From Acetobacter musti (GTDB taxonomy: Bacteria; Pseudomonadota; Alphaproteobacteria; Acetobacterales; Acetobacteraceae): a stretch of DNA of 64,000 nt. Position numbers and translations under genes: made by a program. Position 1 is the stretch's first letter. Every line of letters starts with the position of its first letter. The notes under the pieces are model-generated. The model was not told the origin of the DNA and ran no database searches. It was given only the letters and a program-made list of their open reading frames with translations. Location of the stretch: positions 62,001 to 126,000 of the forward strand of contig NZ_WOTB01000010.1 in NCBI RefSeq assembly GCF_011516835.1, in the 5' to 3' direction. Shown piece after piece: positions 1 to 64,000 of the stretch.

Positions 1-47
1 GGAGCCGACCCCACCAGCCGGGAAGCGGAACAGAGCCCCGCAAACTG

Positions 48-1664
48 TCAGCTCAGCACATTAAAGCCATGCGTCCCGTCGCGTTCAAGCTGAGCAACGA
101 GACCAAATTCCCAGTCCAGATAAGCCTGCATCGCGGCGCGGGCATTATCCGTGCCCTCATACGGCCGCTTGTAAACATCGGTCGGCGCCGACAGCGCCTC
201 CTCTCCGGACAGCCCTTTCCGCAACGGATGCCCGGCCCTTTCCCAGCCATCCGTCCCGCCATCCAGGACGTACACCTGCTGCCCGGTTTCGGACAACCGC
301 GCCGCCGCAAAACACGCCGCATGGTCGTCCGGCGAGGTCAGAACAAGAGTTTTCGCCGCCGCAACCCGCGGGCTGTTCTCCAGATCCGATGGCAGAACGA
401 ACACCGCCCCCGGAATATGCCCCTTCCGGAAGACAGGGCTGGGCGCCAGATCCACAACGAACGGCGGACTGTCCGTGTTCAGATCCGCCGCGAGATCATC
501 AGGTGATATCGTAGCCGGCTCCGGCACCGGTCCGGCGAAAAGATAAGGCTCAGGACCGCTCTCCGATGGCAGACCGGCCCAGTCATCGAGAACAAAAACC
601 TCCCGCCAGCCAAGCTGACGCAGCCAGTGCCCCGTCATCCGTGCCCGGACCCCGTCCGTGTCCGTAAGAACGATGGTCCCGTGCCGCACACCGACCCATT
701 CATCCGTCGCCTGCACAAGCTGTCCGCCAGGCGCGGAACGAAACCCTTTCAGATGCCCGGCTTCATATTCCTCAGGCGAACGCACATCCAGCCTGTAAAA
801 TGACCGGGCCGTGTCTTCTTCCAGCGCCCGGAGCTCGTCCGCCGTGATCGTCCGCACCCCGGTCCGTTCGGCCAGCCCGACAGCATGACGACGCGCCTCG
901 GCCACATTGTCCGGACCGGGCTCTCCCGCCCGCCGCTCCGCATCGTGGTCGAGCGTGAAACCCGCAAGCGTCCAGCCGATGGTTCCGTTGCGCAAAGCAA
1001 AAACCGGATTGGGAATCCCCGCATTGACCAGCGACTGCGTGCCAATGATCGAGCGTGTCCGGCCGGCGCAGTTCACAACCACGGTCGTCTCCGGCGACGG
1101 CGCAATATCGCGCACCCGCAGAGCCAGTTCCCCTCCCGGCACGGACCGGCCTCCCGGAATCGACATCGTGTTATATTCGCTGAAACGACGCGCATCGAGC
1201 ACGACCAGATCGTCGCCCCTGTCCAGACGCGCCTTCAGCTCTTCCGCCGGCAGAGACGGCGTGTGCCGGATGTGTTCAACCAGTTCGCCAAAGGCTTTCG
1301 ACGGCACATTGACGTCGATGAAAATCTCCCCACCCGAGTCTTTCCAGCCTGCAAGGTCGTCTTTCAGCAACGACACATCCGTATAACCGAGCCGGTGCAG
1401 CACAGTCACAGCCCTGCCGGTCCGGCCCTCGCCATTGTCATAAAGAACGACCGGCACCGTCTTTCGCGGCAGCAGACCGGCCACCCGCTCCTCAATGCGC
1501 CCGACAGGCAAATTAACCGCGAACAGCGGATGTCCCGCCGCGAACGGATCTTCCTCCCGCAGATCGAGAAGAGCGATTTCCCGCCCGTCACGCAGCAGAT
1601 GGCGGACATCTTCCGATGATTTTTCTTTCACCGGAATCCGGGAGGAAGACGAAAACGCATTCAT
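48..1664 (-). CDS. Four-module rhodanese-like sulfurtransferase
   Basis: A 538-residue cytosolic protein made of four successive rhodanese folds, at about residues 15-112, 135-237, 270-375 and 385-482. Rhodaneses move sulfane sulfur through a persulfide on an active-loop cysteine. Only the second module has that cysteine (Cys199 in NCAGRTRS). The matching loops of modules 1, 3 and 4 read YDNGEGRTGR, TDTDGVRA and TSPDDHAAC, without it. The other three modules are therefore probably structural or regulatory. The start codon overlaps the stop of the thiol dioxygenase by four bases (ATGA), so the two genes are translationally coupled. This is the last gene of a five-gene leftward operon beginning near 5223. 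A role in passing on sulfur released from an organosulfur compound is inferred from context. Confidence 0.9.
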   Translation of the reverse strand: MNAFSSSSRIPVKEKSSEDVRHLLRDGREIALLDLREEDPFAAGHPLFAVNLPVGRIEERVAGLLPRKTVPVVLYDNGEGRTGRAVTVLHRLGYTDVSLLKDDLAGWKDSGGEIFIDVNVPSKAFGELVEHIRHTPSLPAEELKARLDRGDDLVVLDARRFSEYNTMSIPGGRSVPGGELALRVRDIAPSPETTVVVNCAGRTRSIIGTQSLVNAGIPNPVFALRNGTIGWTLAGFTLDHDAERRAGEPGPDNVAEARRHAVGLAERTGVRTITADELRALEEDTARSFYRLDVRSPEEYEAGHLKGFRSAPGGQLVQATDEWVGVRHGTIVLTDTDGVRARMTGHWLRQLGWREVFVLDDWAGLPSESGPEPYLFAGPVPEPATISPDDLAADLNTDSPPFVVDLAPSPVFRKGHIPGAVFVLPSDLENSPRVAAAKTLVLTSPDDHAACFAAARLSETGQQVYVLDGGTDGWERAGHPLRKGLSGEEALSAPTDVYKRPYEGTDNARAAMQAYLDWEFGLVAQLERDGTHGFNVLS

Positions 1665-2260
1665 GCTGCTTCCTTTTTCAGGGAACGGTCCCAGAGATTC
1701 GGGACATCCTCACTCGAATAACCGGAAATAAAGGCTTTTTCCGCACCGGTCACAGGATCGTAGGTCGCCCGCGCCACACCACCGATATTCGCGCCATAAA
1801 CATGAATCGAAATCGACACGCGATCATCAAAGGCGTTCGCAACCCGGTGATAATCGTTGACCCCCGGCGTCAGCGCCGCCACCTCGCCCGGCTCCAGAAA
1901 TGTCGTCTCCGTTTCCTGAAACGATCCGTCCGCCGCCTGCCGGTACTGGGTTTCAGATTCCCGCCCCCGCAACATCCCGATCAGTCCCCACACACGATGA
2001 TCGTGAAGCGGTGTTTTCTGTCCAGGTCCCCAGACAAAACTCACAACCGAAAACCGCTCCAGCGGATCGCAATGCAGCAGATACTGACTGTAACGCTCCG
2101 GATGAGGCCGTGCGAATTCGTCAGGCAGCCAGTCATCCCGCGCCACAAGCGCGCGCAGCAGCGCGGCGCCCTCCTGCTGAACCGCTTCCTCCGGCAGATT
2201 GCGGTCGTATATTTTCGTGAGCCCGACGACAAAGTCGCGGAGCGGCGCAATGGATGACAT
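1661..2260 (-). CDS. Thiol dioxygenase (cysteine / 3-mercaptopropionate dioxygenase family)
   Basis: A 199-residue cupin iron enzyme that oxidises a thiol to a sulfinate with O2. The three-histidine iron site is His86 and His88 (in PLHDHRVWG) plus His138 (in NDYHRV). The position of substrate-binding Arg60 of mammalian cysteine dioxygenase is Gln59 here (YSQYLL), and there is no cysteine at the Cys93 cross-link position. This Gln-type signature is known from bacterial 3-mercaptopropionate dioxygenases, so a mercaptocarboxylate is a likelier substrate than L-cysteine. It lies between the aldolase-like gene and the coupled rhodanese gene, which supports a joint role in oxidising thiol sulfur. 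Confidence 0.9.
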   Translation of the reverse strand: MSSIAPLRDFVVGLTKIYDRNLPEEAVQQEGAALLRALVARDDWLPDEFARPHPERYSQYLLHCDPLERFSVVSFVWGPGQKTPLHDHRVWGLIGMLRGRESETQYRQAADGSFQETETTFLEPGEVAALTPGVNDYHRVANAFDDRVSISIHVYGANIGGVARATYDPVTGAEKAFISGYSSEDVPNLWDRSLKKEAA

Positions 2261-2315
2261 AGTCCCTGTCCCTCCTCTTCTGAAAAGCTGCTCTTCTGAC
2301 CGGAACCGTCCCGGA

Positions 2316-3107
2316 TCAGTCGAGAAAATCCGGCTCCTCGGCCACGATCCGGTCCCACAGAGGCTGAAAGGAGAAAAACGCTCCCTGATCCGTGCCCACC
2401 TGACTGGCCGTCAGCCGCGCGACTTCCGGCGCGATCGGCTTCACGGGTCCCGCCGCCTGGGCCAGAAGCTGCGTGTGCGCGGCGTTATCCATGGAGATGA
2501 ACCGCCACGCCGCCGCCTCCACGGAACCGCCAACGGTGAGCAGGCCGTGATTCTGAAGGATGATCGCTTTCCTGTTGCCCAGCGTTTCAGCCAGACGCTC
2601 GCCCTCGCTGTCATCGAGCACCACGCCGCTGAACGGATCGAAAACAGTATGATCCTCGTAAAAAGCGCAGGAATCCTGAGTAAGAGGCAGAAGCTCAGTC
2701 CCGAGCGCCGAAAATGCCTTGCCATAGGTCGAATGGGTGTGCGCGGCCGCAATCACGTCGGGACGCGCCCTGTGCAGCGCCGAGTGAATCGTGAAACCGG
2801 CCGTATTGATCGGCCTGTCTCCGATCAGGATCGTCCCGTCATGGTCCACGAGCTGAAGATCGGAAACCCGGATCTGCGAGAAATGCACCGCAAGCGGGTT
2901 GATCCAGTACTGCTCGGGGAATTCCGGATCACGGGCCGTCACATGACCCGCCAGCCCCTGATCGAAACCATAACGGGCAAAAAGCCGGAAGGTCGCGGCA
3001 AGACGCTGTTTGCGATGCAGCCGCTCCTCTTCAAAGGAAGCCGCCGGCGCGCGCGGCTCAAGACGGCGCGTGCGGGCTCTGGCCGGAAACTGTGTAACAG
3101 CGTTCAT
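2316..3107 (-). CDS. Class II aldolase/adducin-fold protein
   Basis: A 263-residue protein of the zinc-dependent class II aldolase/adducin family (L-fuculose-1-phosphate aldolase fold). The likely metal ligands are His123 and His125 in AAHTHSTYG and His187 in QNHGLL. A basic, proline-rich stretch of about 25 residues precedes the fold. Family members cleave or rearrange hydroxy-acid or sugar-phosphate carbon chains, but this branch has no well-defined reaction. It is the third gene of the leftward operon, after the D-2-hydroxyacid dehydrogenase and before the thiol dioxygenase. Its substrate is therefore probably the carbon skeleton of an organosulfur compound. The specific reaction is unknown. 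Confidence 0.85.
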   Translation of the reverse strand: MNAVTQFPARARTRRLEPRAPAASFEEERLHRKQRLAATFRLFARYGFDQGLAGHVTARDPEFPEQYWINPLAVHFSQIRVSDLQLVDHDGTILIGDRPINTAGFTIHSALHRARPDVIAAAHTHSTYGKAFSALGTELLPLTQDSCAFYEDHTVFDPFSGVVLDDSEGERLAETLGNRKAIILQNHGLLTVGGSVEAAAWRFISMDNAAHTQLLAQAAGPVKPIAPEVARLTASQVGTDQGAFFSFQPLWDRIVAEEPDFLD

Positions 3108-3134
3108 GGAAAGAAACTCCTGATCAGTCCGTGT

Positions 3135-4154
3135 TCAGTAGCCGGATACCGGATCGACGACCCCGCAAAGAGGTCGCCCGTCCAGATACCGTTCGAGATT
3201 TTCAATGGCCCGCACAGCAAACTGCTCCCGTACAAAAGGCCCGGACCAGCAGATATGCGGCGTGAGACGGATGCGGGGATGCGTGTAAAACGGATGCCCC
3301 TCCGGCAACGGCTCCGGGTCCGTCACGTCCAGCGTGGCAAACGCCGGACGCCCGGAATCCAGCGCATGCAGCAGCGCCTCCTGATCGATCAGAGCGCCAC
3401 GGGCGATATTCACCAGATGCTGACCGGGTTTTGCTCCGGAAAGAGCGGCAGCATCGATAACGCCGCGCGTTTCCGGCGTCAGAGGCGCCGCGAGAACAAG
3501 ATGATCTGCCTCCGCGATCAGCTGCGCCAGCGATGACGCCGGCTCCACACCCGGCACGCTTTCAGTCCACGCCCCCCGACGCAGCGCCAGAACACGCATC
3601 CCGAACGCGGCGGCCCGCGCGGCAATGGCATGACCGATCCTGCCGAACCCGAACAGCCCCAGCGTGCGCCCCTCCAGCGTCCCCTGCGCCGGATCGTCCC
3701 GGAACCGCCGCGCCGTCTCCAGCCAGGAAGCCGGTCCCTGCGGACGCAGTGTATCAATGCGCTTTTCATGAAGAAGCAGCGCCGTCAGCACGTATTCCGC
3801 AATCGGAACCGCCGCGTCACCGCGACCGCAGGTCACCAGCCGGTCACGCAGCAGCCACTGCGGAAAACCATCGACACCGGCGGAAGCAATCTGCACCCAG
3901 CGCGGCCCGTCACCCCATTCCGCCGGAGCCTTCAGGGGCGCACGGCTCCAGGCGGGCGAAGGCCCGGTAAACAGAATCTCCGCCCCGCCCGTCTCCCACG
4001 GAGCCACGCCGTCGCGATCCCCCGCCACAACGGAGACCCGGTCCCGAAAGCGGTCAAACCCGGAGCCGGGCCGGTCGCCCAGCTGGTTCAGCAACACCGG
4101 AAGACGGGCAGCCCGCAGACCCATACCAGCCTCAGGCGGCCCGGGACGCGACAT
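3135..4154 (-). CDS. D-2-hydroxyacid dehydrogenase, NAD(P)-dependent
   Basis: A 339-residue dehydrogenase that interconverts 2-oxoacids and D-2-hydroxyacids. The Rossmann motif GFGRIG is at residues 169-174. The catalytic triad expected for the family is visible: Arg252 (in NIARG), Glu281 (in DPEP) and His300 (in TPHICWS). The chosen start at 4154 has a strong AGGAAG ribosome site and overlaps the upstream monooxygenase gene by 23 bases. A second ATG at 4124, just after that gene's stop and with its own GAGG, would give a protein ten residues shorter. It is the second gene of the leftward operon. It could reduce the oxo product of the monooxygenase; this is inference. Confidence 0.9.
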   Translation of the reverse strand: MSRPGPPEAGMGLRAARLPVLLNQLGDRPGSGFDRFRDRVSVVAGDRDGVAPWETGGAEILFTGPSPAWSRAPLKAPAEWGDGPRWVQIASAGVDGFPQWLLRDRLVTCGRGDAAVPIAEYVLTALLLHEKRIDTLRPQGPASWLETARRFRDDPAQGTLEGRTLGLFGFGRIGHAIAARAAAFGMRVLALRRGAWTESVPGVEPASSLAQLIAEADHLVLAAPLTPETRGVIDAAALSGAKPGQHLVNIARGALIDQEALLHALDSGRPAFATLDVTDPEPLPEGHPFYTHPRIRLTPHICWSGPFVREQFAVRAIENLERYLDGRPLCGVVDPVSGY

Positions 4155-5223
4155 GCGCCTCTTCCTGCGCGATCAGCGCCCGGACGCGGGGAATGAGATC
4201 ACGGCCATACTCATAAGTATCCAGAAGCGGATCGAAACCACGAATCAGGAACGTCGTAATGCCAATCCGGTAATAATCCAGCAGCGCATCCGCCACCTGG
4301 TCCGGCGTGCCGACCAGTGACGTCGAATTCCCCTTCGCTCCCGTCAGAGCCGCAATCCCCGTCCACAGCCTCTTGTCGAGACGCGTGCCCTTGTCAGCCG
4401 CGGCAAGCAGACGACGCGAACCCTCATTCGGCACATCCGCAGCCCGGGTAAAACCGGTTTTTTCCTGAAGAACACGGGCCGTCTCAAGAATCCGGTCCGC
4501 CCTGGCCCACGCGGCCTCCTCCGTCTCCGCCAGAACCGGACGCAGCGAGAGCGAGAACCGGGGCGAGCGCCCGTGCCGCGCGGCGGAGGCGCGGACGCGG
4601 GCCACCGTCTCGGCAACCTGCTCGTAGGTTTCGCCCCACAGCGCGTAAACATCGGCATGACGACCCGCGACCTCGATCGCCTCCGCCGACGAGCCTCCGA
4701 AATAGACCGGAATGCCATCTTCCCGATAAGGACGGACAAGCGATCCCGCCCCGCGCACATCATAGAATCTGCCCCGGTAGTCGAACGGCACGGACTCCGT
4801 CCACTCCCGGCGCACAACGTCGAGATACTCCCCGGTCCGGGCGTAACGCTCCGCCTTGGTGGTGTGATCGCCATCGGCCTGAAGCTCGATATCACTACCG
4901 CCCGTGATGATATGCACGGCAACACGACCCCGCGTGAGCTGATCGAGTGTCGCAAGCTGGCGCGCCGCGATGGTCGGCGCATTGAAACCGGGCCGGTGCG
5001 CAATCAGCAGCCCCAGATCACGGGTCACGGACGCCGCATGCTGGGCGATAAGAATGCTCTCCGGCGAGTTGGAGTGAAAAGCGACCAGCGTCCGGTCGAA
5101 TCCGCCGTTTTCATGGAGTTTCGCCGACGCCTCGATATGATTCAGATCCACGACCGGACCGGCCGGCGGAATGATCTCGGACTGATTGCGGCTCCCGATG
5201 TAGCCAATGAACTCGACAGACAT
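4132..5223 (-). CDS. LLM-class flavin-dependent monooxygenase, SsuD-like
   Basis: A 363-residue TIM-barrel (luciferase-like) enzyme of the alkanesulfonate monooxygenase branch. It would use FMNH2 from a separate reductase to oxidise and cleave a C-S bond. Landmarks include IITGGSD and YFGGSS. Catalytic residues of E. coli SsuD are not kept: the Cys54 position is Ser53 (in HSNSPES), and the Arg226/His228 region reads LSLRPVLAET. It is therefore a paralogue with a different substrate rather than SsuD itself, which is encoded at 13203. It is the first gene of the leftward operon. The divergent rightward unit includes a flavin reductase (7089) that could supply FMNH2. Confidence 0.88.
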   Translation of the reverse strand: MSVEFIGYIGSRNQSEIIPPAGPVVDLNHIEASAKLHENGGFDRTLVAFHSNSPESILIAQHAASVTRDLGLLIAHRPGFNAPTIAARQLATLDQLTRGRVAVHIITGGSDIELQADGDHTTKAERYARTGEYLDVVRREWTESVPFDYRGRFYDVRGAGSLVRPYREDGIPVYFGGSSAEAIEVAGRHADVYALWGETYEQVAETVARVRASAARHGRSPRFSLSLRPVLAETEEAAWARADRILETARVLQEKTGFTRAADVPNEGSRRLLAAADKGTRLDKRLWTGIAALTGAKGNSTSLVGTPDQVADALLDYYRIGITTFLIRGFDPLLDTYEYGRDLIPRVRALIAQEEAHVASRAA

Positions 5224-5233
5224 GCGACACCTC

Positions 5234-5272
5234 GTTAATTCACTATCACAAATAGTTTGTCTGTAAATTAAC
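5234..5272. promoter_or_regulatory. Nested dyad, candidate LysR operator
   Basis: Two concentric inverted repeats lie in the divergent gap between the monooxygenase operon (start 5223) and the LysR gene (start 5399). The outer arms are GTTAATT (5234-5240) and AATTAAC (5266-5272). The inner palindrome is ACAAATAGTTTGT (5248-5260). The segment is AT-rich in a GC-rich neighbourhood, as expected for a control region. Assignment to the adjacent LysR protein is inference from position. Confidence 0.5.
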
Positions 5273-5398
5273 TCTTGTATATGTCATAAAAACAAGCAAG
5301 AAATAATCATCGTCCAGTTTAAGAGCGTTAATATCCCACGGGCACCATTCCGCCGGCACCCCTCCGCCCGGACCCGGCCCGCATCAGGAGTGCCAGCC

Positions 5399-6286
5399 AT
5401 GTCACAGTCCGGCTCGTCCCTGCCGCAGCGCATGGCCCGTAATGTGCCCACCGAACTTCTGCGTTCCTTCGTCGCCATCGTCGAGGCAGGCTCCATGGCG
5501 CAGGCCACGGAAACCATCTTTCTCACCCAGTCCGCCCTGAGCCTGCAGATGAAACGGCTGGAAGACACGCTCCAGCAAAAACTGTTCCGCCGCGACGGCC
5601 GCCGCCTGCTGCTGACCCCCGTCGGCGAGGAACTCGTGACCTACGCGCGACAGCTGCTCGCGCTCAACGACCAGATCGTGCAGACACTCGGCCAGGATTT
5701 CGATCCCGAGCCCATCACCATCGGCATGGTCCAGGATTTCGCCGATACGATTCTCCCCGACGTTCTCGGCGAGTTTCGCCTCGCGCACCCCAGATCGCGC
5801 CTCGTCGTGCGCGTCGGCGGCTCCGTGGAACTGCTCGACATGTTCGACCGCTCCCGTCTTGATCTCGTTCTCTGCCTCGGCCAGCACGGCGACCGGCCCG
5901 GCGCCACATGGGACGTGGTCGGCCACGACCGCATGGCCTGGATCGGGGACCCCGCCATCGCCGAACGCGAGGAAGTGCCCCTGGTTCTCCTCGAACAGCC
6001 CTGCCGTTTCCGCGACGCCGCCCTGCGCGTGCTCACACAGGAACGCCGGGATTACAGACTGGTGCTGGAAACACCGAATCTGCCGGCCCTGCGCGCGGGC
6101 GTGCGCGGCCGCATGGGGATCAGCTGCCGCACCCGCCGTTTCGCGACCACAGAAGGCCTCCCCGTCATCACCTCCGGCACATTGCCCGAAGTCCCGGAAA
6201 TCGAAACCGTTCTTGTCCGGCGCAAAACCCTTTCGGACGCAGGCACCGATCTCGGCGACCTGCTCAGCAAAGCGGCGGCAGGTTGA
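5399..6286 (+). CDS. LysR-family transcriptional regulator
   Basis: A 295-residue LysR-type activator/repressor. An N-terminal winged helix-turn-helix spans about residues 15-75 (TELLRSFVAIVEAGSMAQAT, then TQSALSLQMKRLEDTL). It is followed by a periplasmic-binding-protein-like effector domain. The ATG at 5399 has AGGAG eight bases upstream; a GTG at 5390 would add three residues. It is transcribed away from the monooxygenase-to-rhodanese operon, the usual arrangement for a LysR protein controlling its neighbour. The effector is probably a sulfur metabolite or a substrate of the operon, which is inferred. Confidence 0.9.
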   Translation: MSQSGSSLPQRMARNVPTELLRSFVAIVEAGSMAQATETIFLTQSALSLQMKRLEDTLQQKLFRRDGRRLLLTPVGEELVTYARQLLALNDQIVQTLGQDFDPEPITIGMVQDFADTILPDVLGEFRLAHPRSRLVVRVGGSVELLDMFDRSRLDLVLCLGQHGDRPGATWDVVGHDRMAWIGDPAIAEREEVPLVLLEQPCRFRDAALRVLTQERRDYRLVLETPNLPALRAGVRGRMGISCRTRRFATTEGLPVITSGTLPEVPEIETVLVRRKTLSDAGTDLGDLLSKAAAG

Positions 6287-6382
6287 GCGGCGCTCATGCA
6301 ACAGTTGAGAAGAACTCCTTATGCACCGGCAATGCCTTCGCGGCAGGATCAGCATCCGGATATTCTTTTTCTGAGGACCAGC

Positions 6383-7099
6383 ATGAGTACTGCCAGCATA
6401 AGCACTGACCGTACCGGCGATGACGCGCCGCTCCGCTCCCGGTTTCAGGCCCTTGAGGACGAACGCGCCCGCACCTGGACAGCCGGGGCGCTTGCCATCA
6501 ATCACAACCAGCGCGCCCTTCTCGTCCGCGAGCACGGCACAACGCCCCACATCCGCCCGGGAGACATCCTGCCGGACATTTCCCTGCCAGCCGTCGGCGG
6601 CTCCGGCGTTTCCCTCAGCCAGATCTCCGCAAAGAGTCCGGCAGTGCTCATCTTTTTCCGTTTTTCCGGCTGTCCGGCCTGCAACATCGCCCTGCCGTAT
6701 TATCGCGACACCCTCTGGCCCGCGCTGTCGGCCGCCAGAATCCCGCTGATCGCCATCTCACCGCAGCCGCCCGAACTCCTGAGCGACATCGTCACCCGGC
6801 AGGCGCTTCCCTTCCCTGTCGTCTCCGACACCGGCCTTGCGCTGTCCCGCGCACTCGGCATCACCTACCGGTTCGATGAGCCGTCCCGGCAGGCGGCCCT
6901 GTCGAAAGGCGGAAACAGCGCATCCCTGAACGGCCTCGATGACACCTGGGAACTGCCGAAACCGGCCGTCCTGATCATCGGCCCCGGCCGCGTCGTGCGC
7001 TTCGCCGATATTTCCCCCGACTGGATGGACCGCACAGCAAGCACGACCATCCTCGACGCACTCGGTCTGAAACAGGAAACGACCTCCCATGCAGCCTGA
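6383..7099 (+). CDS. Peroxiredoxin-like (AhpC/TSA-type) thioredoxin-fold protein
   Basis: A 238-residue thioredoxin-fold protein with a CxxC at Cys97 and Cys100 (FSGCPACN) after the FFRF strand, the position of the peroxidatic cysteine in AhpC/TSA proteins. It probably reduces peroxides or acts as a thiol-disulfide reductant. The ATG at 6383 has GAGGA upstream; an in-frame upstream start at 6296 has weaker support. The 3' end overlaps the flavin reductase gene by 11 bases, so the two are likely co-translated. Next to a flavin monooxygenase system, a role in removing H2O2 from uncoupled FMNH2 oxidation is plausible. Confidence 0.8.
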   Translation: MSTASISTDRTGDDAPLRSRFQALEDERARTWTAGALAINHNQRALLVREHGTTPHIRPGDILPDISLPAVGGSGVSLSQISAKSPAVLIFFRFSGCPACNIALPYYRDTLWPALSAARIPLIAISPQPPELLSDIVTRQALPFPVVSDTGLALSRALGITYRFDEPSRQAALSKGGNSASLNGLDDTWELPKPAVLIIGPGRVVRFADISPDWMDRTASTTILDALGLKQETTSHAA

Positions 7100-7628
7100 A
7101 ACACTCGCAACGCTCACCCGGCCTCCCGTCGCCACCGATCTCTTCCGGGAAGCCATGAGCCGGCTCGGCGCGCCGGTCACACTGGTGACCACGGACGGCC
7201 CCGCCGGACGCCAGGGACTGACGGTCTCGGCGATCACGAGCGTCAGCGACGCGCCCCCGACAGTGCTGGTCTGCCTGAACCGCTCGAACAGATCGCACGA
7301 GACCTTTTTACAGAACGGCGTTGTGGGAATCAGCATTCTCGGCTCCCCGCACAGCGAACTCGCCGGCGCTTTCGCGAGCAGCAAACGCAGCGCGGCAGAA
7401 AAATTCGCCGCCGGACAATGGCGAAAAGGCCAGACAGGCGCACCGCTTCTCGCCGACGCCGTCGTGGCGCTCGACTGCACCATCAGCGACATCCACGCCT
7501 CAGGCAGCCACGATGTCCTCTTCTGCACCATCGAAGCCATCACCCTTCACGACGCGCCTGAAGCCGGACTCGCCTGGTTCGGACGGCAGTTCCACCATCT
7601 GCCGCTGCTTCAGAACCTGACGAAATAA
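7089..7628 (+). CDS. Flavin reductase domain protein (FMN reductase)
   Basis: A 179-residue single-domain flavin reductase of the family that reduces FMN with NAD(P)H to feed two-component monooxygenases. The typical start of the fold is visible (FREAMSRLGAPVTLVTTDGP, then GLTVSAITSVSDAPPTVLVCLN). It overlaps the preceding peroxiredoxin-like gene by 11 bases, and the ABC transporter genes follow after 20 bases. It is the obvious FMNH2 supplier for the SsuD-like enzymes at 4132 and 13203. It is not SsuE (flavodoxin fold) by sequence. Confidence 0.88.
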   Translation: MQPETLATLTRPPVATDLFREAMSRLGAPVTLVTTDGPAGRQGLTVSAITSVSDAPPTVLVCLNRSNRSHETFLQNGVVGISILGSPHSELAGAFASSKRSAAEKFAAGQWRKGQTGAPLLADAVVALDCTISDIHASGSHDVLFCTIEAITLHDAPEAGLAWFGRQFHHLPLLQNLTK

Positions 7629-7648
7629 CCCGAACCGGGTCTGCCCCC

Positions 7649-8701
7649 ATGATCTCTCACCGCCTCGCCTCCCGCAGAACTCTTCTCGGCGCCGGCCTGT
7701 CCGGCGTCGCGGCTCTCGCAATCAGACCCGCTTCCGGCCAGAGCGCCGGACACGAGGAGATGTGCCACGCCGCGATTCCGGGCGAGGTCAGACCCCTTCC
7801 CGGCGCGCCGCGCAAAGTCACGATCGCCTGGAACGAGAACTCCGTCTGCGTCGCCGCCGTCCCGGTCGCGAAGGAAAAAGGCTTCTTCGCGCAACATAAT
7901 CTGGATGTCGATTATGTGAATTTCGGCGGCTCCACCGACCAGCTTCTCGAAGCCATCTCAACCGGCAAAGCCGACGCGGCGCCCGGCATGGCGCTGCGCT
8001 GGCTGAAACCGCTGCAACAGGGCTTCGACGTCAAACTCGTCGCCGGCCTCCATGCCGGATGCCTCTATCTGTCGGTGCCGGCCGACAGCGCAATCAGACA
8101 GCTCACCGATCTGAAGGGAAAAACAATCGGCGTGCCCGATATCGGTGGCCCGGAACGCAACTTTTTCTCAATCCGCCTGAAAGAAGCCGGGCTCGACCCG
8201 GAATCCGACGTCTCATGGCGCGCTTTTCCCACCGACCTGCTGCCTCTGGCCCTGCAGCGCGGCGACATCCAGGCCCTTTCAAACTCGGACCCGGTGAACT
8301 GGCTGCAAAAACGACAGTTCAGCCTGCGCGATATCGATACCAACATGACCGGAAAATGGGCGCACACCACATGCTGCGTGATTGGCGTTCGCGGCAGCCT
8401 CGTGCGGAACGAACCGGACGTCGCCCGCGCCATCACACGGGCCATTCTGGACGCCGGCGCGTGGCTCGCCTGCAACCCCGTCGAAGCCGGACAGATCTTC
8501 CACGCCTATTCGCCAAAAGCCTCCGCTGACGATCTCGGCGCCATGATCCGCGCCCAGGGCCACCATCACCAGACGCTGACCGGCTCCTTCCGCGACGAAA
8601 TCGCCACCTATGCGGAAGCCCTCAAAAATGTCGGCATCTTTCGCCCCTCTTTCGACACAGCCCGCTATGCGAGCCGCGTGACACAGGACCTGTTTGTGTA
8701 A
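7649..8701 (+). CDS. ABC transporter solute-binding protein, sulfonate/nitrate/taurine type
   Basis: A 350-residue exported binding protein of the NMT1/SsuA-like family. The N-terminus SRRTLLGAGLSGVAALAI is a Tat-type signal. The mature part shows the family pattern KEKGFFAQHNLDVDYVNFGG, the lobe-crossing segment LTDLKGKTIGVPD, and a C-terminal lobe with TNMTGKWAHTTCCVIG. It delivers an anionic substrate, probably an organosulfonate, to the permease and ATPase encoded next. Its stop overlaps the permease start (TAATG). No strong ribosome site precedes the ATG, so coupling to the flavin reductase gene 20 bases upstream is likely. Confidence 0.9.
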   Translation: MISHRLASRRTLLGAGLSGVAALAIRPASGQSAGHEEMCHAAIPGEVRPLPGAPRKVTIAWNENSVCVAAVPVAKEKGFFAQHNLDVDYVNFGGSTDQLLEAISTGKADAAPGMALRWLKPLQQGFDVKLVAGLHAGCLYLSVPADSAIRQLTDLKGKTIGVPDIGGPERNFFSIRLKEAGLDPESDVSWRAFPTDLLPLALQRGDIQALSNSDPVNWLQKRQFSLRDIDTNMTGKWAHTTCCVIGVRGSLVRNEPDVARAITRAILDAGAWLACNPVEAGQIFHAYSPKASADDLGAMIRAQGHHHQTLTGSFRDEIATYAEALKNVGIFRPSFDTARYASRVTQDLFV

Positions 8702-9690
8702 TGAGCGGAACGGATATCTCTCTTACCGATCGCATCGGCACCCGTCACCCGGACGCCGGAATCACCCGCAGACACCCCGCGATCCTCCCCTGGCTCCCCG
8801 GCCCCGTCTGGCTGGCTGACGCCCTCGTCACATGGCGCTGGCCGGACGCCGACGATTTCCCGGATACCACTCTTCTCGCGATCCTCTTTGCCGTTACCGG
8901 TATCGCCCTCCTCACAGCCGCCGCGACAGGGGTGCTGACGAAGCGGGCACCCTGGGCCACCGCGCTCGGTTCCGGCTTCGGAGCATGGGAAATCGCCCAG
9001 GCCAAACTCCTCAGCCTGCCACGGCCATTCTTCGGAACCCCCCAGGATCTGCTCGATGTTTTCATCACGGACTGGCACCGCCTCGGCGACAGTCTGCTGC
9101 ACTCGCTCGGACTGCTCGCCGCGGGCTACACCGTCGGGTCGCTGGCCGGCATCGCAACCGGCATCGGCCTCGGCCGGTCAAAGCGTTTTCGTTACTGGGT
9201 GCATCCGGTCCTGCGTGCGATCGGCCCGCTCCCGCCCGTGGCGCTGCTCCCGCTTACCTTCGTGCTGATCCCGTCGAGCTGGCTCGCCGGCGAGGCGCTC
9301 ATGGCGCTGGCTTCAGGATTCCCCGCCGCCATTCTCACATGGTCCGGCATCGCCGCAGTCGATCCCGCTTATTATGACGTCGCCCGCACCATGGGCGCCC
9401 GCGAGCGTTTCCTGACTCTCCGCGTCGCCCTGCCCGCCGCCATGCCACAGATTTTCGTCGGCCTGTTCATGGGGCTCGGCGCGTCCTTCGCCATGCTGAT
9501 CATCGCTGAAATGCTCGGCGTCAAAGCCGGGCTCGGATTTTACATGCAATGGGCTCAGGGCTGGGCCGCCTATCCGAACATGTACGCGGCGCTGATCGTC
9601 ATGTCCCTGATGTGCACCGGCCTGATCACGCTCCTGTTCAGGCTGCGGGATCGTATCCTCGTCTGGCAAAAGGATGGACTGAAATGGTAA
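8701..9690 (+). CDS. ABC transporter permease, sulfonate/nitrate/taurine type
   Basis: A 329-residue inner-membrane permease with about seven hydrophobic segments. The ATPase-contacting EAA loop is visible as ARTMGARERFLTLRVALPAA. It pairs with the binding protein at 7649 and the ATPase at 9684 to form one importer. The start overlaps the previous stop (TAATG) and the stop overlaps the next start (ATGGTAA), showing tight translational coupling. The first 70 or so residues add extra segments before the core domain, which is usual for SsuC/TauC-like proteins of this length. Confidence 0.9.
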   Translation: MSGTDISLTDRIGTRHPDAGITRRHPAILPWLPGPVWLADALVTWRWPDADDFPDTTLLAILFAVTGIALLTAAATGVLTKRAPWATALGSGFGAWEIAQAKLLSLPRPFFGTPQDLLDVFITDWHRLGDSLLHSLGLLAAGYTVGSLAGIATGIGLGRSKRFRYWVHPVLRAIGPLPPVALLPLTFVLIPSSWLAGEALMALASGFPAAILTWSGIAAVDPAYYDVARTMGARERFLTLRVALPAAMPQIFVGLFMGLGASFAMLIIAEMLGVKAGLGFYMQWAQGWAAYPNMYAALIVMSLMCTGLITLLFRLRDRILVWQKDGLKW

Positions 9691-10454
9691 CAACGCCAGC
9701 CACCAGCGGCCTCTCTCTCGGCCTTTCCGCCATCCGCCACGGCTATACCCTGGGCAGGGATTTCACAGCCGTCATCGGCGGCGTCACGCTGAACATCGCC
9801 GCCGGCGAGTTCGTGGCCCTTCTCGGCCCCTCTGGCTGCGGAAAATCGACACTGCTGCGTCTCATCGCGGGTCTCGAAGCCCCCCATGAAGGCGAAATCC
9901 TCGCGGACGGTCTTCCCGTTGCCGGACCGCATCCCGACCGCATCCTGATGTTTCAGGACCCGACGCTCTATCCGTGGCGCACGGTTCGCCAGAACGTCTC
10001 TCTGTCACAGGATATTTCGGGAAAGAAGGACGCCGCCGCCGTCGATGACATCATCTCCCTCGTCGGCCTCAGCGGTTTCGAACGCGCCTGGCCACACCAG
10101 CTCTCAGGCGGCATGGCCCAGCGCGCCGCGCTCGCCCGCGCCCTGATCAACCATCCGAAGCTTCTCCTCCTGGACGAACCGCTCGGCAAACTCGATGCGC
10201 TGACACGGCTTACAATGCAGACCGAACTGCATCGTCTGTGGAAAGAACGCGGGTTTACCGCCGTCATGGTCACGCACGATGTCGAGGAAGCCCTGTTCCT
10301 CGCAACCCGCATCGTCACACTCAGCGCCCGCCCCGCCCGGATCGTCTCCGATATCCAGGTTGATCTCCCCTTTCACCGCCATCGCGACGATCCGCAGGTC
10401 CTGCAGCTTCGGCGGGACATCCTGACCCGGCTCGGACACCGGGACGACTGGTAA
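9684..10454 (+). CDS. ABC transporter ATP-binding protein, sulfonate/nitrate/taurine type
   Basis: A 256-residue ABC ATPase with Walker A GPSGCGKST, a Q-loop in LMFQDPTLYPW, signature LSGGMAQR and Walker B LLLLDEPLGKLD. This is the SsuB/TauB pattern. It powers the importer of the two preceding genes. The start at 9684 was chosen because it overlaps the permease stop (ATGGTAA). A longer reading frame from 9549 would be embedded in the permease gene and lacks family similarity. An intergenic two-hairpin repeat follows about 60 bases after the stop and may end the transcript. Confidence 0.92.
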   Translation: MVTTPATSGLSLGLSAIRHGYTLGRDFTAVIGGVTLNIAAGEFVALLGPSGCGKSTLLRLIAGLEAPHEGEILADGLPVAGPHPDRILMFQDPTLYPWRTVRQNVSLSQDISGKKDAAAVDDIISLVGLSGFERAWPHQLSGGMAQRAALARALINHPKLLLLDEPLGKLDALTRLTMQTELHRLWKERGFTAVMVTHDVEEALFLATRIVTLSARPARIVSDIQVDLPFHRHRDDPQVLQLRRDILTRLGHRDDW

Positions 10455-10512
10455 CGGAGCCGCAGTCTTTCAGAGCCCCGCCCCGACAAAGAGCAATAAG
10501 ACTTTGAAAAAA

Positions 10513-10598
10513 TAAAGAAGTTTTTGGGTGCCGCCTTTTTTCAAAAAGGTGGCGTCTTCTGAAGCTTTTTGAAAAAAGCTTCACCAAAAACTTCTTTA
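10513..10598 (+). repeat. Repeat A, copy 1 (two-hairpin intergenic element)
   Basis: Two adjacent stem-loops (the GCCGCC/GGTGGC stem, then GAAGCTTTTTGAAAAAAGCTTC-type) are enclosed by 15-bp inverted ends TAAAGAAGTTTTTGG and CCAAAAACTTCTTTA. It lies 3' of the ABC ATPase gene. The downstream tail at about 10610-10640 (AGGCTGTTGAAAAAGTCTC) is related to the tails of the other copies. It may act as a terminator or mRNA stabiliser. Confidence 0.9.
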
Positions 10599-10606
10599 TA
10601 ATTTCA

Positions 10607-11310
10607 GGATGTGCCACGATGAGGCTGTTGAAAAAGTCTCCGGCGCCCGGAACACTTTAGTTTCACTGAATCTGCAGAACGACGAACACTCCTGGGAACA
10701 TGGAGTTCCGGACAATCAAAGCGCCTGGATTCAGCGAAAACTCTCATATTTGCGCTTATGAGACAGAGCCCTGCTCTGTTTCCTGTGCAAAGAATCCATG
10801 AGCGTCTTTAAAAAAGACGCCAAAAAAGCCTTCCGCACAGTTTACCGAAGACCGGCGACCGTAACCTCCTGTAAAAAGCACTTATATATTTTGCAAACAG
10901 GAAACCGGACAGGCTTTTCCTCTGCACAGAAAAGAACGTGTCACTTTAAAACACACTGCACACGATACCCCCTTTATCTCGCTGTTTTAACAAACCGGGA
11001 TCAAAGGGACTGTGTCCCTTTGTAGGGTTCGGGGCAAAGCCCCGAAAAGCGACAGCATCTGACTTACAAAACACATAAACACCTAAAAAACACGCAGCAA
11101 ACCGACATCCCGCTTTAGCGGACGTAAACTCATATATCACGTTTATTAAACGCATTTTCCTTTAATATACGATTAAATCCCTGTATACAGTAACGACCAT
11201 CCGGCCGGAAACGGACATCACACCCGCCACCGGCCCGAAGACATCTCCAGTTTCCGACCACCACACGCCCGGACACCGACCACAAAAACTCCCTCGCGCA
11301 GCACAGGATC
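10607..11310. other. Long intergenic region without a credible gene
   Basis: About 700 bases between repeat A copy 1 and the hydrolase gene. The only short reading frame (75 codons from 10798) is rich in Lys, Arg and Cys, has no family features, and runs into repeat B. The region is less GC-rich than the surrounding genes. It contains the repeat A tail and repeat B copy 1. Nothing else is supported. Confidence 0.6.
10989..11047 (+). repeat. Repeat B, copy 1
   Basis: A GC-rich intergenic element beginning AACAAACCGGGATCAAAGGG. It carries two stems: AAGGGAC/GTCCCTT and CGGGGC/GCCCCG. Related copies occur at 17214, 32357, 53200, 57981 and 58127, usually 50-400 bases from a repeat A copy. Confidence 0.85.
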
Positions 11311-11316
11311 TCCACG

Positions 11317-12030
11317 ATGACCCTATCGCCCGCAGCCTCGACGCCACCCCCTCCGGCAACCGGCCTCTTCCCGCACACCAATCGATCCCCGGCCGCCCTG
11401 CCTGACGATATCATCAGCGCCCTCTCCGGTTACGATATCATCATGGTGCCAGGCCTCGACGGCTCCGGGCCGCAGCACTGGCAGTCACACTGGGAAATCC
11501 TGTTCACAGAAAACAATCTTACCGTCGACCGGGTCCGGCAACATGACTGGCGCCACCCGGTCCGCGCTCACTGGCGCGCCGGTCTGACTGAGGCGATCCG
11601 CGGGCGCGATCAGCCGGTCCTGTTGCTCGCACACAGTCTCGGAGCCGTCCTCAGCGCCGGTTTTCGCCATCCCGCCATCGCCGGCGCCCTGCTCGTCGCT
11701 CCGGCTGACACAGAACAGTGCATCCATACCGATCGCGCCCGCATCAGGGATTTTTTACCCCTGCCAGCTACAGCTCCGGACTTTCCCGCTCTTGTCGTCG
11801 CCAGCAGAAACGACGAGTGGCTCTCATTTCCCCGGGCCCGCGCGCTCGCTGCTCAATGGAACGCTGAACTGTTCGACGCCGGAGCCGTCGGTCACATCGG
11901 CAATAAAGCAGGGCCTGGCGAATGGACAGACGGCTTCCGGGCGCTCCGGCGTCTCCTGGACATCATTGCCACCTCACCCCGGCCCTCGCACGAACACAGG
12001 CCCCGGCAAGCCGAAATCCGGATTTCATGA
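11317..12030 (+). CDS. Alpha/beta hydrolase, RBBP9/YdeN family
   Basis: A 237-residue serine hydrolase. The fold begins at IIMVPGLDGSGPQHWQSHW, a signature of the RBBP9/YdeN family. The nucleophile elbow is LLAHSLGAV, and the catalytic histidine is in VGHIGNKAG near the C-terminus. About 40 extra residues precede the usual 180-200-residue fold. AGGA lies upstream of the ATG. It lies 220 bases before the SsuA-like gene in the same direction. Homologues often sit beside sulfonate-uptake genes, so ester or amide hydrolysis of an imported sulfur compound is conceivable; the true substrate is unknown. Confidence 0.85.
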   Translation: MTLSPAASTPPPPATGLFPHTNRSPAALPDDIISALSGYDIIMVPGLDGSGPQHWQSHWEILFTENNLTVDRVRQHDWRHPVRAHWRAGLTEAIRGRDQPVLLLAHSLGAVLSAGFRHPAIAGALLVAPADTEQCIHTDRARIRDFLPLPATAPDFPALVVASRNDEWLSFPRARALAAQWNAELFDAGAVGHIGNKAGPGEWTDGFRALRRLLDIIATSPRPSHEHRPRQAEIRIS

Positions 12031-12250
12031 ATACAGCTAACGAGTATGACCGACATCACGCCGATATCCTGTCACTTCGACTATGCTCTGCCCCGTCCGG
12101 ATTCACCCCACCGGAAGATGCCCGGCCCAATGGCAGAAATCTGCCTCCCCCTGCGCGGCATCCTCTGACGCAACCGGATATCAGCACCCGCTCCGGTTAC
12201 GCCCTGACCATCAGACATCCGCAACAAACGGAAAACAGGAACCATAATCA

Positions 12251-13183
12251 GTGAGATGCAGCAGACGGACAATGTTACGGGCAACCGGCGCCGCTGCTCT
12301 GTTCCCGCTTCGTGGCCGCTCCGCGCATGCCGGAGCGAACATCATCCGTATCGGCTATCAGAAATACGGAACTCTCATTCTGCTGAAGGAAAAAGGCTTC
12401 CTGGAAGAAGCACTCGCTCCGCGCGGTGTAATCGTCCGATGGGCTCAGTTTCCCGCAGGACCACCCATGCTGCAGGCCATGGTGGCAGGCGCCCTGGATT
12501 TCGGCCAGACAGGAGACCTGCCACCGGTTTTCGCCGAAGCCAGCACTCCCGGAGCCCTCGTCTATGCCGGCCATGAGCCACCCGACGGCTCCAGCGAAGC
12601 CATCATCGTCCCCGCTTCGAGCCCAGTTCAGACCGTCGCCGATCTCGCCGGAAAGCGCATCGCGGTGACCCGCGGTTCCGACGCGCACTGGCTTCTGTTC
12701 GCCGCACTGAAAAAATACGGCATGTCCTTTCACGATGTCGAAGTTTCCTGGCTTCTTCCCGCCGCCGCCAGACCCGCCTTTGAAAACGGCACAGTCGATG
12801 CATGGGCAATCTGGGACCCGTACCTGTCCGCCGCCGGCACCGGCACCGGCACCGGCACCGGCACCGGCACCAGACAGATCATTACAGGCACCGATGTCGG
12901 CGCCGGTATGGAGTTCTGTCTGGCCCGCCGCGCGTTCGCGGAAACGAACCCGGAACTGCCTGAAACCGTTTATGCCGCAATCGCCCGATGTGACGCCTGG
13001 GCGCAGGAAAACAGGGCCGATGTCGTGCGCATCCTTGCAGCCAGCACCGGTCTGGCTGCCGACACCGTCAGACGATCCATCGAAAAAATCACGTTCGGCA
13101 TTCAGCGGATGACCCCCGACATCATGGCCCGCCAGCATGAGAAAGCCACGGTCCTCCGCGAGGCCGGGCTCCTGCCTTCATAG
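12251..13183 (+). CDS. ssuA: Aliphatic sulfonate-binding protein, SsuA-like
   Basis: A 310-residue exported binding protein of the SsuA family. A GTG start at 12251 follows AGGAA, and the N-terminus [15 protein letters not shown] resembles a Tat signal. Family landmarks are [22 protein letters not shown], then [28 protein letters not shown] and [21 protein letters not shown] perfect six-fold GGCACC repeat (12836-12871) encodes six Gly-Thr pairs in a loop around residues 196-207. No ssuB or ssuC follows; it may share the permease and ATPase encoded at 8701-10454. The ssuD gene starts 20 bases downstream. Confidence 0.88.
12836..12871 (+). repeat. In-frame GGCACC microsatellite, six perfect units
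   Basis: Six tandem copies of GGCACC inside the SsuA-like gene, encoding (Gly-Thr)6. Because the unit is six bases, gain or loss of units changes the protein by two residues without a frameshift. Such tracts are prone to replication slippage. Confidence 0.95.
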
Positions 13184-13202
13184 GAAAAGAGACAGCCGCA
13201 TC

Positions 13203-14357
13203 ATGACAGAGTCCGTACCGGAGAAAATAAACGTTCTGTGGTTCCTGCCCACCCACGGAGACGGGCGTTATCTCGGCACGTCGAAAGGAGGACGGCCGGC
13301 GGATATCCACTACCTCACACAGGTCGCGAAAGCTGCTGATCGTCTCGGTTATTATGGCGTTCTGCTCCCGACGGGCTCAAGCTGTGAAGACAGCTGGGTC
13401 ATCGCATCGGCAATCGCACCCTGGACAAGAAATCTGCGCTTCCTCGTCGCAGTAAGACCAGGCCTGCTCTCTCCCACACTGGCAGCCCGCATGACCGCCA
13501 CCCTGGACCGCATCTCCGACGGCCGCCTGCTCATCAACGTCGTCACCGGCGGCAATCCGGCGGAGAACGCCGGCGACGGGCTGCTCGCCGACCATGCGGA
13601 ACGCTACGAGATTACCGATGAATTTCTCTCGATCTATCGTGACCTTCTCAGAGGTGAAACCGTCACACGGAAAACGCGCCATTTCGACATCAGAAACGGA
13701 CATCTGACATTCCGCCCGCGTCAGAAGAACGGCCCGGAAATCTTTTTCGGCGGATCGTCCGAACCCGGCCAGCTTGTGGCGGCACAGTACGCGGACAAGT
13801 ATCTGACCTGGGGAGAACCGCCCGCCCAAGTCGCGGAAAAAATTGCCTCCGTCCGCGCCAGAGCGGCCGCCGCCGGACGACATATCTCCTTTGGAATCCG
13901 GCTGCATGTCATCGTGCGCGAAACAACCGAAGAAGCCTGGGCCGCGGCGGCCCGGCTGATCGAACATATTGACGACGAGACGATTGCACGGGCGCAGAAA
14001 GTATTCGCCGGCATGGATTCCGTCGGACAGACACGGATGCAGGCCCTGCATAACGGCTCGCGTGACCGGCTCGAAATCAGCCCGAATCTCTGGGCCGGTG
14101 TCGGGCTGGTGCGTGGCGGCGCCGGAACCGCCCTCGTCGGAGACCCGCAGACCATCGCCGAGCGTATCGATGAATATCGCAAAGCCGGGATCGATACTTT
14201 CATCTTTTCAGGATACCCGCATCTTGAGGAGGCCTGCCTCTTCGGCGAAATGGTGCTGCCCCTTCTCCCGCTCGCCCATCGTACCGGCTACGATGATGAC
14301 ATCGCCGGACAGGAAACAGCAGGCGAAATCATCGCCAATACCTATCGCCCTGACTGA
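13203..14357 (+). CDS. ssuD: Alkanesulfonate monooxygenase (FMNH2-dependent)
   Basis: A 384-residue enzyme that releases sulfite from C2-C10 alkanesulfonates using FMNH2 and O2. It matches E. coli SsuD closely: [10 protein letters not shown]-like start ([14 protein letters not shown]), active-site cysteine in [10 protein letters not shown] (Cys54 equivalent), [11 protein letters not shown] (Arg226/His228 equivalents), [18 protein letters not shown] (Arg297 region) and [12 protein letters not shown]. The C-terminus has about 15 extra residues. The ATG at 13203 was chosen over an upstream in-frame start inside ssuA because of the family N-terminus and the AGGAAAAGA ribosome site. The flavin reductase needed is probably that at 7089. 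Confidence 0.95.
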
Positions 14358-14414
14358 CACAATCTGAAGTGGACTCATCGCCGGCAAAACCGTCGCCAGC
14401 TTTCATCCACTCAC

Positions 14415-14439
14415 AACTGAGGTCCCGCAAACCTCAGTT
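14415..14439. terminator. Hairpin between convergent ssuD and kinase remnant
   Basis: Perfect 9-bp inverted repeat AACTGAGGT / ACCTCAGTT with a 7-base loop. It lies 58 bases after the ssuD stop and overlaps the stop of the kinase remnant on the other strand. There is no T-run on either side, so termination is only possible, not shown. Confidence 0.35.
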
Positions 14440-15072
14440 CACATAACGCCTCATGTTTTCCTGAACGAGTGTCCGCGTCAGCAGGGAAGAGACGCTGTCG
14501 TTCGACTCAACGGTCAGAGCCGCGACCACCATCCCGAAGCGGCAGGCATCCATCAGGCTGTTTCCTTCCGGAAGCGCGGAAAGCGTCCCGCCCACAAGCG
14601 CATCTCCCGCGCCGGTCACGTCAACCACCACCGCCCTCGGCGCCGGCAGAAACTGAAGATATCCCGGCTGCGCCAGAAGCAGACCATCACCCCCCTGCGT
14701 GCAGATCACTCCACCGGCACCCGCGGATAAAAGTGCCTTACAAATCCGCTCATCCGGAATCTCCGTCTCATCCGGCAATAACGCAGCCGCCTCCGCGCTG
14801 TTGGTGAAAAGCAGATCGACACCATGCAGCAGGCCCCGAAGTCTCCGGGCCTTGCTCCGCGACACGGTATTCACCGCCAGACTGAACTTTCCTGTCAGGC
14901 GCTGATGAAGAAGCCATTTCAACGTATCGCCAGGCAGATTGCAGTCAGCAAAAATCGGAAAGAAGACGCAATAACCGGCATTGACCGCACCAGGATTGCC
15001 GCGCGATCCCCATCCTGTTACGCTGACAGAACGTCCGGCACCTGTGTTTCCGTATCGACCGGCTTTTAACAC
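14434..15072 (-). pseudogene. 5'-truncated PfkB-family kinase, pseudouridine-kinase-like
   Basis: The reading frame encodes the C-terminal two-thirds of a PfkB-family carbohydrate kinase. It resembles the pseudouridine kinase group: FADCNLPGDTLKWLL, then LLFTNSAEAAALL and the catalytic/anion-hole motif VDVTGAGDALVGG, with Asp as base. Intact enzymes are about 300-370 residues. The first 100 or more residues (substrate lid and GG motif) are missing, and the N-terminal 35 residues here look unrelated. No matching N-terminal fragment was found upstream before the carboxylesterase gene begins. It is probably a deletion remnant. No pseudouridine glycosidase gene is nearby. Confidence 0.8.
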
Positions 15073-15259
15073 CGGGCGGCAAACTCATCATCTCTGCGGA
15101 GAAAAAACTGCCCCGAAACCGCTCCCGCCGTCATGTGCTGCAAACCGGAAAACGTCCGATAAACAGAAAACGCAGGATGCCCCGCCGCCACAGGCCAAAC
15201 GGAAACAGCGGGTTTCCACTGAAGGCATAGCGCCGGACTCCGCCCAGGAAAAACACACC

Positions 15260-16894
15260 ATGCACCACCCCGACACAGGATTTGTCCGGACGCTTCGTCC
15301 CGCTCTGACAGCCGCCCTTGTCGCCACTCTGACATCAGGCATATCCGGAACAGCGCTGGCACATTCCCCCGAAGTCTCCGCACCCGCGGGCGTAATCTCC
15401 GGTCTCAGTCAGGAAAATGGCGACACATTCCTCGGAATCCCCTACGCCGTCCCGCCCGTCGGACCTCTCCGCTGGCAATCCGCCATTCCCGCTCCGGCAG
15501 CATCTCATCCCATCAGCGCCATCACACAGCACGAGGGCTGTGCCGCCCTGATCAGCGGCGACGCCTTTGAAACGCATAATGAAAACTGCCTCTATCTGAA
15601 TGTCTATCGTCCCCGGATGTCAGCGCCACACGCACGGCTTCCCGTCGTCGTCTTCATCCATGGGGGTGCCAATCAGGCCGGCACACCCGCGATCTACGAC
15701 GGCGCGGCTTTTGCACAGACAACCCATTCGATCGTCGTCATTCCGGCGTACCGTCTTGGCATATTCGGCTTCCTGGCAATCTCCGGAGAACAGAAGAGCA
15801 GAAATCCGGACGGTGACCTCGCAGCCGGAGACATTGTCGCCGCTCTCCGATGGGTCCACACGAATATCGGGGCATTCGGCGGCAACCCCGAAAATGTAAC
15901 CCTGGCAGGCGAATCCGCCGGCGCCGCCAATGTCTGCGACCTGCTCACAGCCCCGGCATCGAGCGGGCTTTTCAGCCAGGCCATCATGGAAAGCGGTTTC
16001 TGTCCGGCACGCCCGTCTCTGGCCGTCATGCAGGCCGCCGGCGCGGGCGCAGCAAAAGAAGCCGGCTGCACGGGCCCATATCCGTTCGCCTGCCTGCGCA
16101 GTAAACCCGTAAAGACACTGCTGGAAAGCTGGAACACGGTCTGGACCCGGCCATTGCTGCGCCTGGAGAACGGACAGGAGGTGCCCCGCCCCCTCTTCCC
16201 CATGACGCCCTCCGGCTCATCCCTTCAGCCTGTCTCACCGGAAGTCGCCATCCGGTCCGGAGCATGGCACCACGTCCCCGTCCTCGTCGGTTTCAACCGC
16301 GACGAACTCCGCAGCTTTCTCGCCGGGTATTACCCGCTGTCGCCTGAAACCTATGCGACCATCCTCGACCGCGCCTATCCCGAGATCAAAAAAGATCTGA
16401 CAGCACTCTATCCACTGAAGAACGACGCATCTCCCGTCTACACACTGGCCGCCATCCGTACCGACCAGCTTTTCATCTGTCCCGCGCTTCGCGCCGCCTC
16501 GGCTCTCTCCTCTTCAACAACCGTCTCGGTTTACGAATTCGCCGACCGGACCGCGCCCCCCTTTCACTCCCTGGCCATGAAACTGCCTGCCCCCGAAGGC
16601 TTCGACCGGGGCGCGTCACACACCGCGGAACTGCCCTATCTGTTCGGCTACAAATCCGTTATCGGCCCGCTTTCAGCGGAACAGACAGAACTTTCACGAA
16701 AAATGATGGCAATGTGGCAGGCATTCGGCCAGCCCGATTCAGGCTGGTCACGCTGGACACAGGAAAATCCGGTCGTAACCGTCATCGCGGACAACAGATC
16801 AGGCGGCATCCAAAACCGGAACGATATCGCCGGACTGCATCACTGCGATTTCTGGGCAAATCATCCGCAGTTGCCGAATACTCTTTTCCCATGA
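15260..16894 (+). CDS. Secreted type B carboxylesterase
   Basis: A 544-residue carboxylesterase/lipase family protein that hydrolyses carboxylic esters. A signal peptide (TLRPALTAALVATLTSGIS, cleaved near residue 34 after TALA) sends it to the periplasm. The oxyanion loop is HGGANQAG (about residue 135), and the nucleophile is Ser219 in LAGESAGAAN. The acid residue is probably in GFNRDELRSF and the histidine in GASHTAELPYLFG. The start at 15260 has AGGA upstream and gives a clean signal peptide; the longer frame from 14981 does not. It is convergent with the TonB receptor gene. The substrate is unknown. Confidence 0.9.
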   Translation: MHHPDTGFVRTLRPALTAALVATLTSGISGTALAHSPEVSAPAGVISGLSQENGDTFLGIPYAVPPVGPLRWQSAIPAPAASHPISAITQHEGCAALISGDAFETHNENCLYLNVYRPRMSAPHARLPVVVFIHGGANQAGTPAIYDGAAFAQTTHSIVVIPAYRLGIFGFLAISGEQKSRNPDGDLAAGDIVAALRWVHTNIGAFGGNPENVTLAGESAGAANVCDLLTAPASSGLFSQAIMESGFCPARPSLAVMQAAGAGAAKEAGCTGPYPFACLRSKPVKTLLESWNTVWTRPLLRLENGQEVPRPLFPMTPSGSSLQPVSPEVAIRSGAWHHVPVLVGFNRDELRSFLAGYYPLSPETYATILDRAYPEIKKDLTALYPLKNDASPVYTLAAIRTDQLFICPALRAASALSSSTTVSVYEFADRTAPPFHSLAMKLPAPEGFDRGASHTAELPYLFGYKSVIGPLSAEQTELSRKMMAMWQAFGQPDSGWSRWTQENPVVTVIADNRSGGIQNRNDIAGLHHCDFWANHPQLPNTLFP

Positions 16895-17075
16895 CATTAC
16901 TTTTATAGTTGAAAACACAACCCGGCTTCTCATCTCTGAGGAACCGTTTCAAAAGCCTTCAACACATAAAAAGTCTTATAACAAACTGATGATGTTATAT
17001 TTTTCGAGTCCCGATCACCTGTTCGCTTCAGCCAGGACCAGAGGGCATTTAGCGATAAGCATTTAGTAAAAAACA

Positions 17076-17165
17076 ATAAAAGTTTTTGGGTGCCGCCTTT
17101 TTTCAAAAAGGCGGCGTGCTCTGAAGCTTTTTGAAAAAAGCTTCACCAAAAACTTCTTTATAATT
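17076..17165 (+). repeat. Repeat A, copy 2
   Basis: GCCGCCTTTTTTCAAAAAGG-type stem followed by GAAGCTTTTTGAAAAAAGCTTC, enclosed by AAAGTTTTTGG and CCAAAAACTT ends. It sits between the convergent carboxylesterase and TonB receptor genes. The tail TTTTCACAGGCAGGGCT follows. Confidence 0.9.
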
Positions 17166-17213
17166 TACATACGTTTTCACAGGCAGGGCTCCCCTTTTCA
17201 TCCCTTTTGACTT

Positions 17214-17271
17214 AACAAACCGGGATCAAAGGGACCACGCCCCTTTACGGGTCTCAGGGCAGAGCCCTGAA
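17214..17271 (+). repeat. Repeat B, copy 2
   Basis: Starts TAACAAACCGGGATCAAAGGG and continues with a second stem CAGGGC/GCCCTG. It is about 50 bases from repeat A copy 2. Together the two repeats fill most of the 420-base gap between the convergent genes. Confidence 0.85.
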
Positions 17272-17313
17272 AGCTCCACTCACAAGCAGGCATGAACCTG
17301 CAATCCCGCCAGA

Positions 17314-19683
17314 TCAGAAATCCATCTTCACCGACCCGAAATAGGCCCGCGGCATTCCGGCCAGCATCGACTGGCGATCACCCGAAAGAGGGAAGCCACC
17401 TTCGCCGATCGTCGCGATATAGGCATGATTCAGAAGATTGTAGACATTGAAGTCAACAGTCAGATCATGCGCAAGCCAGACATTCTTAAACCGATACCGT
17501 GCGCCAAGATCCACCAGCCAGTAACTCGGCACCCAGGTATCGTTCGTGTAGCTGAAATATCTCCTGCCCACATAGCTGGCATCAAGATGCGCTTCCGCGT
17601 TGCCATAAGCATAGGAAAGCCGCCCTTTGTACATCCATGACGGATACGCAACGGTATGCTTTCCTTTTGTCTGATAGACAGTGTCAATGGAAACAAGGTT
17701 ATTGCCGTAAACAGAATGCGCGTAGCTCATGCTGCTGGAGATAGAAAGATTTTTAATCGGCCGCAGAACAATCTCAGCGTCCGCACCGTTCAGATTTACG
17801 TTTCCGACATTCGTTACCGTCGAATGCGGATCGACCAGAGTGCCTGTTGTAATGGACTGCATCCGGTTGAAATAGTTCACCCGGTAAATATCCGCACTCG
17901 CGGAAAATATTTTCGAATTATACCGGTATCCCAGCGTATAAACCCATGTTCTCTCCGGCTTCAGCGTCTTCTTCAGCTCCTGGAACGCAGCCTGGTCATG
18001 AGCCTGCCATGCACTCGGAAGACTCCCGCTCTGATAGCCGCCATAACTGTAGCCACGCAGATTCTCAGCCATATCGAAGTAAAGTTCGTGATTCTGTAAA
18101 AAATGCCAGTCAATCGCGACATGCGGAAGGAAAGCGCCCGCCGTCGTCAGACTGCCGCTCGGCAACTGCGCCACACCACTCTCAGCCGGATTGTTATACG
18201 TCGCGCCACCCCCAGTCGTCTGTAGAAATGACCTGAAACCGGCATTCAGAGACAGAGACGGCAATACAAAATACGTGTCCTGGAGATGGAACTGGAACGT
18301 GTTCGTATGGTACGCGCTCTCCCAAGGATGGCTGAAAGCAGGACCATAAACCGTATAGGGGCCGACCGCCTTGAGCGGCGCGCCCTGACCCAGAACAGGC
18401 TCCTGATACAGGAAATATCCATTTTTATATTCGTTATTTTCGTACCAGATTCCGGTCTCGATATCGTTATGCGCGATATTGTAATTCACGTTGCTGGTGA
18501 AACCAAATCTCTGAACACGCGGCTGATAGTTCTGCTCCGACAACGCACTGCCGTTGGGGGAAGGATCGTACGGATCGGTATAGGCCGAATTCATGGAATC
18601 GGCATGACCATAAGCAACCGTTTTCCAGCGAAGATTGTCCGCCAGCTTGAAATCGAAATCGAGCGCGCCAAGGAAGTTTTCCTCAGTCGAACCACCGTCA
18701 TAATAAGCCGCGTCGAGAGGCGCCTTCAGCTTCTCGATGCCACCGGTATAAATTCCCTGCGCCGCGCGATAGGCCCGCGCGTAGTTCGGATAGTAAATAT
18801 CCAGACGCTGCCCCACCGTATTCAGGGCATTGAAACTCAGATCCTCATATCCCCACATAGCCATATCCGACCAGTCGAATGTCGCCGCGATATGGCTGTC
18901 ATTCCCGACTGGCTGGTACAGCTTGAAATTGACCTGCTCCTGAAACTGATCCCCCGCCCCTTTCCACTTACCGCTGTCCGTTCTCACATAGGACGTATAA
19001 AACCTCGTGCCGGTCTTGTTCAGATCGCCACTGTCAAATCTGATAAATGTCCGGAAAGCATTGAAACTTCCAAACATCTGCGAGACCGTTCCACCCATTT
19101 TCCGGCTCGGATCGCGGGAAACGAACTGGATCGCACCACCGAGATTCGTCGTCGACGGCGCATCCACAGCCCCGCCGCCTTTCGACACACTCATGCTCTG
19201 AATGTTGTCCTGGGTGATGGCGGCATTGATATCGAGACCGTTATATTTCTGATACCCCTGATCACCGAGCGGTATTCCGTCCAGCGTCACCGCGATCTGC
19301 GATTTCGAGAATCCGCGAACATAAAGCCCGACACTCCATGTATCGAGACCGAGCGCGTCGTCTGATGTGAAGTTGACGCCCGGCGTCTGCGCAAGAATCT
19401 TGAAAGGACTCGTACCGGCGACAGCCTCATCCATCTGCTGCCGCGTCACCACCTGCGTCGCGGCCCGCGTCACATGCCGCGACGACGTCACCGAAAGCGC
19501 CTCCTGCTGCGCCTTCACCTGCGCGGTTTTCGACGAACGGACCGGTGCCGCGCGTTTAGGGACAGCCGTTTTTTTCGCCGCTCCGGTCTTCGCCGCGGAC
19601 GTGGAGGACTGGTCCGCCGCACGCGCCTCCGCCGCCACACACAGCATCGAGATGCCTGCAAGGAAAAGAGCCCGACGTTTCAT
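17314..19683 (-). CDS. TonB-dependent outer-membrane receptor
   Basis: A 789-residue outer-membrane transporter. The signal peptide is MKRRALFLAGISMLCVAAEARA. An Ala/Lys-rich linker and a plug domain follow (about 70-190; FKILAQTPGVNF, LYVRGFSKSQIAVTLDGIPLG, NLGGAIQFVSRDPS). The rest is a beta-barrel ending in aromatic Phe (GSVKMDF), as needed for BAM assembly. The start at 19683 was chosen for the signal peptide; the frame extends upstream to 19902 without one. It is convergent with the carboxylesterase and divergent from the FMO-like gene. A ferric siderophore or an organosulfur/peptide ligand are both possible. Confidence 0.92.
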   Translation of the reverse strand: MKRRALFLAGISMLCVAAEARAADQSSTSAAKTGAAKKTAVPKRAAPVRSSKTAQVKAQQEALSVTSSRHVTRAATQVVTRQQMDEAVAGTSPFKILAQTPGVNFTSDDALGLDTWSVGLYVRGFSKSQIAVTLDGIPLGDQGYQKYNGLDINAAITQDNIQSMSVSKGGGAVDAPSTTNLGGAIQFVSRDPSRKMGGTVSQMFGSFNAFRTFIRFDSGDLNKTGTRFYTSYVRTDSGKWKGAGDQFQEQVNFKLYQPVGNDSHIAATFDWSDMAMWGYEDLSFNALNTVGQRLDIYYPNYARAYRAAQGIYTGGIEKLKAPLDAAYYDGGSTEENFLGALDFDFKLADNLRWKTVAYGHADSMNSAYTDPYDPSPNGSALSEQNYQPRVQRFGFTSNVNYNIAHNDIETGIWYENNEYKNGYFLYQEPVLGQGAPLKAVGPYTVYGPAFSHPWESAYHTNTFQFHLQDTYFVLPSLSLNAGFRSFLQTTGGGATYNNPAESGVAQLPSGSLTTAGAFLPHVAIDWHFLQNHELYFDMAENLRGYSYGGYQSGSLPSAWQAHDQAAFQELKKTLKPERTWVYTLGYRYNSKIFSASADIYRVNYFNRMQSITTGTLVDPHSTVTNVGNVNLNGADAEIVLRPIKNLSISSSMSYAHSVYGNNLVSIDTVYQTKGKHTVAYPSWMYKGRLSYAYGNAEAHLDASYVGRRYFSYTNDTWVPSYWLVDLGARYRFKNVWLAHDLTVDFNVYNLLNHAYIATIGEGGFPLSGDRQSMLAGMPRAYFGSVKMDF

Positions 19684-19699
19684 TGCTAAACCCCCGATG

Positions 19700-19714
19700 T
19701 CACTATGATTATCA
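19700..19714 (-). promoter_or_regulatory. Fur-box-like dyad upstream of TonB receptor
   Basis: On the minus strand TGATAATCATAGTGA matches the 7-1-7 inverted consensus TGATAATNATTATCA at 11 of 14 positions. It lies 17-31 bases before the receptor start codon. Iron control of the receptor is possible. The match is imperfect and the site lies very near the ribosome site. Confidence 0.35.
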
Positions 19715-20041
19715 CTGGCAGAGAACCCGGACCGCCCGCTCCGGCGGCGGTGCACGCTTTTTGAACAGGCCCTCTTTTTTCCGGACCGGATATGAACCTG
19801 ATCCGGATCATAGGATAACATAACGTGATCGCAATGATGATTTTCTAAAGCAGATCGTAAGATTAGCGTGGTCAGAGAATGACAGGCGATAAGAACGGCC
19901 ATGCGATGATCCGGCCCGGAAAAAACTAATCAGAGCTGAATGATATTCTTGTTTCGCGGCTTCTTTTCATAAATTAGGTGAGTTGACACAGAGCACGCTC
20001 TGCCGGTCAGATCTGGCAGCGGAATTGAAAGAGTGTCGAGC
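19715..20041. promoter_or_regulatory. Divergent promoter region, TonB receptor / FMO-like gene
   Basis: The gap between the divergent starts is 358 bases and is richer in A and T than the genes. Apart from the Fur-like dyad, no operator or convincing -35/-10 pair could be assigned with confidence. Confidence 0.4.
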
Positions 20042-21286
20042 ATGACAGCAGAGAAAGTCGGGACACTGGTTGTCGGTTGCGGACAGGCAGGGCTCGCGAT
20101 AAGCGAGCACCTGGGCCGGCGCGGACTCCCTCATCTCATCCTCGAAAAAAACGAAATAGCTGCGAGCTGGCGGTCGAGATGGGACTCTCTCGTCGCCAAC
20201 GGACCAGCCTGGCATGACAGATTCCCCGGAATGACCTTTCCGGGCGTCGATCCCGACGCCTTTGCGTCACGGGACAAGATCGTCGAATATTTCAGCGCCT
20301 ACGCCGCAATGATCTCGGCTCCCATTCGTTGCGGAGTCGAAGTGACGACCCTGACGCGAAACGAAACCGGCACAGGCTTCATCGCCGAAACCCCGGACGG
20401 ACTCATTGAGGCGGAAAACGTCATCGCCGCAACCGGCGCATTTCAGAAACCTGTCATTCCATCCGTCATTCCCGAAAATGCCGGGCTGGTGCAGATCCAC
20501 TCCGCCTCCTACCGGAATCCCGCGCAGCTCCCCGACGGAGCGGTGCTGGTCATCGGCGCCGGCTCCTCAGGCGCCCAGATCGCCGACGAACTGATGCGTT
20601 CGGGACGGCGTGTTTATCTCTCCGTCGGCCCCCATGACCGTCCGCCGAGACGGTATCGCGGCCGGGATTTCGTCTGGTGGCTTGGCGTGCTCGGAATGTG
20701 GGACGCCAGAGCGGCGGAGCCGTCAGCGGATCATGTCACCATCGCCGTCAGCGGCGCTCATGGCGGACATACAGTCGATTTCAGAGAACTCGCCTCACGC
20801 GGCATGACACTGACAGGACGGGCGGAGCGTTTCACTGACGGCGAAATGCACTTCGCGCCCGATCTCGCAAAGAACATCGCGCTCGGCGACGCCAATTATC
20901 TGGCAATGCTCGACGCCGCCGACGCCTATGTCGCGCGCGAGGGTCTCGATCTGCCGGAAGAACCCGAGGCGCGACACATCGCCCCGGACCCCGCCTGCGT
21001 CACCGACCCGCTCCTGCGTCTGAACCTCGCGGACGCCGGCGTCACCTCGGTCGTCTGGGCAACCGGATACGCTCTGGACTTCACACGCTGGATGAAAGTC
21101 GACGCCTTCGATCAGGCCGGCAACCCGATCCACGAGCGCGGCGTAGCGGAAATCCCGGGACTCTATTTCCTCGGCCTGGCCGGACTGTCACGCCGCGCCT
21201 CGCCTTTCATCTGGGGCGTCTGGCATGATGCGGATTATCTCGCAGGCCATATAGCCGGCCGGAAGCTGGCGGCCGGGACCTCATAG
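20042..21286 (+). CDS. FMO-like FAD/NAD(P)-dependent oxidoreductase
   Basis: A 414-residue two-dinucleotide-binding flavoprotein related to flavin-containing monooxygenases. The FAD motif is GCGQAG at residues 12-17, and the NADPH motif is IGAGSSGAQ near residue 170. A motif WATGYALDFTRWM near the C-terminus matches the second FAD/NADP contact of the family. It probably hydroxylates or oxygenates a soft nucleophile (N or S). ATG 20042 was preferred to an in-frame GTG at 20033. It lies about 100 bases before the second LysR gene and in the same direction. Confidence 0.85.
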   Translation: MTAEKVGTLVVGCGQAGLAISEHLGRRGLPHLILEKNEIAASWRSRWDSLVANGPAWHDRFPGMTFPGVDPDAFASRDKIVEYFSAYAAMISAPIRCGVEVTTLTRNETGTGFIAETPDGLIEAENVIAATGAFQKPVIPSVIPENAGLVQIHSASYRNPAQLPDGAVLVIGAGSSGAQIADELMRSGRRVYLSVGPHDRPPRRYRGRDFVWWLGVLGMWDARAAEPSADHVTIAVSGAHGGHTVDFRELASRGMTLTGRAERFTDGEMHFAPDLAKNIALGDANYLAMLDAADAYVAREGLDLPEEPEARHIAPDPACVTDPLLRLNLADAGVTSVVWATGYALDFTRWMKVDAFDQAGNPIHERGVAEIPGLYFLGLAGLSRRASPFIWGVWHDADYLAGHIAGRKLAAGTS

Positions 21287-21361
21287 CAAGACCGCTCCGC
21301 GCTCCCGGCCCGCGGTTTCCACCTCCCGGGCAGAAGTTTTTAACGGTATCGCTCGCACGGA

Positions 21362-21406
21362 GACGTAGCGTGGTGTAAGAGACAGACATGCGTTACACGT
21401 TACGTC
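21362..21406 (+). promoter_or_regulatory. Hairpin spanning the LysR start codon
   Basis: Left arm 21362-21378 (GACGTAGCGTGGTGTAA) pairs with right arm 21393-21406 (TTACACGTTACGTC). The pairing gives an outer 11-bp helix with one G-U pair, a three-base bulge and a short inner stem. The 14-base loop contains the ATG at 21388. It could be a translational control hairpin in the mRNA or an autoregulatory operator in the DNA. Confidence 0.5.
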
Positions 21407-22326
21407 AGCTCGAGTATTTTGTTGCGGCAGGAGAAGCAGGGTCGATCCGGCACGCCTCGGTAAAACTCTCGATCTCCCAGCCATCTATCTCGACAGCGAT
21501 CAGCCATCTCGAACAGGAGCTGGGCGTCCAGCTCTTTGTCCGCCACCACGCGCAGGGCCTCTCCCTCACCCCCGCCGGACACAAGCTCATTGCGGAAGCG
21601 AAGCGTGTTATCGGGATGGCCGAGGGGCTCTATGCCGCCGCCGCCGAAGCCACGGACCAGGTGCGCGGCCGTCTGGCCGTCGGCTCGATGGTCACGCTCG
21701 CCCCGATGATCATGCCCGAACTCGTGCACGGCTTCCTGTCGACCTATCCGGCAACGGAAATCCGCCAGTTCGAGGCCGATCACGAATGGCTTCTCGACCG
21801 GCTGAAAAGAGCCGAAATCGACATCGCCATCACCTACGATCTTCAGACTCCGGAAGGCGTCAGCTTCTCCCCGCTGGCAAGCCTCGCGCCCCACGCGCTC
21901 GTCTGTGAATCCCACCCCCTCGCCGGACGCGACGAAGTCTCGCTGAGCGAACTCGCCAGCGAACCCCTGATCCTGCTCGACCTGCCCATCAGCCGGGAAT
22001 ATTTCTACACACTCTTCTTCGCGGAAGGGCTCGAACCCCGGATCTACTCGCGCTCGACCCACCAGGAAGTCGTGCGCACCATGGTCGCCAACGGCTACGG
22101 CTACACACTCGCCAACGTCAGACCCCGCTCGGACATCGCGCTTGACGGCAGACGGGTCGTCAGAATCCGGCTCACCGGCGAACACCGGCCAATGGTGATC
22201 GGCACGGCGACCCTGGCCAACGTAAGAAAATCACGGCTTCTGGAAAGCTTTGAGGAACACTGCAGAACGTTCATCTCCGATGCCTCCATTCCAGGCATGG
22301 CCGGCCCCGATTTCCAGACCGGCTGA
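21388..22326 (+). CDS. LysR-family transcriptional regulator
   Basis: A 312-residue LysR protein. Residues 1-60 form the helix-turn-helix (YTLRQLEYFVAAGEAGSIRH, SISQPSISTAISHLEQELG), followed by the effector domain. The subgroup resembles regulators of nitrogen- and aromatic-compound catabolism, but the effector cannot be read from sequence. It is convergent with the polyamine-type ABC operon (stop 22345), only 18 bases apart with no visible terminator between. A LysR-box-like dyad at 26505-26520 in the divergent promoter of that operon is a candidate target. Confidence 0.9.
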   Translation: MRYTLRQLEYFVAAGEAGSIRHASVKLSISQPSISTAISHLEQELGVQLFVRHHAQGLSLTPAGHKLIAEAKRVIGMAEGLYAAAAEATDQVRGRLAVGSMVTLAPMIMPELVHGFLSTYPATEIRQFEADHEWLLDRLKRAEIDIAITYDLQTPEGVSFSPLASLAPHALVCESHPLAGRDEVSLSELASEPLILLDLPISREYFYTLFFAEGLEPRIYSRSTHQEVVRTMVANGYGYTLANVRPRSDIALDGRRVVRIRLTGEHRPMVIGTATLANVRKSRLLESFEEHCRTFISDASIPGMAGPDFQTG

Positions 22327-22344
22327 CACCAGACCCGCCCGTTC

Positions 22345-24144
22345 TCAGCCAGGCCCGCCAGCCCTCCTGCGTGTCAGAGCCCTCTCCATCACCAGGAAAA
22401 GCAGCGTCACCACCGTCATCACCACAACCGACACAGCAACGAGCAACGGACTGACCTCCAGCAGAACAGCATCCCACATCTGCTTCGGAAGAGTCGTCTT
22501 CAGACCGCCTCCCAGAAACAGAGCCATCGTCAGCTCGTCAAAAGACGTCAGAAACGCAGCCACAGCGCCGGCCACCAGCACAGGCCGTATGATCGGCAGC
22601 AGAATTCGCGTCAGAATCTGCGAACCCCGCGCCCCCAGAGTGGCCGCCGCCTGATTGAGCTGCCAGTCATACGACCTGAAACCGGCCAGAAGAATCGTAA
22701 AAACCACCGGCATGCACAGCAGCGTATGACCCAGCATGATCGCACTGTCCGTCGCGATCATCGAAAATCGCGCAAACAGACTGAACTGGGCCAGCGCGAT
22801 CACGATCGGCGGCACGGCGAGCGGCACCATGAACGCCAGAATACCCAGACTGGCCAGCCTTCCGTCCGCACGCGCAATGCTGAACGCCGCAAGCCCGGAC
22901 AGGACAACAGACAGCGCCGCGGCCCCCAGCCCCACACGCACGGATGTGAACGTCGCGGAAATCCAGAGCGGGTCCCGGAGATATTGCAGAAACCAGTGAA
23001 ACGTCCCGAGATGCGGCGGAAAGGTCAGAAACGGATCGCGTGTGAACGCCATGGGAACGATGGCCAGAAGCGGGGCCGCCAGAAATACGATAATGGACCA
23101 TGAACAGAGCCCGGGCAGCCGCGCCTCCCACCCGCCGGACCGAAGGAAACCCGGAACCGCCCGACCCGCCGACACCGAAAGACGGGCCAGCAGGCCGGAC
23201 ACCGCAACAGACCTCCCGCCCGACCCCCTGCGCGGCCTCGTTCCCGCCAGATCGAAGAACCAGTCCGTCAGGGCAATCGCAATACCGCCGGCCAGAACAA
23301 TCACAACAGCCAGCGCGCTGCCAAAATGCCAGTTCTGAAGCCGGTCGATCTGCAGGATGATCAGTTCGCCCAGCAGAACGTCATGCCGCCCTCCAAGCAA
23401 TGTGGGCGTAATGAAAAACCCGAGCGCCGTCAGAAACACAAGCAGAGCCGCCGCCGCGCTGCCCCGCAGGGAAAGCGGAAAATAAATCCGCCAGAAAATA
23501 TCCGCCCTGCGCGCGCCCATCGTCCGCGCCGCGCTCAGCAGCTCGCGACTGATGCTCGTATGCGCGGGCAGCATCGCAATGATCGACATCGGCAACAGGA
23601 CATAGACCATCGCGATAATCAGGATCGCCCGATTGAAAAGCAGCGCGTCACCACCGGGAATGTTGAGAAAGCGCATCAGAGCGGCGACAGGACCGTGGCG
23701 CCCCAGAAGAATGAGCCACGCAAAATTGCGCACCAGAACACTGGTCCAGAAAGGCGCCATGATCAGAAACAGAGCCCGCCGCCGCGTCTTTTCAGACAGC
23801 GTCGCCAGCCAGACCGCGACCGGATAACCGAGCCCCGCGGACAGAACGGTACACCACAACGCCACGGAAAGGGTAGTCCACAGCACCCCCCGATACGCAG
23901 GCACCGCGAACAGATGACCGAATGCGGAAAAACTGAAGCCCGATCCGGCAGGATCATGCACACTGCTCCAGACGGTCTGCACGAGCGGGATGACGAGAAA
24001 CACCACCAGGAACAGAAAACCGGGCAGCACCGGAAGAGCGGATAAAACATTCCGGCTCCGGATGAACCGGACAGCCCCCGCCAGACGACCGTCTTTACCG
24101 GTATCGCGCGCCGCCATACCCGCCATTTCAGGATTCGCCGCCAT
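22345..24144 (-). CDS. ABC transporter permease, fused double domain (PotB-PotC type)
   Basis: A 599-residue inner-membrane protein with two complete permease units in one chain, each of about six membrane segments. The EAA loops are SAARTMGARRADIFWRIYFP in the first half and QAAATLGARGSQILTRILLP in the second. In classical polyamine importers these are separate PotB and PotC proteins; fusion gives a pseudo-dimer in one gene. It ends the leftward operon potA-like, potD-like, permease, 15 bases after the binding-protein stop. The substrate is likely a polyamine, opine or other small cation. Confidence 0.9.
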   Translation of the reverse strand: MAANPEMAGMAARDTGKDGRLAGAVRFIRSRNVLSALPVLPGFLFLVVFLVIPLVQTVWSSVHDPAGSGFSFSAFGHLFAVPAYRGVLWTTLSVALWCTVLSAGLGYPVAVWLATLSEKTRRRALFLIMAPFWTSVLVRNFAWLILLGRHGPVAALMRFLNIPGGDALLFNRAILIIAMVYVLLPMSIIAMLPAHTSISRELLSAARTMGARRADIFWRIYFPLSLRGSAAAALLVFLTALGFFITPTLLGGRHDVLLGELIILQIDRLQNWHFGSALAVVIVLAGGIAIALTDWFFDLAGTRPRRGSGGRSVAVSGLLARLSVSAGRAVPGFLRSGGWEARLPGLCSWSIIVFLAAPLLAIVPMAFTRDPFLTFPPHLGTFHWFLQYLRDPLWISATFTSVRVGLGAAALSVVLSGLAAFSIARADGRLASLGILAFMVPLAVPPIVIALAQFSLFARFSMIATDSAIMLGHTLLCMPVVFTILLAGFRSYDWQLNQAAATLGARGSQILTRILLPIIRPVLVAGAVAAFLTSFDELTMALFLGGGLKTTLPKQMWDAVLLEVSPLLVAVSVVVMTVVTLLFLVMERALTRRRAGGPG

Positions 24145-24159
24145 CAGCCTCTCCTGTCG

Positions 24160-25239
24160 TTATTCAAGCATGAACTCTTCGAAACGCTCGGCAACCCACC
24201 CGGTATTTTCTCCCCACCATGCCGCATCGAATTTCGTCAGTCCTTTGAAATTTTCCGGCGCGGTCGGTAAAACCGCCGCACGCTCCGGCGCGAGATAGCT
24301 GAACGCCCGCCTGTTGGTGGGACCGTTCGCGATATGGCGGGCATATTCCGCCTGACGGTCAGCCCGCGCGCAGTAGCGGACAAACGCCCGCGCAATCCCG
24401 GCGCGCGGACAGCCCGTCGGGATGCACCACCCGTCAGTCACATACAGACCGTTCCAGACCAGCGTGACCGGCGCCCCCGCGCTCACCGCCGCCTGGGCGC
24501 GCGACGACCACGTATCGGACAGATCCACCTCGTCGCTCTCAAGCAGAAGCGTATTCTGCGCGCCGCTCGACCACCAGATCGCAACATGATCGCGCAGCCG
24601 GGCCAGCGAGGAAAACGCCCTGTCCACATCCAGCGGATACAGCCTGTCCGGCGGAACGCCATCCGCCAGCAGCGCCAGTTCCAGCGTCGCCGCAGGCGAC
24701 CTGCACAGACTGCGCCGCCCCGGAAAGCGCCCGACATCCCAGAACTCCGGCCAGGAAGAAGGCCCTCCCTTCGGAAAACTCGCCGTCTGCCACGCCATCA
24801 TCACCGCATAAACGGAAAAACCGAGCCAGACATCACTGAACATTCCAGGCAGCAGATCCGCCGTATCGGCAGGAGTCAGATGCAGAGGCTCGAAATACCG
24901 CCCGTCATGCTGCAGACGGGCGACATGCTCCGTGTTCAGCATGCACAGGTCCCAGATATAGGAGCGCGTCTCCACCATCAGCCTGAACTGCGTCACCGGA
25001 TCAGCCGCATGCGGCACCGCAATGACCCGAATGCCGGTCTCCTTCTCGAACGGTTCGTAAAACGCCCGCCGCATCGCCGCCGAAGGCTCAGCCCCCACAT
25101 CCGCGATGGTCAGCGCCGAAACACCCTCCGCCCGCGCCCGCCGCGCCGCCGCCATCAGCCCGCAGGCGCCGCTCCCGGCCAGCACGGACCGTCGCGTCAG
25201 CAGCGTCGGAAAGGTCTGCCCCATACGCCCCGATGTCAT
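24160..25239 (-). CDS. ABC transporter solute-binding protein, polyamine (PotD) type
   Basis: A 359-residue exported binding protein. The N-terminus TRRSVLAGSGACGLMAAARRARA is a Tat-type signal. Family landmarks are FYEPFEKETGIRVIAVPHA, then DLCMLNTEHVARLQHDGR and VTLVWNGLYVTDGWCIPTG near the C-terminus. The start codon overlaps the ATPase stop by four bases (ATGA), so expression is coupled. The ligand is unknown. The acidic cluster that fixes amines in PotD could not be placed with confidence, so a related ligand such as an opine or an amino acid derivative is possible. Confidence 0.88.
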   Translation of the reverse strand: MTSGRMGQTFPTLLTRRSVLAGSGACGLMAAARRARAEGVSALTIADVGAEPSAAMRRAFYEPFEKETGIRVIAVPHAADPVTQFRLMVETRSYIWDLCMLNTEHVARLQHDGRYFEPLHLTPADTADLLPGMFSDVWLGFSVYAVMMAWQTASFPKGGPSSWPEFWDVGRFPGRRSLCRSPAATLELALLADGVPPDRLYPLDVDRAFSSLARLRDHVAIWWSSGAQNTLLLESDEVDLSDTWSSRAQAAVSAGAPVTLVWNGLYVTDGWCIPTGCPRAGIARAFVRYCARADRQAEYARHIANGPTNRRAFSYLAPERAAVLPTAPENFKGLTKFDAAWWGENTGWVAERFEEFMLE

Positions 25240-26387
25240 GCCTCCTGATCCGGAATGAAATGCCCGTCACCCGCATTCCACCGCACTGTCGCGGCCTGAC
25301 CGGCCGACAGCGCCAGAGTCGCCGGAACCTGAACAACGATTTTCTGATCGTTCCCCAGCCGGAACCGGACCCTCTGCTCCGCACCCCCGAACGTAACGTC
25401 CTCAACCACACCCCTCAGACCGGTTTCATCATCGGTATGAAGCCGCAGATGCTCAGGACGCAGCACCAGCGCCCCCTTCGTGCCGGCGGATACCGATGAA
25501 CCATCCGGAAGCGGCAGATCCCCGACCGGCGTGGCCAGCCGCCCTCCGGGCCGCACCACCCCCTGAAGGATCGTCGACGTGCCAATGAAATCCGCGGCGA
25601 ATACCGTCCGGGGCGTATCGTAAAGCGCCCTCGGCGTATCGAACTGCTCAACCCGCCCCCGATTCATCAGACAGATTCTGTCCGACATCGTCATGGCTTC
25701 TTCCTGGTCATGCGTCACAAAGATAAAGGTCGTTCCGGTCTCGCGATGAATCCGGCGGACCTCATCCTGCAGCACCAGACGACGATTCCGGTCCAGGGCG
25801 GAAAAGGATTCATCCATCAGGATCAGCGACGGCTGATACACCAGACAGCGGGCCAGCGCGACGCGCTGCTGCTGACCGCCGGACAGTTCCGACGGCATCC
25901 GCTCCGTATAACCGGTCAGACCGACCATTCCGAGCGCCGCCTCCATCCTGCGCAGAATGACGGACCTCTCCAGACCCCGGATTCTGAGCGGAAAAGCAAC
26001 GTTTTCCCCCACCGTCAGATGCGGAAACAGCGCGTAATTCTGAAACACCACCCCGATGTCCCGCTCCGCCGCCGACGCCTGCGTCCGGTCAGCGCCATCG
26101 ATGAAGAGACGGCCGCCACTGGGCGGCACCAGACCGCAGATCAGCTGCAGGAGCGTGCTTTTGCCAGACCCCGACGGCCCCAGCAGGGTCACGAACTCAC
26201 CGGTGAGGACATCCATGGTCACGCGTTCCAGCGCCACCGCGTCACCATAAGCTTTATACAGACCCCGGATACTCAGTTTGAACGGCGAAGAAACTGCTGT
26301 CATGGAATTCTGCAGGCGGTCATTCATCGGACTTTCGCTGGCTGGCCCTGGAGATGTCCGGGAGTCTGACACATTCGCCCCGATCAT
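25236..26387 (-). CDS. ABC transporter ATP-binding protein, polyamine (PotA) type
   Basis: A 383-residue ABC ATPase with Walker A GPSGSGKST, signature LSGGQQQR, Walker B LILMDESFSALD and the H-loop VTHDQEEA. A C-terminal TOBE (OB-fold) domain, about residues 300-380, is typical of PotA/FbpC proteins. The start at 26387 has AGAGGGG upstream and leaves an unusual 34-residue polar N-terminal extension before the ATPase fold; a start at 26303 would remove most of it. It is the first gene of the leftward transporter operon and is divergent from the NtaA/DszA-type monooxygenase. Confidence 0.92.
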   Translation of the reverse strand: MIGANVSDSRTSPGPASESPMNDRLQNSMTAVSSPFKLSIRGLYKAYGDAVALERVTMDVLTGEFVTLLGPSGSGKSTLLQLICGLVPPSGGRLFIDGADRTQASAAERDIGVVFQNYALFPHLTVGENVAFPLRIRGLERSVILRRMEAALGMVGLTGYTERMPSELSGGQQQRVALARCLVYQPSLILMDESFSALDRNRRLVLQDEVRRIHRETGTTFIFVTHDQEEAMTMSDRICLMNRGRVEQFDTPRALYDTPRTVFAADFIGTSTILQGVVRPGGRLATPVGDLPLPDGSSVSAGTKGALVLRPEHLRLHTDDETGLRGVVEDVTFGGAEQRVRFRLGNDQKIVVQVPATLALSAGQAATVRWNAGDGHFIPDQEA

Positions 26388-26716
26388 CGATAGCCCCTCT
26401 GGTCATCCGCTCCCTCCGGTTCCCCGACAGGAATCCGGCATTCCTCCCGTCAGGCCTGACGCCATCACCGGAATGGCCTCGTCATATCACTCTGACATGC
26501 GGGCATTACGACGCAGTAATAATTTTTTCCTTCGATCTGATATGGAAAAACCATCCCGAAGCGGTGTTCCGTTAACGCAATGAGTAGAAAAAAATGGGGT
26601 TTACCGTGTTGCCGCCGTTGCCCATTCTCACCCCGCCCGCAGCCGGTGCGTCAGAACCACAGTCGTCAGATCTTTAGCGGTACGCTCCTGCGCCCGGAAA
26701 AAAAGGAAGCTGTAAG
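26388..26716. promoter_or_regulatory. Divergent promoter region, ABC importer / monooxygenase
   Basis: A 329-base divergent gap. The dyad ATTAC-N6-GTAAT at 26505-26520 contains a T-N11-A core (T26507, A26519), the form of LysR boxes. The AT-rich stretch just after it (26518-26532) could hold a promoter for the monooxygenase gene. No clear -35/-10 pair was assigned. The candidate regulator is the LysR encoded at 21388. Confidence 0.4.
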
Positions 26717-28054
26717 ATGGAACAGACCCGGAAAAGAATGGTTCTCGGCGGACTCTTCGAAGCCAACGGATATCACTCCGCAGCATGGCTGCTTCCGTCG
26801 GCCCAGGACGACGCGGCGACAGATGTCGACTATTTCCGCAACATCATCCAGGAAGCGGAAGCCGGAAAACTGGATTTTTTCTTTCTGGCCGACACACCCG
26901 CCGCCCGCACCGAGAACCTGGATTTCTGGACGCGCTCGCCGCTTTACATGAACATGATGGAGCCCATCACGCTCCTCTCCGCGCTCGCCGGCTCCACCAG
27001 CCATATCGGCCTCGGCGCAACCGCCTCAACCAGCTTCTACGAACCCTATAATATCGCCCGCCTTTTCGGCTCGCTCGACCACATCAGCCACGGTCGCGCC
27101 GCCTGGAACGTGGTGACGAGCGCCAATGATTACGCAGCCCGGAATTTCGGGCTCTCCGCCCTGCCGCCACACGATAAACGCTACGAAAAAGCCGCCGAAT
27201 GCCTCGAAGTCGTTCAGGCGCTGTGGGACACATGGGAAGACGACGCGTTTATTTTCGACAAGGCGAACGCCCGGATGTTCGATCCGGAAAAATTCCATAT
27301 CCTTGACCACCAGGGCGAATTTTTCCGCGTTTATGGCGGCCTGAACATGCGACGCTCCCGTCAGGGCCAGCCCGTCATTTTCCAGGCCGGCGCGTCCGAA
27401 GCCGGCAAGGAATTCGCCGCGAGAACCGCCGAGGTCGTCTTCGGAACCGGCTCCTGCCTCGAACAGGCACAGGCCTTCTACCGCGACCTCAAGGGACGCA
27501 TGACCCGCTACGGCCGCTCCACGGACGCACTGAAAGTGCTGTCGGGCGTGTCGGTCGTCGTCGGCGAAAGCGAGGAGCAGGCCAGAGAAAAATGGGCGCT
27601 GTGGCAGGAGACCGTGCCGATCGAGGTCGGCCTGATGTATCTGAAAACCGATCTCGAAACCGATCTCTCCGACCTCCCGCTCGACGAGCCCGTCCCGGAG
27701 CATCGGATTCCGGACCACTCGAATTTCCATCAGATCTATTTCAATGAAATCGTCGGCCTGATCCGCGAAGGCCTCACCCTGCGCGAAATCTGCCGGAAAT
27801 ATAACCGCAGCAAGGTCATTTTCTACGGAACGCCTTCCGGTATCGCCGATCAGATGGAACACTGGGTCAGCGAAGGCGGCAGCGACGGATTCATGATGGC
27901 CCTTCCGGTTCTCCCGGAAAGCCTCACGGACATCACGCGCAAAGTCGTTCCGGAACTGCAGCGCCGCGGCCTGTTCAGAACCGAATATGAAGGCACGACA
28001 CTCCGTGAAAATCTCGGCCTTGCCCGCCCCCGGAACAGACACGTCACAGCATAG
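26717..28054 (+). CDS. LLM-class flavin-dependent monooxygenase, NtaA/SnaA/DszA family
   Basis: A 445-residue FMNH2-dependent monooxygenase of the group that includes nitrilotriacetate (NtaA) and dibenzothiophene-sulfone (DszA) monooxygenases. These split C-N or C-S bonds. Landmarks are FLADTPAA, the barrel segment HISHGRAAWNVVTSANDYAARNFG cut into its parts (SHGRAAWNVVTS, AARNFG), and PVIFQAGASEAGKEFAARTAE. Length fits the family. It is divergent from the polyamine-type importer and is followed by a GhrA-like reductase after 108 bases. The flavin reductase at 38380 or 7089 could supply FMNH2. Confidence 0.92.
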   Translation: MEQTRKRMVLGGLFEANGYHSAAWLLPSAQDDAATDVDYFRNIIQEAEAGKLDFFFLADTPAARTENLDFWTRSPLYMNMMEPITLLSALAGSTSHIGLGATASTSFYEPYNIARLFGSLDHISHGRAAWNVVTSANDYAARNFGLSALPPHDKRYEKAAECLEVVQALWDTWEDDAFIFDKANARMFDPEKFHILDHQGEFFRVYGGLNMRRSRQGQPVIFQAGASEAGKEFAARTAEVVFGTGSCLEQAQAFYRDLKGRMTRYGRSTDALKVLSGVSVVVGESEEQAREKWALWQETVPIEVGLMYLKTDLETDLSDLPLDEPVPEHRIPDHSNFHQIYFNEIVGLIREGLTLREICRKYNRSKVIFYGTPSGIADQMEHWVSEGGSDGFMMALPVLPESLTDITRKVVPELQRRGLFRTEYEGTTLRENLGLARPRNRHVTA

Positions 28055-28162
28055 AGCGTCGGCCGGGCCGGCCTGACGGCAGACAATCCGGAGATCAGGC
28101 CGGCCACGGTCTCCGCAGCCTGTCCGGCCCTGTGGCCGGCCACATGGAAAGGGGGAGACGAA

Positions 28163-29089
28163 ATGTCTTTTGTGCTCAGGCTGGATCAGACCCGTGAACT
28201 GCACTGGCAGACCGTCTTCCGCCAGCAGATGCCGGAAATGGCCTTCCATTTCTGGCCCGAATGCGGCAACCCGGAAGACGTCGAATACCTGGCGCTGTGG
28301 AAGCCCGACCCTGAAATCTTCGCACAGTTCCCGAACCTGAAACTGGTGTTCTCCCTGGGCGCCGGCGTCGATCAGTTCGACCTCAGCACCCTGCCTCCCC
28401 AGGTCAGCCTCGTCAGAATGATCGAACCCGCCCTCACGGCCGGCATGGTCGAATACGTCACCGCCTTCGTCCTCGCCATTCAGCGCGACCTCCCGCTTTA
28501 CAGACAGCAGCAGACAGAGCGCCTGTGGCAGGCCCACCCCGAACGCCCGGCCGCCGCAACCCGCGTCGGCATCATGGGCATGGGCACGCTGGGAACACCC
28601 TGCGCAAAAGCCCTCCTCTCCCTCGGCTTCGCGGTCCAGGGGTGGAACAGAAGCCCCCGCGACATCGCAGACGTCCCCGTATTCGCCGGCGACACGGAAC
28701 TGGACGCCTTCCTCGCCTCCACGGACATCCTCGTCTGCCTTCTGCCCCTGACCGACGCGACCCGCGGGCTGTTCCGCGCATCGCTGTTCTCGAAGCTCCC
28801 GAAAGGCGCCAGCTTCATCAACGCCGGCCGGGGCGGACACGTCGTCACCGACGATCTGCTCGGCGCCCTCGACAGCGGCCAGCTGCGCTGGGCCGTCCTG
28901 GACGTCACCAGCCCCGAACCTCTGCCCGCCACCTCACCCCTGTGGGAACACCCCTGGATCATCCTCACACCCCATATCGCAAGCAACACAAACGCACAGA
29001 GCGGCGCGGAGAGCGTCATCGCCAATATCAGACGCTTTCAGGCCGGCCAGCCTCCCGCCGGCCTGGTCGATCGCCGGAAAGCCTATTAG
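28163..29089 (+). CDS. Glyoxylate/hydroxypyruvate reductase, GhrA type
   Basis: A 308-residue D-2-hydroxyacid dehydrogenase of the GhrA group. The NAD(P) motif is GIMGMGTLG, near residue 136. Catalytic residues expected for the family are visible: Arg in NAGRGGHVV, Glu in SPEPLP and His in TPHIASN. GhrA enzymes reduce glyoxylate and hydroxypyruvate. NtaA-type monooxygenases release glyoxylate from N-carboxymethyl compounds, so this gene right after the monooxygenase could dispose of that product; this is inference. A GGAAAGGGGGAG ribosome site precedes the ATG. Repeat A copy 3 follows. Confidence 0.88.
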   Translation: MSFVLRLDQTRELHWQTVFRQQMPEMAFHFWPECGNPEDVEYLALWKPDPEIFAQFPNLKLVFSLGAGVDQFDLSTLPPQVSLVRMIEPALTAGMVEYVTAFVLAIQRDLPLYRQQQTERLWQAHPERPAAATRVGIMGMGTLGTPCAKALLSLGFAVQGWNRSPRDIADVPVFAGDTELDAFLASTDILVCLLPLTDATRGLFRASLFSKLPKGASFINAGRGGHVVTDDLLGALDSGQLRWAVLDVTSPEPLPATSPLWEHPWIILTPHIASNTNAQSGAESVIANIRRFQAGQPPAGLVDRRKAY

Positions 29090-29108
29090 AAACCCTTGAT
29101 AAGAAACA

Positions 29109-29196
29109 ATAAAAGTTTTTGGGTGCCGCCTTTTTTCAAAAAGGCGGCGTCTTCTGAAGCTTTTTGAAAAAAGCTTCACCAAAAACTTTTTATAAT
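29109..29196 (+). repeat. Repeat A, copy 3
   Basis: A nearly perfect copy: AAAGTTTTTGG, GCCGCC/GGCGGC stem, GAAGCTT/AAGCTTC stem, CCAAAAACTTT. The conserved tail TTCACAGGCAGGCTTCTGAA follows. It separates the GhrA-like gene from the CocE-like gene on the same strand. Confidence 0.92.
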
Positions 29197-29292
29197 TAAC
29201 CAAAGACTTCACAGGCAGGCTTCTGAAACAGTCTCTTTAAGCAGCCCCGCCCGGAAAAGGCGCCAGAGTTTTCCGCAAAAAAGGAACAGGTC

Positions 29293-31395
29293 ATGTCATC
29301 ACAGAAGGCAGCAAAAAAGTTTCCAACACCATGCTCCCTTCCGACAGAAGGCCTGTCCCCGCAATCAGTGGCAACGCCGCGCCACCACCCGGAGCGGCAT
29401 AACCCGCCCGGACGCCAGGAAACCCCTGATGCTTCCGGCCGGAAATTCCCCTCCGTCCTGACCAGAACATCCATTTTCACAGCCTGTCTCACCGGATTTT
29501 CCTTCTGCCTGGCAACCGCGCCCGCCCTTGCGGACAGCACGTGGCCCTCCCAGACCGGACGGGGCAGCTGCAAAGTCAGTAAAAAAACCGATGTCCCGGC
29601 CAGAATGCGGGACGGCGTCGTTCTGCGCGCCGATATCTACACACCGGAAACCTCCGGCAAGGTCCCGGTCATTCTCATGCGCACGCAGTACGGCAAGGAC
29701 GCCGCCCAGATGCAGCCCTCCCGCTTCCAGTCCCCGGACTGGTTCGCCTCGCATTGCTACATCGTGGTGATCCAGGACATCCGCGGTCAGGGAAAATCCG
29801 ACGGAACCTTCTACGAATATCGTTACGACCGCAATGACGGATACGATACGGTCGAATGGGCCGCCCGCCTGCCAGGCTCAAACGGAAAAGTCGGCATGTA
29901 CGGCTCCTCCTATGTCGGCGCCACACAATGGCTCGCCGCCACCGCAACCCCGCCATCACTCGCCGCGATCGCCCCGTCCAACACAGGCTCCGATTACGGA
30001 GACGGCTGGACATACGAAGACGGCGCGTTCCGCCTCGCCTTCATCGAACCCTGGATGATGGCCGACATCGCCTCCTCCGCCGCCGCGAACCGCGGAGACA
30101 CGAAACTGGCGAAGGAACTCGCGGAGGCCGGCAGAAACCCCGCGAAATGGATGACCTACACGCCCTACACGACATTTCCGCCATTGCGCCCGCAGGACAA
30201 AAAGGTCGCGCCCTATTTCTATGACGCCATCCGCCATCCGGCCTCAGACGAATACTGGAAAGAGTTCGATATAAAATCGCGTTATCACAAGGTGACCGTC
30301 CCCGTCCTCGCATTCGACGGCTGGTACGACGCCTTCCTGAACGGCGCGCTGGAGAACTTCACCGGGATGCAGCGTGAAGGCGGCACTCCCGAAGCGCGCC
30401 GGAACCAGCGCATCGTCATCGGCCCCTGGGATCATATCGGCTGGGGAAGAGAAGCCTCGACAGTCAGCCCCCGCCTGAAAGCCATTGGCCCGGTCGCGAA
30501 CAGCCCCGTCAACGATCTCATGCTGAAATGGTTCGACCACTTCCTGAAAGGTGACAATAACGGCGTCGCAACAGGCCCCCGTATCGATTATTTCACCATG
30601 GGTGAAAACAGGTGGCACACCGCGAACGCCTGGCCGGTCCCGGGCACCAAATGGCAGACCTGGTATCTCGGCAGCCAGCACAGCGCGTCATCCGTCATGG
30701 GCGACGGCGCCCTCACCCCGCTTCCGCCAGGCCAGCATCCGCCAGAGACGCGTCCCCTGCCCACCGGAGACACCGACCCGGCCACCCTGACAGCGAAAAC
30801 CGATGAATTTACCTACAATCCGGACAATCCGGTTCCCAGCGTGGGCGGACATTCCTGCTGCAGCTGGGATTCCGGACCGCAGGGCCAGTACGATCAGTCA
30901 TCGGTCGAGCAGAGGCCGGATATCCTCGTTTTCACCAGTTCTCCCCTCACGACACCCCTCAATGTAACTGGCCCGATCAGTGTCGAACTGTATGCATCGA
31001 CAAGTGCGACCGACACCGACTTCACCGCGAAACTGGTCGATGTCGCTCCGGACGGCACGGCCGTGAACCTGAACAATGGCATCCAGGCCACACGCTTCCG
31101 CAATTCATTAAGTCATCCCGAACCCGTCCATCCGGGCGAGATATACAAATACAGAATCAAGATCTGGCCAGCCAGCAATCTGTTTATGCCCGGACACCGC
31201 ATAAGACTGGAAATCTCATCGAGCGATTATCCTCAGTTCGCGCCAAATCCCAACACAGGAGACGTATTCGGAACATCGGACCGCCATCAGAAAGCGCTTC
31301 AGAAAATCTGGCACGATCGGGATCATCCCTCCGCTCTCATCCTCCCTGTCATCGACACACCCTCCGACAGCATGGATAAAGCCCCCGCACTTTAA
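29293..31395 (+). CDS. CocE/NonD-family hydrolase (peptidase S15 type), exported
   Basis: A 700-residue acyl/amide hydrolase. The alpha/beta domain contains the nucleophile in GMYGSSYVGATQW, an acid residue in FDGWYDAFLNG and the histidine in GPWDHIGWG. A C-terminal jelly-roll domain follows (about 540-690; GPISVELYASTSATDTDFTA). The hydrophobic segment FTACLTGFSFCLATAPALA at about residues 60-78 is a signal peptide preceded by an unusually long 55-residue n-region. The ATG at 29293 has AAGGAA upstream, and no better internal start was seen. Family members cleave X-Pro dipeptides, cocaine-like esters or glutaryl amides. Confidence 0.88.
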   Translation: MSSQKAAKKFPTPCSLPTEGLSPQSVATPRHHPERHNPPGRQETPDASGRKFPSVLTRTSIFTACLTGFSFCLATAPALADSTWPSQTGRGSCKVSKKTDVPARMRDGVVLRADIYTPETSGKVPVILMRTQYGKDAAQMQPSRFQSPDWFASHCYIVVIQDIRGQGKSDGTFYEYRYDRNDGYDTVEWAARLPGSNGKVGMYGSSYVGATQWLAATATPPSLAAIAPSNTGSDYGDGWTYEDGAFRLAFIEPWMMADIASSAAANRGDTKLAKELAEAGRNPAKWMTYTPYTTFPPLRPQDKKVAPYFYDAIRHPASDEYWKEFDIKSRYHKVTVPVLAFDGWYDAFLNGALENFTGMQREGGTPEARRNQRIVIGPWDHIGWGREASTVSPRLKAIGPVANSPVNDLMLKWFDHFLKGDNNGVATGPRIDYFTMGENRWHTANAWPVPGTKWQTWYLGSQHSASSVMGDGALTPLPPGQHPPETRPLPTGDTDPATLTAKTDEFTYNPDNPVPSVGGHSCCSWDSGPQGQYDQSSVEQRPDILVFTSSPLTTPLNVTGPISVELYASTSATDTDFTAKLVDVAPDGTAVNLNNGIQATRFRNSLSHPEPVHPGEIYKYRIKIWPASNLFMPGHRIRLEISSSDYPQFAPNPNTGDVFGTSDRHQKALQKIWHDRDHPSALILPVIDTPSDSMDKAPAL

Positions 31396-31421
31396 CGTCT
31401 CTTCCAAAGCCGGTCTGTTCC

Positions 31422-31462
31422 GTTTCCCTTCAGGGCTTCACCACCGGCCCCAAAAGGGAAAC
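31422..31462. other. Inverted repeat after the CocE-like gene
   Basis: GTTTCCCTT (31422-31430) and AAGGGAAAC (31454-31462) form a 9-bp stem with a 23-base loop, just 3' of the CocE-like gene. There is no T-run, so a terminator role is uncertain. Confidence 0.3.
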
Positions 31463-31637
31463 AGTTCCGCCGATCCCGGTCCGGCCAGGCTCTCCATTCC
31501 GGAAGACATTTCCGCCCGCGCCGGAGGCACCGCCACATTTCTCCTATGTCGCAAACAGAAGAAAACGAAGCATATTGTTCATTGCCAACAAACTGATGCT
31601 ATGCAGATATGATCATATCTTTTCTGATGGTGAAAAC

Positions 31638-32069
31638 ATGACAGCCGATATTCATTCAGCCGTGACTCACCGGCGTATCCGCCCCTTCAATACGAAACAG
31701 ACCTATCCGGAACAGAATCTCGACAACGATCTCTGTCAGGCGGTCGTCGCGGGGAACACGATCTATCTCCGTGGCCAGGTTCCGCAGGATCTCGACACAC
31801 GCGAGAATGTCGGCGTCGGCGATCCGGAAAAGCAGGCCGAAAAAGTCGCTGAAAATATAAAACTTCTTCTGGATGAATGTGACGCCGAACTGCGCCATAT
31901 CTGTAAAGTCACCGTGTATCTGACCGATATCAGACATCGCGAGGCCGTCTACCGGACACTCGGCAGGCATCTGCGCGGCGTCTTTCCCGTGTTCACCGGC
32001 CTCGTCGTCGTGGCTCTCGCCCGCCCCGAATGGCTGGTGGAAGTCGACGTCATCGCGGTGAAAGACTGA
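31638..32069 (+). CDS. RidA-fold (YjgF/YER057c/UK114) protein
   Basis: A 143-residue protein of the RidA fold. RidA enzymes hydrolyse reactive imines/enamines made by amine-oxidising or PLP enzymes. The usual landmarks are present (VVAGNTIYLRGQVPQDL, LLDECDAELRHICKVTVYLTDI, VEVDVIAV). The arginine of the canonical PARS motif is not: the segment reads FPVFTGLVVVAL. It belongs to a divergent Rid subgroup that may not have imine deaminase activity. ATG 31638 is preferred to an in-frame TTG at 31575. It sits among an amine oxidase, an M20 deacylase and a flavin monooxygenase. Confidence 0.88.
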   Translation: MTADIHSAVTHRRIRPFNTKQTYPEQNLDNDLCQAVVAGNTIYLRGQVPQDLDTRENVGVGDPEKQAEKVAENIKLLLDECDAELRHICKVTVYLTDIRHREAVYRTLGRHLRGVFPVFTGLVVVALARPEWLVEVDVIAVKD

Positions 32070-32144
32070 TCCGGCACACCGAAAAATCACAGTGTCCGCA
32101 GGCACAGAAACCGTTTCAGATGCCCGCTTGCAAAACCTCTGGTA

Positions 32145-32234
32145 AATTATAAAAAGTTTTTAGGCGCCGCCTTTTTTCAAAAAGGCCGCGTCTTCTGAAG
32201 CTTTTTGAAAAAGCTTCATCAAAAACTTCTTTAT
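32145..32234 (+). repeat. Repeat A, copy 4 (core flipped relative to flanks)
   Basis: The core runs in the forward sense (GCCGCC stem, then GAAGCTT stem). The flank normally found on the right (AAACCTCTGGTAAATTATAAA) is on the left, and the head-type flank (CTTTATCAAAG) is on the right. It sits between the convergent RidA and DUF1028 genes. Confidence 0.85.
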
Positions 32235-32356
32235 CAAAGATTGCCACGAAGTGTTCTTTGATTCCGGCTGAAGCAGGCAGATAACCGGAACGAAAAAAGA
32301 TAACAGCATCAGTCTGCTATAAAATTCCGCCCCTTTATGACTGAAAACACCCTCTG

Positions 32357-32413
32357 ACAAACCGGGATCAAAGGGACCGCGTCCCTTTGTGGGGCCCGGG
32401 GCAAAGCCCGGGA
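32357..32413 (+). repeat. Repeat B, copy 3
   Basis: Begins ACAAACCGGGATCAAAGGG and has the stems AAGGGAC/GTCCCTT and CCCGGGGC/GCCCGGG. It lies about 120 bases after repeat A copy 4; the two fill most of the 400-base convergent gap. Confidence 0.88.
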
Positions 32414-32473
32414 AAACCATCGTTCCATCCCCCGTCTCTTCAGAGCATCCAGCGCCCCGCCTTCCATCCGAGA

Positions 32474-33151
32474 TTACTCGTCCCCCGGAACACCATAAGA
32501 CGGCGCGGATAACGGATTCAGGCAACGGGTCACATAATCGTTCATCTGAGGCTGCCAGACTTTCCACAGTTCCGCGAGACGCCCGACGGGCTCATCATCC
32601 CAGTCAACACGCAGATCCACAAGCGGCCAGCTCTGCCGGTCGACAACGATCATACCCGCTGACCGGACCGGCCCCGCCTCACCACCCGCTTCCAGCCCGC
32701 CCAGCATGGCAATGACAAGCCGCTCTCCAAGATCCAGCGATTCATCAGCCTCCAGAAACGCTTTCCCAACCGCTTCCGGAACAGACTGACTGGCCAGCAT
32801 ATTCCCGGCGGAAACAACGTTCTTTTCTATAAACGTCGCATGACAGCCAAGCGTGCGCTCGCCGGACCAGACCGCACCGTCTCCACAGGCATCCAGAATC
32901 GCGAGCTGCCGGAATTCGGAAAAATCCGCGTTCCGGACAAGAATGTCACGACACTCCGCCGCACTGGCTCCCCTCTCCAGAAGATCCAGCCCGGCAGGGC
33001 CGAGCCGCGGATCGGTAACATTCTGGGACGCCACCACACCCACACCCGCCCGGGCAAAAGCACACCGGCTGGTCACCGCCGGAGACGAGGAAGAAACCGC
33101 CATTCCGAACTGCCCCGTGCGGGCACACCGTGCTATAACTGAAAACGTCAT
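32474..33151 (-). CDS. DUF1028 family protein (Ntn-hydrolase-like fold)
   Basis: A 225-residue DUF1028 protein. The N-terminal TFSVIARCARTGQFGMAVSS motif and the segment GVGVVASQNVTDPRLGP are diagnostic. Family members are structurally related to Ntn-hydrolases, but the reaction is unknown. In many proteobacteria this family is encoded beside RidA-like and M20 peptidase-like genes, as here. The start of the M20 deacylase (34324) to its stop (33188) lies 36 bases upstream in the same direction, so the two are probably one transcript. Hydrolysis of an amide or peptide-like intermediate is a reasonable guess. Confidence 0.9.
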   Translation of the reverse strand: MTFSVIARCARTGQFGMAVSSSSPAVTSRCAFARAGVGVVASQNVTDPRLGPAGLDLLERGASAAECRDILVRNADFSEFRQLAILDACGDGAVWSGERTLGCHATFIEKNVVSAGNMLASQSVPEAVGKAFLEADESLDLGERLVIAMLGGLEAGGEAGPVRSAGMIVVDRQSWPLVDLRVDWDDEPVGRLAELWKVWQPQMNDYVTRCLNPLSAPSYGVPGDE

Positions 33152-33187
33152 GATTACCCTTCCGACGGGAAATTGAAAAAACCGGTA

Positions 33188-34324
33188 TCAGCGGCAGAGC
33201 CGGTCGAGCACACCCTCCAGAAACCGGTCGCCCTGCAAAAGCTCTTCACGCGTGATGTACTCATCCGCCTTATGCGCCCGCCCGATCGAACCCGGCCCGC
33301 AGACGACACACGCCAGACTAAGCTGCTCCTCAAACAAGCCCGCCTCCGTCCCGAAATTAATGACATCCGTTTCATTTCTTCCGGTTTCATGCAGAACAAG
33401 AGTGCAGATTTCAGTATTCCGGCTGCTGTTCAGCCCCGGATAGGCATTCTCGACCTCAATTAGAATTTCACCACCGCCCACAGAGGATATGACAGAACGG
33501 GACGCTTCCCGCAGCCGTTCCAGATACCCCGCACCGTCCTGCCCGGGCAGAAGCCGCATTTCAGCCATCACCGAACAATGCTCCGGAACGATATTGAGCG
33601 CCGCCCCGCCCTCAATCAGTCCGGCCTGAACAGTCGAAAACGGAACCGTAAACCGCGTGTCATGCGTCTCCGTATCCCGAATATACGTCTGCAGACGCCC
33701 CAGTTCCTGAACCATGCCGGCAGCCAGACTGATGGCATTGATCCCCTCAAACGGACTGGCCGAATGAGCGGCCCGCCCGGTACAGCGTATCCGGAACGAA
33801 ATCTTGCCCTTATGAGCCGTCGCAACACGCATCCCTGTCGGCTCGCCGACAATGCACCCGCCGGCCTCCAGCCCGTTCTCTTTCAGATCCCGCAACAGAG
33901 AGCGCACACCCAGACAACCCAGCTCCTCATCATACGAAATCGCAAGATGAAGAGGCCGCCGCAACGTCCGCGCCGAAGCTTTCGCCGCCGCGGTCAGCAT
34001 ACAGGCAAGAAAGCCCTTCATATCACTCGACCCGCGACCGTAAAGCCGGTCCTCCTGCCCGCTCAGCGTGAAAGGGTCCGTGGACCAGTTCTGACCAGCC
34101 ACCGGCACGACATCGGAATGGGCCGAAAGCACGATCCCGCCCGGACCATCCGGCCCGAGCGAGGCGAACAGACTGAACGCGTCCGGGCGATCTCCCGCGA
34201 CACGCCGCACGCGCGCACCGATCCCGGCCAGAAACTCTTCGATCCAGCCGATGATATCTCCGTTTGGCGTACCGCAGATACTTGGGAAACCAATCAGCGT
34301 CCTGAGAATATCCTCAGTTGACAT
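33188..34324 (-). CDS. M20-family deacylase, ArgE (acetylornithine deacetylase)-like
   Basis: A 378-residue zinc amidohydrolase of the M20/ArgE family. The first metal motif is LSAHSDVVPV (His, Asp), followed by LYGRGSSDMKG (bridging Asp), EELGCLG (catalytic Glu) and a C-terminal histidine region. A dimerisation insert lies at about residues 175-290. It removes N-acyl groups from amino acids or related amines. It is probably not the housekeeping ArgE because it sits in a catabolic cluster with DUF1028, RidA and an Ldh-type dehydrogenase, and no other arginine biosynthesis gene is near. Confidence 0.85.
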   Translation of the reverse strand: MSTEDILRTLIGFPSICGTPNGDIIGWIEEFLAGIGARVRRVAGDRPDAFSLFASLGPDGPGGIVLSAHSDVVPVAGQNWSTDPFTLSGQEDRLYGRGSSDMKGFLACMLTAAAKASARTLRRPLHLAISYDEELGCLGVRSLLRDLKENGLEAGGCIVGEPTGMRVATAHKGKISFRIRCTGRAAHSASPFEGINAISLAAGMVQELGRLQTYIRDTETHDTRFTVPFSTVQAGLIEGGAALNIVPEHCSVMAEMRLLPGQDGAGYLERLREASRSVISSVGGGEILIEVENAYPGLNSSRNTEICTLVLHETGRNETDVINFGTEAGLFEEQLSLACVVCGPGSIGRAHKADEYITREELLQGDRFLEGVLDRLCR

Positions 34325-34571
34325 CGTCTTTTCTGTCTCCGGAAGGGCTCCGCCGGCAGGACGGCACTGACCGGTATTTTATGCGACACCCGGATGACGA
34401 GTTCAACCCGGACAGAGCCTTATTCACGAACACGAAACAGCTTTTTTGATTCCATCCTCCAGACAACCCCCAGTCACCATGTCAGCGGCGCCCCCCCGGC
34501 CCCGATTGCACGCTGCGAGGAATACCATTACAGATTTCTGAAAGACATTCCCTGTTCGGAACGGAAAACAC

Positions 34572-35594
34572 ATGCCAGATGTAAGATATTTTCCGGAAAA
34601 TGTTCTGGAACCGGTCATCCGGGAGTTTCTGTGCCAGGCAGGAGCCTCGCCGGACGATTCCGCACAGACGACAAAAGCCCTCCTGCATGCGTCCCGCACG
34701 GGAGTCGACAGCCACGGCGTCCGCCTCGCGGTCTACTACGCGCGCCTGCTGCGATCCGGACGGCTGAACGCATCACCTCACCGTCAGGTCAGACACACCG
34801 GCCCGGCAACAGCCCTGCTCGACGCCGATCACGGTCTCGCCCACCCGGCTTCCTACCTTGCGATGAACGAAGCCATCGCCCTGGCCAGAAACGCCGGAAT
34901 CGGCGCGGTCGGCGTCATGAACTCAACCCATTTCGGCGCCGCCGGAGCCTATGCGCTGGAAGCCGCATATCAGAACATGATCGGCATCAGCACCTGCAAC
35001 GCGGAATCACTGGTCAGTCTTTTCCAGGGCAGCATCCCGTTTCACGGAACAAACCCGATCGCAATGGCGGCGCCGGTTCCGGACAGCAACCCCTGGCTGC
35101 TCGACATGGCAACCTCCTCCATCCCGTTCAATCGCGTGCAGCTTTACCGTTCCCTCGGAATAACGCTGCCGGAAAACGTAGCCCTCGACAGCGACGGCCA
35201 GCCAACACGGGACCCGCAGAAAGCACGCTTTCTCGAACCCCTGGGCGGTCCGGAATTCGGCTTCAAAGGCGCGGCCCTCGCAGGTGTCGTCACGCTCCTG
35301 TCAGCAATCCTCACCGGAGCAACATGCGATCCCGACATCCCGTCAGGACCAGACGCAAAAGGTCCGTCCAATATCGGTCATTTCTTTATCGCCCTCGATC
35401 CCGGCCGTTTCGTCGGCCAGACCGGATATCGCACCGCGATCACCCATTACCTCGCCGCACTACGCGGTTCTCCGGCCAGAAATCCGGACCAGCGGATCAT
35501 GGCGCCGGGCGACCGGGAATGGGCCGAGACCGAAAAACGCGCGCGACAGGGCATACCCGTCGATCCCGACACCACAGCCGCGCTCGGTCTCTGA
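34572..35594 (+). CDS. Ldh-family (malate/L-lactate/ureidoglycolate) dehydrogenase
   Basis: A 340-residue NAD(P)-dependent dehydrogenase of the L-sulfolactate/ureidoglycolate/malate family, unrelated to Rossmann-type MDH. Landmarks are RTGVDSHGVRL at residues 43-53, STHFGAAGAYAL with the catalytic histidine (about 119), PNPIAMAAP-like (TNPIAMAAPV) and FGFKGAALA. The family includes ComC-type (S)-sulfolactate dehydrogenases, which is notable beside the sulfur genes, but substrate cannot be read from sequence. It is divergent from the M20 deacylase gene. An overlapping longer frame from 34394 is a shadow. Confidence 0.88.
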   Translation: MPDVRYFPENVLEPVIREFLCQAGASPDDSAQTTKALLHASRTGVDSHGVRLAVYYARLLRSGRLNASPHRQVRHTGPATALLDADHGLAHPASYLAMNEAIALARNAGIGAVGVMNSTHFGAAGAYALEAAYQNMIGISTCNAESLVSLFQGSIPFHGTNPIAMAAPVPDSNPWLLDMATSSIPFNRVQLYRSLGITLPENVALDSDGQPTRDPQKARFLEPLGGPEFGFKGAALAGVVTLLSAILTGATCDPDIPSGPDAKGPSNIGHFFIALDPGRFVGQTGYRTAITHYLAALRGSPARNPDQRIMAPGDREWAETEKRARQGIPVDPDTTAALGL

Positions 35595-35639
35595 CTTCAC
35601 ACAGAACAAACGATCCGTGACCCGCCTGCCACAAACCAG

Positions 35640-37238
35640 TCAGCCAGACTGAACAATTCTCCGATGCAGCCGGGTCACGGCGTCGGCCGCGGACAGGATC
35701 GCTCCCTCCTGCCAGCCGCAGAACCAGGAAACATGTTCGCCCGCCAGAATGATGCGGTTATCGATCCCGCACAGAGTCCGGTAATGCGCCGCCCGCGCCT
35801 CCTGCGACCAGAGCGCGCAGCATCCGAGAGTCCACGGCATCCGGCTCCACGCGACGGCAACACCCCCGCGATACTCCTTCCTGTAGCCGGTATGAATTCT
35901 TTCTCCCTGAGCAAGCGCATTTTCGATACGCTCCGCCGGTGTCATGCCGGCGAAATCATAGGCTGCGGGCTCGTCAAACATATACCCGCCAAGCAGCACG
36001 GCAGGACCCGGGGAGAGAAAACCGCCGGCCGGATAGGAGATCTGTGTAATCGGCTGATCCGTAAAGGTAATACCGCCATAAATCTGATCATCCTCCTCCC
36101 AGAAACGCCGCCGGAATTCGAGCCCGATTTTCACCGATGACAGATAGGGCACCGCCGAAATCGCGGCGCGCATCGGCGCACTCACCTGAATATCGAGCTG
36201 GGACAGAATGGAAAGCGGTATCGTACAGACACAGTAATCCGCATCGACAGACTGAATGTTTCCAGGATGGGACGTGTCCTCATAGATGACCGTCACCCCC
36301 TTCTCCCCCTGATGAACCGCTTTCACCATGGCGTTGAGCGTCATAAGGTCACCGGTGCGCCGATAAAACGCCCTGCCGATCTGATCCATCCCGCCCACCG
36401 GCTGAAACAGCGTCTCCTGCATTTCGAGATCATTGAAAAACGCGATATTCTTCCAGAGCTGCGCATCAAGAATCTCGCTTTTGGCATAGGGAGCGGACGG
36501 AACCGGCGCACCGTCGGGACCACCTCCCTGTGGCCGGGAAAACCCCCTGCGAAAGGAACTCCGCTCCCCCTTCACATATTCCCCCGAAGGCGTCAGACCG
36601 CCCCACTCAGTCATGGCGGCCCGAAACTGAGATCGCTCCGGATCGGTGTCAAATAGCCCCTCAGTCCTGAGATCGGCCGCCTTCGCCAGCGTCTCCGCCG
36701 TATATCCGTAAAAATCCGAAGCATATTCGCGATAACGAACCGGCCTTCCACCAAAAGCCTTCGATGAATGCAGCCACGCATTCTGATTGAACTGAACAAA
36801 AGGCTCCAGCTGAACGCCAAAAGCCCTGCAGTAATGCAGAATCCCCTGATGATGATACGGGATTCTCCAGGGACCAGGATTAAAGTAATTCCCTGCCGCA
36901 AAACTGACGTTCTGCGTCGCCCCGCCCAGTTCATGAAGCGTATCGCCGCCACGCAGTGAAATATTCCGGCCGCCTGGACGATTCTGGAACTCCAGAATAC
37001 GAACCTGATACCCGGCTTTGCGCAGTTCGAAGGCCGACAGCATTCCGGCAAGACCGCCGCCAAGAACAAGAATTTTCGTTCCGGACCGACCGCCCGAAAG
37101 CCCCGGCTCGCCCCTGAAATCCGTAGTCCGGGCGCCGGCGCTCATCGTCCGCCCGAACGCCGCCCCAAAAGCGCTCATTCCCATCCCCGCAAGCGTTCTG
37201 CGCCGCGTCGTCCCCCGAAAATCCTCCGACGATGCCAT
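35640..37238 (-). CDS. Flavin amine oxidase (L-amino-acid/monoamine oxidase family), Tat-exported
   Basis: A 532-residue FAD-dependent amine oxidase. The N-terminus TRRRTLAGMGMSAFGAAFG is a Tat signal. The FAD motif is LVLGGGLAGMLSAFELRKAG (about residues 52-71), followed by EFQNRPGGRN. The C-terminal FAD contact is ILAGEHVSWFCGWQEGAILS. Such enzymes turn amines or amino acids into imines with release of H2O2. The RidA-like protein at 31638 could handle the imine. It is convergent with the Ldh-type gene (45 bases apart) and lies downstream of the class II aldolase gene, separated by a terminator. Confidence 0.9.
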   Translation of the reverse strand: MASSEDFRGTTRRRTLAGMGMSAFGAAFGRTMSAGARTTDFRGEPGLSGGRSGTKILVLGGGLAGMLSAFELRKAGYQVRILEFQNRPGGRNISLRGGDTLHELGGATQNVSFAAGNYFNPGPWRIPYHHQGILHYCRAFGVQLEPFVQFNQNAWLHSSKAFGGRPVRYREYASDFYGYTAETLAKAADLRTEGLFDTDPERSQFRAAMTEWGGLTPSGEYVKGERSSFRRGFSRPQGGGPDGAPVPSAPYAKSEILDAQLWKNIAFFNDLEMQETLFQPVGGMDQIGRAFYRRTGDLMTLNAMVKAVHQGEKGVTVIYEDTSHPGNIQSVDADYCVCTIPLSILSQLDIQVSAPMRAAISAVPYLSSVKIGLEFRRRFWEEDDQIYGGITFTDQPITQISYPAGGFLSPGPAVLLGGYMFDEPAAYDFAGMTPAERIENALAQGERIHTGYRKEYRGGVAVAWSRMPWTLGCCALWSQEARAAHYRTLCGIDNRIILAGEHVSWFCGWQEGAILSAADAVTRLHRRIVQSG

Positions 37239-37349
37239 ATGTAATCAGGCCTTTTCAGGATCAGAAGCCGAACAGCCACTCCGGCCACCGCGAGCAGAAC
37301 TGAGCAACCCGCCAGGACAAAGCCACGCATTCCCGACGTCCGCACAAAC

Positions 37350-37381
37350 AAAAAATGCGGACACCACACCGGTGTCCGCAC
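37350..37381 (-). terminator. Rho-independent terminator after class II aldolase gene
   Basis: A 10-bp perfect stem TGCGGACACC / GGTGTCCGCA with a 5-base loop is followed on the minus strand by TTTTTTG. It starts 11 bases after the aldolase stop (37393) and so separates that gene from the amine oxidase gene. Confidence 0.85.
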
Positions 37382-37392
37382 CATTTTGCCGG

Positions 37393-38235
37393 TCAGTCGC
37401 GATAATCAGGCTCTTCCCTGTCGAGAATGAGCTTCATTTCCTCAAAATGGCGGATCGAGAAATCCGTTATTCCCTCCCAGTCACGCGCGGTTTTTTCCGC
37501 CACGTCATCCGGAAGAACGGAAAGAGGCTGCCCGGTCGAATACGCATTGACGAGAATCTGGCAGGCCCGCTCGAGGGTATACATATCGTCGAACGCCTCA
37601 CCAACGGTCTGAGCCACAACCATCACGCCGTGATTGCCCATCATCAGACGGGTTTTGTCGCCCATCAGCCCCGCCAGACGCGCGCCCTCATTCTCGCTGT
37701 CCGCCATGCCGCCATACAGCCTGTCCAGAGCCACGCGGCGAAAATAGCGCGCCGTGTTCTGTTCGATCGGAATAATCTCAGGATTCTGCAATGTCGCGAT
37801 GGTGGTCGCATAAACGGGATGCAGATGCATCGCCACCCGCGCCCGCGGAACGATCCTGTGCAGCTGGCCATGAATAGCCCAGGCGGTCGGATCGAGATCC
37901 CGGCTCGCGGCGTCTCCCGGTTCGTTCACATCGACAAGAACCAGATCGCTGGCCCTGATCCGTGAAAAATGCCGCCATTTCGGATTGATGAGAAAGCGGG
38001 AACCATCCTCCGACACCGCCGCGCTGAAATGATTGGCGACAGCCTCATGAAAGCCCAGCCGGGCCGCGATGCGGAACGCCGCGGCAAGATCTGTCCGCAC
38101 TGAAAGTTCGCAGCTTTCGCTCAATCTGTCCTCCCCGGCATTCTCACGCAGTCCCGGACAAAGCGTAGGCGTGACATTCCCGATGCGTAAAGAGCAGTTT
38201 TTCCTGGTCTCTGTATAGTTTTTTCCATCAGACAT
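37393..38235 (-). CDS. Class II aldolase/adducin-fold protein
   Basis: A 280-residue class II aldolase/adducin family protein, the second in the window. Zinc ligands are likely the histidines of AMHLHPVYA (about residues 138-140) and of MGNHGVMVV (about 205). It differs clearly from the copy at 2316, so the two are not a recent duplication. A 35-residue polar N-terminus precedes the fold. It is divergent from the flavin reductase gene (38380) and followed by a strong terminator, so it is probably a single-gene transcript. The substrate is unknown. Confidence 0.87.
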   Translation of the reverse strand: MSDGKNYTETRKNCSLRIGNVTPTLCPGLRENAGEDRLSESCELSVRTDLAAAFRIAARLGFHEAVANHFSAAVSEDGSRFLINPKWRHFSRIRASDLVLVDVNEPGDAASRDLDPTAWAIHGQLHRIVPRARVAMHLHPVYATTIATLQNPEIIPIEQNTARYFRRVALDRLYGGMADSENEGARLAGLMGDKTRLMMGNHGVMVVAQTVGEAFDDMYTLERACQILVNAYSTGQPLSVLPDDVAEKTARDWEGITDFSIRHFEEMKLILDREEPDYRD

Positions 38236-38379
38236 CCCCCCGGACGCCGCCGCACTGTACCCAACTGCGTAAAAAAATCGGAAGCAGAAAATCCACAGGA
38301 ATAATTTGCATTACCGCCTGTCTGTGGCGTCAGAATAAACATACCGAACAAGCAATGACCGGTAAGGACCGATATTTTT

Positions 38380-38901
38380 ATGGACGCAATGCCCGCTCCC
38401 GTCGACATCCCGCACGAAACACCGGAGCGATTCATATCGGCAATGGCAAAAGCCGCAACCGGCGTCTCCGTCGTGGCGACCTGGGGCGTCGCGGGACGTG
38501 CCGCGCGCACAATCAGCGCCTTTGCATCCATCTCCGCCGAACCCCCTGTCGTGATGGTCTCCGTCAGAGACGCCTCCCCCCTCACCCGCCAGATCTCCGC
38601 AAACGGCATGTTCAGCCTCAGCATTCTCTCCCCGGAACAACGCAGGGTCGCCGAACTGTTCGGCAGCTCCTCATCCGCCGAAGCCTCACTCGACGCCGAA
38701 GCCGTAAACTGGAAGACAGATCCCGATCACAGCGCCCTGTATCTCGAAAACAGCGCCTCCTCATTTCTGTGCGACGTATCAGAAGAAATCGTGGTCGGAA
38801 CACACCACCTGTTTTTCGGCCTCGTCAGACGCGCCATCGAAGGAAATGACAAAGCCCTTATCTACCACGCCCGCGCCTATGCCGCCCCTCTGAAACTGTA
38901 A
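38380..38901 (+). CDS. Flavin reductase domain protein (FMN reductase)
   Basis: A 173-residue flavin reductase with the fold start RFISAMAKAATGVSVVATWG and the motif TISAFASISAEPPVVMVSVR. It probably supplies FMNH2 to a two-component monooxygenase, most likely the NtaA/DszA-type enzyme at 26717, or to other LLM enzymes in the cell. It differs from the reductase at 7089. It is divergent from the second aldolase gene; repeat A copy 5 follows the stop. Confidence 0.88.
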   Translation: MDAMPAPVDIPHETPERFISAMAKAATGVSVVATWGVAGRAARTISAFASISAEPPVVMVSVRDASPLTRQISANGMFSLSILSPEQRRVAELFGSSSSAEASLDAEAVNWKTDPDHSALYLENSASSFLCDVSEEIVVGTHHLFFGLVRRAIEGNDKALIYHARAYAAPLKL

Positions 38902-38960
38902 CCCCCGGACATCCGCTCTCATCCCGTTCATTCAGAGACTGCTTTAAAATCCTGCCGAAA

Positions 38961-39052
38961 ATTATAAAAAGTTTTTGGTGAAGCTTTTTTCAAAAAGCTT
39001 CAGAGAACGCCGCCTTTTTGAAAAAAGGCGGCACCCAAAAACTTTTGTTTTT
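38961..39052 (-). repeat. Repeat A, copy 5 (reverse orientation)
   Basis: Core in reverse: GGTGAAGC stem first, then the GCCGCC/GGCGGC stem and CACCCAAAAACTTTTG. The tail type AGAGACTGCTTTAAAATCC lies on its left, as expected for a reversed copy. It sits between the convergent flavin reductase and FAD-dependent oxidoreductase genes. Confidence 0.9.
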
Positions 39053-39069
39053 CAATCAGGACCTTGCCG

Positions 39070-40383
39070 CTAAGAAGCCAGAATCCCGGCCAGATCGAAA
39101 GCCTGCCGCCTGATTTCAGGAATGGCCGTGGTCTCAAAAAGTTCCCCCGCCCGCATCGGCCCGATCGCGTAAACAGACGGATGCGCCACACCCGCCGGAT
39201 CAAGAACCCGCCCGTCCGCATCAAGCGCAAAAGCAACACCCATATCACCGGGCCGCGCCAGGCCATCATCGAAAAGTCCGGCCAGCAACGGCGACGCCAC
39301 ACGACGATAATTCGTGTCCGGCCCGGTGCAGTTCATCACCCGCCCGGCTTCATGGCGCTCCGTCCCCACAGCCGTCCTGAGCGTGATCAGCGCACCCGTC
39401 CCGCTCTCCACAACAGACTGCACATGCGCCCGCCGGATCACCAGCCGCCCCTCACGCAGATCCAGCCGGACAGCCTCCGCGATCTCCGGCGCCATCCGAT
39501 GACGCGAAACACTCCAGTAATGAAAAAGATGCTGCCGGAACCGACGCTTTTCCCTGAGAGACAATCGCTTCCAGAGCCCGTTCGACACCCCCCGCAGACT
39601 GTCCGTCGCCGCGCGCCAGTCACATCCCTCACGCAGCGCCTTGCGAAAATCGCACAGATAAGCCAGCGCAGCCGGCGCCGCATCTGGCGGAATAACAGAC
39701 GCGTCCCGCGCCTCATACGGCGCATGACCCCGGCTCAGAAGACCATGACGGGACACCATGGTGACCACACCCCGATGCCCGCTCTCCCGCAGGCCAAGGA
39801 GCATATCGACCGAAGTCAGCCCGGTCCCGATGAGGGTCGCCGGCAGATCCGGCGATAACGGAGCCACCCCGCCGCGCCACGGATTACGCAGATACGCGCC
39901 GGATTCCACCACCCCGGCGCTGACCTCAGGAACGTCGACAGGCGGGAAATGCCCCATGGCCAGAACGACCCTGCCCGCCCGCAGCCTCTCTCCTCCGGCA
40001 AGCTCCACCACGACATCGTCCCCGTCAGGCCGGACGGATATCGCCGTTCCCCGGATATGACGCACCCCCGCCGCCCCGAACTGCCCGCGCAGGTAACGGC
40101 CATACGTCATCCTCGGGATGAAAGAGCCCCGCTCCGCCCGGACCTCGCTGTCGCTCCGCAGCCAGTCGAGGAAATGATCCGGCCGGTCGGGAAACGCACT
40201 CATGTTCCACGCCGGCACATTGAGCAGATGGCGCGGGCACGTCGTGGAATAAGCCAGACCCGTCCCCACGGCCTCACGCGCCTCGACAACGACAACCCGC
40301 GCGGCGCCGGTCAGACGCGCCAGATGAATCGCAAGAAGCGCCCCGCTGGCGCCACCCCCGATAATTACGACAGGCCGGTTCAT
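39070..40383 (-). CDS. FAD/NAD(P)-binding oxidoreductase
   Basis: A 437-residue flavoprotein of the FAD-NAD(P)-binding family (PF13454-like). The N-terminal motif VVIIGGGASGALLAIHLARL binds FAD. The segment GTGLAYSTTCPRHLLNVPA is typical of this family, and a second contact (GPDTNYRRVASPLLAGLFDDG) lies near the C-terminus in parts. Related proteins are often annotated as hydroxyacylglutathione- or pyridine-nucleotide-dependent oxidoreductases, with no defined substrate. It is convergent with the flavin reductase gene and not visibly part of an operon. Confidence 0.8.
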   Translation of the reverse strand: MNRPVVIIGGGASGALLAIHLARLTGAARVVVVEAREAVGTGLAYSTTCPRHLLNVPAWNMSAFPDRPDHFLDWLRSDSEVRAERGSFIPRMTYGRYLRGQFGAAGVRHIRGTAISVRPDGDDVVVELAGGERLRAGRVVLAMGHFPPVDVPEVSAGVVESGAYLRNPWRGGVAPLSPDLPATLIGTGLTSVDMLLGLRESGHRGVVTMVSRHGLLSRGHAPYEARDASVIPPDAAPAALAYLCDFRKALREGCDWRAATDSLRGVSNGLWKRLSLREKRRFRQHLFHYWSVSRHRMAPEIAEAVRLDLREGRLVIRRAHVQSVVESGTGALITLRTAVGTERHEAGRVMNCTGPDTNYRRVASPLLAGLFDDGLARPGDMGVAFALDADGRVLDPAGVAHPSVYAIGPMRAGELFETTAIPEIRRQAFDLAGILAS

Positions 40384-41064
40384 CGTCTTCCCCCTCCGCC
40401 ACCGGACGCAGACAGCAGAACCGCCCGCCAGATGCCCGCGGAGTAGCAGGCTAATTTCCGTCCCGGACCAGCCCCCGCGCTGTAAAATAATGTAATATCA
40501 CAGCGCCCACACCCAGACCGGAGCAGAAAACAGACCGCCCGCCAGCCGTTACCCCGCCATCTCCCGCGTCAGCCAGCCCGGCATCGGGTCCACCGCCCCG
40601 TCCTCCACCACCAGCCACTGAACACCGCCGCATCACACGCCCCCCGGCATCACTTCAGACGGCAGACCCGTTCTTCCGCAATGACCGGAAAATACAGCAC
40701 CATCGCTGAATGGCGCATCGCTGACAACGATGCCGATGCGCGACCAACGTAGCCCCATCGTCCGACGTGGCGTTCACGCCACCCTGAACAGCAACAGGCC
40801 GCCCGCCACTGTTCATCGTGACGACGAGGATGCATACTGGAATCGTAACGTTCATGGTCTGCCCGGAGAGCAGACACGCCCCCAGGGAGAGCCGCCAGAA
40901 TATCCTCCTTCCCGACACAGAAACTGGAGAGAACAGAAACACTGTTCGCCAGACATCAGTTCTCGCTGACCGACCTGTACTTCCGGAAGCTCTTATCCGA
41001 CCGTTTCAATGCTTCCCTCAGGACATTCCGGCACCGGACCGGAACAGAAATAACGGAGTTCGTA
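40384..41064. other. 681-base intergenic region, possibly decayed coding DNA
   Basis: No intact gene is supported. On the minus strand the stretch around 40547-40615 reads as a plausible protein C-terminus (QWLVVEDGAVDPMPGWLTRE) ending in a stop, but the frame is closed by TGA about 12 codons upstream. Frames near 40660-40900 also look protein-like yet are interrupted. This suggests a gene remnant; identity unknown. Confidence 0.35.
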
Positions 41065-42828
41065 GTGAAGTCATTCTATGGTTTTATGGTTCTGAGCGCA
41101 TTGTCCGGTGTCGCGGCATCTCCCGCAATGGCGGAAACTCTCGCTATCGTGGGAGGACAGGTCTTTGACGGAACAGGGACTCCCGCCAGACAGAGCACCA
41201 TTCTTATCCAGGATGACCGCATCACCGCCGTCGGCAAAAACCTGACGATCCCGCAGGACGCCAGAATCATCGACGTGCATGGCATGGCCGTCACGCCCGG
41301 CCTTTATGACCTGCATACGCACTGGACCGCCAGTGGCGAACCCGCCGATTTTCCCGCAATCGCCCACGCCTATCTCGCATCCGGTGTGACCACGGTTAAC
41401 GATTTCAATGAAGAGCCGGAAGCCTTCGCTCCGCTCCGCGAATGGCTCACCCATCTGCGTTCCCCCCACGTCAATTTCGCAGCCCGCATCAGCACGCCCG
41501 GCGGCCACGGCGCGGACTGGGCGGATCAGGGAACAACGAAATGGATCAGCTCTCCCGGGAGCGCAAAAGCCGCCATCGACAGCGTCGTTGCGTATAAACC
41601 CGATCTGATCAAGATTTTTACCGACGGATGGCGGTATGGCCGGATGCCGGATAACACCAGCATGAATGAAGCGACGCTCGCCGCCGCGGTCGCCGAAACG
41701 CATAATTATCACCTCAAAGTGCTGACCCACACCGTTACCGTCGAGAAGGGACTCATCGCCGCCCGCGCAAAAGTCGACGCGCTGGCGCACGGTTTGCAGG
41801 ACCGGGTGCTGACACCGGAAGAAGTCGAAACAATCAGAGCCAGCGGCATGGGCGATATCCCCACGCTCTCTGTTTATGATCCCGATAAATGGCAGCACTC
41901 CGCCGATCATAAAATCGTTTCCGATCATACGCTTTTTGAAAACGCTCTTAAAAACGTGAAAAAGCTGTTCAGGGCAGGCGTGCCCATCGGGGTCGGCACA
42001 GACGCAGGCATGCCCGCGACCCCTCACGGCGCCTCCACGCTGCATGAACTGAAACTTCTGGTACGTGCCGGCCTGACGCCTTCGGAAGCGCTGATGGCCG
42101 CAACCCGCGTCAGCGCCACCCTGCTCGGCCAGGAAGGAGACCGGGGCACCATCGCCCCCGGCATGCGTGCGGACATCGTCGTCTTCGACGGACGGCCTTG
42201 GCGGAACATAGCCGACGTGCATCATGTCGCCATGACGATGGTCGACGGCCGCTCTCTCGCCGGAATCGGCTCCGTGCCGGAGACCAGCGACGATTCAGCG
42301 TGGGCCATTCCCGCAACCGCCGCCAGACTGATCGACGATTTCGAGCGTCCCGACGGACGATCCTCCCTCGACACGCTGCGTAAGGACACCATGGATCGCG
42401 GACCGGACAGAACGGAAGAAGTCTCCGTTGTGATCCCGCGCGAAAACGGAAAGGGAAACGCCCTGTTCATAGCAGCCCGGATGGCGGATAAAACGGATGC
42501 GTATGCCGGTGTCGCGGTGCCGCTCACACGCGGCTCGGTCCGGCCTGTCGATGTCACCGCCTATAAAGGGATCGCTCTGGACATTCGCGGATCGCAATGC
42601 CAGACCCGGGTCACGGTCAATGGCACTGTCGGCATGGCATGGACTGCTCCGGTCGCGGTCTCACAAAACTGGAAAAAAATCCGCGTGCCCTTCAGCACGC
42701 TGCAGGCCGCCGACCCGAAAAAAAGCCGGGCCTGGACCGGCAAGGACATTACAGAAGTGGAAACAGGCCAGAGCTGCCCCGCAGGGCAGAAAAGCTGGCT
42801 GGAAGTCGATAACCTCAGCTTTTACTGA
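41065..42828 (+). CDS. Secreted amidohydrolase with C-terminal CIA30-like domain
   Basis: A 587-residue protein. GTG start with ACGGAG upstream, then signal peptide (SFYGFMVLSALSGVAASPAMA). Residues 25-400 are an amidohydrolase-superfamily domain: metal motif LHTHW (in GLYDLHTHWTASGE), later TLHELKLLVRAGLTPSEAL and APGMRADIVVFDG. Residues about 415-587 (IDDFERPDGRSS to SWLEVDNLSFY) resemble the CIA30/galactose-binding-like fold. The amidohydrolase part would cleave a cyclic amide or similar bond in the periplasm. The tail may bind carbohydrate or the substrate. Repeat A copy 6 follows. Confidence 0.85.
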   Translation: MKSFYGFMVLSALSGVAASPAMAETLAIVGGQVFDGTGTPARQSTILIQDDRITAVGKNLTIPQDARIIDVHGMAVTPGLYDLHTHWTASGEPADFPAIAHAYLASGVTTVNDFNEEPEAFAPLREWLTHLRSPHVNFAARISTPGGHGADWADQGTTKWISSPGSAKAAIDSVVAYKPDLIKIFTDGWRYGRMPDNTSMNEATLAAAVAETHNYHLKVLTHTVTVEKGLIAARAKVDALAHGLQDRVLTPEEVETIRASGMGDIPTLSVYDPDKWQHSADHKIVSDHTLFENALKNVKKLFRAGVPIGVGTDAGMPATPHGASTLHELKLLVRAGLTPSEALMAATRVSATLLGQEGDRGTIAPGMRADIVVFDGRPWRNIADVHHVAMTMVDGRSLAGIGSVPETSDDSAWAIPATAARLIDDFERPDGRSSLDTLRKDTMDRGPDRTEEVSVVIPRENGKGNALFIAARMADKTDAYAGVAVPLTRGSVRPVDVTAYKGIALDIRGSQCQTRVTVNGTVGMAWTAPVAVSQNWKKIRVPFSTLQAADPKKSRAWTGKDITEVETGQSCPAGQKSWLEVDNLSFY

Positions 42829-42847
42829 GAGACCGCCTTTAAATCAC

Positions 42848-42938
42848 AAGGAAATTTTTGGTGAAGCTTTTTTCAAAAAGCTTCTGAAAACGCCGCCTTT
42901 TTGAAAAAAGGCGGCACCCAAAAACTTTTGTTTTTTAT
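42848..42938 (-). repeat. Repeat A, copy 6 (reverse orientation)
   Basis: Reverse copy between the convergent amidohydrolase and fadD genes. The GAAGCTTTTTTCAAAAAGCTTC stem is followed by GCCGCC/GGCGGC and CACCCAAAAACTTTTG. The head-type flank TTTTTTATCAAAGGCCTCTC lies on the right. Confidence 0.9.
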
Positions 42939-43008
42939 CAAAGGCCTCTCGCCAGGTCTCTTTGTTCCGAAATAACATGGACAGGTCACCGAAAATCCCC
43001 GCCAGGAT

Positions 43009-44703
43009 TCACGAAACCGCTCCCCGCTCCGGCACAGAAGAAGCAGCATTACGCAGCGCCTCCTGAGCAATCAGATCCTTGCGCGAGAGTTTCCCGATCA
43101 GCGTCTTCGGCAGCACATCTCGGAACACAATCTCACGCGGCCGCTCGATCTTTGACACGAACTGACCAACATGATCGAGAAGCTCCTTCTCCGTCACCGC
43201 CATTCCCTCCTTCAGCGTCACAAACGCTTTCGGAGCCTGCCCGCGATAATCATCCGGCACTCCGATCACCAGCGCTTCCAGAATCGCCGGATGCCGGTAA
43301 AGCGCCTCCTCAATCACATGCGGATAAACATTGTACCCGCCACAAAGAATAATGTCCTTCAGCCGGTCCACCAGATACAGATAGCCGTCATCGTCCAGAT
43401 ATCCCACATCGCCGGTCCGGAGAAATCCGTCCTTCGTAAAAGGATTTTCCACAGACTCGCCGCCACTGTACCCCAGCATCACCTGCGGCCCCCGAACCCA
43501 GACCTCACCGGACTGCCCTGCCGCAAGCCTCTGATGCGGAAATGAAATATCCCGGATCTGCAGCTCCGTTCCCGCCACCGGCAACCCGCACGAGCCGTCA
43601 CGCGCACCATTCAGCGGGTTAAAAGTGAGCACAGGCGATGTCTCGCTGAGACCATAGCCCTCGATCACCGGACAATGCGCCGTGTTCTCGAACTGCCTGC
43701 GCAACGCAACCGGAAGCGGCGCCCCGCCCGAAATCACCGCCGTCATCGTCGTGAAACACTCGGGACTGATGTTCTTCTGCCGCAGCAGCGCCGTCAGAAT
43801 CGTCGGAACCGCCGGAAACAATGTCACATGCGTCCGCCGCAGCGCCTCAAGCGTCGCCTGCGCGTCAAAACGCGGCAGCAGCACCATCATGCCCATCCGG
43901 TCAGCCGCCAGCAGCATCACGGTCATCATCGCAAAAACATGAAACAGAGGCAGAACCCCCAGAATGACCTGCGGCCCGGTCAGCGCCCCGTCAATCCGCT
44001 CACTGATCTGCTCCAGATTGGCGAGAAGATTGCCATGCGTCAGCATCGCGGCCTTCGGCGTCCCCGTCGTGCCCCCCGTAAACTGATACACCGCCACATC
44101 CCGCGCCGGATCGATCTCAACCGGCTTCGGCCGCGCTTTCGTCGCAACCAGATCATGCCACCTCACCAGCCGCGCATCATGCTCGAACCGCACCAGCTCG
44201 CGCGTCCTGAACGCCCTGAACAGAAACGACTTCCCCCAGGGCAGCGCCTCAGTGAACGGACAGACGACAATGTGATGAATCGGACAGTCCCGCGTCGCCG
44301 CGATCGCCGGCATCGCAATCATCGCCAGATCCGTCACCGCCAGAACGGACACCCCCGCCGTCAGCAGAACCTGATGAATCTCATGCTCCACATAAAGCGG
44401 ATTGATATTGACGACGATGCCGCCGGCCCGCTGCACCGCGAAAAACAGAATGACAGAATAAGGCGTGTTCGGAAGACACAGCCCGACACGATCCCCTTTT
44501 TTCACCCCCGCCGCCTGCAGACCCGCCGCCGTATGCTCCACGGCATGAAGCAGATCCCGGTAATCCGTCCGCCTGCCAAGAAAATCAATCGCCGCCGCCT
44601 CAGGCTTCTGCGCCGCGGCACGCACCAGAAGATCGGAAAGCGTCCCCGCTTTCGCAGCAGGTTTCAGATCGGCCATAAAACAGGGCTCCATGAAACGATC
44701 CAT
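43009..44703 (-). CDS. fadD: Long-chain fatty acid-CoA ligase
   Basis: A 564-residue acyl-CoA synthetase of the ANL family, activating fatty acids with ATP and CoA. The P-loop-like motif YQFTGGTTGTPKAAMLTHGN (about residue 220), the adenylate motif GYGLSETSP, and the hinge/C-terminal motif YLVDRLKDIILCGGYNVYP are all present. It follows fadL leftward after 48 bases, and the ATG at 44703 has AAGGAA. Three 12-base units with AGGAA precede it. The pairing with FadL supports a role in coupled uptake and activation of exogenous fatty acids. Confidence 0.93.
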   Translation of the reverse strand: MDRFMEPCFMADLKPAAKAGTLSDLLVRAAAQKPEAAAIDFLGRRTDYRDLLHAVEHTAAGLQAAGVKKGDRVGLCLPNTPYSVILFFAVQRAGGIVVNINPLYVEHEIHQVLLTAGVSVLAVTDLAMIAMPAIAATRDCPIHHIVVCPFTEALPWGKSFLFRAFRTRELVRFEHDARLVRWHDLVATKARPKPVEIDPARDVAVYQFTGGTTGTPKAAMLTHGNLLANLEQISERIDGALTGPQVILGVLPLFHVFAMMTVMLLAADRMGMMVLLPRFDAQATLEALRRTHVTLFPAVPTILTALLRQKNISPECFTTMTAVISGGAPLPVALRRQFENTAHCPVIEGYGLSETSPVLTFNPLNGARDGSCGLPVAGTELQIRDISFPHQRLAAGQSGEVWVRGPQVMLGYSGGESVENPFTKDGFLRTGDVGYLDDDGYLYLVDRLKDIILCGGYNVYPHVIEEALYRHPAILEALVIGVPDDYRGQAPKAFVTLKEGMAVTEKELLDHVGQFVSKIERPREIVFRDVLPKTLIGKLSRKDLIAQEALRNAASSVPERGAVS

Positions 44704-44751
44704 ATCAGGTTCCTTATCGAATTCCTCATTGAATTCCTTCTGGCCACGACA

Positions 44752-46068
44752 TCAGAAACGCGATCTGATCCCGAAACCGACAACATTTGCATGATTGCTG
44801 TACTCGCCGACGATCTGCCCCGCCGTCGCCGCGGACGAACTGCTGATCGGCGCCGACGCAAAGAACAGATGCGCGAAGGAAAGTTCCATCGTCAGCTGCC
44901 TGATCGGCGAATACTCAGCGCCAAATCCAAGAGTGTACCGGCTTGCATCCGGCGCACGGGTAAACCGCGATTCAATGTCCGCCGGACTCTGATCGTAGCT
45001 GAAGCCGCCACGCAGCGTCACATTCGACAGAACACGGTAGGACGCGCTCACCCCGCCAAACCAGGAATTATGCCACCTGACCGGAATCGTCGTGTCGAGT
45101 CCCCCGTGATCCGAAACCGCGTTCAGACTCTGCAGCAGCGACCAGTGCGTCCACTCCCCCTGCATCATAAGCGTCCATCGTGACGAAAGTTTATGTGTAA
45201 AACCGAAGGAAACCGAATCCGGAAGCGTCACCTGCATCTTCGAATGACCGCTCTCCGCCGCCAGAAGCGCATCCACCTGCGGCTGACTGGCCGAAAGCGT
45301 GAGCGGCGGCGCGAATTTCAGCTTGGTCGCAACCGGATAGGAAATCCGCGAACGGTAGGTGATCCCGATCTGCGTCCTGTCATCAAAACGATAAATCGCA
45401 CCCGCCGAATACCCGAAGCCAAACCCATTGCCGGCCAGACTCGCATTCGTGGGACCATAAGCGTTCAGCGCACCCAGATTGGCCGTCTCCGTGAAACGAC
45501 CCTGCAGAAAACCGAAGCGCGGCCCGACACCGATCACAAGATGCGGCGTCACCTTGTAAGAAACGGCAAGAGCAAGCTCATAGTCCGATATGGACGTCAC
45601 CAGGCTCTGATACCGCCCCACCCAGTTCTCAGGATAATTCATTCTCAGGCCATACGGCGTCGCAGCCCCGTAACCGACCGCCCAGCGATCGTTTATCTTC
45701 CAGACTCCATAGCCCGAAGCCGTCGCCGCCGCGCTGATGTTCTTGTTTCCGTTGGTGCCCGGCGTCGTCACACCAGGACCAAAGTAGTTCTGCCCGGAAA
45801 ATTTCGCGGACGGCCCAACATAGAAAGCGTTGCCCTCAAGCTCGCTGTACTCAAGCAGCGACATCCCCGCCGGATTGAGCAGCACCGTCGACGCATCCGT
45901 CGCCCGGCTGACACCGCCGACATACGCACTGGCGACAGACGTCGCATCGGTCTCCCGCAATGCGAAGCCGGCCGCGAAAGCAGGACCGGATAAAAGAAAC
46001 GCACCGGGCACAAAAAAAGCCAGTGTGGCCGCTGTCCCGAATGCCGTTGCCGCAGGAAAATATTTCAT
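44752..46068 (-). CDS. fadL: Outer-membrane fatty-acid transporter, OmpP1/FadL family
   Basis: A 438-residue outer-membrane barrel of the FadL family, importing long-chain fatty acids. Signal peptide MKYFPAATAFGTAATLAFFV to about AFA (residue 32). The mature N-terminus GFALRETDATSVASAYVGG and the segment STVLLNPAGMS form the plug (hatch) typical of FadL. It ends in Phe (GIRSRF), consistent with barrel insertion. The start at 46068 was chosen for the signal peptide. It is transcribed away from fadA; MerR-type operator 1 lies 64 bases upstream. Confidence 0.92.
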   Translation of the reverse strand: MKYFPAATAFGTAATLAFFVPGAFLLSGPAFAAGFALRETDATSVASAYVGGVSRATDASTVLLNPAGMSLLEYSELEGNAFYVGPSAKFSGQNYFGPGVTTPGTNGNKNISAAATASGYGVWKINDRWAVGYGAATPYGLRMNYPENWVGRYQSLVTSISDYELALAVSYKVTPHLVIGVGPRFGFLQGRFTETANLGALNAYGPTNASLAGNGFGFGYSAGAIYRFDDRTQIGITYRSRISYPVATKLKFAPPLTLSASQPQVDALLAAESGHSKMQVTLPDSVSFGFTHKLSSRWTLMMQGEWTHWSLLQSLNAVSDHGGLDTTIPVRWHNSWFGGVSASYRVLSNVTLRGGFSYDQSPADIESRFTRAPDASRYTLGFGAEYSPIRQLTMELSFAHLFFASAPISSSSAATAGQIVGEYSNHANVVGFGIRSRF

Positions 46069-46131
46069 TGTTTTTTCCTTCCCGATGCCGCTCCCGTGCG
46101 GAGCGGCCTGCGGGTGATCACCTTCTTCAGG

Positions 46132-46147
46132 GTGACGTTTACGTAAC
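46132..46147 (-). promoter_or_regulatory. MerR-type operator 1 (fadL side)
   Basis: GTGACGTTTACGTAAC; on the minus strand it reads TTACGTAAACGTCAC. It differs from operator 2 by one base. The ACGTNNNACGT-like dyad (ACGTTTACGT) resembles operators of LiuR-type MerR regulators. It lies 64 bases before the fadL start. Confidence 0.65.
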
Positions 46148-46282
46148 ACTCTATGCATAAGAGATACTCGCGAGGCAAGTAAAACGCGTCCGAATTGCCC
46201 GTTTCCCGTTCACACAATCTCGATTATCAGCCGGCAATCAACGAATCGTGCGCCAGTAAGAAATCATATTTGCATAATGTTT

Positions 46283-46297
46283 ATTCATGATATGAAT
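46283..46297. promoter_or_regulatory. ATTCAT-N3-ATGAAT dyad
   Basis: Perfect 6-bp inverted repeat ATTCATGATATGAAT in the AT-rich centre of the fadL/fadA gap, seven bases before operator 2. It may overlap a promoter (TATGAA) for fadA or be an operator of its own; undecided. Confidence 0.35.
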
Positions 46298-46303
46298 GTG
46301 TGT

Positions 46304-46320
46304 GTTTACGTATACGTCAC
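46304..46320 (+). promoter_or_regulatory. MerR-type operator 2 (fadA side)
   Basis: GTTTACGTATACGTCAC with core dyad ACGTATACGT. The 15-base TTACGTATACGTCAC is one base different from operator 1 read on the other strand. It lies 70 bases before the fadA start. The regulator is probably the MerR protein encoded at 52590. Confidence 0.7.
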
Positions 46321-46389
46321 CCACGCGACAGCCATAAAACACAGGCCGAAACAGCAGGGATGACGCCGAACGCAGAGGAGTCCCCGCCC

Positions 46390-47526
46390 ATGAATTCAGT
46401 CGTCATCGCAGGATATGTGAGGTCGCCATTCCAGCCGGCACGCAGGGGCGAACTGGTGCGCACCCGCCCCGATGATCTCGCCGCCCTCGTCGTCCGCGCC
46501 CTCGTCGAACGCACAGGCGTCCCCCCCGCCGATATCGAGGACCTCATCCTCGGCTGCGCGTTCCCCGAAGGCGAACAGGGCATCAATATCGGCCGCATCG
46601 TCAGCATCCTCGCCGAACTGCCCCTCTCCGTCGCCGGCATGACCGTCAACCGCTTCTGCGGCTCGTCCATGCAGTCCGTCCACATCGCGGCAGGCGCCAT
46701 CAGCATGGGCGCCGGCGACGCCTTCATCTGCGCCGGCGTGGAAAGCATGACCCGCGTCCCGATGGGCGGCTTCAACCCGATGCCCAACCCGGCTCTTTAT
46801 AAAAAACGCCCCGGCGTCTACATGGACATGGGAATCACCGCCGAAAACGTCGCGAAGAAATACGAAATCAGCCGGGAACAGCAGGAACAGTTCGCGCTCC
46901 GCAGTCAGACCCGCACCAGAGAGGCCATCAGCGCCGGCCGCCTCGCCGATGAAATCGTCGCCATACAGACCCCCTCAGGCGCCGTTACCAGAGACGGATG
47001 CCCCCGCCCGGACACCACAGCGGAAGCCCTCGCCGGTCTGAAACCCGCCTTCGATGTCTCAGGCAGCGTCACGGCCGGCACCTCCTCCCCCCTGACAGAC
47101 GGCGCCGCCGCCGTTCTCGTCTGCTCCGAACAATACGCGGATCGCAACGGGCTCGAAAAAATGGCCCGCATCCGCTCCTTCGCCGTCTCCGGCTGCGAAC
47201 CCGAAATCATGGGCATCGGCCCGGTCCAGGCGACACGCAAAGCCCTCTCCCGCGCAGGACTCAGTATAGACGACATCGGCGTCGTCGAACTGAACGAAGC
47301 CTTCGCCTCGCAGTCCCTGGCCTGCATCCGCGAACTCGGCCTGCGCGACGAAACCATCAATATCGATGGCGGCGCCATCGCCCTCGGCCACCCCCTCGGC
47401 GCCACCGGCGCGCGAATCACCGGTAAGGCCGCGCAGCTCCTGAAACGCGAAAACGCCCGCTACGCACTCGCAACACAATGCATCGGCGGTGGTCAGGGCA
47501 TCGCCACCATCCTGGAGCGGATCTGA
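46390..47526 (+). CDS. fadA: Acetyl-CoA acyltransferase (3-ketoacyl-CoA thiolase)
   Basis: A 378-residue thiolase, catalysing the last step of beta-oxidation. The acyl-accepting cysteine is in VNRFCGSSMQSVHIAA (about residue 87). The second motif NEAFASQSLA and the GHPLGATGARI and CIGGGQG (catalytic Cys/His) motifs complete the site. The start at 46390 has GAGGAG upstream; the longer frame lacks a ribosome site. The stop overlaps the start of the next gene (TGATG), so it is the first gene of fadA-fadN-type-fadE. It is divergent from fadL, with MerR operators between. Confidence 0.94.
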   Translation: MNSVVIAGYVRSPFQPARRGELVRTRPDDLAALVVRALVERTGVPPADIEDLILGCAFPEGEQGINIGRIVSILAELPLSVAGMTVNRFCGSSMQSVHIAAGAISMGAGDAFICAGVESMTRVPMGGFNPMPNPALYKKRPGVYMDMGITAENVAKKYEISREQQEQFALRSQTRTREAISAGRLADEIVAIQTPSGAVTRDGCPRPDTTAEALAGLKPAFDVSGSVTAGTSSPLTDGAAAVLVCSEQYADRNGLEKMARIRSFAVSGCEPEIMGIGPVQATRKALSRAGLSIDDIGVVELNEAFASQSLACIRELGLRDETINIDGGAIALGHPLGATGARITGKAAQLLKRENARYALATQCIGGGQGIATILERI

Positions 47527-49874
47527 TGGACCAGAGCGCAAAACCCGCCACCGCGCCGGACAGCCCCCCGGCACTCTCCCGCATCTGCGTCATCGGCGCC
47601 GGCGTCATGGGCTCGGCCATCGCCGCCCACATCGCCAGCGCCGGCGTGCCCGTCCTGCTGCTCGACCGCCCGGAAGGCGACGACCGCAGCAGCCTGGCGA
47701 AAAACGCCGTCGCACGCATGCTGAAAACCGAACCCGCGCCCTTCATGGACCCCGCCGCCGCGAAACTGATCCAGCCCGGCAACACGGAGGACGATCTCGG
47801 CGCCATCGCCGGATGCGACTGGATCATCGAGGCGATCATCGAGCGCCCGGACCTGAAACAGGCGCTCTACAGGAAACTCGACACCGTGCGCCGCCCCGGC
47901 ACGCCGGTCAGTTCGAACACCTCAACAATCCCGCTCGCCGCCCTCACCGCCGGTATGCCGGAGAGTTTTAAACGCGACTTCCTCATCACGCATTTTTTCA
48001 ATCCCCCACGCTATATGCGGCTGCTCGAAATCGTCGGCGGCCCGGAAACGGACAGCGCCCATATCGCGAAACTGACCGGATTCTGTGACCGCGTTCTCGG
48101 CAAAACAGTCGTAAAGGCCAAAGACACACCGGGTTTCATCGCAAACCGCATCGGTACGTTCTGGATGCTCGTCGCCGTCAGAGCCGCCATCGAAAACGGC
48201 CTCACCGTCGAACAGGTCGACGCCGTCATCGGCCGCCCCTTCGGCATCCCGAAAACCGGCGTCTTCGGCCTGATCGATCTCGTCGGCGTGGATCTCATGC
48301 CGCATATCAACGCCAGCATGAAAGCCACCCTGCCGCCCGGCGACCGCTACCGCGCCTTCGCCGACGACATCCCCCTCATCGGAAAAATGATCGAAACCGG
48401 CCACACCGGCAGAAAGGGAAAAGGCGGCTTCTACCGGCTGACCCGGAAAGACAGTGAAAAAATCAAGGAATCCATCAGCCTGACAACCGGCGAATACGCC
48501 CCGTCCGAACGCTTCCGGCTCCCGTCCCATATCAGACACGCCAGTGACCTGATGACCGCGCCCGACCAGCACGGCATCTACGCGCGCCGCGTGATGGGCG
48601 AAACCCTCGCCTATGCCGCCTCCCTCGTGCCCGAAATCTCCGATGACATCACCGGCGTCGATAAAGCCATGGAGCTCGGCTTCAACTGGAAGAAAGGCCC
48701 CTTCGCCCTGATCGACGAAATCGGCCCCGCCCGCTTCGCCGCGCTGCTACAGGCGGAAAACATCCCGGTCCCGCCACTCGTGGAGAAAGTCGGTTCCGGA
48801 AAATTCTATGAAGACCGCGATAACATCAGAAACGCCTTCTCCCCGGACGGAACATACAAACCCGTCCCCCGCGCCGACGGAATCCTGCTGCTCGAAGACA
48901 TCCGCAGACGCGGCAGGCCCGTTCTCGGCGACAAATCCGGCGCCCTGTGGGATCTCGGAGACGGCGTCGCCTGCTTCGAAATCACCACCAAAATGAACAC
49001 GTTCGACGACGGCGTTCTCGCCCTCCTCGAAAAATCAGTCAGCCATGTAAAGGAAAATTTCAAGGCGCTCGTCCTGTACTCCGACGCGGACAATTTCTCC
49101 GCCGGCGCCAATATCGGCCTCGCCCTGTTCGCGGCCAACATGGCGGCATGGGAGGAAATCAGAAAACTGACAGCGAAAGGCCAGACCGTTCTCAAAGCCC
49201 TGAAATACGCCCCGTTCCCCGTCGTCGCGGCCCCGGCCGGCCTGGCGCTCGGCGGCGGCTGCGAATTCATGCTGCACGCCGACGCCATCCAGGCCCATGC
49301 CGAACTCTATGCCGGCCTCGTCGAATGCGGCGTCGGCCTGATCCCCGGCTGGGGCGGCTGCGGCGAAATGCTCCTGCGCCTCCGCGCCGACCCGCGCACA
49401 CCGCACGGCCCCATCCCGGCCACCCGCGAGGTCTTCGAGATGATCGCCACCGCCCGCGTGTCAAAATCGGCGGCCGAGGCGCGCCGTATGCACCTTCTGA
49501 GAAAAGACGACGGCATCACCATGAATCGCGATCGCGTTCTGGCCGACGCCAAAGCCCGCGCCCTCTCCATGGCCGAAGGCTATGTCGCCCCCGAACAGCC
49601 GGAATTCCGCGTCGCCGGCGAGTCCGGACGCACCGCCTTCACCATGGCCGTCGACGGAATGGCCAGACAGGGTCTCGTCACATCGCATGACCGGACCGTC
49701 TCCGGCGAACTGGCCATCGTCCTGACCGGAAACGGCCACGACGTGACCGAAATCGTCACCGAGCAGCAGATGCTGGATCTCGAGGCCGCCTCCTTCATGC
49801 GCCTGATCCGCACCACACCCACTCTCGACCGGATCGGGCACATGCTCGAAACCGGCAAACCCCTCAGAAACTGA
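47526..49874 (+). CDS. 3-hydroxyacyl-CoA dehydrogenase / enoyl-CoA hydratase (FadN-type order)
   Basis: A 782-residue bifunctional beta-oxidation enzyme. The NAD motif VIGAGVMGSAIAAHI is at residues 18-32, so the dehydrogenase half comes first (HFFNPPRYMRLLEIV, about 155-170). The enoyl-CoA hydratase/isomerase half follows (about 490-680; FSAGANIGLALF and GLALGGGCEFMLHADAIQ). This is the order of B. subtilis FadN, the reverse of E. coli FadB/FadJ. It starts within the fadA stop (TGATG) and is followed by fadE after 18 bases. Confidence 0.93.
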   Translation: MDQSAKPATAPDSPPALSRICVIGAGVMGSAIAAHIASAGVPVLLLDRPEGDDRSSLAKNAVARMLKTEPAPFMDPAAAKLIQPGNTEDDLGAIAGCDWIIEAIIERPDLKQALYRKLDTVRRPGTPVSSNTSTIPLAALTAGMPESFKRDFLITHFFNPPRYMRLLEIVGGPETDSAHIAKLTGFCDRVLGKTVVKAKDTPGFIANRIGTFWMLVAVRAAIENGLTVEQVDAVIGRPFGIPKTGVFGLIDLVGVDLMPHINASMKATLPPGDRYRAFADDIPLIGKMIETGHTGRKGKGGFYRLTRKDSEKIKESISLTTGEYAPSERFRLPSHIRHASDLMTAPDQHGIYARRVMGETLAYAASLVPEISDDITGVDKAMELGFNWKKGPFALIDEIGPARFAALLQAENIPVPPLVEKVGSGKFYEDRDNIRNAFSPDGTYKPVPRADGILLLEDIRRRGRPVLGDKSGALWDLGDGVACFEITTKMNTFDDGVLALLEKSVSHVKENFKALVLYSDADNFSAGANIGLALFAANMAAWEEIRKLTAKGQTVLKALKYAPFPVVAAPAGLALGGGCEFMLHADAIQAHAELYAGLVECGVGLIPGWGGCGEMLLRLRADPRTPHGPIPATREVFEMIATARVSKSAAEARRMHLLRKDDGITMNRDRVLADAKARALSMAEGYVAPEQPEFRVAGESGRTAFTMAVDGMARQGLVTSHDRTVSGELAIVLTGNGHDVTEIVTEQQMLDLEAASFMRLIRTTPTLDRIGHMLETGKPLRN

Positions 49875-49892
49875 ACGACGGGGAAAACAGAT

Positions 49893-51683
49893 ATGCAGAC
49901 CTACACCCCCCCGCTCCGCGACATGAAATTCGTCATCAGCGAACTGCATGACTTCTCGCGACTCACGAAACTCGATGCGTTCTCCGCCATCGATGCCGAT
50001 CTCGCGGAGACCGTCCTCGAAGAGGCCGGAAAATTCGTCTCCGAAGTGCTGCTGCCCCTCAACGTCATCGGGGACAGAGAAGGCTGCCGGCTTGAGAACG
50101 GCATCGTCCGCACGCCCACAGGCTTCAGGGAAGCCTACGCCGCCTTCTGCGAGGCCGGCTGGTCCTCCGTCACCGGCCTGCCGGATTACGGCGGCCAGGG
50201 CCTGCCCGAAACGATCGGCATGCTGATCTCGGAGATGATCTGCTCCGCCAATCTCTCCTTCGGCCTCTATCCCGGCCTGACGAACGGCGCGATGACCGCC
50301 CTCCGCAAATACGGCTCGGAGGATCTGAAATCACGTTACCTGGAAAAGATGATCAGCGGCACATGGTCCGCCAGCATGTGCCTCACCGAAGCCCAGTGCG
50401 GCACCGATCTCGGCCTCGTCCGCACCCGCGCCACTCCGGCCGATGACGGCTCATGGCGCGTCACCGGCTCGAAAATCTTCATCTCCGCCGGCGACCATGA
50501 CCTGACAGAAAACATCGTCCACCTCGTCCTCGCCCGCCTCCCGGACGCCCCCGCCGGCATCAAAGGCATCAGCCTGTTCCTCGTCCCGAAATTCCTGCCG
50601 CGCGAAGACGGCAGCCCCGGCGAGCGTAACGGCGTCGTCTGCACGGCTCTCGAACATAAAATGGGCATCAGAGGCTCCGCCACCTGCCAGCTCAGCTTCG
50701 ACGACGCAAAAGGCTGGCTCGTCGGGCAGGCCCATAAAGGCATGCAGGCCATGTTCGCCATGATGAACAGCGAACGCCTCGGCGTCGGCATCCAGGGCCT
50801 CGGCATCGCCGAAATCTCCTACCAGAGCGCGGTCGCCTACGCGAAAGACCGCCTGCAGGGCCGCTCCCTCGCCGGAACCCGCTACCCGAACCTCCCGGCC
50901 GACCCGATCATCGTCCACCCCGATGTCCGCCGCATGCTGATGACCATGCGCGTCACCGCCGAAGGCTGCCGCGCCCTCGGCGCCTGGGTCGCCGGAGAAC
51001 TCGACATCTCCGAACACGGCGCCAGCGAAACCGAACGCCGCGACGCGGAGGATTTCGTCGCGCTGATGACCCCCGTCGTCAAAGCCATGTTCACCGATCT
51101 CGGCAATGACGCCGCGAATCTCGCCGTCCAGACCTATGGCGGCCACGGTTACATCGTGGATCACGGCGTCGAACAGCTCGCCCGCGATTCCCGAATCGCC
51201 ATGATCTATGAAGGCACGAACGGAATCCAGGCCCTCGATCTCGTCGGCCGGAAACTCCCCGCGCATACAGGCCGGAACCTGCGCGGCCTGTTCCACCCGG
51301 TCTCCCGCTTCATCGAGGAAAACAGATCCCATCCGGCCCTCGGCAAAATGACCGGACATCTCGAACGCGCTTTCGGCGCGCTCCAGCTCGCCACCGGACA
51401 CATCGCTCAGCGCGGCATGAGCGACCCGGAAGAAGCCGCCGCCGCCGCAACCGATTATCTCCGCCTCACCGGCCTCGTCGCCCTGGCCTTTCTCTGGGCG
51501 CGCACCGCGCAGATCGCCGGATCGAAAACAGACGCGCAGGGTCCCGACAAAGCGTTCTACGCCGCCAAACTGAGCTCGGCGCAGTTTTTCTACGATCGCA
51601 TCCTCCCCGACACCGCCGCCCTGTATCTCAAAATCAAATCAGGAAAAGCCTCGATGATGAGCCTTCCGGAAGACGTTTTCTGA
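49893..51683 (+). CDS. fadE: Acyl-CoA dehydrogenase, FadE-type with C-terminal extension
   Basis: A 596-residue FAD enzyme for the first step of beta-oxidation. Landmarks are MCLTEAQCGTDLGLVRTRA (FAD/substrate loop), TYGGHGYIVDHGVEQLARD and MIYEGTNGIQALDLVGRK, which holds the catalytic Glu. About 130 extra C-terminal residues (PVSRFIEENRS to the end) form the acyl-CoA-dh C-terminal domain seen in the 590-600-residue class. GGGGAAA precedes the ATG. It is the third gene of the beta-oxidation operon. A thioesterase follows. Confidence 0.92.
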   Translation: MQTYTPPLRDMKFVISELHDFSRLTKLDAFSAIDADLAETVLEEAGKFVSEVLLPLNVIGDREGCRLENGIVRTPTGFREAYAAFCEAGWSSVTGLPDYGGQGLPETIGMLISEMICSANLSFGLYPGLTNGAMTALRKYGSEDLKSRYLEKMISGTWSASMCLTEAQCGTDLGLVRTRATPADDGSWRVTGSKIFISAGDHDLTENIVHLVLARLPDAPAGIKGISLFLVPKFLPREDGSPGERNGVVCTALEHKMGIRGSATCQLSFDDAKGWLVGQAHKGMQAMFAMMNSERLGVGIQGLGIAEISYQSAVAYAKDRLQGRSLAGTRYPNLPADPIIVHPDVRRMLMTMRVTAEGCRALGAWVAGELDISEHGASETERRDAEDFVALMTPVVKAMFTDLGNDAANLAVQTYGGHGYIVDHGVEQLARDSRIAMIYEGTNGIQALDLVGRKLPAHTGRNLRGLFHPVSRFIEENRSHPALGKMTGHLERAFGALQLATGHIAQRGMSDPEEAAAAATDYLRLTGLVALAFLWARTAQIAGSKTDAQGPDKAFYAAKLSSAQFFYDRILPDTAALYLKIKSGKASMMSLPEDVF

Positions 51684-51873
51684 CCGCCACACCCCGCGCG
51701 GCCCTGTCCCTGTCCCGGTCCCCTGTCCGACAGCAGGGCCGCGCCGGGACACACGCCATCAGCGCCCCCACTCCACCAGCCAGACCCCGCAATATCCGCC
51801 CCCCTCTTCAGCGCCCGCCCGAAAGCCAGTCTCCCGCATCCGACCCCGACAACCCGCCGGAAAGACCGACACC

Positions 51874-52371
51874 ATGACCCCAGCCCGCCCCGCCGAACCG
51901 CCGGCGCCCCTGCCAGCACATTTCCTGTCGATCCCCGTCTTTGGCCACTCGGGCTTCGACGCCCTGACCGGCTCCTTCGCCGTCCGGGCCGAAAACGGAC
52001 ATCTCCTCGCCGGTTTCCGGGTCGAACCGAAACACTGCAATCACGCCGGAACCTGCCACGGCGGCATGCTCGCCACCGTCTGCGACGGTTATCTGGCGAC
52101 AGCCGCCATGTTCGAACACGACCTGCAGGTGCCCATCCTGCCAACCATGTCGCTCACCGTCGATTTCCTCGCCCCCGCCCGCCCCGGCGACTGGGTCGAA
52201 TTCCACGCCGACGTCCTGCGCGTCACCCGCAACGCCGCGTTCGTCCAGGGAATCGGCCGCGTCGGCCCACACCCCGTCATCCGCGCCAGCGGCATCTTCA
52301 AACGCCCGGCCCCGGACCCGAAAGGCTTCGACGCAGGAGAAGAACTCAGAAAACTCCTTCGCACATCATAA
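51874..52371 (+). CDS. PaaI-family hotdog thioesterase
   Basis: A 165-residue hotdog-fold acyl-CoA thioesterase of the PaaI group. The active-site region is NHAGTCHGGMLATVCDGYLA, with the HGG motif and nearby Asp, and the substrate loop is PTMSLTVDFLAPARPGDWVE. It would hydrolyse acyl-CoA esters that stall in beta-oxidation, releasing CoA. It lies 190 bases after fadE on the same strand; a C/G-rich spacer with no clear terminator separates them, so it may belong to the same transcript. Confidence 0.87.
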   Translation: MTPARPAEPPAPLPAHFLSIPVFGHSGFDALTGSFAVRAENGHLLAGFRVEPKHCNHAGTCHGGMLATVCDGYLATAAMFEHDLQVPILPTMSLTVDFLAPARPGDWVEFHADVLRVTRNAAFVQGIGRVGPHPVIRASGIFKRPAPDPKGFDAGEELRKLLRTS

Positions 52372-52589
52372 CGATTCCCCCTCTTGCCCCCATACCGGCA
52401 CCGAAAAACCACAGGGCTGACATTCCCGAAAGAACGTGCTGAATTCACAGCTTCTCCAGTCCGGATTTATCCGCCATCAAGACCCGTCAGATCAGAACAC
52501 ATCAGACCGCAATACAGAACCGCAGTACAGATATGAGGGACCGGACCGGCGTCATCCGCACGGACCGGCCCACAGGCAAGGAACCGTTC

Positions 52590-52994
52590 ATGCCCTCCAC
52601 CGGGAACACGCCGGACACCCGGCTTTTCTCCGTAACGGAACTCTCGCGGGAGCTGGGTATCACCCCGCGCTCCCTGCGCTTCTACGAAGACAAGGGCCTC
52701 ATCTCCCCGGCCCGGTCCGGCACCTCGCGCGTCTATTCAGCCCGGGACCGCGCCCGCGTCAGACTGATCATCCGCGGCAAGCAACTCGGCTTTCCTCTTC
52801 GGGACATCAAGGCTTATCTCGATCTCTACGACGCGGACCCCAAACACCACGCCCAGAAAATGCTGCTGCTCAAAAACGTGCAGAAACGCATGCGCGAACT
52901 CAACGCAATGAACGCCGCAATCGCCGCCACATTGTCAGACCTCGAACATATCCAGCAGACACTGCTCGAATCCTTCGATCAGAACGCCGCCTGA
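52590..52994 (+). CDS. MerR-family regulator, LiuR-like
   Basis: A 134-residue MerR protein. Winged helix-turn-helix at residues 11-80 (FSVTELSRELGITPRSLRFY, EDKGLISPARSG, RVYSARDRARVRLIIRGKQL, GFPLRDIKAYLDLYD). A coiled-coil dimerisation helix follows to the end. There are no metal-binding cysteines. The sequence resembles the LiuR-type regulators of branched-chain and fatty-acid catabolism. The ATG at 52590 has AAGGAA upstream; an in-frame upstream start (52533) lacks one. Its probable targets are the two operators between fadL and fadA. Confidence 0.88.
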   Translation: MPSTGNTPDTRLFSVTELSRELGITPRSLRFYEDKGLISPARSGTSRVYSARDRARVRLIIRGKQLGFPLRDIKAYLDLYDADPKHHAQKMLLLKNVQKRMRELNAMNAAIAATLSDLEHIQQTLLESFDQNAA

Positions 52995-53063
52995 TTTCCG
53001 TAAGAGAACACGGCTCCCTCATCATCCCTTTGTTAAGCCAGAGTTCTGGCGGCTGTTTTCAGA

Positions 53064-53146
53064 AAAAAGTTTTCGGGTGTCACCTTTTTCAAAAAGGCGG
53101 TGTTCTCTGAAGCTTTTTGAAAAAAGCTTCACCAAAAACTTTTGTT
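53064..53146 (+). repeat. Repeat A, copy 7 (core flipped relative to flanks)
   Basis: Core forward (CACC/GGTG stem, then GAAGCTT stem). The head-type flank CTTTTGTTTCTTATC lies on its right instead of on its left. It sits between the convergent MerR regulator gene and the small membrane-protein gene. The first stem is shorter than in the other copies. Confidence 0.8.
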
Positions 53147-53199
53147 TCTTATCTCTTCTAAAGACAAGGGCAGAGCGCTGCCCTGCACCCGTTTAAATT

Positions 53200-53259
53200 A
53201 ACAAACCGGGATCAAAGGGACCCCGTCCCTTTGTGGGGTCCGGGGCAAAGCCCCGAAAA
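53200..53259 (+). repeat. Repeat B, copy 4
   Basis: Begins TAACAAACCGGGATCAAAGG and has the stems AAGGGAC/GTCCCTT and CCGGGGC/GCCCCG. It is preceded by a small GGGCAG/CTGCCC hairpin. With repeat A copy 7 it fills the 320-base gap after the MerR regulator gene. Confidence 0.88.
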
Positions 53260-53313
53260 ACCGCCCCGCATCTGCCCTCAGACAAAAAAAACCCGCCCCC
53301 GCCAAGCCAGAAA

Positions 53314-53514
53314 TCACCCCGCCTCATCCCGGTCAAAAAGCGCCCGGCACGCCGCCATACTGCCGCTGACGATAAAAAACAGGCTTCCCAGCGCCACAAT
53401 CACCGTCGGAACGCCAAAAAAGGTCTTCCCGACGAGACTGACAAACGGAATCGTCGCCAGGGTCGCCACAACCGGAAGCCCGAGCCCGACCGCCAGACGA
53501 AGAATACGGGTCAC
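53314..53514 (-). CDS. Small two-helix membrane protein
   Basis: A 66-residue protein with two hydrophobic segments (LRLAVGLGLPVVATLATIPF and VPTVIVALGSLFFIVSGSMA). The start is GTG and overlaps the amidase stop by four bases (GTGA), so it is probably translated from the amidase transcript. It has no clear family match; a loose similarity to short two-helix accessory subunits of solute:sodium symporters is possible but unproven. It ends in RDEAG. Confidence 0.55.
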   Translation of the reverse strand: MTRILRLAVGLGLPVVATLATIPFVSLVGKTFFGVPTVIVALGSLFFIVSGSMAACRALFDRDEAG

Positions 53515-55064
53515 ATCGCAATCTCCCGCGCCGAATCAGCCATGTCCGTCGGAGACCGGTTAATCGTCAGCTCCTGCCAGACCGTGCCAAACGCTTTCTC
53601 AATCGCCGCACCCCCGAGCAGACACAGGTCTTCCCGGAACCGGTCCGCCACAAGCTGCACACCGACCGGCAGCCCGTTCGCAAGCCCGGTCGGAACCGAA
53701 AGCCCCGGAAGACCGGACAGAGCCGTCGCCAGCAGCGGATACTGAGCCTGAAGCACAGCCATGCAGTCTTCCGCTGAACGCTGGTCCTTATCGACAGGAA
53801 ACGGCGCCGCAAAAGAAACAGGCAACAGCAGCAGATCATACGTATTGAGAAAAACGGACCACTCCCGCGCAAGAGCGAAGCGCTGCCTCAGACACGCCTG
53901 CAGATCGACAGCATCGTCCTTCTGATCCGGCGCCAGCTCCAGCAGCCGGCAAACAGCCTTGCCCCCGAGATCCTCCAGCACAGCCCGCCCGGCATCCGAC
54001 ATATCGGACGAGGCCAGGCTGTACCAGAGACGGGCCGCCACCTCGAAATCCGGCGGAACCGCCTCCTCCACCCGGAAACCCGCCTCCCTGAGCGCCGCCG
54101 CGGCGGAGTCCAGCGCAGCCAGAACGGAAGCATCCACAGTGGCGGAAGCCGGCCCCCGAAACAGCGCAACACGCCTGCCACAACGAAACGGCGTCGCATA
54201 ATCAAGCGGCGCCGGCACAAAACCGGGATCGCGCGCATCCGGACGCATCATGGCCCGCAATCCCGGCCAGAGATCCTCCACATTCCTCGCCAGCAACCCC
54301 TGAGCCGCCATAAGCTGATGCGCAATGCCACGCTCAGGCCGCTGATTTCCCACTCCCTGACTCAGACCCTGACCCGGCCCGCCCGGCCCCGCCCCGCTCT
54401 GACCTGCTCCACTCTGACCTGCCCCACTCCGGCCCGGCATCCTCAGACCCGGCGTCGCCATCGGAATACGGCCCGTCGTCGCGCGCAGACCGGCCACGCC
54501 ACAGCACACGGCCGGATACCGGACCGAGCCGCCGAAATCATTGCCATGAGCAAGAGCCCCCATCCCGGTCGCGACAGCAACCGCCGCCCCGCCGCTGGAG
54601 CCCCCCGGCGTCACATCGTCACGCCAGGGACTGAGCGTGCGCCCGTGCAGATCGTTGTCCGTAAACCAGCGCAGCGAGAACGCCGGCGTATTGGTCCGGC
54701 CAATAATCACCGCCCCGGCCGCCTTCAGACTGGCGACCTGCGGCGAATCCTCCCCGGCGATATTGTCACGCAGCGCAACCACGCCACTGGTGGTCGCACG
54801 CCCCTTCTGATCCACATTGTCCTTGATGGTCACCGGCACACCATGCAGCGGCCCCACCGGCGCATCGGCCCGCAGAACCCGATCGGCCTCATCCGCTGCC
54901 GCAAGCGCCTCATCCGCCATCTCATCGACAATGGCATTCAGCCGGGGATTAAGAACCCTGACCCGCTCCAGAGCCGCATCGACACATTCCCGGCTGGAAA
55001 TATCACGTTTACGGACAGCCTCCGCCATTCGCGAGGCTGACCACAGACAGAGTGAGCTGGACAT
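53511..55064 (-). CDS. Amidase (amidase-signature family)
   Basis: A 517-residue amidase-signature hydrolase. The Ser-cisSer-Lys triad region is complete: Lys in VPVTIKDNVDQKG (about residue 83), GGSSGGAAVAVATGMGALA with both serines (about 155-170) and the FGGSVRYPA motif. It converts amides to acids and ammonia. A low-complexity insert of about 30 residues (SGAGQ repeats, near residue 215) interrupts the fold. GGGGAG precedes the ATG at 55064. It is divergent from the MATE exporter gene, with a 690-base gap, and coupled to the small membrane-protein gene. Confidence 0.9.
   Translation of the reverse strand: MSSSLCLWSASRMAEAVRKRDISSRECVDAALERVRVLNPRLNAIVDEMADEALAAADEADRVLRADAPVGPLHGVPVTIKDNVDQKGRATTSGVVALRDNIAGEDSPQVASLKAAGAVIIGRTNTPAFSLRWFTDNDLHGRTLSPWRDDVTPGGSSGGAAVAVATGMGALAHGNDFGGSVRYPAVCCGVAGLRATTGRIPMATPGLRMPGRSGAGQSGAGQSGAGPGGPGQGLSQGVGNQRPERGIAHQLMAAQGLLARNVEDLWPGLRAMMRPDARDPGFVPAPLDYATPFRCGRRVALFRGPASATVDASVLAALDSAAAALREAGFRVEEAVPPDFEVAARLWYSLASSDMSDAGRAVLEDLGGKAVCRLLELAPDQKDDAVDLQACLRQRFALAREWSVFLNTYDLLLLPVSFAAPFPVDKDQRSAEDCMAVLQAQYPLLATALSGLPGLSVPTGLANGLPVGVQLVADRFREDLCLLGGAAIEKAFGTVWQELTINRSPTDMADSAREIAM
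54398..54430. repeat. 15-bp imperfect tandem repeats in amidase gene
   Basis: Two copies of TCTGACCTGCTCCAC-like sequence plus a third partial copy, encoding SGAGQ on the minus strand. They lie inside the amidase gene in a loop; lengths of multiple units would stay in frame. Confidence 0.7.
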
Positions 55065-55753
55065 AGACGGCTCCCCGGTTCGTTTGCGCCCCGAAGAACG
55101 CTAACCCACCCGCCTCCAGGGGGCAAACCTCCCGCTTCCGTGAGCACACAAAGCCGTTTCAGACATGCTTCCGGTCAGTACCAACACCTCACACCAGACG
55201 CGCTTCACTCTCGCACGCGCAGAAAACGCATCGTACGCGGCAATCAGTGCTTCAACGCAACCAGCTCATCCCCGCGCCCACAAGGGACACTCTTACGGAA
55301 CCGGTTGATTTCAAATCATTATTTGACTGTCAGAAAAACCCTCAGCCGCCCGGCCTCCGTTCACCCGCATCAGCGCCATCGCCATCAGGCACACCTGCAT
55401 ACAGACTGCCTCAAAAACCCGCAGAGATAAAAAATTTCATAACAACCTGATAATACTTCTTTTTTTCAACCCACTAACCTGCCATCGCAGCCAGCCTCAA
55501 AAAACACCTACAACAAGCCTCTGATAAAAAAACAAAAGTTTCTGGGTGCCGCCTTTTTCCAAAAAGGCGGCGTTCCCTGAAGCTTTCTGAAAAAAGCTTC
55601 ACCAGAAACGTCTTTATTATTTACCGGAGGTTTCACGAGCAGACTGATGAAACAGCCTCTGAAGTTTACGGCATTCGCGTCCGCAACAGATCATGTTACA
55701 GCTTGAGGAACAGAGCAAACTGCCCCGGAGCCCATCCGGGCGGACAGGATCGA
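55065..55753. other. Divergent gap, amidase / MATE exporter
   Basis: A 689-base gap. It contains repeat A copy 8 and AT-rich stretches near 55430-55480 that might hold promoters. No gene with family features was found; the short frames at 55140-55450 lack ribosome sites and look random. Confidence 0.5.
55530..55620 (+). repeat. Repeat A, copy 8
   Basis: Forward copy: AAAGTTTCTGGGTGCCGCC, then the GGCGGC stem, GAAGCTTTCTGAAAAAAGCT stem and ACCAGAAACGT. The tail (GGAGGTTTCACGAGCAGACTG) is conserved on the right. It is the only copy lying between divergent genes, upstream of the MATE exporter gene. Confidence 0.88.
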
Positions 55754-57205
55754 ATGAGCGGAAAATCAGCGCCGGGGCGCGGAGCCTGCTTCGTGACCGG
55801 CAGCATCATGCGACATGTTCTCGTCATGTCCGGCACCGGCGCAATCGGCCTGATGGCCGTCTTCGCCGTCGACATGCTGAACATGATCTATATCGCTCAC
55901 CTCGGCGACCCCGCGCTGACCGCCGCCATCGGATTTGCCGGCGCCGTCGGAGGCATCCAGATCGCCGTGTCGATCGGCATGACCATCGGACTCGGCGCCT
56001 CCATCGGCCGCGAAATCGGCTGCGGCCGGTTCGAAGCCGCCCGCCGCATCGCCTCCTCCTTCTTCTTCACCACCTTCGTGCTGAGCCTCGTCCTCGGCTG
56101 CGCGACAGCCATCCTCGCCCATCCGATCCTGCGCCTGCTCGGCGCGTCCGGCGACGCGATGACCCAGGCCACAACCTATCTCCGCGTCGTCTCGCCCTTC
56201 CTGCCCTCCGTGGCGCTGGGCATGGCCAGCTCCGCCCTCATGCGGGCCGTGGGCGACGCAAAACGATCCATGAACGTCACTCTCGCCGGCGCCGTGCTGA
56301 CCGCCTTCCTCGACCCGATCCTCATTCTCGGATTCCACGAAGGCCTGACCGGCGCCGCAATCAGCTCTGTCCTCTCACGCCTCGCCGTCCTGTTTCTCGG
56401 CCTGCGCGGCGCCTGCGCACACGATATTCTCACCTGGCCCCGCCCGGGCGCCATCCTGAACGACACCCGGCTGGTCGGTAAAATCGCACTGCCCGCCATC
56501 ATGACCAACCTCGCCACACCGGTCGGCGCCGCCTGGGTCACGGAACATATGGCCCGCTTCGGCCTGGACGCCGTCGGCGGTCAGGCCTCCGTGGACCGCA
56601 TCGTGGTCGTGGCCTTCTCCTTCGTCTTCGCCCTGACCGGCGCCGTCGGCCCCATCATGTCCCAGAATCTCGGAGCGGAAAAACCACACCGCGTGCATGA
56701 AGTCCTGGTCTCGTCGCTGAAACTGGTCAGCCTCTGCGTCGCCTGCACCTGGATTCTGCTGGCCCTCAATCAGAGTCTTCTCGTCGCCGGATTCCACGCC
56801 CGCGGCGACGGCGCGGCCCTGATCCATCTGTTCTGTTCATGGACCGTCGCCGGTTACCTGTTCATCGGCATGCTCTTCGTCGCAAACGCCGCCTTCAACA
56901 ATCTCGGCCACCCGCTTTACTCAACATTGTTCAACTGGGGCCGCGCCACACTCGGCACCATTCCCTTTGTCGCCTGGGGCGCCCGTTACGGCGCCCAGGG
57001 CGTACAGATCGGACAGGCCCTCGGAAGCGTCATCTTCGGCGCCGTCGCCATCGCAACCGCCTTTCGCGTCGTCGGCCACCTGCAACGCCACGCAACACCC
57101 ACACCAGGCTTTGCTCCCGCCGCAAACGTGGCTACCGTCAGCGCCGAAGCCGCCATGGCGGAACTTGATGAAATCGAGGAAGCCGAACAGTATTCCCGTC
57201 AGTAA
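55754..57205 (+). CDS. MATE-family multidrug efflux transporter
   Basis: A 483-residue inner-membrane exporter with twelve hydrophobic segments in two six-helix halves. Landmarks are AAIGFAGAVGGIQIAVSIGM, then LGASIGREIGCGRFEAARRIA in the first half and AVGPIMSQNLGAEKPHRVHE in the second, with GMLFVANAAFNNLGHP late. It extrudes cationic drugs or metabolites using a Na+ or H+ gradient. ATG 55754 has AGGA upstream; a TTG 51 bases earlier is in frame but weaker. The C-terminus (about 30 residues) is acidic and soluble. A DUF6582 gene follows after 100 bases. Confidence 0.9.
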   Translation: MSGKSAPGRGACFVTGSIMRHVLVMSGTGAIGLMAVFAVDMLNMIYIAHLGDPALTAAIGFAGAVGGIQIAVSIGMTIGLGASIGREIGCGRFEAARRIASSFFFTTFVLSLVLGCATAILAHPILRLLGASGDAMTQATTYLRVVSPFLPSVALGMASSALMRAVGDAKRSMNVTLAGAVLTAFLDPILILGFHEGLTGAAISSVLSRLAVLFLGLRGACAHDILTWPRPGAILNDTRLVGKIALPAIMTNLATPVGAAWVTEHMARFGLDAVGGQASVDRIVVVAFSFVFALTGAVGPIMSQNLGAEKPHRVHEVLVSSLKLVSLCVACTWILLALNQSLLVAGFHARGDGAALIHLFCSWTVAGYLFIGMLFVANAAFNNLGHPLYSTLFNWGRATLGTIPFVAWGARYGAQGVQIGQALGSVIFGAVAIATAFRVVGHLQRHATPTPGFAPAANVATVSAEAAMAELDEIEEAEQYSRQ

Positions 57206-57307
57206 GACCAGTCCCGTTCCGACAACACTTCAGCGCGGCAGCAACACCCGATATCCTCCGGGACCGGAAAGGCCGGTTTCCAGAAAGGCCAGAAAGGAGA
57301 GACTGTC

Positions 57308-57511
57308 ATGTCAAAACTGAGCACGGAAGAACGCAACGCCCTTCCCGACAGCGCGTTCGCCCTCCCCGGCCGGCGCTATCCGATCCCCGACAAAACCCAC
57401 GCACGAGACGCCCTCGCCCGCGCCAGCGAATTCCACCACCGCGGCGAACTGACCGACGACGAATACGAAACCGTCGTCCGCCGCGCAAAAGAAGTCCTGG
57501 GCGAGGAATAA
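57308..57511 (+). CDS. DUF6582-family small protein
   Basis: A 67-residue soluble protein with the pattern LPDSAFALPGRRYPIPDKTHARDALARASEF in pieces (LPDSAFALPGRRYPIPDK, HARDALARASEF). This fits the DUF6582 family, often found at ends of phage-like or stress genes. The function is unknown. It has an excellent AAGGAG ribosome site and is probably expressed. It lies in the same direction as the MATE exporter. Confidence 0.75.
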   Translation: MSKLSTEERNALPDSAFALPGRRYPIPDKTHARDALARASEFHHRGELTDDEYETVVRRAKEVLGEE

Positions 57512-57756
57512 TCCCGGCATGCCCTGCCGCTAACCTGCACGAAAGCGCCAGGGTCCTTGCCCCCTGGCAGCAGGCGCGTTCTCCTGCCCCTCATTATTCA
57601 GGCGTTCATCTGCTTTTGCAGACAGAAAACAGGACAAAGCTCCGCATCCTGCACCGGAAGGGACCATCACGCCCGGCCATGCCGGCGCACGACGCGTCCG
57701 TCATCGCATTTAATTTAAGAGACCGCCTCAAAAGCCTGCCCGTAAACCTCACTGTA

Positions 57757-57856
57757 AATTACAAAGAAGTTTTTGGTGAAGCTTTTTCCAAGAAGCTTCA
57801 GAAGACACCGCCTTTTTGAAAAAAAAGGCGGCGCCCAAAAACTTTTGTTTTTTATA
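57757..57856 (-). repeat. Repeat A, copy 9 (reverse orientation)
   Basis: Reverse copy: TTACAAAGAAGTTTTTGGTG, GAAGCTT/AAGCTTC-like stem, CCGCC/GGCGG stem, then CCCAAAAACTTTTGTTTTTT. It sits between the convergent DUF6582 and tadD genes and is flanked on the left by a tail-type sequence (AGACCGCCTCAAAAGCCTGC). Confidence 0.9.
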
Positions 57857-57980
57857 AAAGACTTATCGGAAAATGCTCTCCGATACCGGCTGAGGCGAAC
57901 AGATAAGCAGGATGCAAAAAACATAACATTATCGTTCTGTTATAAACATCTTCAGGCATAAGGCTCCTGAAACAATCTCT

Positions 57981-58036
57981 GACAAACCATGATCAAAGGA
58001 CCCCGCCCTTCCGCAGGGCTCGCGGTAAAGCCTCCA
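57981..58036 (+). repeat. Repeat B, copy 5 (degenerate)
   Basis: GACAAACCATGATCAAAGGA start with a degraded second stem. It lies about 125 bases from repeat A copy 9. Confidence 0.6.
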
Positions 58037-58126
58037 AACCATCCATGTCCCTGGCAAAACGGAAGACAGAGCAGGGCTCTGCCCTGCACCCGAAAGGGGA
58101 CACAGTCCCCTTCACCCCGTTTATGT

Positions 58127-58173
58127 TAACACCCGGCATCAAAGGGACCACGTCCCTTTGCAGCACCCCGAAA
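58127..58173 (+). repeat. Repeat B, copy 6 (partial)
   Basis: TAACACCCGGCATCAAAGGG followed by ACCACGTCCCTTTGCAG. The first stem is kept; the second is short. Confidence 0.65.
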
Positions 58174-58456
58174 CCGCTACCGCACATCTGCTCCCAGATA
58201 TAAAAACGCCCTTACAACAGCGCTGCTGTCATGCAGCACCAGTCGGGCTCGCTTCCAGATCAACACACAGGCCGGGCTCCGCCCGAACCCGGCAGGGGTC
58301 GTAGACCCCTGCACCCCGATCTGTTTATCATCCCGGTTTCCCATGGCCACAAACCTTTTCCAGCTCACAACAGACCACACCAGAAACCCGCCAAACGCTC
58401 CGAACTCTCCCAAAGATACTCGCCCGCACAACGAAAGCCTGATCCGGGCCAGAAAA

Positions 58457-59227
58457 TCAGCCCGAATTATGCACCTTCAGAAAATCCGTCAGTTTCTGCA
58501 ACATGCCAGGAACAGCAGCCGGCGGCATATAATCCGACAGAACCGCCCGAGCCTCGTCAGTTCTTCCGTTCGCAATCAGCGCGACAGCATAGTTCTCCCG
58601 CGTCCGCGGCGTCGCATCCGCCGCCTGGGCATAGGGCCTGATCAGCGCCAGCCCTTTCTCTTTCTGGCCGGACAAAGCCATCGAAAGACCAAGATTGACC
58701 TCCGCCGATATCAGCGTCGGATCGAGATTAATCGCCGTCGCATAAACATTCTGCGCCTCAATATATCGCCCGTTCAGATCAAGCGCGACACCGTAATCAT
58801 TCAGAATCTCCGCGTCCCCCGGATACAGCGTCTTCATTTTCTCAAGAAGAGACAGCGCCTGTCCCGGTTCGGACTTCAGATATATCTTTACAAGACCCCG
58901 CCACGCGTCACGCAGATCCGGCGACTGCGCAAGGCATTTCTTATAAAGCTGCACCGCCGCATTATTCCTGCCAAGCGATGCGTTAAGATCAGCCAGCCTG
59001 AGCAGAATTTCCGGATTATCCGGATTTTCATAATTTAATCTGTTAAGATCGGAAATAATCTTTATCGCCTCTCCATTCTTTATCTCGATATCATAAACGG
59101 CAAGCTGCTTTTCCAGAGCGGCTGTATTCGCCGGATGCGCACAGGAACACAGTCCAAGAACTCCCGCAACCAAAACAACAGACGATAAATAATCACGCAT
59201 TTTTATAAATATCTCAGACACCATCAT
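58457..59227 (-). CDS. tadD: Tad pilus assembly TPR lipoprotein TadD
   Basis: A 256-residue probable lipoprotein with tetratricopeptide repeats. The start of the chain (DYLSSVVLVAGVLGLCSCAH) is a signal peptide with a cysteine suited to lipidation. TPR-like segments follow (NPEILLRLADLNASLGRNNA, LRDAWRGLVKIYLKSEPGQA, ILNDYGVALDLNGRYIEAQN), with about four to five units. TadD is needed for Flp pilus assembly. It is the last gene of the leftward tad operon, coupled closely to tadC (stop 59231 to start 59227). An alternative start is at 59200. Confidence 0.85.
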   Translation of the reverse strand: MMVSEIFIKMRDYLSSVVLVAGVLGLCSCAHPANTAALEKQLAVYDIEIKNGEAIKIISDLNRLNYENPDNPEILLRLADLNASLGRNNAAVQLYKKCLAQSPDLRDAWRGLVKIYLKSEPGQALSLLEKMKTLYPGDAEILNDYGVALDLNGRYIEAQNVYATAINLDPTLISAEVNLGLSMALSGQKEKGLALIRPYAQAADATPRTRENYAVALIANGRTDEARAVLSDYMPPAAVPGMLQKLTDFLKVHNSG

Positions 59228-59230
59228 CGA

Positions 59231-60142
59231 TCACCTTGAGAGAGCGCCCATGACATTTATGATCGCGGGACCAGCAATAACAATGAACATACAGGGCAAT
59301 AAGAACACTATCATGGGAAATGTTAAAAGAACTGAAAGCTTTGCCGCCCTGGACTCAAATTTTATCAGTGTATCTTCCCGAATTTCCGCAACCAGAACCC
59401 GCAGCACCGACCCCAGCGACGCCCCCGTCTCCAGCGTCTGCCCCAGAGCCGCACTCAGCCGAAGCAGCGCCTCCACTCCCGTCCGCTTGCCTAGATCCTC
59501 AATGACCTTGTATCGATCCGAATTCACCCTCAGCTCATCAACTGTTTTCCTGAATTCGTAAGCAACATCCTTATTGAGACTGACCATCTCCGCCGCGACG
59601 CGCTCCATACTCGTTTCCATACCCAGCCCGGCCTCCGCACAGACCAGAAACAGATCCAGCGCATCAGCCATCCCGGCATCCACACGGCGAAGATGCAGTT
59701 TCACCTTCTGCTGCATGACAAAATCCGGCAAAAAAAGCCCCGTTACCGCCGGCACCGCCACTGTCAGAAACATCGAAAGACCGTGTCTGTCAGTCATAAG
59801 AGAGAAAAAATAACCACCCCCGCCCGCCAGAGCGAAAAGACCGATCTTCACCGCGACAAACGTCCCGACGTCGATCCCAAGCCGCTGAAGATCTCCGCTC
59901 TTCAGCGCACTGGCCGCTATGGCATTCCGCAACATCTCCGACCGGACAAGCTTCGTCCCGACTTCAGAAAATATCCTCCACAGCAGGGTTTTTTCTGCCT
60001 GAACGTCATCAGTCCGATAGCCCGTGCGACCACATATCTTCGACACTCGCGTCAGCCGGTTACGCCGCCCGGTCAGATAATGATCAAACTCCCAGACGAG
60101 CGCGAACGATGTACAGACAATCAGAATAAATGCTATATACAT
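59231..60142 (-). CDS. tadC: Tad pilus inner-membrane protein TadC (type II secretion F family)
   Basis: A 303-residue inner-membrane protein with T2SF domains: a first helix at residues 1-20, a pair near 100-140, and a hydrophobic C-terminus (FPMIVFLLPCMFIVIAGPAI). The T2SF core contains LDLFLVCAEAGLGMETSMERV and SLNKDVAYEFRKTVDELRVN. With TadB it forms the platform that the ATPase TadA drives. It follows tadB after 10 bases. Confidence 0.9.
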   Translation of the reverse strand: MYIAFILIVCTSFALVWEFDHYLTGRRNRLTRVSKICGRTGYRTDDVQAEKTLLWRIFSEVGTKLVRSEMLRNAIAASALKSGDLQRLGIDVGTFVAVKIGLFALAGGGGYFFSLMTDRHGLSMFLTVAVPAVTGLFLPDFVMQQKVKLHLRRVDAGMADALDLFLVCAEAGLGMETSMERVAAEMVSLNKDVAYEFRKTVDELRVNSDRYKVIEDLGKRTGVEALLRLSAALGQTLETGASLGSVLRVLVAEIREDTLIKFESRAAKLSVLLTFPMIVFLLPCMFIVIAGPAIINVMGALSR

Positions 60143-60152
60143 GATATTTATT

Positions 60153-61109
60153 CTATCTCAGGGTGAACTTTGTAATCGAAAACATCGATACAATTCCCAT
60201 GATAAATAACGCCACCGCCGTATATAGCATCTCAAGACCGGTCTTCGTCGTATACAGAACGGAAATATATTTTGGGTTCATAACTCCCATAAGAATCGCC
60301 ATGAATATCGGCAGGCCGGCCAGAACGTAACAGCTCGTTCTCGCCTCAGACGCCAGCGCAAAGGCTTTCTTCCTCGCCTGAAGGCGTTTCCTGATCGTCG
60401 TCGCAAAACTGTCCAGAATTTCCGCCAGTCCTCCGCCGGTTCTGCTCTGAAGCCTGACAATAATGGAAAAAAACCTGTATTCCTTTATTCCACCACTGTC
60501 AGCCAGATCCTCCAGCGCCTCCCCAAGCTCTTTTCCAACGGCAACCTTATGGACAACATCCTGAAACAGGCTTCTGGTCGGGTCCGGAGCCTGACTCGCC
60601 ACAATCTCCAGCGTTCTGGAAAGAGACACACCAACCTTAAGGCAGCGCGCCATCATGGCCACCACTTCAGGAATCTGCTCGGTCAGTTTCGTATTATATT
60701 TACCCTGTACCCTCGTAAAATAAAGCCTTATAACAGCGATACTTTCAAACGGCGCACACTCGATGGCAATTCTGTCAAGAAAATATGCCAGCACAAATGA
60801 CAGAACAATGACACAGGATGTCACGATAAAACAGACTTTGTAGATATACTCCCTCGTATAGAGAGAACTGTTAAAATCAAAACCAGCTATGGTTTTTAAT
60901 ATCCTGTAATATCTTCTGTTATGCTTTTTTACAGCCAATATGGATGTCGCACTATACTTCTCAACGGCAACATCATCTTCAGAAATCCAGCTAATCCGGG
61001 CTGAACGAATCCGATTGCAGTTCCGCTCGATCATAAACGCGATGAACGCCGCTATATTGCAGACAACAATAATAACCAGCGCACATTCGAGACCAAAAAG
61101 ACCGAACAT
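60153..61109 (-). CDS. tadB: Tad pilus inner-membrane protein TadB (type II secretion F family)
   Basis: A 318-residue inner-membrane T2SF protein: N-terminal helix (ALVIIVVCNIAAFIAFMIE), a second helix near residues 90-115, and a C-terminal pair. The conserved cytoplasmic domain includes PEVVAMMARCLKVGVSLSRT and RTGGGLAEILDSFATTIRKR. It pairs with TadC to form the pilus platform. It follows tadA after 8 bases. The lower GC and AT-rich codons toward the 3' end are mild compared with the rest of the window. Confidence 0.9.
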   Translation of the reverse strand: MFGLFGLECALVIIVVCNIAAFIAFMIERNCNRIRSARISWISEDDVAVEKYSATSILAVKKHNRRYYRILKTIAGFDFNSSLYTREYIYKVCFIVTSCVIVLSFVLAYFLDRIAIECAPFESIAVIRLYFTRVQGKYNTKLTEQIPEVVAMMARCLKVGVSLSRTLEIVASQAPDPTRSLFQDVVHKVAVGKELGEALEDLADSGGIKEYRFFSIIVRLQSRTGGGLAEILDSFATTIRKRLQARKKAFALASEARTSCYVLAGLPIFMAILMGVMNPKYISVLYTTKTGLEMLYTAVALFIMGIVSMFSITKFTLR

Positions 61110-61117
61110 ATTCCGGT

Positions 61118-62464
61118 TTAATCCCCAAGCGCATTCACCCAGACTTTATCAAGCTGAAAATATGTTAAGGTACTGTGAAAACTGGGGCGCGCGCGCGATA
61201 TATTATAATGACCCATGATTTTACCATCATGTCCCTCGCCATCAATACTGAACGTCATAATGTCGTTTAATGTCACGACATCGCCTTCAAGACCGGCAAC
61301 ATCCGTGACCTGAACAATCCGCCGGACCCCGTCGCGCTGCCGCTCGATCTGCACGATCAGATCGACAGCACCAACAATCTGCGTCCGGATCGATGATGTA
61401 GGAAGACCCATATTTCCCATCTGCACCATATTTTCAATTCGAGTGATGGCGTCTCGCGTCGAGTTCGCATGGATCGTCGACATGCTCCCGTCATGCCCGG
61501 TATTCATCGCCTGAAGCATGTCAAACGCCTCCGAGCCGCGGACCTCACCAATAATGATCCGGTCCGGACGCATTCTGAGCGCGTTCTTCACCAGATCACG
61601 CTGCGTAATTTCACCTGTTCCCTCAATAGAGGGCGGCCGTGTCTCCAGACGAACAACATGCGGCTGCTGAAACTGAAGTTCCGCCGCATCCTCAACCGTC
61701 ACAACACGCTCACCCGGATCGATAAGACGGGACATGGCGTTCATCAGCGTCGTCTTACCGGAACCGGTTCCACCCGATATGATCACATTAAGCCGGATGC
61801 GCGATGCTATCTCAAGGATTCTCGCAATCTGTACGGAACAGCTTCCATTCTCGACAAGCTTTTTAAAATCTATCTTTTTCTTAGAAAACTTTCGGATCGA
61901 CACATAAGGGCCGTCAAGCGCCAGAGGCGGAAAAACAATATTGACACGCGATCCGTCACTCAGCCGCGCATCGACCGTGGGACTCGATTCATCGATACGG
62001 CGACCGACAGCCGACGCAATGCGCTGACTCACTGCCATAAGATGACGGCGATCTCTGAAATTTACATTGGCGTCGACCAGTTTTCCCGCTTTTTCAACAA
62101 AGACCTTATACGGACCATTGACCATGATGTCCGTGATCTGATCGTCGTCGAGAAGAGGCTGTATCGGCCCCAGCCCAAGCATGTCGTTGACAAGATCATT
62201 GGCAAGGGATTTCTGCTCCCGCGCATTGAGCTGAACCCGTTTTTCATTGGCAATTTCGTTAACGACACGCTCAATCTCGAGCATGAGCCGTTCCGGCGGC
62301 AGCTTGTTAATGGCCGCCGGGTCCAGTCTCTCCAGACAAAATCCATGTAATTCCGCCGACTGCGCCACAACTTCCGACGTGTGAGAAACCGAATTATTTC
62401 TTACGATCTCGACCGGCTGTGGCGATACCGCCGTCTTCTTTCCAAAGGACGGAGGAATGGTCAT
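61118..62464 (-). CDS. cpaF: Tad pilus ATPase TadA/CpaF
   Basis: A 448-residue hexameric secretion ATPase of the VirB11/CpaF group that powers Flp pilus assembly. Walker A is [16 protein letters not shown] (about residue 230-245), the Asp box [10 protein letters not shown], Walker [21 protein letters not shown] and the His box [12 protein letters not shown]. An N-terminal domain (about 45-200) contains [20 protein letters not shown]. The start overlaps the cpaE stop by four bases (ATGA). Confidence 0.94.
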
Positions 62465-63717
62465 TTCCGGATTCTCCCGATGAAATCAGTGACGAAACGC
62501 GTGAACGAACCCCGTTCCGCAGATCTCTCATTCGCACTCACAGACGCCGCCTCCTGGGCAAGCAGTTCAATGGAAGACCTGAAGGCGCTTCTGTTCCTGA
62601 CCGCCGGATAGCCGGAAATCTCCGCTTCATTCAGGATTTTGGGCAGAAACGGCACGACGACATCGGGCTGTCTTCCAAGACCGTTCGCGATCTCAGACAA
62701 AGAGAGACTTCCGGGCTGCCCGAATTTATTGAGCACAATAAGCGGCCTGACACCATGCGTGCTGCTTCTGGACGCCGCCACGATCCTTAACGTATCTCTT
62801 AACGACGGAAGCGTCGGATCAAGAATAACCACCCTCTGATCACAGATATCTATGATGTTTCTGTTGACTTCCTCAAGAAAGTCCGGAATATCCGCAATAA
62901 CGAAATTATATTTCTTCTTTAATATACTGATAAGATGACGCGGCCCGTTCGACGCGACCGGAACGGATTCAGACAGATCGACCTGACTCCCGAGAACATC
63001 GCAGCGCTCCCCGATACGCTGCGCGCTTCGCTCAATGAACAGTTCATCGACGCGTTGCGGCGATTCAAACGCTGTCCGGAGACCTCCGTCCGTCTTCGTT
63101 CCAAGAAGCACGGACACAGATCCGGTATAGAGATCGGCGTCCAGAATAAGCGTATGGCGACGCGCAACCTCACCCAGATACCAGGCAAGATTCGCAGCAA
63201 TCGTCGTCGCCCCCGCTCCTCCGCGCGCACTCAGAAAACCCAGAACACGTCCGCCACGGGTCGTTTCCGGCTCGTAATCCCCGTCAGTCAGAAACGGCCC
63301 GAAAAATCTCGCGACCATCGAACGGTTGAGCGGCTTATAGAGATATTCGGCCACACCCAGACCACGAGTGAGCTGCCGATAGAAATTCGCGTCCTGCCGG
63401 TCACCGATAACAAGAACCCTGACATCCGGTTCAAGCGTATTCGCCAGATCAACAAGAGACGTTATCGGCTGATCCTCACCGGCAACGTCGATAATCAGAA
63501 TCTTCGGCGTCGATCCGCGACGCAGCCGGCCCGTCGCCTGCGCGCAGGTCAGGCAGGAAAGACTGAAATTCCCGGGCTGAAATTCATCGAGAACCTCCCG
63601 CAGCACATTTTCACTGGCAGGGTCGGAAACAAACGCCTGTATCTGGCTGTCATGTCCGGAGCTTTTCTTTGACGACTCCAGTGACGAAGACAGTTCAAGA
63701 GATTTCGCCTGGCTCAT
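62461..63717 (-). CDS. cpaE: Pilus assembly protein CpaE/TadZ (MinD/ParA-like)
   Basis: A 418-residue pilus-localising ATPase-like protein. An N-terminal receiver-like domain (about 25-140; ILIIDVAGEDQPITSLVDLA, VRVLVIGDRQDANFYRQL) is followed by a deviant Walker A domain (FLSARGGAGATTIAANLA, about residue 158). CpaE sites the pilus at the pole. It starts inside the stop of the CpaD-like gene (TAATG) and overlaps cpaF by four bases, so the operon is tightly coupled. Confidence 0.9.
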   Translation of the reverse strand: MSQAKSLELSSSLESSKKSSGHDSQIQAFVSDPASENVLREVLDEFQPGNFSLSCLTCAQATGRLRRGSTPKILIIDVAGEDQPITSLVDLANTLEPDVRVLVIGDRQDANFYRQLTRGLGVAEYLYKPLNRSMVARFFGPFLTDGDYEPETTRGGRVLGFLSARGGAGATTIAANLAWYLGEVARRHTLILDADLYTGSVSVLLGTKTDGGLRTAFESPQRVDELFIERSAQRIGERCDVLGSQVDLSESVPVASNGPRHLISILKKKYNFVIADIPDFLEEVNRNIIDICDQRVVILDPTLPSLRDTLRIVAASRSSTHGVRPLIVLNKFGQPGSLSLSEIANGLGRQPDVVVPFLPKILNEAEISGYPAVRNRSAFRSSIELLAQEAASVSANERSAERGSFTRFVTDFIGRIRK

Positions 63718-64000
63718 TATGAACCGCCTCCCCCGCCCCCGGACTGACTGTTGCCAATCTGCGTGACGGCCGTACTCTCGATTTTCTTTATCTTTCCGTC
63801 ACGAAGACGTTTCACGGCATTGGCAGCGAGCGTCGCGTCATATGTCGGGTCCGAACGACCGGAACGGAGATCGGAGGGCTCCGCGACCTGAAGAACAAGA
63901 TTACGGGAATTCGCGCTCGGCAGATTCCACCGGTCGGACATATAGAGCGGATCGGCTCCGGCGCATCCCGACAGAATCAGCAGACCAGATGTGAACAGTG
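63717..64000 (-). CDS. Partial CpaD-like pilus lipoprotein (runs off window)
   Basis: 93 residues are visible; the 5' end is beyond the window. Reading in frame past the first methionine at 63941 gives LFTSGLLILSGCAGADPLYM, a signal peptide ending in a lipobox (LSGC), so the gene starts only a few codons beyond position 64000. The body has SRNLVLQVAEPSDLRSGRSD and ANAVKRLRDGKIKK, which resemble the C-terminal part of CpaD pilus lipoproteins. It is far shorter than typical CpaD (about 200 residues). It ends in a Gly-rich tail (SQSGGGGGGS) and its stop overlaps cpaE. Confidence 0.65.
   Translation of the reverse strand, partial: LFTSGLLILSGCAGADPLYMSDRWNLPSANSRNLVLQVAEPSDLRSGRSDPTYDATLAANAVKRLRDGKIKKIESTAVTQIGNSQSGGGGGGS

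Follow-up and report, generated by a model that had tools for sequence, protein, structure and literature searches.

A stretch of 64,000 nucleotides of the Acetobacter musti genome, here called the window, probably (at a probability of about 0.74) holds an island of genes for the breakdown of an imidazole compound, in which a core of the hin type is joined to a feeder made up of an ABC importer and an LLM monooxygenase (Table 1). The genes for a Rid-fold protein, a DUF1028 protein and an M20 deacylase, together with those for an FAD/NAD(P) monooxygenase (FMO) and a LysR regulator, resemble hinF-L-H-G and hinK in the kinds of gene, in their order and in the homology of the regulator. The identity of this core, as well as the association of the LLM and the importer with it, is supported by homology, gene order and recurrence, and we infer the individual reactions that would take place in A. 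musti.

The initial annotation treated the genes of 26717–38901 as an uncharacterised system. Each of the ten families that it named was confirmed at its place by profile search, and the dedicated importer reported alongside is the ABC importer block at 22345–26387 on the minus strand. However, the central FMO and LysR genes fall outside that range, and the core appears to match hinFLHG, the genes of a route from imidazole-4-acetate to aspartate. Since the strands alternate among the genes of 26717–38901, these do not form one operon. A motif search for a shared promoter gave nothing usable (best score 45, versus 42–44 in four shuffles).

Table 1. Genes of the window discussed in the text, with their proposed roles
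Feature	Position	Strand	Match
TonB-dependent receptor, possible outer-membrane part	17314..19902	-	
FAD/NAD(P) monooxygenase (FMO), HinF-type, proposed imidazole-acetate monooxygenase	20033..21286	+	Pyr_redox_3
LysR regulator, HinK-type	21388..22326	+	PDB 3fzv/6m5f homology
Fused ABC permease, PotB/PotC/PhnU2-like	22345..24144	-	
ABC solute-binding protein (SBP)	24160..25239	-	
ABC ATPase, PotA/PhnT2-like	25236..26387	-	
NtaA/DmoA-family LLM monooxygenase, proposed feeder enzyme	26717..28054	+	TIGR03860, 506.6 bits (cut-off 279.7)
GhrA-like 2-hydroxyacid dehydrogenase, possible accessory	28163..29089	+	PRK15469, 212.2 bits (below its cut-off of 403)
CocE/NonD hydrolase, probable passenger	29293..31395	+	455 bits (cut-off 66.3)
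Rid-fold protein, HinL-type	31575..32069	+	Pfam, 69 bits; TIGR00004, 64 bits (below its cut-off of 106)
DUF1028 protein, HinH-type by gene order, Ntn-like fold	32474..33151	-	210 bits
M20 deacylase, HinG-type, proposed N-formylaspartate amidohydrolase	33188..34324	-	
Ldh_2 dehydrogenase, passenger or accessory	34572..35594	+	326 bits
Amine oxidase, probable passenger	35640..37238	-	
Class II aldolase-family protein, candidate accessory	37393..38235	-	
Flavin reductase, possible reduced-flavin source for LLM	38380..38901	+	

The probable imidazole-acetate core

The hinFLHG genes (PA5393–PA5390, beside hinDAC) are described in Pseudomonas putida U and P. aeruginosa as leading from imidazole-4-acetate to aspartate in histamine catabolism, with HinK responding to imidazole-4-acetate (PMC8231116, PMC6467879). 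HinF is an FAD monooxygenase (EC 1.14.13.5), HinL an enamine deaminase, HinH an amidase, HinG an EC 3.5.1.8 hydrolase and HinI an aspartate ammonia-lyase (PMC6467879). The window core would map onto these genes by order, family, regulator and synteny rather than by direct alignment to the named Hin proteins. The order FMO-RidA-DUF1028-M20, equal to the hin order F-L-H-G, is found in three genomes (G484, G480 and G557) that we take to be pseudomonads; the window FMO is 61% identical to the FMO of these sets, and the window M20 protein only 40–41% identical to theirs. Elsewhere in the same genomes lies a gene for a LysR protein 89% identical to PDB 3fzv, beside homologues of an aldehyde dehydrogenase (ALDH), a class III aminotransferase and an SBP. 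PDB 3fzv/6m5f, presumably HinK as this synteny suggests, is the best PDB match of the window LysR (219 bits; next entry 94.5 bits). The best NCBIfam match of the window FMO is the MSMEG_0569 flavoprotein family (TIGR04046), at 346 bits and under the cut-off of 498 bits.

The Rid, DUF1028 and M20 genes are neighbours in the window (31575–34324). In contrast to the hin genes, the window core is interrupted by other genes and occupies both strands: 9 kb separate the FMO/LysR pair from Rid/DUF1028/M20, and 10 kb the FMO from the Rid gene. Rid, DUF1028 and M20 are also neighbours in loci L053–L057 and L169–L174, with other genes intervening in L053, L173 and L174. The core was found again in Acetobacteraceae, rhizobia, Burkholderia, Klebsiella plasmids, Streptomyces and Bacillus. 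Across a survey of 116 core loci, in which homologues were counted above set thresholds (at least 35% identity where stated), a Rid homologue occurs in 109, LysR in 89, M20 in 88, and FMO or HpaB in 98 (FMO 77, HpaB 23, both 2). HutD lies near the core in 6 of the 116 loci and an aspartate ammonia-lyase is annotated near it in L053, L173 and L175/L178, which fits a route from imidazole to aspartate. TonB-dependent receptor homologues (44–47%) are located near the core in L047, L070, L073 and L096.

Rid, DUF1028 and M20 proteins

The catalytic arginine of RidA-type imine deaminases (TdcF Arg105) is absent from the window Rid protein, which has Phe at this position, and from all 109 Rid proteins compared (84 Ser, 22 Phe, 3 Cys, 0 Arg). 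A 2015 account holds this arginine to be necessary for imine hydrolysis by Rid proteins and calls the roles of the Rid groups without it unknown (PMC4433059). Based on comparison with shorter relatives, translation of the window Rid protein likely starts at the ATG at 31638. DUF1028 is described in Pfam as a family of unknown function. The predicted model of the window protein (pLDDT 95.1) matches 2imh, followed by HslV (Z 12.3) and proteasome beta subunits (Z 11–12), and alignments with proteasome-type chains often begin by pairing residue 2 of the model with residue 1 of the chain. Thr2 is present in 115 of 115 DUF1028 proteins. The model thus points to a proteasome-like (Ntn-type) fold with the N-terminal nucleophile Thr2 placed correctly; likeness of fold does not establish function, and a hydrolase activity is putative. 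In the M20 proteins, residues H69, D101, E133 and H351 are identical in 87 of 87.

A proposed feeder: the importer and LLM monooxygenase

An LLM gene and an ABC importer recur beside the core in four loci (L135, L164, L165 and L167) from Rhizobium, Neorhizobium, Thioclava and Bradyrhizobium, where the LLM, all three ABC parts, Rid and DUF1028 lie within about 12 kb. Identities to the window proteins are 57–62% for the LLM, 50–55% for the ATPase, 48–52% for the SBP and 40–47% for the permease, and the core-linked LLMs fall in one set of the tree (support 100/99). The co-occurrence expected by the initial annotation is therefore borne out for Rid, DUF1028, M20, LLM, class II aldolase and the importer, and the neighbourhood is conserved across four genera. 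The M20 gene was not seen in the 20.7 kb of L135, an importer without the LLM lies near the core in Pantoea (L170), and close LLM relatives occur without a nearby core in L166 and L257.

Other cores are accompanied by other feeders, such as an aminotransferase (AT) with an ALDH in 9 of the 116 loci. No AT, GMC or ALDH feeder above the thresholds was detected in the four LLM loci, and the window has no homologue of AT, ALDH, GMC or NCS1, including the HinC-type aminotransferase and HinD-type ALDH of the complete histamine pathway; it has instead the LLM with its importer, an aldolase and a GhrA-like gene. The closest GMC and ALDH elsewhere in the genome are 41% and 42% identical to the queries. 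Sub-threshold ALDHs are annotated in L164, 2.3 kb from the M20 gene and with an alpha-hydroxy-acid oxidase, and in L167, about 12 kb from the LLM; they weaken the case for missing feeders and slightly lower our confidence in the reading as a whole.

Proposed route

The ABC importer would bring in an imidazole compound, which the LLM, perhaps with reduced flavin from the reductase at 38380, would turn into imidazole-acetate, so replacing the AT/ALDH or GMC/ALDH feeders. This feeder role and its substrate we infer; oxidative N-dealkylation of an N-substituted imidazole-acetate is our best guess at the reaction. The FMO would then oxidise imidazole-4-acetate, and the Rid-fold and DUF1028 proteins would together convert the opened imidazolone via formimino-aspartate to N-formyl-aspartate, from which the M20 enzyme would release aspartate and formate. 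The LysR protein may sense imidazole-acetate. The combination of flavin monooxygenase and Rid protein on which the initial annotation was built, here with an amidase, is real, but the likely ring attacker is the FAD enzyme at 20033 and not the LLM; the N-acyl compound that it envisaged is kept only for the last step, as N-formyl-aspartate.

A more detailed proposal, which we advance tentatively and consider as a whole rather unlikely to hold in every part, is that the importer and an N-dealkylating LLM provide a new entry in which imidazole-4-acetate is released from an N-substituted derivative such as tele-methylimidazole-acetate or imidazole-acetate riboside; that DUF1028 is HinH, an N-terminal-threonine hydrolase exposed by simple removal of the start methionine; that the arginine-less Rid protein acts on an amidine; and that imidazole-acetate also has a second, unrelated monooxygenase in HpaB working with a flavin reductase. 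Tele-methylimidazole-acetate is a major end product of histamine degradation in mammals.

Alternative explanations

The functional unit could be the hin core alone (FMO, LysR, Rid, DUF1028 and M20), with the LLM, ABC, GhrA, CocE, Ldh, amine oxidase, aldolase and flavin reductase genes derived from other catabolic cassettes. CocE, Ldh and amine oxidase homologues at a threshold of at least 35% occur in 0 of the 116 loci; these genes are not conserved with the core, contrary to the initial annotation's single system of all named genes. In addition, no homologue of the LLM, CocE, amine oxidase, Ldh, flavin reductase or aldolase was found in 20 DUF1028 loci of 8.7–20 kb each, 17 from the same genus and 3 from the class. 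We nevertheless regard a core-only unit as doubtful, given the compact LLM/importer/core clusters of four genera and aldolase homologues of 62–75% beside five cores (L061, L135, L164, L165 and L229), with the aldolase present in three of the four LLM loci. The pathway originally suggested, in which the LLM cleaves a C-N bond of an N-acyl or N-carboxymethyl compound, GhrA removes glyoxylate and Rid is an imine deaminase, is highly improbable: the LLM does belong to the NtaA/DmoA subfamily and a D-2-hydroxyacid dehydrogenase (32%) lies in the LLM cluster of L164, but the core matches genes of known function, the Rid proteins lack the arginine discussed above, and GhrA-like genes accompany cores without the LLM.

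Ring opening of another N-heterocycle (pyridine, pyrimidine or pyrrole) by the same enzyme families, in a Rut-like manner, would suit the homologues of NCS1-type permeases that 22 of the 116 loci have close to the core, the Acetobacter one being weakly CytX-like, and the succinate-semialdehyde dehydrogenases annotated near the core in L055 and L056. The agreement of gene order and kinds with hinFLHG, as well as the nearby HutD and aspartate ammonia-lyase genes, argue against this reading, which we consider very unlikely. It is also improbable, if less remote, that the LLM is a C-S cleaving enzyme of the YtnJ/DszA type that acts on a thio-imidazole, for instance one formed from ergothioneine, and so feeds it into the core. 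Its best solved relatives are YtnJ (353 bits), an entry named nitrilotriacetate monooxygenase (342) and dibenzothiophene desulfurization enzyme A (303), but family membership cannot choose between C-S and C-N cleavage, and no sulfur-metabolism gene was recognised among the scanned cassette genes.

Comparison with known systems and implications

RcaE and NtaA, members of the LLM's family, cleave C-N bonds, and oxidative C-N cleavage is the reaction of riboflavin lyase and the nitrilotriacetate and EDTA monooxygenases. The window enzyme shares their family, but scores lower to riboflavin lyase (213 bits) and EDTA monooxygenase (200 bits) than to YtnJ. The S-(2-succino)cysteine or YtnJ-YxeK type operons are a further system for comparison. 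They share with the window an LLM enzyme (YtnJ is the solved structure closest to the window LLM), an ABC importer and an M20 protein; in contrast, the scan of window genes revealed no acetyltransferase, and M20 accompanies Rid and DUF1028 in 88 of the 116 loci, the LLM being present in 4. A flavin monooxygenase, a Rid protein, amide hydrolysis and a flavin reductase are common to the Rut pyrimidine pathway, whereas the matches of the LLM to RutA (74 bits, cut-off 498), Rid to RutC (29, cut-off 169) and the reductase to RutF (84, cut-off 255) are all below the cut-offs. With the hin system, as described for the two pseudomonads (PMC8231116), the window shares an FAD monooxygenase, a Rid protein, a further amidase, an EC 3.5.1.8-type hydrolase and a LysR regulator.

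The gene set from imidazole-acetate to aspartate is known, and the entry via importer and monooxygenase may be new. The proposed route would give both DUF1028 and the Rid group without the catalytic arginine a concrete, testable function. HinG-type enzymes are likely misnamed as acetylornithine deacetylase ArgE, a family whose NCBIfam cut-off the window M20 protein exceeds. The core for imidazole compounds appears to be widely spread, plasmids included, and to be joined to several kinds of feeder and two unrelated monooxygenases; its substrates could therefore be guessed from the neighbouring genes and the guesses tested.

Accessory and passenger genes

Class II aldolase homologues occur in 11 of the 116 loci; about 40 N-terminal residues of the window protein lie outside the family match. 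A GhrA-like homologue at a threshold of at least 35% is present in 9 of the 116 loci, all without the LLM, and a flavin reductase homologue at the same threshold in 4, none with the LLM (34% in L164). Sub-threshold relatives of Ldh_2 are found in L100 (30%) and L056 (32%). The same genome has a 61% identical paralogue of the amine oxidase on contig C9; the N-terminus of the window enzyme, judged by eye, is twin-arginine-like.

A core resembling hinFLHG and its boundaries

Profile searches recovered all ten families that the initial annotation had read at 26717-38901 as an uncharacterised oxidative C-N/C-S cleavage system. The association is real and conserved, but its boundary and novelty were misjudged; the core is very probably already known. 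Reading the 12-kb block as one operon was rejected because strands alternate and several genes lack conservation; the core genes themselves are distributed over both strands. No usable shared promoter motif was found (best 15-mer score 45 versus 42-44 in four shuffles), and scans returned 3 promoter-like sites versus 4.1 expected and 27 terminator-like sites versus 21.8 expected.

Features of the Acetobacter musti window, with two further core-bearing loci (positions refer to the window unless another record is named)
Feature	Position	Strand	Remark
Possible further catabolic island: LysR (5390), NMT1-type solute-binding protein (7649), second LLM (13137), lipase-like gene (14981)	5390-16894		
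TonB receptor	17314	-	upstream
FAD monooxygenase (FMO)	20033	+	upstream
LysR regulator	21388	+	upstream
Importer: permease, solute-binding protein (SBP), ATPase	22345-26387	-	divergent from LLM
NtaA/DmoA-family flavin monooxygenase (LLM)	26717-28054	+	
GhrA		+	
CocE		+	
Rid		+	
DUF1028		-	
M20, HinG-type	33188-34324	-	
Ldh		+	
Amine oxidase	35640-37238	-	
Aldolase		-	
Flavin reductase		+	
Fatty-acid-type genes: acyl-CoA ligase, FadL-type porin, thiolase, 3-hydroxyacyl-CoA dehydrogenase, acyl-CoA dehydrogenase	43009-51683		
pKP18069-CTX core	L169 8562-18672 and L177 103-5491		NZ_CP059891.1 116183-129490
Bacillus badius HpaB, RidA, DUF1028	L175 8402-18683 and L178 7784-10871		

The LysR protein of the window matches PDB entries 3fzv and 6m5f, which we take to be HinK, with 219 bits (next PDB entry, 94.5), and a 3fzv relative at E <= 1e-60 is encoded in 16 of 19 DUF1028-bearing genomes, being 80-89% identical in seven. 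According to PMC8231116, hinFLHG (PA5393 to PA5390) convert imidazole-4-acetate to aspartate, and the gene for HinK, an imidazole-4-acetate-responsive LysR protein, adjoins hinDAC. HinF is described in PMC6467879 as a FAD monooxygenase (EC 1.14.13.5), HinL as an enamine deaminase, HinH as an amidase, HinG as EC 3.5.1.8 and HinI as an aspartate ammonia-lyase; the same paper reports that histamine supports growth of three Brevibacterium strains, and it lists GenBank AWA45227-AWA45230 for HinH, HinG, HinF and HinL. In three of these genomes (G484, G480 and G557), FMO, RidA, DUF1028 and M20 follow one another in the same order as hinFLHG, and the window proteins are 61% (FMO), 53-61% (Rid), 50-52% (DUF1028) and 40-41% (M20) identical to theirs. 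There the 3fzv-like gene adjoins homologues of aldehyde dehydrogenase (ALDH), class III aminotransferase and SBP, surroundings much like those of hinK, hinD, hinC and PA0222 as given in PMC8231116. Homology and gene order mark the window core as very probably hin-type, together with its predicted regulator, and by gene order DUF1028 is the predicted HinH.

Aspartate ammonia-lyase and HutD genes lie near several cores, which suggests an imidazole-to-aspartate route; an aspartate ammonia-lyase-like protein (41%) is encoded in the A. musti genome. Pathways for pyrrole-2-carboxylate, thiamine/hydroxymethylpyrimidine, pyridoxine, trigonelline and homarine were weighed because GMC, NCS1, HpaB and Rieske genes neighbour cores; the papers listed in the literature searches gave no matching gene set for them, and the hin pathway fits the core better. 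Assignment of FMO to the MSMEG_0569 family was also rejected, its score being under the cut-off.

Conservation of the core

A DUF1028 search of 61 genomes was positive in 24, A. musti being one of them. Twenty of these 24 loci, 17 from the same genus and 3 from the class (8.7-20 kb each), carry Rid in 18, M20 and FMO in 16 each and LysR in 14, frequently in the company of aldehyde dehydrogenase, NCS1 permease and GMC oxidoreductase genes. At the settings used, these 20 stretches of 8.7-20 kb contain no homologues of LLM, CocE, amine oxidase, Ldh, flavin reductase or aldolase, and one has a GhrA-like gene (36%). Among the best 80 of at least 584 loci, many of them from Mesorhizobium and not independent, Rid occurs in 75, LysR in 60, M20 in 59, FMO (either reference) in 52 and HpaB in 14. 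Together with 16 plasmid loci, some picked for carrying LLM, and 20 loci from further genomes, these form a set of 116, likewise not independent, in which 102 loci span at least 12 kb, absences in shorter ones carry little weight and one locus lies below the DUF1028 threshold. At identity thresholds chosen in this analysis, the 116 loci include 109 with Rid, 89 with LysR, 88 with M20, 77 with FMO and 23 with HpaB (both 2, either 98). CocE, Ldh and amine oxidase pass threshold in 0/116, and GhrA-like genes in nine, none with LLM.

Among the matches listed (e.g. 30 and 45 of 316), an ArgE/M20 gene adjoins Rid and DUF1028 on plasmids of Aminobacter, Paracoccus, Shinella, Bradyrhizobium and Roseateles, and also of Klebsiella, Pantoea, Burkholderia and Streptomyces. 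Of the 316 plasmid records matching DUF1028, 110 come from Klebsiella. Its conjugative IncFIB plasmid pKP18069-CTX carries core RidA, DUF1028, ArgE, FMO and LysR genes, accompanied by GhrA, alpha-hydroxy acid oxidase, type II dehydroquinase, GST, quinone oxidoreductase and an ABC importer.

Proposed reactions

FMO would oxidise imidazole-acetate, Rid and DUF1028 would convert the imidazolone via formimino-aspartate to N-formyl-aspartate, and M20 would release aspartate and formate. The M20 residues H69, D101, E133 and H351 are kept in 87/87 proteins. At the catalytic-arginine position, Rid has Ser, Phe or Cys in 109/109; imine hydrolysis by Rid proteins requires this arginine, according to PMC4433059, and its replacement makes an ordinary imine hydrolase unlikely. 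The DUF1028 structure model (pLDDT 95.1) best matches the solved DUF1028 protein 2imh (Z 31.4), followed by HslV and proteasome beta subunits (Z up to 12.3), with which the first aligned pair is often model residue 2 and chain residue 1, and Thr2 is identical in 115/115. Based on this proteasome-like fold, the alignment and the invariant threonine, we propose that DUF1028 may be an N-terminal-threonine amidohydrolase; the open-access literature searched yielded nothing on DUF1028 by name. The window M20 scores over the NCBI acetylornithine deacetylase cut-off (367 versus 297.7 bits), and its relatives beside cores on inspected plasmid loci are mostly annotated argE, probably a misnaming of HinG-type enzymes.

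A candidate LLM-importer feeder and the HpaB substitution

The usual predicted feeders beside the core are GMC with ALDH (24/116 loci) and aminotransferase with ALDH (9/116). Homologues of all three are missing from the window and from four LLM loci at the thresholds chosen, on which this absence depends: the Rhizobium sp. ACO-34A and Neorhizobium LLM stretches do have annotated aldehyde dehydrogenases of lower similarity. The closest GMC and ALDH encoded by the A. musti genome (41% and 42%) lie side by side on another contig. Since the usual feeders are missing beside LLM and the importer, these may substitute for them.

Four of the best five plasmid LLM records among the matches listed were inspected; three lie beside a core and the fourth, another Neorhizobium plasmid, does not. 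The gene order is M20, 2-hydroxyacid dehydrogenase, permease, LLM, SBP, ATPase, LysR, DUF1028, RidA, flavin reductase, HpaB in Rhizobium sp. ACO-34A; ATPase, SBP, LLM, permease, class II aldolase, FMO, RidA, DUF1028, LysR, ArgE in Thioclava; DUF1028, RidA, FMO, LysR, ArgE, ATPase, SBP, permease, LLM on Neorhizobium pNCHU2750c; and, on one strand, ATPase-SBP-LLM-permease-LysR-aldolase-FMO-RidA-DUF1028 in Bradyrhizobium sp. BRP22, with no M20 in the stretch examined. The four LLM loci are 57-62% (LLM) and 40-55% (importer) identical to the window. Five core-linked LLMs fall into one 13-row set (9 distinct sequences, support 100/99) that also includes L166, L168 and two genes of genome G078; an exclusive clade was rejected, as core linkage must change 3 times along the tree. 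The G078 LLM gene pair (56%) has a HutD-like gene and no core nearby. An aldolase-family gene (62-75%) occurs in five loci, three of them LLM-bearing, and Pantoea has the importer near a core, with LLM absent.

LLM might N-dealkylate an N-substituted imidazole-acetate, a guess and the weakest link of the scheme because its relatives include both N-dealkylating and C-S cleaving enzymes. Importer homologues (44-48%) on three inspected plasmids stand beside CoA ligase and enoyl-CoA hydratase genes, neighbours that hint at aromatic acids as substrates and settle nothing.

In several loci (L053, L054, L065-L067, L070, L164, L236, L241-L243), the same core is accompanied by an HpaB-type monooxygenase, frequently together with a flavin reductase, instead of the HinF-type FMO; this HpaB may be an unrelated imidazole-acetate monooxygenase. 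What is new in the scheme is this substitution, the candidate LLM-importer feeder and the proposed roles of DUF1028 and Rid. In the Gram-positive Bacillus badius, a FAD synthetase gene separates HpaB from RidA, a histone-deacetylase-like gene follows DUF1028, and a Zn-dependent hydrolase and aspartate ammonia-lyase lie 10 kb further downstream; the stretches examined contain no ArgE annotation. A paralogue (61%) of the window amine oxidase is encoded on contig C9 of the A. musti genome.
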